A stretch of DNA of 64,000 nucleotides, taken from Microthyrium microscopicum (Eukaryota; Ascomycota; Dothideomycetes; Microthyriales; Microthyriaceae). This document shows, in pieces, positions 1 through 64,000 of this stretch. The notes beneath the pieces are model-generated. The model was not told where the DNA came from and made no database searches. It saw only the letters and a list, made by a program, of their open reading frames with translations. How positions within the stretch are numbered: position 1 is the stretch's first letter; the number at the start of each line of letters is the position of its first letter. The position numbers and the translations under genes were made by a program. The stretch spans positions 1,995,345-2,059,344 of the forward strand of contig MU004237.1 of assembly GCA_010405405.1 (NCBI GenBank), in the 5' to 3' direction.

Positions 1-930
1 TAAGATCTAATATAGCTTCTTCCCTAAATCTAGACTTAAATTAGCTCGCTAAGCACTAGCACTATACTAATACTCCTCCTCTTTAGCTTAATAAGAATAG
101 AAAGACGCTAATAAGATATAGGAAGGCCGTAAAGATATATATAATTATCTTATAGAATAGCTAATGTAGGCATAAGTACAATAAGCTAAATAAGCTAATA
201 AGTACCAACGTATAGTACTAGATCTTTAACCTAGAGACTAGGTACGTCTAAATATTTAAAACTATTATACGACACGCGTGTCTAAAACCCTTAATAGTAA
301 AAGCGTAGGGCCTTTCTACATCCTAAAGAAGCTTAACGCCGTTATATTTAAACTTAACTTGCTAAAGTATATAAAGATGTACCCTATGTTTTACGTTTAG
401 CTACTATATGCTATTATAGACGATATAGAGCTTCTACGTTAGTATAACCCTCTACTAGTAGTAGTAGGTAAAGCACTAGAAGAAAAAGAATAGCAAGTTA
501 ATAAGATCCTTAATAGCTACTATAAAAAGAGCACCCGCAAGAAGTTAGAATACTTTGTAAAATAGATAGGTTACGATACGCCTTTATAGCAGCTATAGGA
601 AGACCTTAAAAACGTAGTAAACCTAATCTACGACTTCTATAAACATAATCCTACAAAGCTTAGCCCTAACCCTAAGTAGTCACTATCTGTTATTAGATCT
701 AATACATCCAACTCTACTAACTATAATAGCAATGGTTTACTAGATAACTAGTTAGAGGAATAAAAGTATTTATTTATTTATAGTATACTGCCATTGGCGC
801 CTTATTAGCGCTATGAACTAGAGTATTTTAAGGACATCTAGGTTCGTCAATGCCTAGATAGTTGCCTTAGTAGGCTAGAGGATAGTAGAATAGCAAAAGG
901 ATGCAAATAGTACTTTGTTAGATATAGAGC

Positions 931-1000
931 GGATTAGATTAGACTAGACTAGATTAGATTAGCCTAGCCTAGCCTAGAATAGGATAGCATAGGTTAGAAC
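931..1000 (+). repeat. Pentanucleotide microsatellite (AGAYT-type)
   Basis: About fourteen consecutive 5-bp units read AGATT, AGACT, AGCCT, AGAAT and similar. The tract lies between the chromodomain remnant and the polypurine tract of the Gypsy fossil, so it belongs to or expanded inside that element's 3' untranslated part. Most unit differences are C/T changes, as expected for a tract worn down by RIP or ordinary deamination. Confidence 0.8.
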
Positions 1001-1035
1001 GTAGCTTAGAGCGCTAGTTTTGGAGGGGGGAGTAA

Positions 1036-1263
1036 TGTAAGGATTCCTTACTAAAGCATAATGGCTTTAGTGTTGAGCTAGATCTTTATAAAGATCTAGC
1101 GGTGCTAGTCCTGATTAGGGCTAGCGTCTCTAAGGATTTACTAAGTATTACCCTCTTCTTCCCTTAGCGTAGATTCTACTCTACCTCTCTCTCTCCCTTC
1201 GTACGCTAGATTATTAAATATTATCTACCCTTTGCTTAATTACGTGCCTATTGGATCCTCACA
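1036..1263 (+). repeat. 3' LTR of the Gypsy element
   Basis: A 228-bp LTR follows the purine-rich tract. It begins TGTAAGGATTC and ends GGATCCTCACA, so it has the usual TG...CA ends and the two ends form an imperfect inverted repeat. It is less AT-rich than its surroundings and contains a CT-rich stretch around 1180-1200. The matching 5' LTR is not in the window, so the ends are inferred from these signals only. Confidence 0.65.
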
Positions 1264-2482
1264 ATAGCTTTATTTTATAGGCAAAAGAATAATTAATTAC
1301 ATAAGTATTAGAATTCTAAAAACAAATTATAAAAAGAAAATAACTAAAATTTTAACTAAGATATAAACTAATTATCTTCTAAAGCTATATCTAGCTCTTT
1401 ATCCTTAATATAAGTCAAATTAGAGGAATTACTAGGAGTAGGGCTAGAAGTAGCTAAATTTAGCGCTTTAAGCTTTTTTATTTTCTATATTAAATTAGTA
1501 TATAAAAGTAATATTATTAATAAAAACTAACTTTCTAAAAGCCTTATTTAAGCTCTTTTTCTACTCATTGTTCTTCCTTAATCTTCTTATAAGTTTCTAG
1601 TAGCTATTAGTATCTAATTTGACGTAACTTAGTAGAAGCTTCTTATAATTTAATAAAGTATTTTAGGTTAAATTTATAGGTTTTTTAAACCTAATCTTTG
1701 CTACTATAAAAGGTTAGTATAAGTTAGAAATAAAAGAACGAATATAACTTACTTAAAAGCTATTTTGTTAGTTTTAAAAGTAGTTTTAGTCTAATCTACT
1801 TATAATCCTTTCTAATTAATTACTAAATTTAGTATAGTTAATAATTTAGTTTTATATCTACGTAACGACTAAATAGTAATAGGCCTATATATAATAGGAA
1901 TAGTAGTTTCCTTACTATTATATAAAAACATAGCTTTATAGTCTACTTCCTTAATTTCTAAGATAAAGTAAACTATAAAAGATTTAATATTTCTACTTTC
2001 TAAAAGGGGTAAGAAATTAAGATATATATATTAAAGATTATATTCTTAATAAATATAAACTAAATACCTAAATTCCTATCTTCTAGCCTATTCTTGCTCT
2101 AAAATAAACGAGTTATATTATAATTTATTATTTAAAAGAAGGGCGTTTTTATAGCTAAGAAATTTATTTATAAAATATTATAATTTAACTTATAGATCGT
2201 ATTAAGGGTAAGGGTTAGTTTAAGGTATTATATATTATATTAGTATAATATAATAAGAATAGGGTTATAATTTACTTTTAGCTAAAAGAATAAGAGAAGT
2301 ATAACTAAAATAAAAAGTTAGAAAAAAAAATAAAGTTTAAAAATAAAAGATAACTTACCTAAAAAGGCTAGATAAGACTAGGCAAAGAGACTATTAGATA
2401 GAGGAAAATTTAGTAAGTTAAATAATATAGAATACTAGTACTAACTAGTAGTAGCTTAGTATTAGAGACTAGAAAGAAGAAA

Positions 2483-2485
<3 letters not shown>
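1264..2485. other. AT-rich degraded DNA, unassigned
   Basis: AT-rich DNA without an intact reading frame. The minus strand between about 1400 and 2100 has protein-like stretches broken by many stops that could come from a DNA transposase in reverse orientation, but I cannot name a family. It lies between the Gypsy LTR and a long poly-A run and is most likely RIP-altered repeat DNA. Confidence 0.5.

Positions 2486-2528
<43 letters not shown>
2486..2528 (+). repeat. Poly-A tract, 43 bp
   Basis: A run of 43 consecutive A residues. It could be the 3' tail of a retroposed copy (LINE or processed sequence) inserted on the plus strand, or a plain mononucleotide microsatellite. The upstream 200 bp are purine-rich (AAATAAAG, AGAAGAAAG), but no recognisable LINE reverse transcriptase lies before it, so its origin stays open. 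Confidence 0.85.
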
Positions 2529-2530
<2 letters not shown>

Positions 2531-2696
2531 TAATAATACTTACTATAGAAAGTAGAGAAGTATTAAATAAAAAGACAAAAGAGGCTAAGTCTAGAAAGTA
2601 TAGAGAGCACTAGTATATAATAATACTAAAATATAAAGTAGTAGTAATAGATAGAAAGTGTAGTAATTATTTGAAATTTAAAGATTATTAAGGAAA

Positions 2697-3004
2697 ACTT
2701 AATATACTTATATTCTTTTAATATAGGATTTACGTACTAAAGATATCATTATAACTACTATGATTTAGGCTTTAAAACATATATCGTTTTAACTAGTTTA
2801 GGCGCGTAATATAAAAGTTATTAATAGAACTAGATAGGGCGCTTAGTAAAATATTTACGCGCCTTGTCTATTTCTATTAATAACTTTTATATTATACGCC
2901 TAAACTAGTTAAAATAATATGTATTTTAAAGCTTAAATTATAGCGGTTATAATAGTATCTTTAGCGCGTAAATTCTATATTAAAAGAATATAAGTATGTT
3001 AAGT
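2697..3004. repeat. Long hairpin, about 150-bp inverted arms (MITE-like)
   Basis: The left arm starts at about 2697 (AACTTAATATACTTATATTC) and matches, in reverse complement, the right arm ending at about 3004. The arms run almost to the centre (GGCGC and GCGCC near 2838-2853), leaving a loop of roughly 15 bp. Mismatches seen are mainly C/T and G/A transitions. Such near-perfect foldback structure fits a MITE or a foldback element. No target-site duplication is certain. Transcripts from here would fold into a long double-stranded RNA. Confidence 0.75.
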
Positions 3005-3759
3005 AAACTTATTAGAATTCTTACTTATCTTAAATCTTAATTAATTACTTTACTTATACTATTTTAAACTATACTATTATCTACTTATAGCTTGCCTATA
3101 TATCCCTTTATTATTAAAATTTACTATATATATTTTAATCTATTACTAAAAATTACTTTTCTTTTTTTACTTTTTTAAATATTTTATTATATATAGACCT
3201 TTATTATATAATATAATACTATATTCTTCTCTTTAGAGAATTAGCTTTTATAGTCTATAGCTTTATTACTTTTACTCTAGTTAATATTAGTTTATTTAGT
3301 TTTTAGAAATAATTAAACTTTAAGTTTAGATTTTATACTTTTAAATTTCTAAGCTTTTAAACTAGTTACTATAATATTAGTTATTATTCTAAGCTCTTCT
3401 TATTAGATATAGAATAGCTTAGTTATTTTATTTCTATTACTATATTCTTCCTTAGCTCTATAGTTTATAAATCATTTAAAAAAATAGAAAAATCTTTATT
3501 TATTAAAAAATATTAATTATTTATTATATCTCTATTCTTTATCTTATTTAAGACTTAAAAATTAAGTTTTAGAATTTAGATAGTATACTCTATATAACTA
3601 TTAACTTAGTTTTACTTATTCTAATTTATTTTCTATTATATTAAAGACTTTAGATTTATTTAAATAGTTTATATAATAACTAACTATAATATACTAAATT
3701 CTAGCTTTAATAATAGCTAGATATCTAATACTAAGTTTATTATACCTTAGGATAGTATA

Positions 3760-6020
3760 TTTAATATCTCTACTACTACTTTACTTAGTTAGCAAAAGTA
3801 TAATAAACTACACTTTAAGCTAGATAATAAGAATTCTAATACTTATTTAATTATAAAAGAACTTATTAAAAGGGAACTACTTCCTATTAATATTACTAAG
3901 CCTAGATAGGTTAAAATTATATATACTCTTTATTCTTATAGTTAGATAAGAAATCTAGAAGGTTTCTAAACCTCTAATTATATAGTATATTATAAAGCTA
4001 AATATAAAACTATTATTACTAAAGAAGAGTAAGAAACTAATAAAGAAACTATAAGAGAATACTAAGCTAGAATTAAAGCTAATAGTAATAATCCTAGTAA
4101 TCCTTTTACTATATCTATAGTTAGTAATAAATAAGCTAGAGCTAATACTAGGTTAGATTTTAATTTAGATACTACTTTATATTTAATAGTTAAATTTATA
4201 GTTAAAAATAACCTATCTTTTAACTTATATAGCTCTAATTCTTTTAAAGAACTCCTAAAGTATTATAATTATTATAGTCCTTAAATTAATCATTATAAGC
4301 TTTAAGATCTTCTTTATTCTAGTTACGATAAAGTAAAAGATAAGCTAAAACGTAAATTAAAAGTAGTAGTTTCTAAAAACGATTATTTTACTATAGCTTT
4401 AGACGTATAGATATCTAATAATAATTAGTATATCTTTTTAAGTATAATAATTATCTATACTAATAGTAACGTTAAATTATAGTATAGATTACTAGGATTT
4501 AAAAGATTAACTATTAATTATACTAGAAAATATCTTTATAGTATATTTAAAAGTATTATTAAGTCTTTTAACTTAGATATTAGTCATTTTATTAGTTTTT
4601 TATAGGATAATGCTAGTAATAATAATATATTAATTACTTAGCTAAGAACTAAAAAGAATCTAATAGGTTCTACTAAGGATTTCTATAATATTTATTATAC
4701 TATATATATTATTAATTTAGTTACTAAAGCTATTATTAGATACTTTATAGCTAATTATAATAAGGAAATTAAGACTACTAGAAGTAGAGCTAGTCTTATT
4801 AGTTAATATACTACTTCTACTTAATTAAATACTATTTTAGATACTATAGCTTCTAAAAGTCTAATAAGTAGACTTAAAAAAGTAGTTTACGCTATTAAAT
4901 TTAAGTAAGAATATTAAAAAAACTTTAAATTATCTAGAAAGTTATATCTTAAAAGAAGGATACTAGACAAAGATATTAAAATAACTAAAATACCTATAGA
5001 TAATAATACTAGATAGAATTCTACGTATTATACTCTAAATTATCTTTTTAAACTTAAACCTTATATTAAATATATCTTTACTAATACTAAAGATAAAAAG
5101 TTTAAGAAGTTTATATTTAATAAAGCTAATTAGCTAGTATTAAAGCATTTAAAGAATATTTTAGGCTATTTTAAAACCCCTACTATTATTTTATAAGGGT
5201 AGATTTATACTACAGTTAATTAAACGCTTTTATATATTTATTAATTATTTAAAAATTTAGAAGATTAAATGCTTAAATTTTCTATATCTCTTAATTCTAT
5301 TATATTAGAAGATTATCCTAAGTATAAATACTTTATTAATACTATTAAGAAAGGCCTTAATAAGCTAAAAGAATACTATCCTCGTAAGATTATAAATTAA
5401 GAAGTAGTAGAAAATCTAAAGCCTTTTATTATAGCTTTAATTTTAGACCCTAGATATAAAATAATATACTTTATAAATAATCCTTATAGCTTATTATTTT
5501 ACTATCCTTAGATTTTAATAGACGTTACTAATTTATTTAAAGAAGAGTATAATTTAGCTAAAATAAAACTAAATCCTACTTCTTTAAATTAAGAAAGTAG
5601 TAATTTAGATCCTATTTTAGACGATAATAAAAATACGTTTTTTATTCTTATTACTAATAATAATACTACTACTATTAAAGAAGAGTATATTTATTATTTA
5701 GGATAAGAACGTGAGCATCCTAAAAAACACCCTTTAGATTACTAAGTTAAAAACTAAAATTAATTTCCTATTTTATTTTATTTAGCTAAAAAATACTTAA
5801 TAATACCTAGTACTTCTACTAGTGCTAAAAGTATATTTAGTATTAGAGTAGATATTATTTTAAATAATAGAAATAAACTACTAGCAGAGACTAGTAAAAG
5901 GATTATTTAGCTTAAAAACTAGAAATTAGTAAATATTAATAAGTTTAAAAAATTATTATTATATAAATCTAGAGATGAGGATAGTAGTAAAAGTGAGGTA
6001 GAGAGTAATTATTAATATAG
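3760..6020 (+). mobile_element. hAT-family DNA transposon remnant
   Basis: Plus-strand translation shows order and motifs of fungal hAT transposases. Around 4380-4520 there is an IALDV.IS..N segment followed by YRLLGFKRLT; near 4610 comes DNASNN; and near 5790-5940 comes the C-terminal dimerisation block (LAKKYL.IPSTSTSAKSIFS...NNRNKLLAETSKRII.LKN). Stops repeatedly occupy positions where the family has Trp, as TAG/TAA for TGG, the change expected from RIP. The copy is far from coding. Ends are approximate; I did not find convincing terminal inverted repeats. Confidence 0.75.
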
Positions 6021-6640
6021 TAGAGTTAGTTAGGTTTATCTTTTAGGCGTTAAGGAGTTATAGGTATTAGTTTAAATAGAAAATATAAAAAGATTAGTTA
6101 AAACTAAAATATTATTATTAAAAGTAAAAATAAGTATAAGATTATTAAGTATTAGAGTATAAAGTAGTAGTATAGATTTAAGTTTTATAGTATATAGATT
6201 ATTTAATATAATATAGTAAAAGTAGTTAAAATCCTAATATAAAGAACTTATAAATTTATATAATAATTTAAAGATTTACGTTTAACTTTTAATAGATATT
6301 AATACTTATAGCTAGTTATATTATATTAAAATTTAGAAATCTACTACTTATATTTATTCTTTATAAATTGTATATTAAATTATAGCTTATCTTACTCTAA
6401 TAAGTAAGTTAATTATAAAAATAAAAAAAAACGTATTTAAAATATAACTAGTAATAAGTATATATTTAAGAAAGATAAGTTAGATTATTAGATAGAGTAG
6501 GCTTTAAGGTATATAATAATATATAGTATAGTTTATAGATATTTAGTTTTAGTAGTTATATAAATAGTTTTAAAATAATAATAAAAAATAGTTTAAAGTT
6601 TTACTATATAAAGTAGTATTTTAGGACCTTCTTTAGCTCC
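6021..6640. other. AT-rich degraded DNA, no gene
   Basis: Very AT-rich sequence following the hAT remnant, without an open frame or clear repeat ends. It may hold the 3' untranslated part of the hAT copy. Nothing else is recognised. Confidence 0.5.
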
Positions 6641-8500
6641 TACACGGCTCAATTCGCACTACCTCATCTATTTAATTTAAATAAACCATTGGAATTCCTT
6701 CGTTAACGCTTAGGGATTACTTTTATAAATTTCTAGCTAGACGCCTATACGCACTACGGTGTTATTATGGCTAGAAGAATGGCTAAACTAAACGACTAAA
6801 ATATAGAAGAATGAGACTCTAATTTTAAGAGCTATAAGAGCTTGCTTAATAGTAGCCCTTTAGAACTACTTAGTATGGTTAACGTAGTAAGGATATTTCT
6901 ATCTAGAATATAAAAAGGTATATAAAAAGGATTAGAAATAATTATCTTAAAATAAGTCCTCTATAATACTATAGAGGAGCTTATTAAGCTAAAGGACTAC
7001 GTCCTCTACTAAGAGGAAGAGCCTCTAGTAGCTAAATACCCTACCTTTAAACTTACCTTCCTTAAAACTATCCTTAATTAGCTTAATAAGATTAAAGTAG
7101 TAGTTTAACGTTATCCTATTATATTAGCTCTAAAGCTATATTCTTAGGTAGTAATTACCTCTTATACTAAACTACACGCGAGTAAACTAAAAGGTTATTC
7201 TATTATTCTATAACCTAAGGTAGGACAATATATAGGGACTCCTTTAGAGGTCCTTAAGGAATTTAAAAAGACATTTATAAGTACTATAGGTATATACCCC
7301 CTATAGAGTAGTAATCTTTAAGTTATCTTTAAAGACGCTAAATAGAAGGATTAGGCCTAGTATCTAATTATTAAAGGTGTATAAGTACTTTAGTAGGATT
7401 ATTCTATTAAAGTAGCTAGTATACCCTTAAAGAGTATTAGTAATAGGGTTTATTATAGTAAGAGAGTAGATAATTATAACTTAGGGTTTATTAAGGCCCT
7501 AAATAAGGATAATTAGCACCTTCTTGTTATTACTAGAGTAAGCTAAATTTATAGTAATAAAACGTTAATCTTAGGGAAGAAGAGATTATCCTTTATTATA
7601 TACCTCCTAATAAAGGGTCTTTAGGAGACTACTATAGCTTAAGGGCTAATAATTAAAGGCGTATAGTATAGTTATAAACTCTAGGCTATAACGCTAGTAA
7701 GTATTTATTACTACTAGTATAGTACCTAAAGATATATATAGTCTTCCTATTTAGTAGAAGCTTACTATAGATACTATACGGGTAAGTATAATATATAGGA
7801 TTATAAAATAAAAGATAAAAGCAAATAGTGCTTAAATTATAGTTATAAATATAACTATTAGGATAAATCCTATAGTATTTATAAGAGTATCGCTTTAGTA
7901 GTAGACGCCCTTTAGGTAACCTTATTTAAATATATTATTAACTTATAGAATAGCATAGCTTAATAAGATCATAGTAATATAAACCTACTACTAAAGAATA
8001 AATATATACTTATTACTATACTAAAAGCTAGTCCTATAAAAGGCCTTAAAAGGCCTCTAGCCTTAGCTGTAGTAGGATCTACTCTAGGATAGTAATCTCT
8101 TAGCTTTATGCCTACTCGTCTAGGACCTTTAGGCGTAGCTGTATCTATAACTATGTTAGAAGGGAAGATTGCTATAGCTATTTTAGTAAGTGTCTATAAG
8201 GCTGCTAAAGTAGTTCTAGCGACTTTAGTAGAGTTTAAGGAAGTTAATAAAGAGGTTTAGATAGAGTTAGATAGGTAGGAAGGAGATTAAATAAAGTAGA
8301 AGCGTTTTATAGAACGGCCTATTAATAGCTGCGAGGTTAACGTTCTATAATAGATAAATAGATGCTAAAGCGCCTATAGCGCCCTACTAGGGCAATTAGT
8401 ATAGTTTTATTCCCCTAAGGGTTTCTACTATAAATAGTTAGTATAGTCTATATACGCCTATTAGAGTAGCGTGTTTAGACTCCTTATAGGGTCTAAACGA
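6640..8500 (+). mobile_element. Probable non-LTR (LINE) ORF1 remnant
   Basis: From about 6766 a plus-strand frame begins MARRMAKLND and continues, with many stops, for some 1.6 kb. Near 7750-7880 it carries what look like two CCHC zinc knuckles, with Trp, Cys and Gly positions partly lost to AT mutation (for example K.CLNYSYKYNY.DKSYS). A nucleic-acid-binding ORF1 with tandem zinc knuckles is typical of Tad-like fungal LINEs. No reverse transcriptase follows, so only the 5' part is present, or the rest is missing. A retroviral-type gag origin cannot be ruled out. Confidence 0.45.
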
Positions 8501-9540
8501 ATTGGATAATAAAGAGATTTATATATAAAGTAGTATTTTATATTTTGAATTTAGAATTAAATTAGATAGCAAATATATAGGAAATTCTATATTATTATAT
8601 AGCCCTAAAATAGCTCTATATAATAATATAGGTTTTATATTTTAAGTATTATAACTCTTAGTAGTATTTAAGAAACTTAGAAATAATAAAAAGTTTTTTT
8701 AAATACTAAATAAGCTTAGATAAGATAAAATAGATATCTAGTTTTATATAGAATTTATATATGTTTATAATATAGCTAAGATTTATTTAAAAAACTATAA
8801 TTAAAAGACTTATTTCTACTATTTACTTACTTTTTTATTATAAATATTAATTTTTATTACTAATATATTTAATATATTTTTATTACGTAAGTATTATATA
8901 AAACTAATACTCTAGGTATACTCATTACGTTATAACGAATCGAACTATATATAGGTTTACTTAAAAATAGCAATTTCTAGTATAGTTAAGTTAAATATAG
9001 TATTTTAGTTAACTTTATTCTTTTTATCTATTATATTTATATTCTTAATATCTAATTATTTGTATTAAAACTTATAATAATAGTATTTAGTTCTAATTCT
9101 TTTTATATTCTATTAGGTATAATTCTAGGAGGCTATACTTAAAAAATAATTACTTAAAATTAAAAACTAACTACTCTAGTAATTATTTAAGCTTTATTTT
9201 TTAATAAAAAAAAAAGCTCTAACTTTAAAGTTAAATAACTCTAGAACTAGTTAGCGCCTATTAAAACGAATAATACTATTGTATTCTACGTAAAATACTA
9301 AATCGAATAATGTATTTTTTAGCCTATAATATTACCTAATCTATTTATAAAACTAGTATAGAACTAGTACTAGTATATTAGTAGTATACTATAGTATTAG
9401 TCTAATTAGTATTATAAAATACTAGACTAGTATAGTACTAGTACTAGTATTAGAGTATCCCTAGACTAATTAGTACTAGTAGCTACTTTTAATACTAAAT
9501 ACTAGTCCTACTAGTACTAGTACTAGACTATACTAACTAG
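8501..9540. repeat. AT-rich low-complexity border of the RIP block
   Basis: No coding potential. A short hairpin sits at about 8588-8630 (arms TATATTATTATATAG and its complement). From about 9340 to 9540 the sequence is built of degenerate CTAGTA/TAGTAC units. The AT-rich composition stops at about 9541, where ordinary mixed-composition DNA starts. Confidence 0.6.
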
Positions 9541-11356
9541 TTTGCCAACCTTGCTATGTTCAAGTTTGACAAGTCACGACATTTGACGTGAGGTTGATGT
9601 CAAAGAACTGTAGAGAGGGCGCAAAAGGCGCAAAGGTCGTGGCGTCAAAATGGTTAAATTTCCATCGTTCCAACTTCCAAGCCTGAAGCAAGGCGAAAAA
9701 TAGGCTTCCAAGGGACCAAGGTTAAATCGCCAAGGTTGGAATCATTTGCAGCGTGTTGGAAAAAGACCCAACTTTGCGTGTGCATCTCAGTCACCAACGG
9801 AGCTGCGCGACGTGGCTGGTTTTTCAAAACTTTTCTCCCAACATCGACCCCTTTCAAGGCCAGGGGATATCCAATCACAGCAAATGGCTGACCATATTGT
9901 AGCAGGTGGCTCAGAAGCTCCCCAGATATCCACCAAATCGGGATTCTTTCATCCGGAGCCCCCCTTCGTATTGACGGCCAATGGATCCAAGAATACATCT
10001 TGTCTCTCTTCGTACCAACGACAAATCGAAAGAGTACATCTCGTTCGATCGTTACTGGATAATATTGATTATCCAACGCCCACGGCTTCTGTTTCTCATC
10101 TCATAGGGCTTAGAACTTTGTTTTCTATGATCTTGCTAAGGAAGTTTTGTCCTAGTATGAAAGTATCCAGCTAGTTCTTTATACGGAAACCGTTGGAAAG
10201 GGGAAGTGGAGATGTCAATTTTACGCGTTGCGAACAACCTCCGAGTTGAGGGGTTAAAACTTAGAAATCGATGTTTAGCAATTCTAGGAGTTGAGATCCA
10301 ATCATTCCGCGCTTGGTAATTGATTCCTTTTCAGTTCTGGCTGGTTATGGAATCCACAAGGCGCTTGCCACGAAATCAATGATTCTTTGGAATAATCCCC
10401 TCAGCTCCTGATCTGACTTTCAGAAAGTCATGGACTTCAAATTTGCAACTAGGGGCTCTGGTAGGTCTTGGTTGAAATAGCCGCGTACCCGCGTAGAGAG
10501 GGTCTGTTAGCGGTACCGTAAAGATCAGCGCGTGGAAGAACCCCTGTACCCCTGTCACGGTAGACTTTGAATCCTGTTCCTGTCGGCTAACCACAACTTC
10601 CTGGTTACACTTTTCTTAGCGGTGTTGCATTTGTTCAATCATCCCCGAGAACTGCTTCTTTACATGACGTCTATTCTTGGATGCGTCCCGCCTGCAGATG
10701 TCGTATCCAACAAGACGAGTAACACAGCAGCTTTCGCTTTATACAACAAGATCATCTTATACTATCGTTTGGCAGCATGAAGCGAGCTGTCCGTTCATGG
10801 ACTTTGAGAGAGCGCGTTCAGCGGACTCCAACACTGCTCAGTTGACAGTCAACCATGCAGCTTCCGACGCCACGACAGTTAGCGTGGATTGAGGCAGTGC
10901 TGAGAGTTTCGTGGTCTTTCTGTCTCTAATTCTACACCCCCAATGGGGGCTACGTGCTTGGGCCAGACGAGATGCCTTCATTGCCGTCCTAGACCCCCTA
11001 ATGCAAGGTCCAGACAGGCCTGGCAAGCCTGGTAATGCTCAGAAGTCCCACTGTTGGCTGGGGGGCAGCATCTCTAGGAAACCGTCAAAACCACTGCTCA
11101 GCGTGCTTCGAGGAGCAGTTTGACCTTTTGACCAACTTCACCGTCGCTATTGCTGAATACCCCTCTTCATACAATTCACCCAGGAATTGGTTGAGTATCA
11201 TTCGGTCTTTGACTCCGTTTGATGCAACATATCAGTTTCTAAAGGCCTTTGGCTAGGCCCGTGAATGTGTAGTTGAACATAATACTCTTTTTTAATCATT
11301 CTATTCCTTCATTAACACTTTCTTTAAACATACCTTAATCTTTCTGTTAATTCACC
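9541..11356. other. Intergenic, upstream of the gtb3-like gene
   Basis: About 1.8 kb of normal composition between the RIP block and the large glycosyltransferase gene. Short frames exist on both strands (for example around 9654-10174) but they overlap each other, have unlikely composition and match nothing I know. A TGACGT element lies near 10664. I see no tRNA or other RNA gene. The promoter of the downstream gene is expected in the right half. Confidence 0.5.
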
Positions 11357-14300
11357 ATGATTGAATATCTTGGAATCACGGCTAACAAGCTGTCGTCCAT
11401 GACGACGGGCTGGTGGAACTTTGTAAGGAACTTTGGATGGTTTACTAAATTGAAACAGAGCTGATGGGGGTTTAGATCATTATTGGACTTCTTATTGTCA
11501 CCACAGTCTTTGGAACGTGCTATGTGCTCTTTGCTTCATACAAAGGTGTCAAGAGCCACATAGTTGTAAGTTTGGCCCATTGAATTCTTTGGAATCTTTG
11601 ATTTAACATTCCTGCGATAGAAAAAACGTAATATCGCTTCCGTACCTCCTGCCGTCGCGGCCTACATCGACGAACTCAAACGCTTTGTCAAACCACTACG
11701 CCAGGTCAGGGAAAAGGCCTCGCAAAATCCCAAGACATTTGGTGCTTTCTTGGGAGGAATGTCTTCTCCACCAACTGCACATGAAGGTAGCCTCTTGTCG
11801 AATTGGGACATGATCGTTTTGGATCCTCGCCAAGCTGGTGTTCTCGATGCCGCTACCTACCAATGCACCTCTGCTCATATTCTCGGCCGCCTCGATGTTC
11901 GAACGTTGATGGGATCGGACCGATCCTCCAACCCTGCCGAAATCAACCAATGCTTAGGCGCGATCTCACAGGCTTTGACGAATAACTTCAGACGAGCTGG
12001 CGAGACTGATTCGAAGTTCACGGGTGTTCTTCTCGCAAACTGGACCAACCACTTCACCCCGATTATCTGCAACAGACTTATCGATTATATCCTTGCTCTT
12101 GGTTTTGAGGTATATCTGGAAATTTCGCCACCTGCGTTCCTCAATGAAGAGCAAGTTCAAGAGCTTAATATGAGCCTCGTTCGAGGTGTTGTATGTTATA
12201 ATGGAACAATCCTTCCAGATGGAGAACGCCGCAACTACTTCGAGATGGTTCCCATGATGCCTGCTCTCAGAGCAATGGCCGGACAAGCCGTTATTCGCGA
12301 TGCCTGCATTATGATGTTGGAAGCTCTCGACGACAACGCAGAGGTTCGCCACGCCGTCGTCAAACGTAGCTACGATTGGTGCAGATTCAAGAGTGCTATA
12401 AGCTGGATCGGACCAAACTCTGCTTTAACAAACGCTGAAATCGCCTACCGCAAGACTGTTGTCGGAGAGCCCATGGGAGCCATGATGTGGTTGAAAGAGG
12501 ACATTAATCAGAAACTTCATGAGACCTGGAGACTGAACGATACGATTAGCCAACATCCAACCAGCGACCACTCGATTTACGATACTCTGGAAGCTTTCGT
12601 GCCCGGTCTGAAGTCTAGACTGTCTGTTGTGCTTCCAGACAACAACACTGAGCGACTAACCAATATTGTTGATGACTTCAACTGGACATCCCGCATCAGC
12701 CAGGAACAGAACAACCCATTTCTAGTCTCGCGTCAAGGTCACGACTTTTCTGAGCTTGGTTGCTTTCCCATTGGTATCGAAATCACCCCAAGAGACTTTG
12801 CGACTCTTGTTCAAGGTCAACGTCATCTCGCCAAGCTTAACATGCTCGACCCTATCAAGCCAGAGAAACTCCGCGCTCACGTTGCAAAGATTCAGGCTCT
12901 CTATGATGCCCGGAACACTCTTGGTCTATCTCCCGTAGTATGCGAAGCCGTCGTGGAACTGCTGGAGCTCTGCACCCTTAGCGACGAGGAAATCAATGAG
13001 CACCTTCGAATTTACATTGGCCTGGATTCTGGATTCCGCACTGCCATGGACAAGAAATTCTGGGGACTTTACGAGGCCGATGCCGATACTGGACTTACTG
13101 ATATCTACATCTCTGCAATGGCACCTGATGTTCCTGGCACGATGCTCCACACTTTCCTGTCGAGTCGAGGGGTTTCCCGTGTGCAATCCTTCTTGGCTGA
13201 AATGGCTTTGGCTCACGTACAGGGCAAGTTGGACGAAAGATGGCAAATGTCTCCACGAATGGTTCATGATCTTGGCTGGATTACTCCGGCTGAGAACCTT
13301 CTGTTTATGCAACGACTCACAGTTTCTCCTTGTGCGAGCTGTCCTGAATGCTCTGCTTTGTCAACCAGAGTTCGCGGGTACGCCGAATACCAGTTGCTTG
13401 AAGTTCCTACCATCACCCAGCTAAGAAGACAAAATGCCAACACTTATCTCCGTGGACTGATCACTGTTGAGGAATTGATCAAAAATCGTCTCGACTGGTA
13501 TCGCGAAAAAGGATGCTACCATCCCGAATTCAACACCGCAGTTGCTTTGTTTAAGGAGATTGACGCTCGTTTACCCTTCATCCTTTTGGAACAACACCGC
13601 GACATTGCTACTCAGATTGACAATGTCATGCAGGAAGTTTTGCAAAAAGGCAAGATTGATGCTAGTGCTGATATCTTTGGTCTCGCTCTGTTCTGTGCCT
13701 ACCGCAAGATGGCCCTCCAAGAAGTCATTATGGAAGTTACTGACCGCAATCCTCTACCAAATGGCCAACCGGATCAGGCTGCTTGTTTCGCTGAAATGTT
13801 CTCACTTGGATCCAATTGCGAGGCTTATTTCGACATCTCCCCAAATACTATGGGTCAAATTCTGAATGTCAAAATGCGTGGCTACTACAAGAAGCATCAG
13901 CCTCCCCAGAGAGATGATCTCACTACAGAGTTGCCCACCGCCTATTCGTCGTCTAACATCGATTTGGACCCCAAGGCAGGAGGACCTGAGCTCCCAATGT
14001 ACTACAGAGTCAGCTTCCTGGGTATTTTTGCAGTCCCGGCTCTTGTTGATATTCTGCTTCTTACAACTATCGGACGTGGTCTCTACTTGTCAGCATTCAT
14101 GACTGAGGTGGAGAAATCCACAGCTACCAGCGCTCTTATGACATCTCTCTTCTTGACCGGTGCCATTGGTACCTGGATCAGCTCTGGAGGTAGTTACTAC
14201 CTGCATTCAATGGCCTTCTCTGCGATGAACATGTTTGTCATGACACGATTTGTTGCTGGTGTTGCGTTAGCCTTCCTCATCGGCGGCACAGCTTTCATTG

Positions 14301-17300
14301 TTCTTGCAGCCACCAAAGGCGTCTTGGCTGGTGTTATCTTCTTTCTCTACTTCTGCATGCTTACCATGTACCTGACGATCCTGGCTGCCTTGGCTATCTA
14401 TCAGTTACCCGACTTCATGTTCCAGTCTGGTCGAGTGGTCATCACGATGTGCATTCCTCTTCTGTTCATTTCACCAATTCTTACGCTCTGGGTTGGTCAT
14501 GATATCATTGTCTATCTTTGCATCCTCGCGTCCTTCCTGACTGCCCTGCTGGTTGGTACCAGGAAGGTCGTGGCTCAGTGGGGTACATGGTACATCAGCA
14601 TCAAGACTATGACTGACAAAGAGGTTGTCATATGGTACAAGGACGCCAGAATTCTCGACCCAACGATCCCTGGTCCTGAAGATGACTCTGTAGATGTCGG
14701 CAACACCGCATTCCCTCGTCTGGCTTTACACTCTGCCATTGTCAAGGAGGTCAACAAATCATTCTGGACCAAACCGACCACCGACGTTAAAATCAAGGAA
14801 ATGGCCGAGGCATATCCTGCTACGCAGTTCCTGCTGGGCTGGTACACGCAATACTCTCGAACCAAGATGCCATACGCTTTCAGTCCTACATGGAATCTAC
14901 AGTGCAAGGCTGCCATCGATACTCTCCGCGACATGCAAAAGGGATTGAAACTCCACAACGCATTCATTCACTGGCGTCATTCTGGTGATGAAGTCTGGTG
15001 TGGTGTTCTCTACTTCGTCATTGCTCTTTTGGATAAATGGATCTCATTGCTTTCTGGTGGCTCCATCGTCGGTCTTTCCGCTGCCAATAGTGAGGTTTAT
15101 CGCCTTGCGGTTGGTTTCGGTCTCTCGTACTTCTTGATTGGCGCCGTCTTCCTTGATAGCGTAGCTCAACCTCTCTGGGCAACTGCCAACAAAGCTCTTC
15201 CACAACCGGTCAACTCAATTGAGCGTCTCAAGCAAGTTGCCATCAACGATGCTAAGAATAAGCGCAATCTTTACTGGCGGGAACTTAGCAGGTACTTTTT
15301 CATGCACGTTTGGGGTCTCTCAATCACCGCAGCCTTGATGTGGTCTTTCAACCAGTATCGAGAAGCCGTCATCATGTACCTTGCGTATGTCGGTGCTTAC
15401 AGTGGTCTCCTGTGGTATCAGTACAACCGCATCTTCACAGGTCCTACTGCGCTTAAGGATCTTCTCACTGCTACCTGCATCGCTCTGCCCACCGGTGTTC
15501 TCCTCCGCCATTTCTTGCCAAATTTCGAGTACGGCGCTGTTGTTGGTCTAGGAATTGGTACTTGGACCGCGGCTATTCTTTCTGTCTTCACTTCAAAGAT
15601 TGGTGCTCCAGTATTCCGCAAGGATTCATACGTCCAGGAAACTCCAATCTATCACTGCTGTGGTACGCCAGGTACTCGCACTTTGATGTCACAGGCTGCT
15701 CTTGGCCAGATCTTCGATTCCACCACCACGCTTCCAACTGATCTTCGGTACAGACTCGACCCCGCCAATCATCCAGGTGTTGAAGTCTTGGATAACCTCC
15801 TCTCACACAATAGCCAGAGCTCTAAGAATGTCGTCGAGGCCTTCCGATCTGCTATGCAACATGTTCACAAGACCGCTGATTTGTGGAAGAGAGGCGAGAC
15901 TCTGGTTGACCTTGTCCCAACTCGCCATCTCATTGACCAAGAACAAAAAATGAGAGCCATCAGTCGTCTTTCCGACAACAAACTCCACGTCTATGTCTTT
16001 GTTGGTCTTGATCTCGTTAACGATGAGTGGATTATGGATATTCGCCGCAACTGCAAGGTCATTGCTGAAGCCATCATCCACTGCACTGCCCAGGCTCGTC
16101 TTGGATTTACCAAGGAACATTCTCAATTGATCGAACTGTTGGCCATGAGTGGTATCCAAGATGACGAATTTGCCATCCCAGAGGGTGTCAAGCGCCAATT
16201 GGAGCACTCCTCTAACGAACGTCTCCGCGTCCTCAAGGATTCCGACAAGACTTTCCTTCGCGATCTCCTCCTCGGTCTGGATGTTGAAGTTGGCTGGGAT
16301 AACTTGCCATTGACTGTTCGCTCCTACCTGATCCAACGATGCTGTGGTCTCCCCTGCCGCCTATCTGATGTTCAAATTGACTGGATGAACTCACGTCTTG
16401 AAGAAACGCGCTGTATTGATGCCGATGAGCTTATTGCTCGTAGCAACCTGGGCGCCGTTACTAGTGCCCAGATTACCGCTTTCGCATCTAATTTGGAAGG
16501 AGATCACGATGGTGATCGACCAGAACCTCCGGATTCAATCTACGATGATGTTACCCTTCTCCCCAACGCCATGGAGCCAGACACTCGCATTATTGACCGT
16601 ATCCTCAAGCCTGTCTTCTGGTCGAACAACAAACTCCAGATCGGTATCAAGTTCTGCGTCGTGGCGCTCATCGCTGACCCCGAATTCCAACGCGAACTTG
16701 ACTATGTCATGCAAGGCAAGCCTGCCATCATCCGCTGGCCCATCACATTTGGTCTCAACATCCTTTGGCATTATGTCAAGACTCTTCAAAACATTATCCT
16801 CCCGATCTTCCTGCTCCATGGGCGCGAGAAGGTGCAAAAGGTCTATGATGACATGAAGGGTATGAAGACTGTTATCATGAAGAACAGGATCGCCGTCGAG
16901 AATATTGATGGTCCTACTACTTGCTTCCAATCCTCTCAAGCAGATGGCACTTATCAACTCCACCAGTACAAGGGACACTTTGACGCAAAGCCTCCAGGTA
17001 TCGAAAACATGATGGCTGTCAACACTTACTCCAGCAAGCTTGTCCTCTTGAAGAGAGAGGAATGGGCCAAGTGCAAGCTTGTCAACACTTATGAGTATGA
17101 GTATACTGGCAACGACCCCAACCGCTATCACAAGCTGCCAATCCAGCGTCGCTGTGTTGAAGGAGACCTCAAACGCCAAATCGTCGAGTATGACAACCGT
17201 GGATACATTGAACGCGGCTCCTACTTCAAGGATGACAATCTTGTCGAGTTCAAATTCTGGTACCGCAAGAACGCCAAGTTTGATGATGAGCTTCTTCGAG

Positions 17301-19861
17301 GAGAATTCTCTCTTCCTCATATCAGCATGGACGTTGCTTGGAGTGTCCCTCCAGCCAACAATTCTAAGCGCCTGGACAAGTGGATCCCTTATACCAAGGT
17401 CACTGAAGCTACATTCGTCCAAGGTTCTGACGTCTATCACAGCAAGTGGCTCTACGATCACAAGTTCCATCCTGTCGTCACAACCACACTCAACGGTCAA
17501 GAAATTCCTACTCCTCCTATGATTGAGTTTGATTGGTTTGGTGTTCTGAAAAAGCCAAAGAACTGCAGCTTCATTGCCGATAACCCTGTTTTCTCTTTCA
17601 GCTCTTTGTCGTCTAATGTCTTTTCTCGTGCCCTTGGTTTCAGCAAGCACGTTTACCCCATGTCTACTACCCGTGCCCGATCACATCTCTGGAAGACCTG
17701 GAAAAATGGAAAGGAACTCGATGCTGTAACCACAAGATGGCTCGACGAGATGGCCCTTCGCCGAGAAAAGGTTATGACTCCCTACTGGAGAGCCCGCGAC
17801 TGGGGTTTCCTCCGCCGCGCTGAAGACTACATCCTCGAGCAAGCAGACACTATCATGGCACGGGTTGATCTCGACCCGGATATCAGCTCCTGGACTCACA
17901 TTGCTTATAAGATCTCCGATTTCTTGAGCATGGGTCAAGGTGGTGATTCTCGCATCAACACTCGAACAGTCGAGACCCAAATGCAAGACAGCGACACTTC
18001 TCTCCACGTCCTCGCCATGGACACTGGTACCTGGCCTATTGAGGGTGGTGGTGTCTCTGCCTGCCGTCGTGACATGGTTAACAACCTGGACTCTATCAAA
18101 TGGCACGTTCTCGCTGAGGCTGCTAACGATTATGGTGTACCCAAATTCCAGATGGAGAAGAACGTACAATCGCTTACTCTCCTACCACTTTGGGGTCTTG
18201 ATTTCTTAACACCCACCCATGGTGTGTTCAACAACTGTTTGGACTCTGAAATCGCCCACAGAGAAAATGAAACTCGTGATGCTGATATCATCAAGAAGTT
18301 CATTCCTATTCTGACAACCTTGGTTCGCTGTTCACGTGCGGTCAAGCTTAGCCGCGAGCATATCGTTGAAGCCACCAAGGCTCTCTGCGATCTTAACACA
18401 TACTTCGAGTCCAATCGCCATTGGAGTGATGTCTGGAAGAGCGACATTGTCAAGAAGGTCTGGAGAGAACTCTGGCTCAGCCCCAGCACCGACAACATGG
18501 TTCCCATCTCTGACTGGCTCGACGCTGAATGCCCAACATTAGCCCACATGGACAATGCCTTGGACATGTGGCATCGTTATCTCTTCATCCAGTCTGTACC
18601 CGTTCCTGAGGAGATCCCAAGTGTCTTCCAAGCCTCCCATCATTTCGCCGGTGCCTCTTATGGCGTTGTGTGCAAAGTGAAGCGTGGATGCTCTCTACAC
18701 GTTTGGGATCATTGTATCTCATGGCGAGAAGTCACCGTCTTCTTATCATCTGCCATGTCCTTCGACGCACCTTTCGTCTGCACTGCACTCATCTCACTCT
18801 CGCGAGTCATCGCTGTTCTTCTACTCCATCATGCAGACGTGGTTCTTCCTTGTGCTGATTTCTTCAACCCTGGTTGGGAAGTTGAACTTGGTAGCCAGGA
18901 GAATGTCATCTGCCATCGTCGCACATATAGGCGAAAGATCGATCCCGTTGTCAACGGCATTACCGACATGGAGCGGTTCAAGCCAATTGAGCAGATCAAG
19001 TCCAAGAGACCAACTGCCGTCATGTTGTCTCACGTTCGGTAAGTTTCCTATCCATGTTTTCAAAGGCCATATTTTAACTATCGAACAGTTTCGTCAAGGA
19101 TATCAAGAACGCCATCTTGGCAGCAGATCTAATTTGCAACGTTTGGGGCTTCAAAGACTATCGTCTAGAAATCTACGGTGACATGGAGAGAGCTCCAAGT
19201 TATGCTGTCGAATGTCAAGAAATCATTGCCATCAAAGGTCTACACGACAACGTCCTCCTCAAGGGTCTTGGTAGCCCGATGAAGGTCCTTGAAGACGCTG
19301 TAAGTTATAATTACTTCACTAATCTCGTCACACAACACTAACAGTCTCTAGTGGCTCTTCCTCAACTCCTCCGTCTCTGAAGGTCTTCCACTCGCCATGG
19401 GTGAAGCCGCCTTGACAGGTGTGCCCGTCGTCTGTACCGACGTAGGCGCCTCATTCCGAGTCGTCACCGACCCCGAAACCGGCAAACGCTTCAGTGCCGT
19501 CGTCGCACCCAACGACTCCTTCTCTCTCGCTCGTGCCCAAGTCAACATTCTCGCCATGCTTGACGAATGGAGCGAATATGCCGACGACGAGCCCGGCTAT
19601 CGGCCCAAACTTTCTGTCCACCCCACAGCAGACGAAGTCGAACGATTCACGAAGCGCATGTACGAGAAAGAAGAGCAACGACGACGCCTGGGTAACATGG
19701 GTCGTACCAACGTCTTCAACTCGTTCTCCAGCGACCGCTATCTGCGAGAACACGAGCAGATGCTTTGGATTGCCAAGATGCAGAGCGGCGACTTCAAGGC
19801 TAACGTGGGTAGCAGCTTACCTGTCTCCAGCAGGTCAAGTTGGCTAGAGAAGGATGATTGA
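11357..19861 (+). CDS. gtb3: Giant membrane GT4 glycosyltransferase, Gtb3-like (GAG synthase)
   Basis: Five exons: 11357-11422, 11476-11565, 11621-19038, 19089-19299, 19352-19861; 2764 aa. The start sits in a good context (TTCACCATGA). Residues 23-42 form a membrane anchor. Residues about 97-400 resemble a TIM-barrel, spherulin/glycosidase-like domain (NWDMIVLDPRQAGVLD, TGVLLANW). Multi-pass membrane clusters lie at about 842-1033, 1178-1235 and 1277-1378. The C-terminus (about 2380-2764) is a PelF-like GT4 domain with the EX7E motif (E2605, E2613) in SEGLPLAMGEA. In A. fumigatus Gtb3 is the proposed polymerase and exporter of galactosaminogalactan, using UDP-galactose and UDP-GalNAc at the plasma membrane. 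The Agd3-like gene 5 kb downstream supports this identification. Orthology is inferred from architecture and context, not alignment. Confidence 0.8.
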
Positions 19862-22800
19862 AACATGGACATGGAAAGTTGATCGCTGCGATCATCTCTG
19901 CTTTGGAAGTAACTGGCACGCCTCGCGAAGACGGTGCTTTCTTATACCCCTCGAAATAAACCAGGATCATGTATATTGTATTGTATTGTTAGGCGTATGG
20001 CGATGGGACATGCCCCATCATGGAAACTGTCTATAAACATGTACGGGCTCTTGATTACGATTAAACGAGAAGCTCATAGACAGTTCGGTTCATAATCACT
20101 CATTAGATATATTTTCTTCAAAGTCTAGACACGAAATGTCATTGGTATTACCACACTAGAACTCTTTGTGCTCTCTAACTATTCTCCGATGATATCTCAG
20201 CCTTGTGACACTTGAATCATTGTCCCTTCGCAGCCTTGCATTGAGAATTAGTCATACAAGACAAAATTGTACACACACTGTTGTCGGAGGAACTTGTCAA
20301 GCAATACACTTCAGAATCTGCTCAAGTCGGCAATTTTTAGCTTTAAAACGCTCGTAGTAAGCTTGCTATCAAATGTCGCTGCTGACTCTCAGCCCTACGA
20401 AGTCCAACCGCTTCTTGTGAACAGGTCACACCAATGCGGAGCATTGTCATGGAAGACGGTAGGACAAGAAGAAACTCTTCCAAATCAATCATTGCCAACC
20501 CATTCCTTGCATCACGCCTACCACAGAATCTGATACATTTTGATCTGCACCCCACAAACTCGAGCATTGTACGGCCACCGACGCGGTCATGACCACGAGA
20601 ACAAGGTCAACAATGTGGTCGTGATAATGGGCAAAGATCGCTGGATCACCAAGTTCTCGTCTATCAAAAATAAATCATCCCCACAGTCATACCACCTCGT
20701 ACTCCCTAGTTTCAACCATCGATTGTAACCTCACGAAAAGTACAATCGAAAATAAAGCTTAGCACACGAGTCACACAACATACCCGTCTCGCGAACCAAG
20801 ATTTGGCTCAACCTCCTCCACTAACCCTTCCACAACTCGATCGTTTTTCTCCGCCCCTCTCTGCAGTACCAATTCACTACGTGCCCAAAAGATGGTTCGA
20901 TGCAACACCCAGCGATTCTCTTTCGCCTCCTCAAATTCGTGGTCCTCAACGCGCCCAAGCAGCTCAACTCGGATGTGGCCGTCGAGTAAGAACGCGTGCC
21001 AAAGATGCTTTTGAGGTAAACCAAAAACCGTGGCGTTGCTGGGCTGACAGACCAAACATGATGGCGTTGACGATGTGGCTACTGGGCGTTTCCAGACTCC
21101 ACTGAAGTTGGAAGGACCCCTTTGTACCCCTTTTGAAAATGAAAGGGTCCATGTACAAGTATTGGGGCTGGTAACTTATTTCCTAGGGGTGCACTAAGGG
21201 CTTTGAGCGCGCTTATTTGGTACCAGGGTGCTCCTGACCTAAAAAGGTCGAACGCATGGTTTCTCGGCTGCTGCCGATTAGCGTTCTTTTGAAGGACGCA
21301 CTTTGCGCTGTTGATTGGCTGAGTAGTGCTTGAGGCTTTTGAGGGGCCACAGTGTCGACAGGGGTGTTTTTCTTCGCTGGAAACTGAGTATTGTTGCTTT
21401 TGAGTGGAAATGACAGGTCACCACTACTCCAATTTACACGCCTTTTATTCCCAGCAATACTTCTCGTATTATTTTACTCTTTGCTGCATGGTTCTTGGAG
21501 CTTTGGGGCTTTTGCAAGCTGGAAAAGTCAACATGGCTTTCTTGGCGCTTTGAAAAGCCTTGAGATCAAGCTTTTGGCGGCGGCCACCATGAACACTATT
21601 TTCTCCAATGGCTTGCCCAGAACGACGGGTCAGTGAAGATTTGTCGTGGTCGCCGCTTTTACGAATATGATGTAATAACCTGCGATAACTAATTTTACGC
21701 GTTGACGCGACTGTATAAGGCTCGCGTGGTACTGTTGAAGGCGTTGCAGTTGCATTGTTCAGTCGTAAAGTAGACAGAAGAACACCACAGTAACAAATAT
21801 GAACCTTCAAGTCACAACCCCCCTTTCCAGAAAACGTGAGGTGGCACAGTACTGCTTTCGCTAATGAGACTTATGTCCTTCTAACATTACTAATTAACAA
21901 TTAACCATAATGTTGAACCTTCAGCCTTTGGCACGACTCACAAGAGAAACAGTCAGCACATTATTTCCTCTCCTTCGTACCCAAGGAACTGCATACGAAT
22001 TAAATGCATTACAATTCCAATCACGGTCAATTTATCAATAGTGAATCCTTTAGCATAAGATCGCGCGAACTCGACTTTCATTCAAGGTCTTATCTAGTGC
22101 CTCACTACCGTTCTCCCGAAAGTTGTCCGACACTTGCACTGTAACACAACAACAAGCTCGCCAATCCGACTGTTCGGAATCAACTCCGGAGTAGCAATGT
22201 AAGCATCTAGAGAAGTTTTTAAATTCGGACTCCGGCACACTGGGAAAGATCATGGCGTCCACGCGATGGCATATGGCCTCCTATTCAAGCGTTGATCGAA
22301 ATCTCAAAAGTACCGGCACGATAGAACACCAAGCGAACCCCATATGCCAAGATGCGCTGTGTTTATTCTTATCGAACATAAAGTTGTCGCGTGAAGAGCC
22401 TCATGTCGATCTATCCAATAGATATAAGACAGCGTGACAAACTATACGAGTTTAAAGGGACATCCCTTTCATCCTACCGTTAGCAAAAACGCGTCAAGTG
22501 TTCCACGTTGGCTTTTTGGCTACGGTAACTAGTCCTCACTTGTTATCTTGACCGTTCGCTAAGAATGACAAAAATACGATCAAGTTTTATGCTTCGTTGA
22601 TTGATTTTCAGTGATTGTGGTATTTGGTGATGTCGTTCAGGTTGGATTATATGGAAATGTTGATGCCAGCACATGAATCCTTTTGACATTTGCATATGAG
22701 GAAACATGGTTGTTAGCAGTGCAATTGGGTTATGCAGCTTTTAGTGTACATCCTACAGCGAGTGAATTTTGCAGATAGAACAAAGTAACAAAAGAATAGA

Positions 22801-23314
22801 CGTATGAGGTGCATGATTAGTGTTGCCTATTGGTAGGATTTAGGTACAAGATCACCAATTACCAGCTGCGAACGTGGAGTACTTATTTTTAGGATTTAGC
22901 ATACATTCAAGCTTCTTAGTATCTGCATTACTATGCAAGACTCTGCAGGGGTAAATGAAAGGATTATACATGGCCCCTCAAACATTGCGCTACTGTAGCC
23001 AAGGTTCAGTATGTACAACAGTACAACTAGTGAGTTTCTCATTGGTAAGTACACTGATCAAGATCAGGATCACAGCAACAGCAACGCAATGAAGAGCATG
23101 ATCATAGTCACAATTCAGATGCGAAAAATGCTAGGGACGAAAGAAACGAGCCATGAATGGGAGGAAGTAGGCAACAAGCCATCTCTCGAAGTTGTAAATT
23201 ACAAGTACCACTAATGTCTATTTTGTGCAGGACGTAGTTGACGATGCTGCTTTGAAGCAATTTTCCCAATTGTGCGCCGGAGCCATGTTCTGAAATCCAA
23301 ACTTTCTTCACTGC
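19862..23314. other. Intergenic, 3.4 kb, no gene recognised
   Basis: Long gap between the gtb3-like gene and the small secreted protein gene. Frames of 60-100 codons occur on both strands (for example 20803-21105 and 22050-22437) but lack splice-supported extensions or familiar motifs. The 3' UTR of the upstream gene is expected in the first few hundred bases and that of the secreted-protein gene in the last few hundred. No tRNA, transposon or clear repeat was seen. Confidence 0.5.
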
Positions 23315-23680
23315 TTAACAAGGCTATGAATGGTTAGTACTTGATCGATAAGATTCTTTGGTAGGAGGGACTGACAATTGGCGATGGGCAGACTGGGTTC
23401 TTGAGATAGCAAGCTTCAGCAGCATTGGCCTTGAATGCACATTGCTAACAAAAAGGTTAGTAGATTTCGCAGACACAAAGTCTGGAGAACTTACGGCATT
23501 GGCGTTCAAGAATGGAGGAACGGTCACTGCAGGGCAGTCGCATGGAGTGATTTGAGGAGGAATGACCTCTGTGAGAGTGGCATTTCCAGCAGTGAGTGTG
23601 CCGTTCTCAGCACGCTTCATATTTTGATGTCCAGCGCAAGCAGCCGCGAAGGTGGCAAAGGCGAGTAGGACGAGCTTCAT
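23315..23680 (-). CDS. Small secreted Cys-rich protein with Kex2 site
   Basis: Three exons on the minus strand: 23680-23495, 23444-23376 and 23323-23315; 87 aa. The second intron has a textbook TACTAAC branch site before CATTCATAG, and both introns keep frame. Residues 1-17 (MKLVLLAFATFAAACAG) are a signal peptide. A Lys-Arg pair at 21-22 fits cleavage by Kex2. The mature part of about 65 aa has two N-glycosylation sequons (NGT, NAT) and six Cys, starting with a CDC pair and ending at the last residue (PIPC), enough for three disulfides. The last exon codes only Pro-Cys, so the sixth Cys depends on splicing. No family recognised; size and Cys content suit an effector, antimicrobial peptide or wall protein. 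Confidence 0.75.
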
Positions 23681-25001
23681 GATTGCTGAGTTTGAAAGTA
23701 GATGAAAGATTAATAGTAGTATAGCGAATGAAAGAAGATATTAAATCAAAGAGTGACTGTAGAAGATTCAGGCAAGGTTCTCCGGAATAATCGGGACAGA
23801 GCAGAAGAGATGGAGTGGAAAAGAGCGAGATGTTTAAGAGAATTGGCGCAGTGGACTCGTCAGCTCAGCACCGCCTCTAGAACGAGGAACTGACAATAGC
23901 GCGTAGCGAAGAACGGCGTAGAAGCGGAGCTGGAAGGCACTTTAGTGGAGCGAAAAGGACTCGACTCGTCAAAGCCAGGCACAACACCAGCCAAAGCAGC
24001 CCAAAAGTTGTGAGTCGAAAACAAGACCTTGGATAATACGAGGGGGGCGATATATGTACCCCTGGCACTAAGCCTAAAAGGAATACGGTCATATTGCTGA
24101 ACACGCGATGCCCCCAACTTCATCGCTGTTTTCCTGGTCCCGCCTGCTGTAGGGCCATTTCGCCTCAACCTGTCCATCCCTCTGGACCAGGCAGATCCAG
24201 GAGCATTTAGGCCAGGAATAAGGTTACCAGTGATGAGATCCCAGGATTGCCCCTCGACGATATGCGTAACTTCAGTCCAGACAACCTGCTAGCTCACAGC
24301 ACGATCTGATGTTGTGTCAAAACTCTGCATCAAACTGCAGATACATCAATACGATTCAATAATAACATGGTGACGACAAGGCATTTCTGCACTTTTGTTG
24401 GACTCGCGAAACTCCACTACGGTGGAAACAACCGGTAGGTAGTTTTGTTTAGAGCCTGTCAAAAGTCGCTTGTTTTCCTAAATTTAACCCCTTTACGCCA
24501 CAACCGACCGACCAATGCTAGCATGACATTGGTACGATGCTGTCTGAGCCTGTCTCTCCTTCAGCCATCTTTTGACAGCATCTTTTGATAACTCTGCCCA
24601 CATCCGTCTTTCCCGACCTGGCGCCATTTTGCAGTGGAGCCCCTACTGCTCGCATTTCCCGCCCCAGCAGCCTCACATCCACAGCTCTTGACCTTTACGC
24701 TGTGTTTGGTGGAGGTGAACGAGCTTTCGCTTAGCCCAAAGCGGTCCAACAAAGCCGAGACGCGCCGTTCATCGTTCTCTCTGGTGCCGTGTGCTCACTT
24801 TTCCAGAAATGTAAAAAGCCTGGGCTTGCCTTCCGTACCAAGCTTTTCTTGTCGGTCTCTCACGTTATGTGGTCTTGATTAAACTACACCACAAGCCCGC
24901 CTTTCTCTTTCTTCGTCACTCGTTGTTGACATAGTTCAACAGTCACTCGCTACGACTTCATATTCTTTTTTCAACTTTCATTAATACTAATATTTGACAT
25001 C
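23681..25001. promoter_or_regulatory. Shared upstream region of the secreted protein and agd3-like genes
   Basis: About 1.3 kb between the divergent starts of the small secreted protein gene (leftwards) and the Agd3-like gene (rightwards). The 100 bp before the Agd3-like start are pyrimidine-rich, as is common for fungal promoters and 5' leaders. No gene is seen. Head-to-head arrangement makes shared control possible, but no specific operator is identified. Confidence 0.4.
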
Positions 25002-27318
25002 ATGGTGCGCTTGTTCAAGGCCTTGGCCGCTCTTTTCGTCTCGTCCGTCGCGGCGCAGACATGCACAAACGCAACCACAGGACCAAGAAATGTCCAACAA
25101 ACAGTTCTGGTCTTCTCCATGGACGCATACTCAACTTACACTGCCACATCTGGTCTTAATGCCTACGGTATCCCATACCAAGTTGTGGTTGTCCCACAAG
25201 CAGGAATCACACTGCCAACCCTCAACTCATCACTACTTCAAGGCAACTATGGGTCCATCGTTGTTATGAACGAACTTTCATATGATTACGGTGGAACAGT
25301 CGGCTGGCAAAGCGCCCTCACAACTGATCAATGGGCTACTCTTTTCGCGTATCAAGTCGATTTCGGTGTTCGCATGGTGCGCATCAACGCCTATCCAACT
25401 ACTGAATTTGGTACTTGCAAACTTCCGTTCCACAAATAATTACTAACCACGAAAGGTGTTCAAACTGTAATTGATGGACAAGGTTGCTGTAACGCAGGAG
25501 TTGAACAACTCATGTACTTCACCGATACCAGTGCATTCCCAACTGCTGGTCTCTTGACGTAAGAAACATTCATCATGAGATGATATTGACTAACACTTCA
25601 TAGTGGCGCTACTGCTGGAGTTAGCACTCTTGGCAACTGGCATTATCCCGCTACAATTACCAACACAACATTGGCGAAACAAGTCGCAGCATTTGGCGCA
25701 AGTACAGATAACATGTTCAGCGCCGCGTCTACTGCTGCCGTCATAAACGACTTTGGCAACCGTCAACAAATGGTTTTCTTCATTGGTTGGGCTACTGATT
25801 GGTCTGAAACCTCCAACTTCTTGCAGCACTCTTTCATTCATTGGATGACCCGCGGCATGTGTAAGTAAAATTGAAACCGCTTGATAGTATCTCGACCTAA
25901 CTTTCAACAGATTCTGGGTTCCGTCGTGTGTTGTTCAACACTCAAATTGATGACATGCATTTAACCACCCAGCTGTACCAGAGCGACATCAACTTCCGCC
26001 TATCAGTTGCTGATTTGAACGGAATTGTAGCATGGCAAAAGAACCTTCAAGGTCGTCTTCCACTGGGTTCCAACTGGACTATTGAGATTGGCCACAATGG
26101 TAACGGCGACATTGACGTTTCAACCAATCAATACGATACTGCAAATCCCTCGAACTGCAACCCAGATACTGCCATTTACTATGATGACCAGCCAGATGTC
26201 ACGCCTGCCACTCTTGAGTTTGTCAAGCCTCTAGGAACTGGTCGCACGTGGTGGCCATCTACCCCAACCAGCTTCCAATGGACTCTGAAATGTGCGCTGA
26301 ACGATCCTATGGCTACCTGGTTCAACGTTGCCGCCAACCGTGATCAATTCATGCACATTTCCCATACCTTCACTCACTTGAACTTGGACAACTCAACCTA
26401 TGCTGATACCTCCAAGGAGATTTCATGGAACGTTGACTGGCTGAAGCTTGTTGGCATCTACAACGCCCTACACTTCTCGCCAAACGGTATCATTCCCCCA
26501 GCCATCACTGGTCTTCACAATGGTGACGCTATTCAAGCCTGGATGGACAACGGTATTACCCGCGTCGTTGGTGACAATACTCGCCCAATCCTCACGAACC
26601 CTATCAACGAGTACTGGCCATTGATCACCAATACAACCACCAATGGCCACGCTGGTCTTGTCGTCATGCCTCGTTGGTCGACCACGATCTTCTACGACTG
26701 CAACAACCAGACTTGCACTACCAACGAATGGATCCAGACATCCGCTGGTGCAGGTGGTTTCACTGATCTTCTTGCTGCCGCCAAGAACGAGCACGGCCGT
26801 CACGTCTTTGCTCTTCACCAAGATCCCTACATGTTCCACCAGGCCAACTTGATGAATGAGAACGCTCCAAGCTTCACTGTTGGCTCCCAAACTGGCAAGC
26901 TCTCTCTCATGTCCATCTGGACCGAGACCATCCTTCAAGAGGTCTACCGTCTAGTCAACTGGCCCATCCTCACCATCAAGCACGACGATCTCGCCACCGT
27001 CTTCCTCAACCGCATGGCTCGCGAGTAAGTACCTCTTATCCCATTTTCATCCAGAACACTTTGCTAACGAACCCTTCCAGCCAATGTGGATACAATCTTG
27101 CGTGGCAACACGACAGCACCAACACCCACATTATCAGCGCCGTCCTCACCTCCAACGGCAACACCTGCAGTGCGCCTGTACCTGTCACATTCCCAGGTCC
27201 AGCCACAGCCAGCGTAGCCTCAACAGCCGAGCAGATCGGTAACGATCCCTTGACACTCTGGGTCAAGCTTACCGGATCACCAATCACGTTCACGCTAACA
27301 ACACCCATTGCGATCTAA
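25002..27318 (+). CDS. agd3: Secreted polysaccharide deacetylase, Agd3-like (CE18)
   Basis: Five exons: 25002-25410, 25456-25558, 25604-25860, 25911-27024, 27081-27318; 706 aa. Residues 1-19 are a signal peptide (MVRLFKALAALFVSSVAAQ). The N-terminal half matches the carbohydrate-binding part seen in Agd3 (CBM87 type). The central region carries the metal and catalytic motif H405-ISH-TFTH412 followed by LNLDN, and later GLHNGDAIQAWMDNG and VVGDNTRP, all characteristic of the CE18 group. In A. fumigatus Agd3 partly deacetylates N-acetylgalactosamine in secreted galactosaminogalactan, giving the polymer positive charge and adhesiveness. Key residues look intact, so the gene appears functional. 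Several N-glycosylation sequons fit a secreted protein. Assignment rests on motif recognition. Confidence 0.8.
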
Positions 27319-28355
27319 AGCTAATGAAAAAGTTCGGGTGGTTCAAAATGGAGAAATTTAAAGTAGACGCGTTTTGAGGAGCGAAATGGAAGTATCAAGG
27401 CCCAGATGAGCAATTTTTGTGGAGTGTATTTGTAATTATATATACTTTGCAATATCAACCTATAGAGGGTTTTTCATGTACAATGTTCTTCTCTGTAACG
27501 GAACTTGGGAATGTGGTGCATTTGGCAGATGTCGTCTTTAGCGAAGTGTTCTTTCCAGTCATGAGCCAGGAGGTGTGTGTGTATGGCATTTAATGTTATT
27601 GAACCTTTATTATCATATGTTGTAATAGCCAACCAATTAAGCATTGGCGAATAGTTTTCACTTGTTCTACAAAGCTATAAGCGTCGTGAGGAATATCTTG
27701 CTTTTCATGAAACCGTACCGTCAACAGGCATTTCACTGACGGATATCTGTAGAAATATTGAGCCGTCTACTCGACCTTCCTCCCTCGACTCTGGAAATTG
27801 TTCATTTTCGAGTTTTGCTAACTCTTGACTTCTTCTGAATCATCTTTAGGGAGTTCAAAGATTGCGGTATTCTCTTAGACGCCTAATGCATTTGAAAAGC
27901 TAAGAATACCATTTTATTGAAACGCTGAACCATTAAGGAATTCATCCTAAACGAGTGTTAGACAACAAAATCAGAAAACTTATGGCAAAACTCATTATAT
28001 CAAGGTTTACTTTAAAGTAAGCTAAGTACCTTCTATTATAAGGAGGCATAAAGAGGGAAGGTTTGGTGCTCCTTCGGTTCAGAGGCATATCTACCAACGT
28101 AGCTTCGTAAAGAAGTAATCTAATCCTTAGCATTAACTATCTGTCGTACTTTCTATAAACATTCTCTTTGAATAGCTGCCTATGGCATTTCTTTTCTAAC
28201 CCCGCACTAAGTATTGCTACCTTGATGGTCAAGTATATCTTCAACTTTTCGCTCACTTATCCTTCTATCGTGCAAGTTTCTTCATAGCCGACCTTCTTTA
28301 TACAAGTCATTCCTTTCGCTACTTAGCAAAATCAGTCGTTTCGAGGTCAAGCAAA
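27319..28355. other. Intergenic, no gene recognised
   Basis: About 1 kb holding the expected 3' UTR of the Agd3-like gene and the promoter of the next gene. AT-rich in the middle, with stops in all frames. Nothing else is recognised. Confidence 0.5.
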
Positions 28356-29174
28356 ATGAATAGCAATCTGCAAGCACAACAAGCATATTCTCCAACTTCA
28401 CAGTCAACACCGCAGCGGTCGGCTGTAGCACATACAGCGACCACTCCGATACCAACGACCCCAGCACCTACGACGCCAAACCAAAGGTAGGGAAATGATG
28501 TCAAAATAGATATTGTACTCAATCACTAACTCGATTATAGTATCTGGGACACGGTATATTCGCAAGGCCTTGAGCGAAGTGTCAACAACCCAGCAACGCC
28601 CGGCAGCCTTCCAACCATAACGTGAGCTGATTTCATGGTAATATGGATATACGATACTAATCAACGTTTTAAGTCCTCCTACGCCTCAGGAGCGCCGACT
28701 ACGACGGTGGAATCGCCCATCCGGACTTCGCACCATCTTGAGCAGAGCCATTTATGATCGTGATGAGCTCGAAGCTACATGTCCAGTGGAGCTTAGACGT
28801 GGTGCCGGAAAATGCACGCGCAAAACGTGCCACGCCCGATTCCACCTCTGCGCAAACTTTCAGCACGGAGAGTGTATTCATAACACCTGGCGACACGATG
28901 AGCCGTTGACACAGCAACTGACTCGACTTGCAACAGCAAACAAAAAGATGGAGCAGTCCTTCCAAGCTGGAGGACGCCGAGTTGGTGAGGTGAACTCGGT
29001 TAAGCGTGTTCTCATTCATACGAAGCGAACTTGCACATCAATCTTGAATTCGTATGTCTAATTGAATGTTTTGTGAGATGATTCATACTGACAATATCAT
29101 ACAGTGTCAAATGCGAAGACGGAGATGACTGTCCTCGGGGACACGACCATCCCGCTGTGAGACGATCGCTATGA
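28356..29174 (+). CDS. Cys/His-rich (CCCH-like) protein, family member A
   Basis: Four exons: 28356-28486, 28541-28621, 28674-29051, 29105-29174; 219 aa, with frame kept across three short introns. Residues 1-60 are rich in Thr, Pro, Ser and Gln. From Cys107 comes a cluster with the pattern TCPVEL-x6-C-x4-C-x3-FHLC-x6-C, and the end has a second C-x5-C-x3-H group (KCEDGDDCPRGHDHP). This resembles CCCH zinc fingers, known for RNA binding, but spacing is not exactly standard. The same TCP..L, FHLC and G.C pattern occurs in the gene at 45288-46217, so these are paralogues. No signal peptide or membrane segment. Function unknown; nucleic-acid binding is an inference. Confidence 0.7.
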
Positions 29175-29460
29175 TGAAAAAAGCAGAATTTGATGCTGGG
29201 AAAGTGCGGGAATTGACTATGACGAATTAACATGATGAATGACTCGATATAATGAGCAGGTTGAGTGAACTTCAAGTACCTGTTAGCGAGGCTGAAAAGC
29301 TAATGCACCGAGGCATTGGAATGGGTTGGGTTTGGCGGGGATTCGGACCATATAACTTATGACTGTAAACATATCTCAAGAGATGCAGTCCACAATAACA
29401 ATTGTACTTTACCGACTTGTGTATTTTCGAACGGACTTGAATATATCCGACAGCTAAATC

Positions 29461-30909
29461 ATGCAATCCATCAACCGTGTAATTCCAGACCGGTCGAAAC
29501 TATCAACGACCAATATCATCACCGAAGTATGGGCAAGCTTGGGACTACCTGCATCAGCCTTATCCTCAGTCCACCTGCCTGGTGATGGACCAGGTCTACT
29601 ATCATCATTCAAAGTAGGCCAGCTTGCTCAAAGTACAATCGCTCTCTCCGGCCTATCCGCAGCACTAGTCCACGCAGCCCGTAATAGGTTTCCAACAGTC
29701 CCCACGGTTACTGTACCTCTACAGCACGCCTGTGCGGAATTCAACTCTGAAAAACATCTCTGCATCAATGGAAAACCAAAAACTCACATATCGTACCCAA
29801 TCGGTGGCCTCCACAGGAGCAGTGATGGCTGGGTCCGCATCCACGATGGCTTCCCACACCACCGCCAAAACGCACTCGCCCTCCTAAATGTACCGCGAGA
29901 TAGCAGCAAGGCCACCATCGACGCCGCAATCTCGACCTGGAAAGCCAAAGATCTCGAAGAGCAAGGCATGAAAAATGGCTGCGTGATCGCCGCCCTCCGC
30001 TCCTTCGAAGAATGGGACACCACACCCCAAGCAGCCGTCCTCCCTGATTTGCCGATAAAACTCACGAAACTACCCACCAACACACCCAACCACCCACGTA
30101 GAAGTCTGGCCAGCGGAAATACAAAATGCCTCGAAGGAATCCGCGTGCTCGACTTCAGCCGTGTCCTCGCCGCTCCCATCGCCGGCCGCACCCTAGCAGC
30201 TCACGGCGCTGACGTCCTCTGGATAACCGCACCACACCTCCCTGACCTACCGGAATGTGACCGCGATACGGCGCGCGGGAAACGTAGTGTACAGCTCGAT
30301 CTGTGCAATGTCGCTGATAAGCAGAAGTTCTATAAACTGCTGGAAGATGCTGATGTGGTACTACAAGCCTATAGGCCAGGTGCTTTGGCAGGATTGGGAC
30401 TGAGCACAGAGGAATTGGTGAAGAGGAATCCGAGTCTTGTGGTGGCGAATCTAAGTGCGTGGGGGACGGAGGGTGAGTGGAAGGGAAGAAGGGGGTATGA
30501 TTCGATTGTGCAGACTGCGACGGGGTTGAATGTAGCAGAGGGACAGGCGGCTGGGGAGGAGGCGAGGGTGTTGCCGTGTCAGGCGTTGGATCATGGGAGT
30601 GGGTATTTGTTGGCTACGGGGATTGCAGCTGCGTTGTATAGAAGAGAGGTGGAAGGAGGTTCTTGGGTGGTTGAAGTGAGTCTTGCTGGGACGGGTCGAT
30701 ATCTGAGGAGTCTGGGACGGCATGAGGGAAGGAGTGGGTTTGACGTCGAGAATTTGGCTGAGGATGACTTGAAGGGGTTGTTGGAGACAAAAGAGAGTGG
30801 GTTCGGAAGTTTGACTGCTCTGAAGCACTCTGTCAGTATTCAAGATGTCAGTGTTGGCTGGGAGGTAATGCCAAAGCCGTTGGGGTCTGACGAAGCACGA
30901 TGGTTATAA
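29461..30909 (+). CDS. Class III CoA-transferase (CaiB/BaiF family)
   Basis: Single exon, 482 aa. The central region from about residue 222 (EGIRVLDFSRVLAAPIAGRTLAAHGADV) is the typical CaiB/BaiF start, followed by TARGKRSVQLDL, DADVVLQAYRPGAL and the RRGYDSIVQTATGL segment, where the Asp after Gly-Tyr corresponds to the Asp that forms the acyl-enzyme intermediate in formyl-CoA transferase. Such enzymes move CoA between carboxylic acids. About 220 residues precede the first such motif, as in the longer fungal members. No signal peptide and no clear peroxisomal tripeptide (ends RWL). It lies tail-to-tail with the hydrolase gene, 58 bp apart. The acid substrate cannot be deduced. Confidence 0.85.
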   Translation: MQSINRVIPDRSKLSTTNIITEVWASLGLPASALSSVHLPGDGPGLLSSFKVGQLAQSTIALSGLSAALVHAARNRFPTVPTVTVPLQHACAEFNSEKHLCINGKPKTHISYPIGGLHRSSDGWVRIHDGFPHHRQNALALLNVPRDSSKATIDAAISTWKAKDLEEQGMKNGCVIAALRSFEEWDTTPQAAVLPDLPIKLTKLPTNTPNHPRRSLASGNTKCLEGIRVLDFSRVLAAPIAGRTLAAHGADVLWITAPHLPDLPECDRDTARGKRSVQLDLCNVADKQKFYKLLEDADVVLQAYRPGALAGLGLSTEELVKRNPSLVVANLSAWGTEGEWKGRRGYDSIVQTATGLNVAEGQAAGEEARVLPCQALDHGSGYLLATGIAAALYRREVEGGSWVVEVSLAGTGRYLRSLGRHEGRSGFDVENLAEDDLKGLLETKESGFGSLTALKHSVSIQDVSVGWEVMPKPLGSDEARWL

Positions 30910-30967
30910 CACATCATTGTCCGCGGTAAGTGATAAGCTATTTACAACACGCATGATTTAAGCTCTA

Positions 30968-32336
30968 TCATATCATAGCCTTTCCGAACTTGCCTATGGC
31001 AGTCTTACCCAACATATACTTCTCTTCATCTGGCAAACTATTCCACTGTCTCTTCAGAAGGGCCTCGTCCGCTCTCCATCTCTTCAACTCATCACCAATC
31101 CAATCAGCAGCATATCCCGCTGTCTCCATAACCTTGATCATAGGAATCAAGTGGCCAACATTTTTGACCACGACCTCTTTCACTCGCCCGGCCTTTTCAC
31201 CACCACTCCCTCCCAGGCCCGTTCCTGTAGCCGCCATCTTATCCGCCCTCAAGTCTGGCGCACTCAGATCGCTCTCGTCCCCAAAGACATACAAAACACT
31301 CGGCCTCACAAAGGGCAGCGATGCGAAAATCTGTATCGGCTCTGGTCGATAAAACCCCCAAGTCGCCTCCCAACCGCCACCAACAAAGTCCGGGTATAGA
31401 AGCGCTTCCACCCGCTTCTTCTCCGCCACTGTGAAGCCAGCCCTACTAGTATCTTTGCCCGTCTCCCGCAGAAACGTGAAGACCTCCTGATGCTTGCTCG
31501 TGGTCAACGTAACTCGAGGATCACCACGTTCGGCCGCCGGATGAACCTTCGTCGGCAAGTCTCGCAAGCCATGCTGTTCCCACAGCGCAAGAACGCGTGG
31601 ATCCCAGGTCTGGTAGAATTTGCTGCGCGCAAAACCTGCATGCGCGTCATTTCGTGAAGGCCAAATATCGCGTCGGCGAGATGATGCTTGAGCTGGCCCG
31701 CCGGTTCCGCGCGGCGAAGTGAAGCGCTGCATGACGGGGTCAATGAGAATGAGAGAAGAGAGAAGGCGAGGATGGTTCAGAGAAAGTTGCACGAGGTGGG
31801 CGCCGCCCATGCTGTGACCTACGCCAATGATGGGACGAACAAAGGAAGATCGGAAGTGGTTGACAAGGCCAAGCAGGTCGCGCGGATGATCGAACCATGA
31901 TGCTAGAATGAAGTTAGTGCTGAAGAAGGAACCGAGAACTTTGGGGAACGAACGGTCATTGCCGAGAAGGTTTTCGTTTATCACGCTGCTGTGGCCTTGA
32001 TGGGCAACGTCGGCGATCCAGATGTTGCGGATGCGGAAGCCTTTGGCTTTTGAGAGCTTGAAGAGTTCATCCCAGAGAGGTTCATATAGTTCCTTGTGAT
32101 ATGGTCAGTACCTTTGAAATCGTAATTGTTGGTTACCATACTTTGGGAAAGGCATTCGCATGACCTCCTAATATTGTAAGGTCTCCGTCTTTGGGATTGA
32201 GGTTATCTAGAGGTGTATATTGCTTGACTGCGAGGCGAAGCACATCTTCTTGTCTATTCGCGGTCGCATATGGAAACTCGCGAATATGTTGTGCAGGTAT
32301 GACATGCTCTGTGACTTTAAAGAAAGAGGTCGACAT
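30968..32336 (-). CDS. Alpha/beta hydrolase, fungal LPX1/AKT2-like
   Basis: Two exons: 32336-32142 and 32092-30968; 439 aa. The intron (GTATGG...CACAAG) is in phase 0. Early residues (TPLDNLNPKDGDLTILGGHANAFPKELYEPLWDEL) have the form of fungal hydrolases related to peroxisomal lipase Lpx1 and to Akt2 of Alternaria AK-toxin synthesis. The nucleophile elbow GHSMGG, the acid in FGDESD and the His in NVGHLIPM form a plausible Ser-Asp-His triad. The protein ends AMI, not an SKL-type tripeptide, so peroxisomal import is not supported. It is divergent from the P450 gene, which hints at a small metabolic unit. Substrate unknown. Confidence 0.8.
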
Positions 32337-33244
32337 AATAATCGATAAGAGATATTGATCCCCTCGTCCTCGTCACTACGATTTGGTACTGGATGGGTTG
32401 AGTGGCGTAGCTCGTGTCTACCAGTCTCCCTAGCTCTTTTATTGACTCAAAATTGATGATTATTAGTCAATATATCTCCCAAATCACTCTTTTCGCTTTT
32501 CGGCCACCAGGAGATGTAGTTGTTGTATGAGGATTGTTGGTTGAAGTTGAAGGGCGGGCTGGGCCGAGGTCCCATCAGATGGAAGGCATCATCGGCAATT
32601 GGCTGTTCACTTTCAGTCAACATCACTTGATGATTTTAAGTCCATCCGCCATCACTTTGGACAACGGGGTTATCAGATGTGTCCCTCAAAACTGAAACCA
32701 GTGCTGAGAATGGCGAAGTACCCTAAATCCAGGTGGAGTTGGAGGAGTTCAACGTCGCATCAACTAATGATACGCACTTGCTCCATACTATCAACCACCA
32801 TCTTTTACAACTCCATTCGAGGACCTCATTTCATCAGACATTCTAATCTCTAATGTGTAAAGTGTGAGAAAGCTTGATACCTTATCAAAGGCAACACACA
32901 ATCTTTAGGAATGTGCGCCCCGGCGATGATACAGAGCTTGGAGAAAACAGCCTCAAACAAATCGCATCCCGCGCACATGAGTCCGCCTAAGTTACCCAAG
33001 AGACTCAAACCAGTTATCTTTGTAACCATTTCGTCGGTACAGTAGACTTCGCTGGCTTCTTTGTGCACCTGCATGAGTTGTGTGCAACTGCCAACGCCCG
33101 ACAGCTTCTTTCCCCGCTCAAAACAGCGATTCATATTTGATTCCTAGCCTTACCGCAAGATATACAATACATTCGTCCTCGTCTCATCCACTATAGTCCC
33201 AAGTGTCTCTGTGAAATACTTAGTATCAGTTTTTGAGTTCCAGA
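32337..33244. promoter_or_regulatory. Divergent promoter region, hydrolase and P450
   Basis: The 0.9-kb space between two head-to-head genes. Open frames at 32599-32853 and 32850-33134 are short, lack familiar motifs and are probably chance. Core promoters of both genes must lie here. No specific binding site is claimed. Confidence 0.4.
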
Positions 33245-35163
33245 ATGGCCGACAACGATCAATCATGGCTCAGTGTCTGGACGTTGGTGTATGCCTATCT
33301 GATTTACCAGACCTTGTTGTTTGTATATCGGATAACTTTCCATCCACTGGCAAAGTTTCCCGGCCCAAAGCTGGCCGCCATGAGCACTATGTATGAGTTC
33401 TGGTTTGATGGCATCAAAGGCGGGAAATATACACAAGAGGTTGCGCGAATGCACAGTCAATACGGTTTCGACTCTAACTAGCTTCCAAACTCATGCTCTG
33501 TATTAACCACTAGCCAGGTCCAATAATCAGAATCGGCCCAGAACAACTACACTGTAACGATCCCGCCTTCACAGACAAAGTCTACCCTGGTGGCCGAGCG
33601 AAAAGAGACAGATTCCAATGGGCAGTGGCAGCTCATGGTCCAGTGTAAGTTTTCTCTTCTATCAATTTGAATGTATCAGAACTGATCATAATTACACAGA
33701 TTGGGCATAGTAGGACGACTTTCTCAGATTCAATTCTCATGCTTACTTCTTATGACTAGTCCATCTTCGGCACTATAGATCACAACCTCCACCGCAAAAG
33801 ACGCGCTCCACTCAACACCTTCTTCTCCAAAGCCTCAATCTCCAAACTTGAAACACTCATCCACCCACTCAGCCACCGTCTCTGTGACATCCTGCTCGCT
33901 CGCGCAGGCACTGGTGAGCCAGTTAATGTGAATGATGCGTATAGTTGCTTTTCGAGCGATGTCATTATCACGTACTGCTTTGGACAGCCGGGTGGGTTTC
34001 TGGATAAGGATGACTTTGATAATGGAATTAGGGAGGGGATACATATTACGCTGGCTACGTTGCCGTTGTTAAGGCAGTGGCCGTGGATTCGGCTGATCTA
34101 TGGAGTTTTGCCAAAGTAAGCTATAGGCGTGATGGGGACTAGGGGAAATGGGCTGATGAGTTTGTTAGGTTATCACTGCGTGCGAGAGCGCAGGGTATGA
34201 ATACGTTCTTGACTTATATGGGGCAGTCTGTACCGAGTCATGTAAAGTCAGGTCTAGCCGGTGCGGTTGAGAAGGGGGAACAAGATTCTCGTCTCTATCG
34301 CAGGAGCATTTTCAATGAGTTACTGGATAGTAATCTACCAGCCGAGGAGAAGTCCGAAAGAAGGCTTCTGGCCGAGGCGCTGAACATGATTGGAGCTGGA
34401 ACAGAAACAGTTGCTTGGAGTAAGATATCATTCAACAAACTAGACAAACAGCTAATCGTTCCAGCTCTATCGGTTGGAACATACCATCTTCTAGCAAAGC
34501 CCGAGATACTGCACAAGATCAAGACAGAGCTGGACACAATCGTCACCGACCCCAATGACCTACCAGCCTGGTCAGTCCTGGAACAACTTCCCTATCTGAT
34601 AAGTTTGACCCCAATCCTTCTTATTCATTTACCAATTATATCCCACAGTGCCATCATAAAAGAAATCCTCCGTCTCTCCTACGGCGTCGCCACGCGAATA
34701 GCACGCAGCGCTCCAGACGAAGCCCTCCAATACACCGGCACCTTCAAATCAAACCCTATATCATGGACAATCCCAACCGGTACAGCAATTAGTATGACAA
34801 CTGCAATAATGCACCACGATGAGTCCATCTTTCCAGATTCTCACGAATTCATTCCGGAGCGCTGGCTGAAAGATGATGGCACGCGAAGAATGGATCTAGA
34901 TAAATATCTCCTTAGCTTCAACAAAGGCAGTCGACAATGTATTGGCATCAAGTAAGTTTCACTACAAATTTCATGCCTCCCAGACTGACTGGCACAGCCT
35001 TGCATATTGTGAACTGTATGTTGCGCTCACAGCGTTGATTTTGAAAGTATTTCCGCGCTTAGAGCTGTTTGAGACGACGGAAGCAGATGTCAAGTATGAC
35101 CATGACATGTTCGTGCCAATGCCATACAAGGGATCAAAGGGAGTGAGAGTGCTGGTCAAATAG
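33245..35163 (+). CDS. Cytochrome P450 monooxygenase
   Basis: Six exons: 33245-33464, 33518-33642, 33760-34115, 34169-34419, 34465-34951, 34998-35163; 534 aa. An N-terminal membrane anchor (VWTLVYAYLIYQTLLFVY) is followed by FHPLAKFPGPKLAA, the usual fungal hinge. The I-helix motif is AGTET, ExxR is in KEILRLSYG, PERW occurs in EFIPERWLKDDG, and the haem loop FNKGSRQCIGIN is complete, so the enzyme looks active. It resembles fungal class II P450s of the trichodiene oxygenase/CYP58-like type that work in secondary metabolism (inference). A 51-bp stretch at 34598-34648 looks like an intron with an altered donor and is read here as coding; without it the protein is 517 aa. The 33643-33759 intron uses a weaker GTGTAA donor. 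Confidence 0.8.
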
Positions 35164-35978
35164 CTCAGTAGAAGATATAGGGTATAGGAGAAAGTAGTCG
35201 GTGAAAGAGGCGAATGGACGAGGAGTCAAATTTGATTTCATGAACGGGAGATAGTTTGAAGAATTTGCCATGGTCATTGCCAGTAGATCCACGGATGAGA
35301 AATCACGATATCAAGTCCGAAAATGTCAGAGAAATGCTCAATTCGCTGAATCTCTATCCATTAAGCCTAAAGACTAAAAGCCAGGCCGCCCATGGTATCA
35401 TCGCAACATCTTTTCATCCAATCCATGCTAAGAAGTGTATCCCCATCTACAGCAACCAACAACCAATTCATCCACCTGCGAGGCGGCCATGCCCATTAAG
35501 TTTTTGGACCTTTCAAAAGCTAGATCGGTGCAATGGTAATGTTGACAAGATGGATGGCGCTTAGCAGCTATTAGCCACAAAAGGCATGCGAAATGATGTT
35601 TGAGGCCCGCATATAATCGCCACAGGCCAAAAGCTAAATGTAGATGAAACCATCCCAGTCCCCCATGATGGTTGGGACATATTTTGTAGAAAACGCCAAA
35701 CAAAGAAGACCGCTCGCAATGCTGATGCAAATCGTAATCATAGGGAAGGCAGTGACTGTGACCTTCCAAATTCGGCAGTGTATTATACAAAAAATCATTT
35801 CATGCGCCGTCAGAAGACTCCTGTAATTTTTTGGATGGGGGGTATCTCGCGACTCCCAAACATTGGTGTAAACAAAGTACCACAAAACGCCGTTGATGAT
35901 GGATATCTTTGAGATAATGGCAGAATGGATACAAGGGTGTAATATGTCGTGAGAGAGATTGAAAAGCAATTCGCCAAC
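35164..35978. other. Intergenic between convergent P450 and chd1
   Basis: About 0.8 kb holding the 3' ends of two convergent genes. Short frames on both strands overlap each other and have no recognised motif. Nothing else seen. Confidence 0.5.
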
Positions 35979-38900
35979 TCAGCCCGTAGAATCGGTTTTC
36001 GCAGCGGTCGAGTCGACTTTGGAAGCGCCACCAGATTCTGCATTAGCTCGTTTGGCAATGTCCTTAATCTTGTCAAGTGAGAATGCTTTACTGACATCCG
36101 CTTCGTGACGCACATAGTTCCTTCAGATTTGTTAGAGGCTGCATGGATCACAATGCAAAATAACTTACCAGAGCGAGTCCTCGGTGGGCCGATTGGACCC
36201 ATCGCCAGAATGGCGTTCAATATGAGCATCCAAGGTACCCAGAATGCCCTTAGTAATTCCGAGCGACGTCTTTTTCTGCTCCATGGATGAGGATTTGTCC
36301 TGCACCGCAGCCCAGTTATTCTTCAAGGATGCTATCTTTTCGACCTGTGACTCAAATACTTTTCGAGAAGCCGATGAGCTTGAGCTGTGGTGTCGATCCT
36401 GATCGTGAGATTTATCGTGAGACTTAGGACGATGGCTCTTATACTGATCATCTCGCGACTCTCTTCTATTATGATCCCGAGGGCGGCCATGCTGGTCACG
36501 ATCTGGATAACTACGAGGGCGACTGTCAGGAGTACCATTACTTCCTTGTCCGTGTCGGCGCTGCGGGGTGGAGTTGTTATGACCGCGATCCTGGCGAAAT
36601 GATGTATTGTTTCGGTTGTCTCGATCGTAGCCGGAGTTGGTATAATCGTTATTTCGATTTGACTGGTAATGGTCATCATAATGGGAGTTGGACAGTCTAC
36701 GGCGACGATCTTCTGCGTGGCGACGGTCCACTTGATGATAATCGTTATGGCTATGTCGATTGTCGTCTCTATCATCGCGAGGGCGTGGAGAACGGGAGCG
36801 ATCTCGAGATCGATAATCTCGTCTATGAGTCTCTTGATAAGGGCGAGAGGACTTTTGGTGCTCAGGCGACCTATTGCTTCGATTACGCCCATCGTCTCGA
36901 AGAGAATATGCGGAGGCAGCCTGAGGACGTCTAGACTTCTTAGCTTGATCCTCGCGATTTCGTCCACGCTCGCGATCATCTGGCTTTCGAGTTTTGTTAT
37001 TCTCCGGCCGGTCGGCAGTAACACTATTTTGCCGACGCGTTTCTGGAGTGTTTTCAGAACTCAGCTTTCGTCGTTTGGGGGCCTGCTCGCCGTCATCTGG
37101 GGCTTTACGACGATGACCATTGGGCTGTTCGCTAGCGCGGGAATCCGGTCGTTCTATCGATGGGACAACTCCGCTCTGGCTATTAGTCCGCTGGCGATCC
37201 TTGAGATGACCGGGAATCGGTGTTCCATTGGTGCTGTGGTTGCCATTTTGCTTCTTGACCCGATCCTTGGCCGATTTCTTGTTGTTCCGATGATGATTCT
37301 CAAAGCGTTTCTTGGCGTCTTCTGCATCACTGTTTCGGATCTTGAGGCAAGTAATCAGGTAATTGGCACGACGAACCAGATGAACTTGTCGAGGCGATCG
37401 TTTAGCAGCGCCTGCTTTTGCTGCCTCTGTCGACTTGTCCTCGGTTTTGATGTTGGCAGTGCCTTGTCGCTCTTGTTTGTTCTTGATGTGATCTTCCTCA
37501 AGGAACAATTTATCGTGCAGACCCAATTCTGGATCACGCAACATTTCAGCCCAAGCACCAAAGCCGTATCGAGCGAGACCAACCGTTAGCATGCCATCTT
37601 CTCGCGAACCCCATGAGCAGCTATACTGTGCCGGCTTAGTTGCTTCAGGGATGCGGAATGCTTGAATATCAGAAGCTTGCTCAACAGTCTTTCGGAGCAT
37701 CCGCATGTCATCGGGTCGAGTCAGAAAGGTGTCGCAGTTGATCTTCTTCTTCGATCCCTCAGGATGTGTACAAAGAACCGCCTTGATATCCTTTTGGTTT
37801 TTCTTTGTCGGTGGATTCTTGATTTCTTCAGCTTCACGTTCTTCCATGGCACGTTTACACTTGTCAGCAAGCTCTTGATAAGCAGCCTTAAGGACGTCGA
37901 TATTACGACCAACCAGCTTGGCTTGTTTGACGATTCGAGCTTGTACATCCTCATCGAAGATTGAACCAGATTTGTCGCAAGCGTTAATGAAACGTTGCCA
38001 TTCCTTGTCATCCAGAGGGCGCTTTGGATCCTTGCTCCATTCTTCGTCAGTGTCAGTGAGCTCGGTAAGCTCGGAGTCAGAATCCTGAAGAGCAGCCAGA
38101 GCAGTGGCAGTGGCAGCATTGCGCTTTGCCTGGCGTTTTGCAGAGCGCTGGGGCTTCTCTGACTGCGCAGTAGCATCGCCTCGCTTTCTAGGCTTGGTGT
38201 CTTGTGCGGCCACCTTCGTCGCCTTTTCTGCCTGCTCCTTTTGAATCTCCTCTTCCACAGCTTTGATCTTCTCAGCCGGAATGATATCCTCCCAGCTGCC
38301 TTGGAAGGTGACACTAGTGATAAAGCTCTGTTGAAACTGATCACCGCCATCGAAGTTGCCAATGTCGGAGACATTGTTCTCGTAAAGATCTGCACCTGCC
38401 AGTACAGAATCAATGTCCATCTCTTCGAGCTTCTTTTGGTTGTCGCCTTTCTCAAACAATTTGACAGAGCGGTTCTTCAGAAGAGCACTGATCTCCTCAT
38501 TCGAAGTTGGGGCATTGGTGGCACGTTCATGCTTCTTAAGCAAAGAATCTTTCTCCTTGTCCACAGCTCCACTCTGAATAATAAGCATTTCGAGGAGTCG
38601 TTTGTTGTGCGCACGTTCGATAATGTCTTCGTCAACAGTGTCGGAGGAAACGAAGCGGAAGACAGTGACAGGCTTTGTTTGTCCAATGCGATGAGCACGG
38701 GCGAGTGCCTGTAGATCCGCTTGTGGATTCCAATCCGAATCGATGAGAATGACTGTATCAGCAGTCATGAGATTGAGGCCAAGCCCACCAGCACGCGTCG
38801 AGAGAAGGAAAACAAAATCCTCACTACCAGGAGCATTGAAATGCTCGATGGCCGCTTCACGATCTTGAGAGGCAACGGTTCCATCAAGTCGTTGATACTG

Positions 38901-41427
38901 GTGGCCTTTGAAGCGAAGATAATCGGCGATCAAATTGAGCATGCCGACGAGTTGGGTGAAGATGAGGACTCGATGGCCATCTTGCTTCAGCTTTGGTAAG
39001 AGTGCATTCAACAACATCATTTTGTTGCTGTGCTTGACCAATCCGTTGACATATTCAGCGTTTGTGGGGTTATCGCCAAGGATCTTGCGTTCGGCATCAG
39101 CAAGCAAAAATGGATGGTTGCTACACTTCTTCAATTCCATCATGACATTGAGCAATGATTGCTTCTGTCCAGCCCCTGGGGAGTTGAGGAAGCTGTAGTT
39201 TCGAGTGAGAATGGCTTGATAATATTGTAGCTGGGCTGCTGCCAAGTCAACGCGAAGGATCTTCTCGGTCTTCGATGGCAGATCTTTGGCAACGTCTTTC
39301 TTGAGGCGTCGTAGGAAATAGTTGCCGACCTTGGTTCGAAACTCTTGCACCTCAGCGGCTGCTCCTGCCCCTTCAATATCTTTTAGCTCTTCAACCTCTC
39401 CTGGATTGAGGAAGTTGAGTAATGCCATAAGCTCTTCAATACTGTTTTGCATAGGGGTGCCAGTAATGAGGAGCTTGTTGGGGATATTAAGATTGAAGAG
39501 GATTTCGTAAAGCTGTGCCTTGGGATTCTTGAGACGATGGGCCTCATCAACAGCCAGGTATTCCCATTTGATCTTGGGGAGGATATTGGCACCATCCTTC
39601 GATGCGTCCTGAAGAACAAATTCATATGTCGTGATCATGACGTTGAATTTTGTCTTCTTTGTATCCTGATCAAACAGCTCGAGCTCTTCAATTATCTTTC
39701 GAGATTTTCTATTTCCGATGTAGGTGACAACGTTAAGAGATGGAGCCCAGACTGCGAAGGTGTCTTGCCATGCTGTGAGGGTGGAGAGGGGAATGACACA
39801 GAGGAAAGGACGGCCTTGCTTTTGGCAGTTGACAAGCCAACTCATCATGGCGACGGTTTGTACCGTTTTCCCGAGACCCATTTCGTCGGCAAGGATAACA
39901 TTGGTTTGATTGGTCCACTTGTGGATCATCCAAGCGAGACCAAAGAGCTGAAATTGTCGCATAGTTCCATTCTCGACACAAGATGGCTGCATGTACTCCT
40001 GTTTGGGAGTTCCTGCGAGCTCGTTCTGAACGACGTCGAGCTTTCGCACGTGAGCATACCGATTGCGGTTTGATTTGCTCTCGTCGTTGTGAAAATGGTA
40101 CTTTCGCCCACGGTCATTATAGTCGTCGATTTGTTTTTGTGCGATACGACTAATATCTTCCTCAGATTCCCAGGTGCAAGAGTCGTAGCCAAGGCCTTTC
40201 CACTTGACGTAGTAGGATGTGATGTTGTAGTCGTCAATGGAACAGTCAATAACTCGCTCCACTTGTTGACACTTTGTCACATTGTCCTTGAGTTGTTCAA
40301 AATCGAGCATCTGGCGTTCCTTCTCCTCGGGTGTGCAATGCCCGTTTTCGATATTGATCCATGGCTCAACATATTTTCTATAATAGTTGACTACTTTGCG
40401 GTAGCCTTTCATCGGCTTAAGGTCTGTATGATCTTCCCAGGTTGCATGGAAGTGTGACTTGTCTTCCAACTTGATCTGGAACTTGAAGTGTTCAATGTCA
40501 AGATCAGGATAGTCCCAATCATAGTCCGGGAGCTTTTCGAAATTGAGAACAACTCCGATTTTCGGCGAGTCGTCCACGTATTCGTATTCTTCCACAGCAA
40601 GTAGATCGTCCTCATCAGTCTCATCATCCAGTGCGTAGTTTGTCGTGACTTTTTGTCGGGTTGAGAACCGCTGGTAGTGTGACGAAAGTTGAACACCATC
40701 ACTGATGGCTTCCTTTGCTAGCCGCTTCTGCTTCTTCGATTGTCTATTACGCTTGTTTGTGACGAACTCATCTCCATCAGATTCGGAATCGCTGGAAGGA
40801 GAAGGGCGTTTCGATGCTATGGCTAGTCAGTATGAAGCTTCGCTTTTAAGCAGGTGTCACTAACACTTGGCTGTAGAGGTTCGGATAACCCGCCGCTTCT
40901 TATTACGGGGGACTATGTCCGAGTCGGAATCATCGGAAGGAGAATCAACCTTCCATACGTTAGCTTTAAAATGAAAGGGCGATGAACGAATTTACCAGTG
41001 GCTGAGATCGTTGAGGCCGCCCCTAAAATAGTTAGCATTTTTGGTCATAGAGTGAAAATATATGTCAAGAACGTACACTACGACGCAGGCCGTATAGACC
41101 TGGGTTCTTGCGCATGTCATCTCGCTCATCATAATCTGATTTGCGCTTGCGCGATGTAGACGTTCCGGTTGAGCTTGCCGGAGTGGGCGCGTCGCTAACA
41201 GTGGACTGCCGAGTAGGCGCTACAGGCTCGTTGTAGTCATCATCGTCAGATCCCTCAGCATCGACATCCGAATTCGAGTCCTCAATCTCCAAGGCATCTT
41301 TGGCATCGTATACACTCTCTGCTTCAGAGGCAGAAGGATCGTCTTCGGTGACTGGGGTGGAAAGGCGGGATTGGCTGCGTTGAGAAGTGGGACGAGGGGA
41401 GGGGACTTGATCTGGGATAGAAGCCAT
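35979..41427 (-). CDS. chd1: Chd1-type chromatin-remodelling ATPase
   Basis: Five exons: 41427-41077, 41022-40996 (27-bp micro-exon), 40949-40865, 40816-36169 and 36120-35979; 1750 aa. Residues 1-220 are acidic with basic nuclear-localisation patches (KKRRV). Two chromodomains follow at about 235-405. The Snf2 ATPase has LADEMGLGKT (about 464), DEAHRLKN and the helicase C-terminal DSDWNPQADLQALARAHRIGQ, all intact. A SANT/SLIDE-type DNA-binding region lies near 1100-1300, then a long Arg/Asp/Ser-rich tail. The last exon adds NYVRHEADVSKAFSLDKIKD, the conserved end of Chd1, which an unspliced reading would miss. Chd1 spaces nucleosomes on transcribed genes and its chromodomains can read H3K4 methylation. 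Single-copy housekeeping function is expected. Confidence 0.93.
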
Positions 41428-42823
41428 ATTGTTGGTCTCTGAGGAAGGTATTATAGGTTCAGGAGAACCATCTGGAGATGATAGGGACTCGGATGGGCCT
41501 GATGAATGTATGTCAGTTGCGACTAAGCAGAAAATATGAGGGAGATGCAGTTTTCAAAGTAGGTGGGTGAACTGAGCAGACTAAGGCGACCAAGAATCCA
41601 CGGGAAACCTAAGTATACAACTAGGAATGATAGTGTCGCATATGTTTTGATGCCCACGATGATCTTTCTGATGAAAGTCGATGGCGGAGGCCGATGAGCA
41701 ATTGTCGGCTTGTGTTGCACGAGAGCGACTGTCTTCGGCAGCGTTGTAGCGTATAGAATCTCCTGATGTGTTCGAACATGGTAGACAAGTGTTGTATAGC
41801 ACGACTTTGGCAGCAGGAAGGGTATATAAGATGGCATTTGATGACTTTGGATGTCCGGCTGGCGGCTGGCTCAGGGAAAATTGGAGCGGGCTGGAGAAGA
41901 GCATGGAAGGGAATACGGGAATTTACTTACGCGCCATGAATCCAGAATCCCTAACTGGAGAGAGAATAGAAAAATAAAGACAAAGGAGATTGGGGGTGGA
42001 TTGGTGGGAGATGTTGATGTGGGATGGGGATGGAAGTAGTGCGGAATTGGAGGAGACGAAGCAAAGGTTGCCAGAGACTTGCACTTTGCCTGGTCGCTGG
42101 CGTCGCCTTGGCATTGACTGGCAGTCAAAGTCGGAGGTTAGGGTAGCCGCCGCGCTTAGTGCTTATTGAGCCAATCATCACCTTGATTGCCGCGGGGTGA
42201 AGATATTTAATCTTTGGTAGGGCTACAAGGTGATATCAAGACCAGAAAACATTTTGCGGTTAAAACTTACAAGCGTGACCAAATCACCAGTCATACTCCA
42301 GTTGTCGCCAAATTCCTCACGCGGTTAGATATCACATAGATCTGTTGGCACAATAGGTACCCTGAGTAGCATGTTTGATTGACCTTTAACATGCTAAGCA
42401 AAAGCTACAAACATGCTATATTCAAATAGGAATGAGACAAATCGCCGGCTAAAATCTTATCCCAAATTTCATCTATGTCTTCTTATCAAGATGCCCGAAG
42501 ACCGTGGTCTTCATCCTGAAGATTGTGTCTCCAAGCAGGCTGCTAGTCGCAGTAGTGGTATCCTCCATTTGACGATATGGCCTTGCCCGAGACATTGCCC
42601 ACAGTGACTGAGTCTGATTAAGAGCGTGAGCCATATTTATCAGTCATGCGCAAGACGAGGTTATGTGCATGCACAGAATGTGCTTTGCGCACCTGAGGCG
42701 AGTGTTTTCATGGTCCTCGTCTGTAGCAGCATACAATGATGCGTTGGAAATCGCTGTTGTAACTCGGGAGTGGTCCAGCATCAAATGCGAATGTAGAATT
42801 GTAAACAAATTCCAAAACCATCT
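41428..42823. other. Intergenic, upstream of chd1
   Basis: About 1.4 kb. Minus-strand frames at 41523-41904 and 41871-42128 could lie in the chd1 5' leader but show no protein family. The plus strand has only short chance frames. No RNA gene or repeat recognised. Confidence 0.45.
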
Positions 42824-43432
42824 TCATGGTGGTCTTCCTCGTTGTGCCTCCGGACTCGACCCCAACAACTTCGTAAGCCCGCGCGGCGTCTTTGGCGGCG
42901 CAGGACTAATATTGTCAATCCCACTCCTCCACTGACTCCCAGTCGTCCTATAACTCTCCTCCCTCCTCAACTCCCTCCTCGTCTGTCTCCCTCGTCCACC
43001 CGCCAGCGCAGTCGCAGTCCAGGTCTGTACCCTTGCAATAGGTTTGCGACAAGGTTTCGCAGGGTCCAACAGCACTTCTGGAGGCGCTTGTTGTGATAGC
43101 CATGACTCCATGTAGTTCTTCTTTTCTGGGTGTAGGAGACGGAAGCTGGGTGAGGTTATGGGACGCGAGCGCATCACTAGTTGCGGCGAACTGGAACGCT
43201 TATCGGTAGTGTTGCTGGCAGAAAGGTCGGAGGGGCTGGCGGCTTTACCAACGGCGGGAAGTTGGTGCTGCTCGGGGTCTTTCTTGGTAGAGGGGAAGGA
43301 TATTGTGTTGCGCTTGCGTTCGGCGCGGGTTCGTTGTTTGCGGATGGTGCGTGTGCGGAGGTCGGATCGTGGTTGAGTGTTGCGACCGGCGGACCGGCTT
43401 CTGACTTGGACGGAGGCGCGGGTAACGGCCAT
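42824..43432 (-). CDS. Hypothetical basic Arg/Ser-rich protein
   Basis: Single open frame of 202 aa starting MAVTRASVQVRSRS. It is rich in Arg, Ser, Pro and Thr, with basic clusters (IRKQRTRAERKRN) that could act as nuclear localisation signals, and is probably disordered. No domain, signal peptide or membrane segment recognised. Plus-strand frames overlap it (43158-43504), but this one is longer and less odd in composition, with a plausible ATG. It may be a short lineage-specific gene or a chance frame in GC-richer DNA. Confidence 0.45.
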   Translation of the reverse strand: MAVTRASVQVRSRSAGRNTQPRSDLRTRTIRKQRTRAERKRNTISFPSTKKDPEQHQLPAVGKAASPSDLSASNTTDKRSSSPQLVMRSRPITSPSFRLLHPEKKNYMESWLSQQAPPEVLLDPAKPCRKPIARVQTWTATALAGGRGRQTRRELRREESYRTTGSQWRSGIDNISPAPPKTPRGLTKLLGSSPEAQRGRPP

Positions 43433-44140
43433 AGTTATGTTAAGATAATCATATATGTTCAGGTTCAAGAGTTCGGTACAATATGCGAACGGCTTGCGCC
43501 ATAGCTTGAAAGGTTGTTAGATGGGAGGCTACGATGTCATTGTGACTCGAGGCTCTTGGACATTAAGGCTGCAGAAACTGGTGATCGGGTGACTAATCAG
43601 AGGGCCTCAAGGGTTCGTATATCCTGTGGCGAAGTAGATTAACTGCAAGGTCCCTGTACCAACCTTGGAAGTCTATCTACTCTGTGTGTCTGTTTATCCA
43701 ATACTATTCAAGTCTTCGAGGTCATGTTTTGGTTCGGTCAATACTGGTATGAGACATGTGTAGTCTTGTGGCTGCCATTTTTATCTTATCTCCATAAATC
43801 TGTGATCATCCAACTACATCCCATCAAGTCTATTTTTGTTGAGACCAACTTTCGATCGAAAACAGGAGATACTTCTAAGGGCTCCCATTGAGTAAGCTAA
43901 TGCAACTTTAGTTCTCTCAGCATTGGCGAATTTGATGCAGAAGCAAGAGCCGGGCAGCGTGATAATGGACTTATGAGAACACCATGACATGGAGGAGAGA
44001 GAAGACGACATTGCTTTTAAGACCTTCATAGGCTCATATTGACATGCAAACTTCGAATAGATCTGGATCTTGAATATCCTCGACGATCATGAAAAGGGCA
44101 AACGCGAGGTAGAGTAGATTAATGCGTCGGATGCGCTAAG
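43433..44140. other. Intergenic, no gene recognised
   Basis: Contains a minus-strand frame of 71 codons (43814-44029) without supporting features. I looked here for a missing Cys-rich 5' exon of the gene at 44141 and found none. Confidence 0.45.
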
Positions 44141-44563
44141 ATGAGCGATGAAGGTGCACCAACGGAGCCAAACGCCCATCATTTGTCGATTCGCGTCAAG
44201 AAGCTCATGATTGCCCATTTGCTTCAAGAGGAAGATGAACTTTTGTACCTCCTGGATAAACATCATTACAACCTGCCTGCTGATATGAAATATCCACCGC
44301 ATGTTGACGGTCCGGGAGAAGAGGATCGGAAATCTGACAATGACGATAACGAAAACTCTGGCAGTTCTCGCCGCCGTGGTATTTCAACACCTCGCAATAG
44401 GCAGAAGTCTTGCGCTACCTCCTCGCCTCCTCATGACACTGTTGAAAAGTTTGGCAGCGTTTCGCGGCAAGTTTTATACGGTCTGGTGACCGCGCTTCAC
44501 GCGCAGAGACAGAGGTCGCGCAGCTTCGAAGTCGACGGGCGAATACACTTCGCTATATTGTGA
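44141..44563 (+). CDS. Short member of the Cys/His-rich family, lacking the Cys cluster
   Basis: Single frame of 140 aa. Its start (HHLSIRVKKLMIAHLLQEED) matches the middle of the protein at 45288-46217 (HRHMSIRLKKLVVARLNDEE), including the following His-rich stretch, and is followed by a Ser/Asp-rich tail. The Cys cluster that precedes this segment in the relative is absent, and no exon for it is visible upstream. It is therefore a 5'-truncated paralogue, either a pseudogene or a shortened gene. The tail after residue 60 has no counterpart I can align. Confidence 0.45.
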   Translation: MSDEGAPTEPNAHHLSIRVKKLMIAHLLQEEDELLYLLDKHHYNLPADMKYPPHVDGPGEEDRKSDNDDNENSGSSRRRGISTPRNRQKSCATSSPPHDTVEKFGSVSRQVLYGLVTALHAQRQRSRSFEVDGRIHFAIL

Positions 44564-45287
44564 AGTCTGGCACATCTATCCCAGACTGGATGGTAAATGA
44601 TGAAGCTTGAATAAGACTGTGGTAAATGAGACGAGCTGTCAAGAAAACCTGACTCAATATTTATCTGTCGTTTCTCTAGCACACTGTTCACGCGGCTGAG
44701 AGTATCGTTTTCCAGAATCTGAACTTGCTTCTTGGTTAATGAAGGTCACGTAACTAGTCTGCTGAGGGACTGGCCAATGGTTGTATTTAGCAACATGTAG
44801 ATACAGTAATGGATTCTACCGGCTGTTAGGCCACGCTTAAATGAACATTGATGCTCAGATACAATGCATACGATTTGTGAGATTGTACGAGACCGCGATC
44901 AGACTCACCGAGCTAACACGTCCTCTACTTGCACGCAGTGTCGCTTCAGAACACACCACTTCGACAGCATGCTAGCAGCGAATGGCCATGTGGGAACCGG
45001 CGAGAAACGTGTCAAGATATTCTTAACCTTAGACTAACATCCTAGGCCCATTACTCTATCATTTCTTCCTCGAACATGACACTTCAACCACTAACAAGAA
45101 AGATGCCAACAAGTTACAGTGTTGGAGGCCGCCAAAAGCTAGAGTCAAATCTTCAATCATGTCGCATAAAAGAAGCTGAGTTCCATTTCTGGATTTGCAA
45201 TCCCCACTCACTCTATAAGGCTTCAACAGACTCCTTGTTCGTTAAAATTGGTCAATTTGACGTACTCAAGCAGCAGTACAGCTCCAA
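44564..45287. other. Intergenic between two paralogues
   Basis: About 0.7 kb. A frame at 45076-45375 overlaps the start of the next gene in another phase and is not supported. No RNA gene or repeat seen. Confidence 0.45.
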
Positions 45288-46217
45288 ATGGAAGATCTCC
45301 CTCAACCTCAACATGATCGCAACTCGCGATCTAGTCGCCGCTCTCGGTCGCCTGACACTCAATCCAACGCAGTAAGCTATCGCTCTCGATCAAATGAACC
45401 ATCTCTCAGCAGTCACGATGGTGCCCGAGACTTAAACGCCCCTTCCCACCGTTCTAACATCTCTCCGCCATCATCCTCGTCGGCAAATTCGCTGATGAAT
45501 CTGGACGTCTACTACGAAAGGCTGAATAGATCAATGGACAATTACGATTACGCAGTGATATACAATCTAAACGAGGCAGCCTTACTCAAGTCCACTTGTC
45601 CCGCGGACCTGTCAGGATATCCCTATAGCTGCCATTTCTATAGTCGTAAATGCGACTACGTCTTCCACCTTTGTCCCGAATTCGTCGGGGGACTCTGCGA
45701 AAACACAAGTTTGTGGCACTGGCAATCATACAACGATAACGAGCGTCCAGAATACTATCGAGCACTGCACATGCATGAAACTTGCAAATTTATCCGGCCT
45801 ATAGCAGAGAACATGCTTGTGCATAAGCTGGACTCGATTGCAGATAGCAGCTTTACATGCAATCAATATCATTATAATGACGTGGAACGCTTGAACTCAC
45901 ATCGCCATATGTCTATTCGCTTGAAGAAGCTTGTTGTAGCAAGGCTGAACGATGAGGAGCACAGCGAAAAAGCATTATTTTTCCGCCATAATCAACACTT
46001 GCATGAAGATAGGAGAGATGTCCCGTCAAGAAATCCTTTCTCAAATGATTCTTCATCAAATGATCCTTCAACGAATGATCCTTCATCAAATGGTTCTACT
46101 TTAGATGGACCTTCTTCAGCATCTGATAAATCGTCTGATGAGTCGAATGCCACTGAAGTGCCTGCTTTCGAAACAAGGCGTGCTGGTGCAGAAGGCTCTG
46201 ATATGGTCGATACCTAG
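45288..46217 (+). CDS. Cys/His-rich protein, family member B
   Basis: Single frame of 309 aa, start MEDLPQPQHDRNS. Residues 1-65 are Ser/Arg-rich. The middle holds TCPADL, then C-x5-6-C pairs and DYVFHLCPEF-x4-C, the same order as TCPVEL...FHLC in the gene at 28356-29174, so both belong to one family. A later HETCKFIRPIAENM and HMSIRLKKLVVARL segment is shared with the truncated copy at 44141-44563. The C-terminus has short tandem repeats (NDSSS, NDPST, NDPSS) coded by imperfect 15-bp units at about 46045-46095. No signal peptide. Function unknown. Confidence 0.65.
   Translation: MEDLPQPQHDRNSRSSRRSRSPDTQSNAVSYRSRSNEPSLSSHDGARDLNAPSHRSNISPPSSSSANSLMNLDVYYERLNRSMDNYDYAVIYNLNEAALLKSTCPADLSGYPYSCHFYSRKCDYVFHLCPEFVGGLCENTSLWHWQSYNDNERPEYYRALHMHETCKFIRPIAENMLVHKLDSIADSSFTCNQYHYNDVERLNSHRHMSIRLKKLVVARLNDEEHSEKALFFRHNQHLHEDRRDVPSRNPFSNDSSSNDPSTNDPSSNGSTLDGPSSASDKSSDESNATEVPAFETRRAGAEGSDMVDT
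46045..46095 (+). repeat. 15-bp coding tandem repeat
   Basis: Three to four imperfect units of AATGATCCTTCATCA encode Asn-Asp-Pro-Ser-Ser repeats near the C-terminus of the Cys/His-rich family member B. Such coding minisatellites vary in length between strains. Confidence 0.7.
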
Positions 46218-46803
46218 GTAGTCAACCAGAGGAAGGAGGGTCGGGTTCTGGTGAGTCAGAAAACACGACGATGTCATTTCACTAAAAACTCTCTTTGGTC
46301 TCTTTGGCACGATTTTTGTTACTGTCTATATCGGCAACTGCGACTGGTAGCGACTGGAATACGATTGTGCGGATTCTATCATTCTGGATATCAAGACATG
46401 CAAGTGGACGAAGGCTTTCCATTATCTTGAAATAGGCGTGCGATTAGTACTTCATTCCTTTCGTTATATCCTAAGAGATGAGTCTCTCAAAAAAGATTGG
46501 GAGGAAAACTAGGCCAATGCCCAATGGCTAATGTCACCCAAAGGTCAATGCAGTTGTCAGTAACTTAGTAGTATTGTTAAGGTAGCGGGCCGAAGTTCTT
46601 CGTACTAGAAACATGTATTAAGTCATACGGATTAATCGCTCGCAAATATCAATGTACAAGCTAGCCGAAAGATGTATCTTTCCAACACATGTACAAGTGT
46701 AAGAAAGACATTGCGACTAGCAGACTCTCTGTTCGTTGAAGCACCTTCAATCGCCTTATCATGTCATATAGAGGAGATGTCTCCTCCGCTACCTTCGCCA
46801 GTC
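46218..46803. other. Intergenic between convergent genes
   Basis: About 0.6 kb holding two 3' ends. No open frame of note and no repeat. Confidence 0.5.
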
Positions 46804-48863
46804 TCAGCCTGAGTGCGGCTTAGGATTACCGAAAACCAGCGGCATTTCATTGTCAAAAACCCCATCTCCAGCATAACCACCAGCCCTGCGGGTTATTAGC
46901 GAATATACAAAACAAATTAAGCCGGAGATACTAACTTGATGTAACGTTCTTCCTGAAGATATCTGAGTGCAAGCTGGATATCTTCATGACTATATCGAGT
47001 GTCGCTACCTATGACTAGCTCGACAAAACTCGCGACATTGTGTGTAACGCCTCCACCTGCAAAAATACCTGCGTCAATCATTTGCCGTGCTGTTACGACA
47101 AAGCCTCTGGCACTTCCGTCGAGAACAATTTGATCCGATGTACTTTTCTTCCTCTGCTGAGCTCCATCATCTTTTTCACCGACCTCATCCGGGAAGTCAG
47201 ATGGAAACTTGGCATCAAAAGCAGCTGCCGCCTCAGCATACTTTTTTTCCAATTTGAGCTTTGTCACTCCTTTGCCAAGCAATAAATTTCCTTCTCTTTT
47301 CATCTTCTGATACCATCCACTGAGATAAGATTCGAAAAGCTGACCATCCTTCCCGAGAATATCTATATTTCTAACCCACATAAACTTGAATTGCTCTCGC
47401 AAATCCCCTTCGTAGATGGGTTCGAGGGCCAAGGCTGGGGATAGCGGTCTAATAGGAGAAGGAGTTCTCCATCGGGGCACCTCTATAGCTGGACGTTCCT
47501 CCTCCCATGGCGTAGTAGATGTCAGAGGCCGGTCATCACGCGTAGATGTAGCTGCGACTTGAAGCGTTGGCGCGGCTGTTCTTCTTGCAGCGGCAAGATA
47601 CTGAGGCAATCCAGCTTGAGCTTCACGCTCTTCTGCGATGTTCATCTGCTTCTCCATCATTTCATCCTCAACGCCGGCGTCACTGTCCTCACCGTCTGCG
47701 TCATTCTCCTCCTGATCCGTGTGATTGTCCTCAGCTTCTGCTTCGGTGGTCTCATGCTCCGTAACGTTGTCTCCATCATCTCGATCATTTGCATCGCTTT
47801 TCTCATGCTCTGTGATGATGAGTTCTTCGTCTGGAGCCTGGAATGCATCCTCCATGGTGGTGTCGTCATCCTGGTCCTCGTCCTCCTCTGATTCATTGTC
47901 TGCATTATCTGACTCCGGATGGTGTACCTCAACGTCCATAGTGGCTCCAGACTGTGCTATACTGGACTCATCCTCGCGGGCGGGCTCTCCATGTTCGGTG
48001 ACTTGAGCTGCATCTTCCATGGTTATGTCCTCAGGTTCTGCTTTCTTGGCGCCATCGTTGTTGGAGGCATCACCATACTCAGCGGATTGGACAGCGACCT
48101 CAATCGTGTCGTCAACGACAGTGTGATCGGGGCTCATGGCGGACGCAGGATTTGCTGTGTCTTTGTTGTTCTTCATCTCGGTGTCTGCTGGTTCTGTGCC
48201 ATTGGACTCATTCTGGCTGCTAGAAGTGCCATTGAGTATGGCCGGGACTGCCATCTCAGCGCTGTCGCCAACCGCAATGTCCGTAGAGCCGCTTCCAGAC
48301 CCAGCCTTTGTCACGTCACTCTCGTACTTCGAATCGATATTCCCAGTCTCCCCAGTCTTAGACTCATGCCGATCGCTAGAAGTTCCTCCCATCGTGGCCG
48401 GGGCTGCATTCTCAAAACCGTCGTTGACCACAATTTCCACGGAGCTGCTGTCAGATCCAGAGTTTGCAGGGTCCTCATTATGTTGCGTTTGAGTGTCTTC
48501 AGGCTCCGCTTTGCTGAGCTCAACATGCTCGTGGGCAGAGTCTCCAGTGCCAGTGGTGTAAATTCCAAGAGCTAGAAGTTCACCTTCCCTGGTGAAGGTT
48601 TGACTGTTGGCGGCGTGGCCTTCCGCCTGTATAGCGTCGACCTCATGGTTTGCGACGACTTGAGATGCCGGTTCTGGTGCGGCCGCCTCGACTACAACAC
48701 CGGCACGAGGATTGTCTTCGCTTTCAATGGGCTGTGATTGCCGGTCAGTGGGCTCGACTTCACTTTCCAAAACCGCGATCGTATGGTCCGAAGCCTCCAC
48801 GCCAGGCTCAGTTGTACCATGGATCTCACGATCGCGCTGGTCTGATCCGTTGTCTCTTTCCAT
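46804..48863 (-). CDS. Acidic, largely disordered protein with conserved C-terminal domain
   Basis: Exons 48863-46936 and 46885-46804; 669 aa. The final exon is supported by a GTTAGT donor, a CCGCAG acceptor and kept frame, adding AGGYAGDGVFDNEMPL to the end. The first 430 residues are very rich in Glu, Asp, Ser and Thr with loosely repeated blocks (ITMEDAAQVTEHGEP, TTMEDAFQAPDEE), so probably disordered. Residues about 480-669 look folded (FKFMWVRNIDILGKDGQLFESYLSGW and IQLALRYLQEERYIK). No signal peptide. A possible extra 5' exon at 48975-48958 coding MASFLR joins in frame through a GTTAGT...TTGCAG intron (total 679 aa). Family and function not recognised; the composition suggests a nuclear or chromatin-related role. 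Confidence 0.75.
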
Positions 48864-48881
48864 GAATGTGAGTTGCTGCAA

Positions 48882-49495
48882 TGAAAGTGTTGATGTAAGT
48901 TGATTTTAACCGCGAGAAGAAGTCAAATCTTTTGGGAACTTGAGTGAAAAGACTAACCCGCAAAAAAGATGCCATCTTATAAGTCTCACATCTCTGACAA
49001 GAGGATTGCCAGGCAAACTTTTGACAAAGGAGTTCCTGAATCTCTCCAAAAACAACCAGTGAGCCACGCATGCTGACCAAAGTGAGACAAACAGCTTTGA
49101 TCAAAGAGACATGACCCAGAAACAACTATATCTACGGCACCAAAACAAAAGCATCCATATACCACAAAAATAGTCAGTCGTGGCAAATAAACACAATGAG
49201 CGGGTGGCAAACATACATTGCGGTTTACCAAGCACAGAAAGAAGGAGCCGAGAAAGCTCTCACCCTCAACAGCAGCTATCCACAGCAATTGACCTCGCTA
49301 TCTTGACTCCAGCAAGCATATTCGAGTCGCAAACTTTTCCTTATTACGCAGAGAGCAATTTCTCCCACAACAATCCATCGATCAGTCAAAGTCATACATT
49401 CATTACCGAAAATACCATTGTCAGCTTGCTAAAGCACAAAAATCATTCAGGGGGTATCGTGACCTGTTCCTCATCCACAATTTCCAACTTCTTGA
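48882..49495. other. Intergenic, no gene recognised
   Basis: About 0.6 kb between two minus-strand genes. It contains the possible 5' exon of the acidic protein gene (48975-48958) and the expected 3' UTR of PRMT5. Other frames look like chance. Confidence 0.45.
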
Positions 49496-52188
49496 TCACA
49501 TCAAACATCCACTCTCCTTACTCGAATGCAGCTCCGTCGCGCCCAACCGCACAACATTTCCCTCGCCGACCGTTGTAAATGACTCCACGAGCCATTCGTA
49601 CCATACTTTGCGATCGTCGGTTTGGCGCCACATACTGATGACTAGCTCGGAGTGGTCTGGGAACGTCACTGGATCCTGGGAGGTCGTTAGCGCAGTAAAC
49701 ATAGCTGGTGGGAAGATGAAAGTAGTGTGCAGGTTGTGGAGATGACTTGGGAAATATGTGATGGTAAAGGGGAGTTGGATATAGGAAGACTTACCCTCAG
49801 CGGGAAATATATAGGAAACCAACTAATCATATCCTTACTCATCCGATCCATCGTCAACGGATTCGTACTCAACTCCACCAACCCATCTCCCTCCTCCCAC
49901 TCCTCATCATCACTATCACCAGTATACCCATCCCCATATCTATCCTCAGCACTCTTCTCACTCTTAAACAGCGTCGTCTCAAAGTATCCTGCAAAGCCAT
50001 GGCACACACCACGTTTTGGGCATGGGAAGACTAGTCTACAGAAACGGTTGTTATGTACATTTGCGCCGTCACCGCCCGTTGGTCCTCCACCACCACCTTG
50101 CGCGGATCCGCTGCGTCGGAGTGCGGATTGGGAGAGGATGGAGGGTGGGATGGGGTGGTTGAAGGACCAGGTTGGTAGGATGGTGGGTGTTTTTAGAGAT
50201 AGGGCTGGTTCGGTGGTTGTGGTGGTGTCTTCTTGGGCTTGGATGTTTTGTTGGCCGGGTTGTTGGGCGCGGGTGTTCCAGGAGAGGAAATCGTATTGGT
50301 GTAACATGACGACGTAAGGCACATTGAATATGGTCTTTGCGTCTGAAGAGCCACGTGCTTTGGAGACGAGGTCGGCGTGTAAACGGGGTGATGCGATGGG
50401 TGTTAGGAATGCGGTGTATGAGGATGGGATGGAGATGCCGTTTTTGCTTAATACGTGTTGCACGCCGTCGAGACATTCGGGGCTGAGTTCATTGTCGCCG
50501 AAAGAGCCCAGTAGTTCAGAGACTAAGATGTCGACTCCATAGCTTGTGCCGTCGGGGTGTTGAGGCCCTTTCCAGGATCGCATGTCGGATTTTACGACGG
50601 TGACTTGATTATTCCAGCGCTCGCGAGCATAACGTTGAAGGAGGACATAGGCGTTGGGATTCTTTTCGACGGCCCATACATCGACCGGGATGCCGACGGC
50701 TTTTGCAGCGGCTATCGCTCTGGAGACGAGTGGTCCTCGACCAGAGCCGGCTACTGCAATGACGATGCGGCCATCCGGGCATGAACCAGGATGTTTTGCG
50801 TCGATCCAGTCATGCAGAGCGAATGCGACTGCCCGTTCGTACCATTCATATTTGATTGGATCCTTCTCAAAGACTTCGTATGTGACCGACTCCAGATTGT
50901 CAGCGAGCGGTTGCAATGGCATCTGAAGTACATCTTGATATCCGGCTCCAAAAACGTCCATTGGTGGACGGAAAGTATCTCTTCTTTGAAGTACGCGTAG
51001 ATAGCTCAGTCGGGGAGCCGGATCAGACGATATAGAGTGAAAGAGTCCAGCATTGGAAGCTGCGGCCTCGGCCGGTGTAGGTTCGAGGTTTGATGCGCTG
51101 CTATATGACGAGTTGGGCGAGTTGTTTCCAGATACATTTGAGCTTTCGTCTAGTAGAATCCAAGGAGTGTGGCGTAAGCGCATGAAACGAGTGAGAAGGG
51201 TCTGTTGAGGTTTTTGTAGAACAGGTTGCTTGTGTTTGTTGAGAATAAAACTCGATTTTGGCATGATCAGCGTGGATACTGGTTCTGCTACCCATCTAGC
51301 CTGTATAGAAAATGATGGTATCGACTTCGGTACTACGAGAGCTACATCAAGTTAGATTACTTCATTGAAAATCATGTAAGGATAGTCTTGACTTACCAAC
51401 AGAAATCCGAGGACTATATTTGCAAAAGGTTCTTATGAACTCCCAAGCTTCCCAAGCTGTAAATGATCCCTGTTTCTCAACCGACTCTGGATGTCGCTGT
51501 GCAGCAGATCTCGAAAGATGCACATCGGAGGATCCAGCTAACGATGAGAAAAGAGTAGATCCCGAGGATTTGACGGGTGAAAATGGCAAGACAACATGAA
51601 TATGGAGGTAGGCAGAGACACTGAGAGCTTCGTATATAGCTCTAGCATACTGACTGAGTCCACTCATCGAGATGGTTCCATCAGGAAGTAGCGGCCCTGG
51701 AGTAAGAACCTGAGAAATTCCACAGAAAGAAGCATAAGCAATCTCCAATCCAAAGACTTGGCGAGATATATCAGCAACAAGAGGGTCTGCAGATGCAAGA
51801 TCTATCCAAGAGCTGGAGACGGCAAGCAACTGGCTGGTATTTGCACTAGGAACTAGGATGGAATCTTCAGGAGTGAGAGCGGCAACTATTGGATTTGGTT
51901 CTGTGCTCTCTAGAGAGTATTTTTCGGTATGGTAATGGGTGTCAACGATTTCCTGTATATGAGAGCGAAACCGAGCAGTTGTGATGGGGAAAGTGTTCAT
52001 GTTGTACTATATTGATTAGAGATAGACAGTTTAGTGGTTTTATCCGATCTTACTCCAAGGTCATTGGCGTGTGTGCTTGCCTCCGCTAGCTTATCATCTT
52101 GATGCGAACTATTTCCACCATGATGGGTATCATGCAAACCAATATACCACATGGCTGCTGGTGCCTCTGTCTGTGGAGGAGTTGCCAT
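49496..52188 (-). CDS. skb1: Protein arginine methyltransferase 5 (PRMT5/Skb1)
   Basis: Four exons: 52188-52054, 52006-51397, 51341-49795, 49675-49496; 823 aa. The N-terminus (MWYIGLHDTHHGG...DLGYNMNTFPITTARFRS) and the region to about residue 250 form the PRMT5 TIM barrel. The Rossmann part has AGSGRGPLVSRA (about 441) for S-adenosylmethionine, and the double-Glu loop ELLGSFGDNELSPECLDG (about 524) holds the catalytic acids. The end (SMWRQTDDRKVWYEWLVE) matches the beta-barrel. PRMT5 makes symmetric dimethylarginine on Sm proteins and histones. Unusual low-complexity loops occur: a Gln/Thr/Pro/Gly-rich stretch at about 600-675 and an acidic one soon after (DSDDEEWEEGDG). The last intron (49676-49794) is 119 bp. 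Confidence 0.93.
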
Positions 52189-52751
52189 GATAGCAGTGGC
52201 CCAGTGGGCGTTGGTTCCAAGCTCTTTTTGACGTCTATAATCGTCTTGCCTCTTGTTTGAAATCCAGTAAACACTTTCTTCGGCGATAAACACGATAAAC
52301 AAAAGTGATGAAGAATCCAACTTCGCTAAATGCAAAAGTAGGCGAAAGACCAACTCATCAAGCAAGTAAATGGACGCCTGCCTCTGCCTGTCCAGGTGGG
52401 CGGTGACTGCTCCCACAAGAAATATTTACGCCTAAAAGGGAAGGTCTAAGAGGCTGAGAAAAAACAGCAGTCGCGATTCACTCATGCCAAGATTGGCCCG
52501 TGCACCAAGAGTGACATTTTCTGTTGCAAAACGCCTGATGCATCTCAACCTACACAATTTACGAGCTTTAATGCTGTTTTATCCCAACATAAACCTCCCC
52601 ATCGTTCATCTCCAGTACCAAGTGAATTAGCAGGCTATTTCATAAGCAATGCTCTCTGTGTACACAACATAAACACTCACCATCGCGACGCGCCCCATCC
52701 TCCACATCTCCTTCAAACTTCAACCTCAGTCCTTACTCCATACCCGCCATA
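52189..52751. promoter_or_regulatory. Divergent promoter region, PRMT5 and Cef1
   Basis: The 563 bp between two head-to-head genes, both linked to splicing. A CT-rich stretch precedes the Cef1 start (about 52690-52735). An open frame continues a little upstream of the chosen PRMT5 start, but the MATPPQTEAP start matches the family best. No specific factor site is claimed. Confidence 0.45.
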
Positions 52752-55091
52752 ATGCCTACCGTCAAAGGAGGTGTCTGGACCAACATCGAGGATGAAATTC
52801 TCAAAGCTGCCATCTCAAAATATGGTCTCAACCAATGGGCTCGAGTCTCGTCTCTGCTTGCCCGCAAAACCTCGAAGCAATGCAAAGCACGTTGGGACGA
52901 ATGGCTAGATCCATCGATTCGAAAGATAGAATGGTCCCGTGAGGAAGACGAAAAGCTGCTGCACTTGGCCAAGTTGATGCCCACGCAATGGCGAACGATT
53001 GCTCCCATAGTTGGTCGCACTGCAAATCAGTGTCTCGAGCGTTACAACAAGCTGTTAGATGATGCGCAAGCACGAGAAGATGCTGAACTTGGCCTTGCTG
53101 GGCCTGGCGATGAAGCAAGTGCGCCCACTGCTGATGATGTTCGACGATTACGGCCCGGAGAGGTGGATCCAGATCCTGAGAGCAAGCCTGCCCGTCCTGA
53201 TACAATTGATATGGATGAGGATGAAAAGGAAATGTTAAGTGAAGCTCGAGCTCGTCTGGCCAACACACAAGGAAAGAAAGCAAAGCGCAAGGCACGAGAA
53301 CGTCAGCTCGAAGAGTCCCGACGGGTAGCCTCATTGCAAAAACGACGCGAGCTGAAAATGAGTGGTATCAATATTAAGCTCAAGGCTGCAAAGAAAGGCG
53401 AGATGGACTACAATGCCGATATACCGTTTGAGCGCCCTGCTGTACCTGGATTTTATGATACAACAGATGAACAAGTGCGCAATGAGAAAGAACGAGATGC
53501 CTTTGATCCTCGGAAACAACAGCTTGCCATCAAGCGAAAGGGTGGACCGGAAGATGAGCAATCGGATAACAAGCGGAAGAAGACCGACAAGGCTGGACCC
53601 AATGCTGGATTCGGTGCGGCCATGAAAGCAGCTCAAGCTCAAAAAATTCGAGAAGCAGAACAGATGAGCAAACGACGAGGTCTAGTTCTGCCCGCACCCC
53701 AGGTCGGTGACAGCGAAATGGAGGACATCGTCAAAATGGGTCTTTCTGGCGAACGAGCGAGTTCTAGTTCAGCCGAGAATCACGCAACCAAGGGTCTCAT
53801 CGGCAATTACAATAACATGACAGGTGCAACTCCTATTCGTACTCCTCGGGCAGCTCAAGAAGAAGATCGAGTTGCCAACGAGATTGCCAATATTCGAGCT
53901 CTAAACGAAACACAATCAGCGCTTCTTGGAGGTGAAAACAATGACCTAATCGAAGGCTCCGGGTCGACTGGATTCGAAGGCGCTGCTCCTAGCAAGCATG
54001 TAGTTGCAACACCTAATCCAATGGCAACACCATTCCGACAAGCGAACGGTACAAATGGAGCACCATCGGCAACACCATTGAGAACACCCCGTGATAACCT
54101 CAGCCTCAACCGGGAGTCCGGCATGCAACTCGTTGGTGCTACACCGCGAGACATCAGATTACACGAAAAAGCATCGAAACAAAGCCTCATGAGCCAACTC
54201 GCTGCTCTACCAAAACCAAAAGAGTCCGAGTGGGAGCTCGAACTTCCAGAAGAGCAAGACGAAATGGTCATAACATCTGATAGCGTGGCTGAAGATTCAG
54301 CAGCTAGAGATCGCCGAGAAAAAATGCTTCGGGATGCTGCTGAGCTGTCCGAGTTCAAGGCTCAGAGCATGGTTGTGCAACAACGCTTACCTCGACCCAC
54401 TGTAATCGACTTGAATGCTTTACTGAAGAACGCCAAAGCCATCGAAGATCCTTTCAGAAAAGCAGCCGCCATAGAAACGGCTCATCTCATTGCTCACGAT
54501 GCTGCCAAATTTGGAGGAGGAAGCGTCAAAGTCACAGGCACCCCTAAGGCTCTTCGCCCAATCGAACCTAGCGCACTAGAAGAAGCCCGTCGCGCCGTCC
54601 AAGAACAACTCGCCAACGAAAAGAACGAGGAAGAGCGCAAAAGCTTTACAAACGGCTGGTCAGAGCTTCACTGCAAGGGTGGACTCCCCGGCATGGATGG
54701 CTACTACGAAGATGAAGTCGATGAACATCAAATGCTTGTCGAATCATTAGACGAGCTACAAGACTCCATTGGTGATTCTGCCAAGAAAGGCACAGAGCTT
54801 GAAAAGAAATTATCGAAACTTCATGGTGGCTATATTGCGCGGTCCAAGATGCTCAAAACGAAGATCGCGGATACTGCCAAAGCACTCGAGAATGCACGAA
54901 TTGGTTTGAACACTGCGCTTGATGCGCAGGCCAAGGAGGACGGTGCGATATCTAGGCGACTCGAGAAGCTGCGCGACGAACTGGCATTTGTCAGTCGACG
55001 CGAGCGGGAAGAGCAGGAGATTTATAGGAACGTTAAGGATGAGTTGAGCACGCTTTCGTTGCAGGTCCCTGCGACTAATGGTGTGCATTGA
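52752..55091 (+). CDS. cef1: Pre-mRNA splicing factor Cef1/Cdc5
   Basis: Single exon, 779 aa. Two Myb repeats open the protein: [20 protein letters not shown]...W (about 6-56) and [19 protein letters not shown]...W (about 57-106), with the Cef1 signature [16 protein letters not shown] conserved helix ([21 protein letters not shown]) follows, then [10 protein letters not shown] and [12 protein letters not shown], all typical of Cdc5. The C-terminal half contains threonine-proline motifs (TPIRTP, TPRD) for phosphorylation and ends in coiled coil. Cef1 is a core subunit of the Prp19 (NineTeen) complex needed for spliceosome activation. Full length and apparently intact. Confidence 0.95.
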
Positions 55092-55512
55092 GGTCTGTAT
55101 ATACTTAGTGCTGTGAGCTTGGATCGATATTGGAATACAAGCACAAACTTGGTGCCATAGGCAGTCCTTAGGGTGGGTTTGCTATCCATGGCATGGAAAT
55201 AAACATTGCGATGATATTACCCCTGAATGTGGATCTCTGTTGGTGATTCGCTCATTGGATAAGTTTATGCATGCGGTACCGAGGTTAATGTGGGGTACAG
55301 CTTCGATTACTACCTCTCCTCTCATATGCTCCAGTTGTATATCAAAACAATAACGGGGATCTAATCGAGTGCCAACGACCCCTCTTTACCTCGCTGTATA
55401 ACATCAAGTGTTTCCTTGATTCTCAGAAGCAGTGGATCTCGATTACGCGGACCAAACCATAACCCCAACCTCAACACCATCACCATCACCAACCTGAGAT
55501 TCAACCGCAACA
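55092..55512. other. Intergenic, no gene recognised
   Basis: Short gap with the Cef1 3' end and the promoter of the isomerase gene. A CA-rich stretch just upstream of the isomerase start (about 55460-55495) is probably its leader. Confidence 0.5.
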
Positions 55513-56793
55513 ATGTCCAAAAACACATATAAAAACGTCATTGTCGAAATCAAAGGCCAAATCGGCATAATCTATGTACTTACTATTCTCCCCCCAAACA
55601 CCCCAAATACCCCATCCCAATCCACTTCTCCCATACATCACCACTAACTCCCCCATCCAGCTCAACCGTCCCAAAACCCTCAACGCCTTCGGCGACAATC
55701 TAGGCGATGAAGTCATAACCGCTTTCCGCGAACTAAATGAACACCCTGACACAATCTTCACCGTCCTTACCGGCAAAGGCCGCTTCTTCTCTTCTGGTGC
55801 TGATGTCAGGGGCGGTATACCAACTGCGACCGGCGCGGGTGGAAATCAGACTGATGCGGGGAAGAAAATTGCGAGTATTAATAAATTTGCTGCTAGTATG
55901 TATTTCTTCCTTTTCCAAAACATATCACAAACGACAGGGGAGTATGATGGCGCTCGAAGTCTCGTTGGTGCCAATGACCTCGCTGCGTTCAGGAGAACAC
56001 TGGCCATCACTCGGGGGATGTTCGCTGACTTTCACATAGCACTCGAAATGATGCGTTCCGCCATCGACCACAAAAAAGTCCTCATCCTCGCCCTCAACGG
56101 CCCCTCCGTCGGCGGCGGCGCCGCCTGGTTCCAAGGAGTTTCCGACATTGTCCTCGCCGCGTCTGGCGCGTGGCTCCAAGTCCCTTTCTCTGCGCTGGGA
56201 CTCGTGCCTGAGAATGGGTCAGTCACTACATATGCGCAGAGCATTGGACAACATCGTGCGAACGAGTTTTTGATGTTTGGACGGAAAGTTAGCGTGGAAG
56301 AGATGGAGAGGTGGGGGATGGTGAATCATGTGTTTCCCGCAGAGGGATTTCATGAGAAGGTGATTGAGTATTTGGAGGAGCAGTTGGAGGTTAATGATGG
56401 GAAGGCGATGTTGGAGACGAAGAGGTTGGCGAATATTCCGTTGAGAGAGACGAGGATTAATGCGTTGTTTAATTCTTGGGAGGCGTTGTCGGAGAGATCG
56501 GTTGATGTGAGTTTGTCAAGATGTGATCAAATCGTTTTGTTTGATATCTTTAATCACGGTCCTGCCTGATTGGGGCAAGATCATGATTTCAGCATATCGA
56601 GACGTTTTGGGCACCATTATGTCAGCTATGATTATTCGTTACTAATAGATCTTCAGGGGGCATCCGCCGCGCGGTTTGAGGCCAAGAGAAAGAACCTAGA
56701 ATGTAAGTCTTGGTGTCGCGGGTGTACGCGTGGGCAGTCGCAATGAAAGCGAAGCTAACAAGATTCTTAGCAAAATCAAAGTCAAGACTGTAA
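55513..56793 (+). CDS. Peroxisomal enoyl-CoA isomerase (Eci1-like), PTS1 SRL
   Basis: Proposed exons: 55513-55575, 55661-55895, 56040-56506, 56657-56702, 56771-56793; 277 aa. Crotonase signatures are LNRPKTLNAF, TGKGRFFSSGADVRGG (oxyanion hole) and ALNGPSVGGGAAW. SDIVLAA and LGLVPENGSVTTYAQ match Delta3,Delta2-enoyl-CoA isomerases, where the Glu of LGLVPENGS is the likely catalytic acid. The last two small exons add GASAARFEAKRKNLESKSKSRL, ending in Ser-Arg-Leu, a peroxisomal import signal; an unspliced reading stops earlier without it. The 55896-56039 intron is 144 bp, a multiple of three and open, so retention would insert 48 residues. Likely role: beta-oxidation of unsaturated fatty acids. 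Confidence 0.82.
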
Positions 56794-58967
56794 CAAATAA
56801 AATAAACTTCTGGCCTGCGGCCAATTCCCATGCGCTAAGATCTGGGAAACTACCTCAGTTGTTTAGGGCGATCGGCATAGAACATCGATCGTAAATGCTA
56901 TGCATTGTCAACGGGTCCGCGCAAAAAAACGGGTCCGCGACCTTCTATTCTCGAGACTAGTTACTTCCTACACTAAATGTTATAGGAAAGCGAAGCACAA
57001 CTAGCTTTTTTTGTGTTTACTTTTTTGAGCCGCACGCCGACCCGGGGAACTTATCATGACACCAATGTGGCTAGAGTCCATGGTCTATATTGGTCAAGGA
57101 GATCCCAGCTAATACCAAAGAGCCTCAATTCTGCTCCCAGGTTTGACAAGAATGTGGCAACGAGCTACCTGGTTTGGCCGGCGTTATTCTGTTTCCACAC
57201 GTAGGTTGTGGGGAATTGGGCGATCATAGGTAAATCTGAAGTATCAACTCGTCGCATGTATCCACGAGGATTGATCACGGTCTGTCCCACACCAAGATTG
57301 TATATTACTTACTGCTCTTAGTCGCGGATTGTCGGACCGCAAATGGGTCAGGCCGAAAAAAAGCACTGGTGGCTGAGCCTTCGAAAGGGTAACGTTACAG
57401 TTGACAATGATCACGCGAGCCGCACAGTAGAGTACATGTCAGTTTGCCTGTGTCAACACCAACTTTACTAAAGCAACGTATCAGTCCCAGGTACCTACTC
57501 GTAACATCTACGGCGAACCGTTGCAGAACTCTAGGTAGAAGTATCCATAAAGTCGTTCGTCCGGCTGACCATGAATCCAGGCTTTCGGAAACACCAAAGC
57601 GATTAATGGTAATGGTGTTACGTTTATTAGACGCACAGGCGCGCAATTCTTACTTCCCATGGAAAAAGTCTAATAGATCGGAGGTAGTCGTTTACAATAC
57701 TTGCTGTACATCTGCTGACTTGGGTATAGGGCACATCCAGCAGTAGAGTAAGTGTTGGGAAATTTTGTTCTATATCGCCGCACACCACCATACTCTATAT
57801 AGAAGCTGGTCAGTGCAGGTTCTATATCATAATAGGTGTAGTGACCTAATATATGCTAGCAGCACATCATTTGTGCGACTTTCGCTTTCGGCAGTCGGTT
57901 TACTTTAGTAGGGTTTGTCGACCATGTACGGTGCAACGATGCAAATTGTACCACAACAAGTGACCTACGAGGATAAAGTTTCCATTCGAAAATGTCAAAT
58001 GGCCAAGTCTGAATGGAGATATGGTCGAAAAGTCTGCAAATAATCACTGGTTTTTGGACAAAAGTCTCGAACCTGCAGATAACGGTCTCCGACCCAATGG
58101 CACGTTTATATTAAGAAGCTTGGGGACTGCGGCTATTGGACCTACCCGGTTAATGCAAATTAGCGTACCTGTCAAAGGTATAACACATTTCCAGAAGGAT
58201 TCTATAGCTATCAGCTTTCCACATGTCGGGAATATAATTCAGATCACGGTTTGGGGTACGTGGGTACGACTACCAGGACTTTGTGAAGACTGCCACACCT
58301 GCCACGATTGCCTGGGCACGCGGTCATATCACTTGATGTTATTGAGGCAGATTATGGATCTACCTTCTCCAAGATCTGGCATGCTCAAGACAGTAGGTGA
58401 TCGAGTGTGGGGACCTCTTTGCCGGCCTTAATGTAACGAGGGAAGTAATGTATAGCGCTTAGTCGTGCTTGGAGAGAACTGACCAACAAAACCTGGTACT
58501 ATACCGTATGAAAAAAGGCTCGTGCCGTGTATCAAGAGATTATGTGGAGTGTAACGCATGCTCCCATTCGGCAACTACCCAATTGAAATAGATGTCCGCT
58601 AGGGGCCTCTCATTTCTCACGGTTATGCACCCCTGCCAAGGCGGATCAAATATCTGAGCTGGGCTTTATATCTTGCAAGTTCTGTTAAGCAACTTGAGAA
58701 GATTCCATGGGCTGATGCGCAATTAGACCCTGGACTATGGAGGCAGATGGACATGTGGTAACTTTCGACCAGGTTGACCTGTTGGAAAACTTCCGCAAAT
58801 CTAATGTACGTGACGATATGACCGCGTTTTGGTGTCGTTCGTCCGCCGGATATGTTGGTGCGCAAGAATATTATATAGGTGGCAGATATCATGTCTTCTC
58901 AAATAGCTTGATGTCTTGACCAGCCCATTCTTTTTGCATAGCATTGGTTCACTCCTTTGAGACCACC
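56794..58967. other. Intergenic, 2.2 kb, no gene recognised
   Basis: No supported gene. Frames such as 58021-58431 (136 codons) have no motif or splice-supported extension. A direct repeat ACGGGTCCGCG occurs at 56911-56921 and 56930-56940, 19 bp apart, possibly a transposon-end remnant. The lipase promoter is expected at the right end. Confidence 0.45.
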
Positions 58968-60876
58968 ATGGTTCGACTTTCTTTAATACAGGCGGCTCTG
59001 GTAGCTGTGGCTTCGGCTAGTCCGCTACTCAGAAACGATACCTCTTATGGCGTTGTACGAGGAGTAGATGGTAAGGAAAATGGTTCATAATGGTTTTCTA
59101 GATTCTAATTATGTCAAGGCCAATTCGCCGGTACAGTGACCGATGAGATGGTGGATGACTTTCGATACTGGAGTGAATACACAGCAGCCGCATACTGTGC
59201 GCCACAACAATCCGGAAAAGGAGGAAAAATAAATTGTGCAGGTTATGGCAGCTGTCCAAACCTGGAAAAATCCAGTACCAAAGTCTACTCTACGTGGTAC
59301 CAGTAAGTTGACCTCGAGTCTACAGAAGATATGACAGAAAAGCTAACGCACTCAATTAGACTCGGAAAAAACTCCGCCACCGGTTTTGTCGCCGCCGATA
59401 ATACAAAGGATATCATAGTTATTTCACTGAGAGGCTCTGTCAATCTTGCAAACTGGGTCGCTGATATGAAAATATCGCCACTAGCATGCCCCGAATATGG
59501 AGGTTCAGGATCCATCTGCCACACTGGTTTCCTAGGTTTCTGGCAAGAAAGCAAGCCAATGGCTATGCGAGGACTGGAGGCTGCGCTCGCTGAGCATCCC
59601 GACTACAACATTGTCGTTGCTGGACACAGCCTTGGTGCTGCAGCAGCAATGTTTGCTGCCGCCGATCTAAGAGCAAGATTCGCCAAAGAGGCTGCATCAG
59701 CACCAGCAGCACCAGCGCACTCGCATGGCGGCGAAGAAGCACCAGCACCCAAGCCCGCTGTAACTGCTAATCCCGTCGCCAGCCTCTCACCTCAGGCCTC
59801 GAAGGCGTTGAGCGCCTACTTGGCTAGTATGGCAGCAAAAGCTAAGCCAACACAGATCGTTCCTAAGGTAACATCAGCCCCTAAACCGACAGCAGCCGCT
59901 GGCGGATTTTCCCCCGAAGCTGCAAAGTCGTTACAAGCATTCATGTCTAGCCAATACGCGGCAGCCCAAGCAGCAAAAGCAACTGCCGCCGCCCAAGCAG
60001 CAAAAGAAACTGCCGCAGCAGCCCCAAAACCAGCAGCAGCCGCTGGCGGACTTTCCCCCGAAGCCGCAAAAGCATTACAATCATACATAGCTGGCCTAGG
60101 AGCAAAGGCAACTCCCGCCGCAGTCCCCGCTGAGAGCATTCCCGAAATGCCTGCCTCTGTACCCACAACTGGTCTCTCTCCAAAAGCTCAAAAGGCTCTG
60201 GATGACTTGATAGCGGCTTTGAAGGAGCAGAAGGAGCAGCAAGCAAAGCAGCAGGCAGCCAAGGGTAAAGGAGGAGGAACCGGCCAAGGCAATGGCTGGA
60301 ACAATAACAACAATGGCTGGAACAATAATAATAAGGGAAATAACAACAAGGGAAACAATAACAAGGGTCGAAATGGGCACAAAAAGCGAAGTGAAGCACC
60401 ACAGGGAGCAAAGACCGTTTGGCTGGTAAGTCTAAAGCTGTTTCAATATTACGAAAGAGTACTAAATTGTCCGTAGTATGCCTACGGTATGCCTCGCGGA
60501 GGTAATCAACAAGTAGTCGAGTTCATCACCAAGCAAGGCAACAACTTCCGCATCACACATACAAACGATGCTGTTCCCAAGCTTCCTCCGGAGAGCGGTA
60601 CATGGAAACACATCAGCCCAGAATACTACATCTCTACTGGTCTCGGAAATAAAGCGAGCACTTACGAAGTTATCGACGGATTCTCAAACTCATGGAAAGG
60701 AAATGGCGGCACATATACCCCTAATATTATTGCACATATTCAATACTATAGCACAAACATGTAAGGATCACCCTTTGAAAATCCCGAGCATACGAAACTA
60801 ACTATATTCTAGGTACGCTTGTGTAACAACCAACGCACTGCCACTCTGGTTGATGGGTGGAGCAGGCTCGAAATAG
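58968..60876 (+). CDS. Secreted class 3 lipase with large repetitive insertion
   Basis: Five exons: 58968-59070, 59119-59302, 59360-60425, 60477-60760, 60813-60876; 566 aa. Residues 1-18 form a signal peptide (MVRLSLIQAALVAVASAS). The fold matches Rhizomucor-type lipases: GHSLGAA with Ser186, THTNDAVPKLPP with Asp482 and WKHISPEYY with His496, a complete triad. Between Ser186 and Asp482, at residues about 207-445, lies an Ala/Pro/Lys/Gln-rich insertion of some 240 aa containing four copies of an [LF]SPxAxKxL helix motif and an Asn/Gly-rich end, closed by Lys-Lys-Arg (437-439), a possible kexin site. Family members are normally about 300-350 aa. Secreted triacylglycerol or ester hydrolysis is expected; the role of the insertion is unknown. 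Confidence 0.85.
59784..60230 (+). repeat. Four in-frame repeats of 41-48 codons in the lipase gene
   Basis: Copies of the [LF]SPxAxKxL motif start at 59784, 59907, 60051 and 60174, spaced 123, 144 and 123 bp. The second and third are very alike at DNA level (GCAGCAGCCGCTGGCGGA preceding, TTTCCCCCGAAGC within), which suggests a recent duplication of about 144 bp. Confidence 0.75.
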
Positions 60877-61709
60877 ATGTCGACAAGAAGACTATCAAAG
60901 AATTAACTTGTATATAATCAAAACAGTAAAATCAAAAACAAGATAAACATATCAAATCACTGAGTGTTCCTATACATGTGAGCGAGCACTCGCACACTTG
61001 TGCAACCCGTCGAATTCACGCCAATATCAACAGGGCATTGCGAGATCTTCCGCATTAATTACACCTCACGGTTTATTTGAGTTAAGTTACGAGAATATAA
61101 GGAACTACTTATCTTGGATCTAGACTCCGCTGCTATATTGGGGTAAAGCAGTGATTGCATATTGTACAGTGTATGAAAGTATTACCCCAGCTTACGCCGT
61201 TGTTAAGACCAGGGCGAGTGACTATGGAAGAAAAGAAACTATTAGCCCGTAGCGATAAGCCGGGTATCATGGGGTACCTAGTACCTACTATGTACTTAGC
61301 AAGTCGGAAATGAAAGTGCTTATAGGCGTTGCATCTATAGACTACAACAGAACAGATAGAACTAATAGACGACTAAACAGAGTAATCTGTAAAAAGACGA
61401 AGCCCATTCGTCCTGGAGAGTTATGTTTACGAATCCAATATTTTGGTATTTTGTACGGAGTGACTTCCGTTCGGAACAGCCTACCTACTATCCAAGATCT
61501 TCGGCTGAAATTTCCACCTGCCCTACTTCAACCCATTTCTTTGGTGTGGCGGTTTAAAAATTTGAAATCAAGAGTGAGAAAGTTCAGACATGGTCTCAAT
61601 ATATGTATTCATCTGATGACTTACAGCTCAATTTATCGTGAATTATGACGCATACGCTCAGACATGGCTATATTTGCTCTCAGTGCATCTGATGTGGTTG
61701 GCAAGATAT
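60877..61709. other. Intergenic, no gene recognised
   Basis: AT-rich gap with the lipase 3' UTR. A frame of 112 codons (61310-61648) has no recognisable features. Confidence 0.45.
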
Positions 61710-61949
61710 TACACCCAGATTCATAATGTGGTTGCGCGACCCTCTCTCCCCCAAATGTTTGTCTTTACAGTCTCCATCCAATCACAGCTAGAATAGCCTA
61801 TAATTACGGCGGTTAATGGTTAGTACTATCGATTTAGCGTTCCAATAACCAGATTTCATGGGCTGTTTTGCGTCTGATTGGTGGAGACCTGTAGAATTTT
61901 ACTTTTGGGGGGGAGAGGGTCGCGCAACCACATTATGAATCTGGGTGTA
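61710..61949. mobile_element. MITE with long inverted repeats, TA target site
   Basis: A 240-bp element including its flanking TA dinucleotides. The left end CACCCAGATTCATAATGTGG and the right end CCACATTATGAATCTGGGTG are perfect inverted repeats that continue for about 40 bp, and weaker pairing runs to about 100 bp per arm. TA at both outer edges fits the target duplication of Tc1/mariner-type elements. It has no coding capacity, so it would depend on a transposase made elsewhere. The near-perfect ends suggest a young insertion that has escaped strong RIP. Confidence 0.85.
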
Positions 61950-62326
61950 GAGGACCTCCTGATGCCATGACCCAGTTAAGAAGCTCATTCAGTGTTTTGA
62001 ATGTGGCAACAACAAGGAGACAACACTCAGAGTGCCATTTAGTATTGGATATTAAGGCTGAGTTTAACACGACTTTAGAAAAACTCTTAGAAAGACTCTT
62101 GAGCCTACCCATTTCGGCTCAGTCACGAATATCATGGAACTTTGCACTTCGTACTCCAAATTCAACGCAACGAAGCCAAGCTTCCATGAATGGACAATGA
62201 CTAAAGATATGGTCGTGAGCTTATAATTTTGGTCTTTGCGTCAAATGAACAATCCCAAGATGTCAGGTAAGAAATTAGATTTACACACTGATACTATGTT
62301 CTGAAGTATTTCAAACGGTCATCGAA
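61950..62326. other. Intergenic, no gene recognised
   Basis: A gap of about 0.4 kb between the MITE and the 3' end of the transporter gene. A plus-strand frame at 61967-62200 has no familiar motif. Confidence 0.45.
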
Positions 62327-64000
62327 TTACCAAGCACCCTTGGGTGGGCCGAATGTCTCCCCATCAGCCACCGTTTTCTTGATAGCAATGCCTTGCTGAT
62401 CCTACCAACGAGTTAGTATGTGCAAGTAATAGAGTCTTATTATGACCTACCAGTGTCGACGATACAACTCTATTACCCCACCAATCAGGCGGAGTCTTCT
62501 GTGTGAGCTGTAAGGTAAGGAAGATGAGGATTGTACAAAGCGCCAACCCGGCGTCAAGTGCAGCTGACAGGAGGTAGTTGTATTGTAGCCACCATCCGCG
62601 GAAGCGGTCGCGAATGAGCTTAGAGAAGATGAAGCCGACCATGATCCACATGAGGAAATTCATTGGCACGGCTCTGTGAATATGATTAGTGGAAATAACG
62701 TGAAATATTAGGAGAATTTGAGCTTACGGTGGGATTTGCTGGATACCACCAAAGATGATGGGCCCATGAAGATACTTTGTGGGACTTCTGGGCCACTTGC
62801 GAGCAACCACGTAGAGTATTACAGGAAGTGCGGCTCCGAATAGCCAGAACCACTGTAGAAATCCGTAGATACTTCCAGCGCCGAAGATCTAAAAGAAGTC
62901 AATTTTCAGGTTGAGGGCATTTAGGTCTTCAAAACTTACCCTCTTGGGTCCAATAACTCCCCAGACGATGCTGTTTTGGAAGAACACTCTTCCATTTGGA
63001 CAAGAGTATTTATCAACTTGATCTTCTGAACAGATGTCTTTGATATTACCGAAGGCCCACATGAACTTGGTTGTTGTTAGTTTAAACACTGATTGGAATA
63101 AAGGGTAGACTTACGACTCCGACTTGAACAATACACGACCAAACAGCTGCAGTCAATTGACTAACGAAAAGAGTGCGTGGTGCAACTTTCATGTAAAAAC
63201 CCATTTTCAAGGATTCACTGAAACTTATAGCTTGAGCGAGAGTATTATATGCTGAGAAAGATTAGCTGTCTGCTTCCTTGCTGGAAGAGAAAAAACTTAC
63301 ACAGACTTCTGAAAACCAGCATGCCTATCGGTCGTCCTGGGCGAGCATAAGAAATTATTACATCGCACACCACATTAAGACCAATCCACATATTCTAAAA
63401 TCCAGTAGTCAGTAATCGATTGATCATCGAGATTGGAGTGTAACTTACGTAGATGGCAACAATGAGTCCAACGGGAATCTACAAAGACAAGTTAGGATCC
63501 ATGAAGACTAGAGTACCGAGTAACAAACCAAAAAGAAACCAGCGATAGCGAGAGCAAGGACGTATCCCCACCAGGGAAGTTGTGTGTCCCATTTCAGGAC
63601 GCAAACAAATCCAATGACGATCATAATGACATTAAGTACCAAATACCACCACGTTGGAACGGGAGTGTACACTTCGTAAAGCTTGCCGTGTACATCCTTG
63701 GGTTCTGCTTTTGGATTCGAGAGGCGCTTCCATAGATCTTTTCCGTGATAAAGAGCAGTATGTACAACCAAAGCTATGGTAGCTGCAAAACTCAAACCGT
63801 ACTGTAGAGCAAAAGTGGTAGATAGAAAAATTGGCGAGTACTCTTTGTACTTGTCGACATTCAAAGTAAAGTCGTCATTCAGGATCCTAGAAACATTGTA
63901 TGATTGACCGGTGTTGTCATAGCTGTTGGAGTCGGACATTGGTAGGTAATCAGAATACCAAGTGCCAGAGAAGTGAACGGCAGAAGTTATGATCCAGACG
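62327..64000 (-). CDS. Oligopeptide transporter (OPT family), 3' part
   Basis: The gene enters from the right edge of the window and ends with TAA at 62327-62329; its 5' part lies outside. At least eight exons separated by short introns can be followed, all in frame. OPT signatures include YNVSRILNDDFTLNVDKY, YSPIFLSTTFALQYGLSF, LYHGKDLWKRL, NMWIGLNVVCDVI, the Cys-containing loop ICSEDQVDKYSCPNG, and near the end PAVPMNFLMWIMVGFIFSK and TPPDWWGN. Many hydrophobic segments fit a plasma-membrane proton-coupled carrier of small peptides or peptide-like compounds (glutathione, siderophores). The visible part appears intact and covers roughly the C-terminal half. Substrate cannot be predicted. Confidence 0.88.

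What the first reader, a model, noticed from the sequence alone, without database searches (positions are those of the whole stretch)
11357..27318. Galactosaminogalactan-type gene pair (gtb3-like and agd3-like) beside a RIP block
The sequence shows a giant multi-pass GT4 protein and, 5.1 kb away on the same strand, a secreted CE18-type deacetylase. In A. fumigatus both belong to the five-gene GAG cluster with uge3, sph3 and ega3. Here polymerase and deacetylase stay together while the other three are not seen to the right, and to the left lies decayed repeat DNA. This may be a split or reduced cluster, making a cationic adhesive exopolysaccharide from dispersed genes.
Basis: partly seen in the sequence, partly recalled or inferred. 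Interest (0 to 1): 0.75.

Follow-up and report, generated by a model that had tools for sequence, protein, structure and literature searches.

The report
Second galactosaminogalactan cluster, split by repeats
A leaf-litter fungus, Microthyrium microscopicum, carries two very different sets of genes that look able to make the sticky sugar polymer galactosaminogalactan; the set in this window is not dispersed but cut in two by a block of mutated repeats, and its polymer-making enzyme starts with a domain predicted to be shaped like the enzymes that cut this polymer.

Summary
The gene pair is real. The window lies on contig C8 of a genome whose proteins are annotated as Microthyrium microscopicum; both gene models equal annotated proteins letter for letter. 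The "split or reduced, dispersed" reading fails: a Uge3-type epimerase and two spherulin-4 (Sph3-type) genes lie 8.5-14.3 kb left of the window, across a 17.4 kb RIP-mutated AT block. Only ega3 is missing.

A second, canonical five-gene cluster lies on C9, with a synthase only 41% identical. A tree of 227 synthases splits into 113 and 114 (support 100). I call C9 type I and C8 type II. Deacetylases on the same contig as a synthase sort the same way, 15 of 15, one pair left out. The C8 synthase is a Gtb3 paralogue, probably not the Gtb3 orthologue.

The parts
11357..19861 (+). type II GAG synthase gene (Gtb3 family), 5 exons, 2764 aa
   Evidence: gene model; identical to P0121; GT4 domains; trees
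11714..12469 (+). part of the synthase gene: predicted TIM barrel (residues about 84-335) shaped like GH191/PelA/Ega3, without the catalytic Asp
   Evidence: AlphaFold models; fold matches; residue counts
18968..19552 (+). part of the synthase gene (with two introns): C-terminal GT4 catalytic domain, PelF-like
   Evidence: Pfam residues 2502-2662; NF038011 PelF E 5.8e-20, below its cut-off
25002..27318 (+). Agd3-type CE18 deacetylase gene, 5 exons, 706 aa
23315..23680 (-). putative small secreted cysteine-rich protein gene between synthase and deacetylase (my splice, 87 aa); no other copy found in the genome
   Evidence: sequence; search
1..9601 (.). right part of the RIP-mutated AT-rich repeat block (C8:1987545-2004945, starting 7.8 kb left of the window) that separates the two halves of the cluster. 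Beyond it, outside the window: sphB C8:1985932-1986849 (+), sphA about C8:1984430-1985510 (+), epimerase C8:1981011-1982339 (-)
   Evidence: block; epimerase; sph genes

Best explanation
This is a second (type II) galactosaminogalactan (GAG) cluster: epimerase - sphA - sphB - [17.4 kb RIP block] - synthase - small secreted protein - deacetylase. All five enzyme genes are open; only an ega3 is lacking, and other GH114 genes exist elsewhere in the genome. Proposed working, by analogy: the epimerase makes UDP-Gal and UDP-GalNAc; the PelF-like GT4 end of the synthase polymerises them on the cytosolic side and its membrane part passes the chain out; an anchored Sph3-type hydrolase trims acetylated chain; the secreted Agd3-type enzyme removes acetyl groups and makes the polymer cationic and sticky. 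Shown here: gene content, open frames, conserved Agd3 catalytic residues, two ancient synthase lineages, barrel fold by prediction. Inferred: substrate, product, topology, and that the repeats entered after the cluster had formed.
For: Gene content around the block. The catalytic and CBM residues of A. fumigatus Agd3 named in the passages of PMC7229062 that I saw (D377, D378, H510, H514, R613, Y620, M666, H668, W292, W344) align to the same residue in the C8 protein (alignment, numbering mapped by hand). The C8 epimerase is 49% identical to the C9 one and 37% to a third, on C3; the three A. fumigatus epimerases show the same pattern, 58% and 37-39% (PMC5598270 table). C8 and C9 epimerases have Cys, the C3 one Leu, where by eye human GALE has Cys307 (position and role recalled). 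Flanking genes are not shared between C8 and C9, so this is no recent segment copy. Elsewhere a type II synthase and an Agd3 carry near-neighbour locus tags: LTR50_006855/006858, LZ554_006477/006475, LTR37_004462/004465. Eight named Sordariomycetes are in type II (class recalled); GAG clusters have been shown genetically to make GAG in N. crassa, M. robertsii and V. dahliae, though I could not place their synthases.
Against: No expression, biochemistry or polymer data. ega3 is absent. sphB lacks any export signal. I could not obtain the N. crassa, M. robertsii or V. dahliae synthase sequences, so that type II enzymes make GAG is not tested. MrGtb is reported 28% identical to Gtb3 (PMC8224951); my type II Metarhizium anisopliae protein is 38.8% identical over the full length to the A. 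fumigatus type I protein and 50.9% to the type II one, so it may not be the same gene. Which A. fumigatus protein is Afu3g07860 rests on inference.
Confidence: 0.82

Rival explanations
1. One reading: a reduced cluster, with uge3, sph3 and ega3 dispersed or lost.
For: ega3 is not on C8, and GH114 genes lie elsewhere in the genome.
Against: Epimerase and two sph genes are next to the pair, across the RIP block; no N in the stretch.
Confidence: 0.05
2. A decaying relic: type I on C9 makes all the GAG, and the type II cluster is being destroyed by repeats and RIP.
For: AT blocks on both sides of the C8 left half (1960.5-1966.4 kb and 1987.5-2004.9 kb); ega3 missing; full cluster on C9.
Against: Synthase and deacetylase are open over 2764 and 706 codons, catalytic residues kept, no RIP signature in them (composite -0.75 and -0.63 against +1.42 in the block).
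Confidence: 0.12
3. The type II cluster makes a related but different polymer (for example another Gal/GalNAc ratio or linkage), not GAG.
For: Synthases 41% identical; deacetylases co-sort with synthase type, as if fitted to different chains; both kinds occur in 11 named species of my selected 61-row tree.
Against: Same enzyme set, same PelF-like GT4 and same Agd3 catalytic and CBM residues.
Confidence: 0.3

Closest known systems
Aspergillus fumigatus GAG cluster gtb3-agd3-ega3-sph3-uge3 (Afu3g07860-07910; PMC4817252)
   Same: Epimerase, GH135, synthase and CE18 deacetylase genes together; meets the selection rule of that paper (GT, epimerase, deacetylase and either hydrolase or spherulin)
   Different: ega3 absent, sph doubled, 17.4 kb RIP block inside, synthase by inference of the other lineage
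Microthyrium C9 cluster (epimerase, sph, ega3, agd3, synthase; 995.7-1017.1 kb)
   Same: Same families, divergent epimerase/sph pair at the left
   Different: All five genes within 22 kb; synthase 41%, deacetylase 51%, epimerase 49% identical to C8
A. fumigatus uge4 (Afu4g14090) and glycosyl transferase Afu4g14070
   Same: A further epimerase, with a locus number close to a glycosyl transferase; candidate counterpart of the C8 cluster
   Different: Not tested: no sequence of either was available, and Afu8g02020 is a second candidate
Bacterial Pel system (PelA hydrolase-deacetylase, PelF GT4)
   Different: One fungal chain, below the PelF cut-off; barrel without the catalytic Asp

Membership tests
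GAG biosynthetic cluster (rule of PMC4817252) | GT, epimerase, deacetylase and either hydrolase or spherulin-like gene at one locus | tested here: met
   19.85 kb between sphB and the synthase
GAG biosynthetic cluster (five-gene form) | ega3 (GH114) in the cluster | tested here: not met
   no PF03537 match on C8 among 23 in the genome; no hit of 11 own GAG-type proteins in the block at E<=1
Agd3 / CE18 | CBM87, deacetylase and C-terminal domains with the D-D, HxxxH, R and M-F-H motifs | tested here: met
Gtb3 orthologue of A. fumigatus | Groups with the synthase of the canonical Aspergillus cluster | tested here: inconclusive
   C8 falls in the other lineage if the canonical gene is type I, which is inferred: FE257_000435/000436 and Plec18167_006726/006727 pair Agd3 with type I, and AN8369 (type II) lies far by locus number from ugeB AN2951
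Uge3-type bifunctional epimerase | galE family above cut-off and Uge3/4 rather than Uge5 group | tested here: met
   TIGR01179 315.7 bits, cut-off 262.3; group inferred from identities inside this genome
Uge3-type bifunctional epimerase | activity on both UDP-Glc and UDP-GlcNAc | not testable with these tools
   needs enzyme assay
Sph3 / GH135 | Spherulin4 domain related to solved Sph3 | tested here: met
   5d6t/5c5g E 3e-49 (sphA) and 2e-56 to 3e-56 (sphB)
PelF equivalog NF038011 | score at or above 100 bits | tested here: not met
   71.8 bits (C8) and 66.5 bits (C9), best family for both
GH114/GH166/GH191 galactosaminidase (synthase N-terminal barrel) | fold | tested here: met
GH114/GH166/GH191 galactosaminidase (synthase N-terminal barrel) | catalytic Asp after strand 4 and Glu after strand 6 | tested here: not met
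   position 191: Ala 24, Thr 1, Ser 1, Gly 1, Asp 0 of 27 (one gap); positions 246-248 N, G/A, T/S. Positions assigned by strand order and the motif seen in 9ep5, not by a residue-level superposition
RIP-affected repeat | AT-rich repeated DNA with RIP dinucleotide signature | tested here: met
   index thresholds recalled

The most novel reading that the evidence does not exclude
Fungal GAG synthases are single-chain relatives of the Pel machine: a barrel of the PelA/Ega3 fold that has lost its nucleophile, on the cytosolic side, holds the growing chain beside a PelF-like transferase and feeds it into the membrane part. Two such synthases, each with its own matched deacetylase, have coexisted since before the Pezizomycotina classes split, so many moulds may make two distinct cationic polymers.
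Probability: 0.35. Interest if true: 0.75.

Novelty: new variant of a known kind. Interest (0 to 1): 0.6.

Why it matters
GAG is the main adhesive of several mould biofilms and is usually treated as one cluster making one polymer. Two ancient lineages of synthase with co-sorting deacetylases, both held by A. fumigatus and others, would mean that single-mutant phenotypes may have been read against a hidden second system. A degenerate galactosaminidase barrel inside the synthase would give a first structural idea of how the chain is handled and a clear set of residues to test. I found neither point in the listings and passages that my searches returned, which cover only open-licence papers.

Tried and rejected
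1) ega3 relic inside the RIP block: tblastn of 11 own proteins, none at E<=1. 2) C8 and C9 as a recent segmental copy: of 256 stop-to-stop frames of at least 80 aa from the C8 region, all matches at E<=1e-6 in 80 kb of C9 fell on GAG genes. 3) Sequence-level link between the synthase barrel and GH114 or GH135: hhalign probability 0.3% and 0.2%. The template profiles were thin and the format switch may have been wrong, so this is weak, but it is a negative result: the link rests on predicted structure alone. Profile searches of solved structures found GT4 chains and, up to E 10, no galactosaminidase. 4) The whole ectodomain model gave no Foldseek match at or under 1e-3, and its first rows were lactate oxidases. 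The isolated domain put GH191 entries first, but PelA and Ega3 are not among the 50 Foldseek rows shown and 31 chains reach 1e-3, most of them other TIM barrels; PelA and Ega3 come out only in the second aligner. 5) An outward-facing barrel was my first guess; K+R counts after the first membrane segment exceed those before it in 23 of 24 synthases (4 of 28 had no clear segment), which favours the cytosolic side. Membrane segment counts from hydropathy were too noisy to decide. N-glycosylation sequon density in the ectodomain region (0.53 per 100 aa) is near that of the GT4 region (0.58) and below that of secreted Agd3 (0.95). 6) A related small secreted protein in the C9 region: best tblastn E 0.026, not convincing. 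7) Sph domain at the end of a type II synthase in Naganishia P0217: may be a merged gene model, not used. 8) In the deacetylase tree (51 rows: 50 chosen from the 120 listed, and the C9 gene) one same-contig pair was left out: P0003, which is the C9:755 kb gene, shares a contig with the C9 synthase but lies about 250 kb from it; had it been counted as type I it would have broken the 15 of 15. Of the 15, C8 and C9 are known by coordinates, five by locus tags at most three apart, one (Taxawa) shares a contig but is 70 tags apart, and seven share only a contig length. 9) A literature search on GAG in Dothideomycetes and related plant pathogens was uninformative; a search for M. microscopicum and genome listed four papers, none on its GAG genes by title.
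Full report
WHERE AND WHAT. The window is G000:C8:1995345-2059344 of a 36.9 Mb, 20-contig assembly. Both gene models equal, letter for letter, proteins annotated as Microthyrium microscopicum, and C8 has the same length as the contig of those records. The synthase (five exons, 2764 aa) and the deacetylase (five exons, 706 aa) are open and carry the expected domains. The C8 deacetylase aligns over residues 30-706 with solved Agd3 6nwz (E 8e-242), and every catalytic and binding residue that PMC7229062 names in the passages I saw and that I mapped aligns to the same residue (ten residues, mapped by hand).

THE CLUSTER IS INTERRUPTED, NOT DISPERSED. Whole-genome family searches put a galE-type epimerase at C8:1981029-1982177 and two spherulin-4 genes at C8:1984430-1986849. 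In window terms they lie 13.0-14.3 kb (epimerase), 9.8-10.9 kb (sphA) and 8.5-9.4 kb (sphB) left of base 1. From the stop of sphB to the ATG of the synthase are 19.85 kb, of which about 17.4 kb have GC near 0.26 and a strong RIP signature; the flanking segments have none. A 4 kb piece of the block has 91-94% copies on C12, C1 and C5 and many weaker matches (44 in all, its own place included). The stretch holds no N. Further left come an HET-domain gene, NUP120 and a Rad51-domain gene; right of the deacetylase a CoA-transferase gene, so the cluster limits look clear. Of the five GAG genes only ega3 is missing from C8; of 23 GH114 matches in the genome none is on C8.

A SECOND CLUSTER. C9 holds epimerase, sph, ega3, agd3 and synthase between 995.7 and 1017.1 kb, also beside an AT block (1019.2-1031.4 kb). 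C9 here is 2,166,261 bases while the annotated contig of its synthase is given as 2,184,735; I did not explain this, the synthase itself is the same. The synthase search found two synthases in the genome; there are five Agd3-type loci and three main galE-type epimerases. C8 against C9: synthase 41%, deacetylase 51%, epimerase 49%, spherulins 33-37%. Flanks are not shared.

TWO ANCIENT LINEAGES. Searches with each synthase (294 and 423 hits, the best 120 of each listed) gave 234 different proteins; the 227 longer than 2300 aa went into a FastTree tree that falls into 113 and 114 with support 100, C8 in one and C9 in the other. A 61-row tree that I selected shows the same. In it 11 named species have both types, among them A. 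fumigatus (P0156, P0327); the two can come from different strains, and Drepanopeziza brunnea would be a twelfth across two formae speciales. In type I, C9 groups with Tothia, Venturia and Trichodelitschia, as expected for vertical descent; in type II the Naganishia basidiomycetes sit among Dothideomycetes (classes recalled), which suggests transfer. C8 itself is not firmly placed inside type II. Deacetylases on the contig of a type I synthase (7) and of a type II synthase (8) are separated by one branch (SH-aLRT 97; one change for 15 rows); the choice of rows and the one left out are told under Tried and rejected.

WHICH ONE IS GTB3? By inference type I: in A. nanangensis and Paecilomyces lecythidis an Agd3 and a type I synthase have consecutive locus tags, and A. 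nidulans AN8369 is type II whereas its Uge3-like gene is AN2951. So C8 is best called a Gtb3 paralogue. A. fumigatus has a further epimerase uge4 (Afu4g14090) and a glycosyl transferase Afu4g14070, a possible counterpart of C8; the link is a lead, and Afu8g02020 is another candidate.

PAPERS. Passages or sections seen: PMC4817252, PMC8224951, PMC11356417, PMC13245733, PMC7229062, PMC12054363, PMC5598270, PMC6948819, PMC6086310, PMC2526178, PMC9030451; none read whole. PMC12054363 treats Gtb3 as an integral membrane transferase near Sph3; the passages shown do not mention a barrel in it. Searches for a second GAG cluster or a synthase hydrolase domain showed none in their listings.

LIMITS. No expression or chemistry. 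Gene models by splice rules; two are confirmed by annotated proteins, the others (epimerases, spherulins, C9 agd3 and ega3, small secreted protein) are mine. No fungal genome other than this one could be opened, so gene order elsewhere rests on locus tags and contig lengths. Barrel: prediction only, no sequence-level support.

VERDICT. The gene pair is confirmed, its interpretation corrected: a second GAG cluster with open genes, cut by a RIP block, in a genome with a canonical one. Ordinary in kind, with two points worth testing: two co-sorting lineages, and a degenerate galactosaminidase barrel in the synthase.

Noticed in passing
C9:755522-756641 (protein P0003): An Agd3-type deacetylase fused to a chitin-binding type-1 domain, 61% identical to the C8 deacetylase and the closest of the own-genome ones compared.
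   Followed up: partly
window 23315-23680 (-): Putative small secreted cysteine-rich protein gene inside the cluster, no other copy found in the genome; N. crassa also has a small signal-peptide gene in its GAG cluster.
   Followed up: partly
C9:1019201-1031401: The canonical cluster on C9 also abuts an AT-rich RIP-like block, next to its synthase.
   Followed up: no
protein P0217 (Naganishia vaughanmartiniae): Type II synthase with a spherulin-4 domain at residues 2838-3054, closest to sphB (46%); fusion or merged gene model.
   Followed up: partly
sphB, C8:1985932-1986849 (left of the window): GH135 gene without signal or anchor in my model, only about 0.4 kb after sphA; location of the enzyme unclear.
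   Followed up: partly
L040:6698-8311 (-), C8:1977042-1978655: HET-domain (heterokaryon incompatibility) gene beside the cluster.
   Followed up: no
window 2656-3055: Stretch of the repeat element that matches itself in inverted orientation (79%), i.e. palindromic.
   Followed up: no
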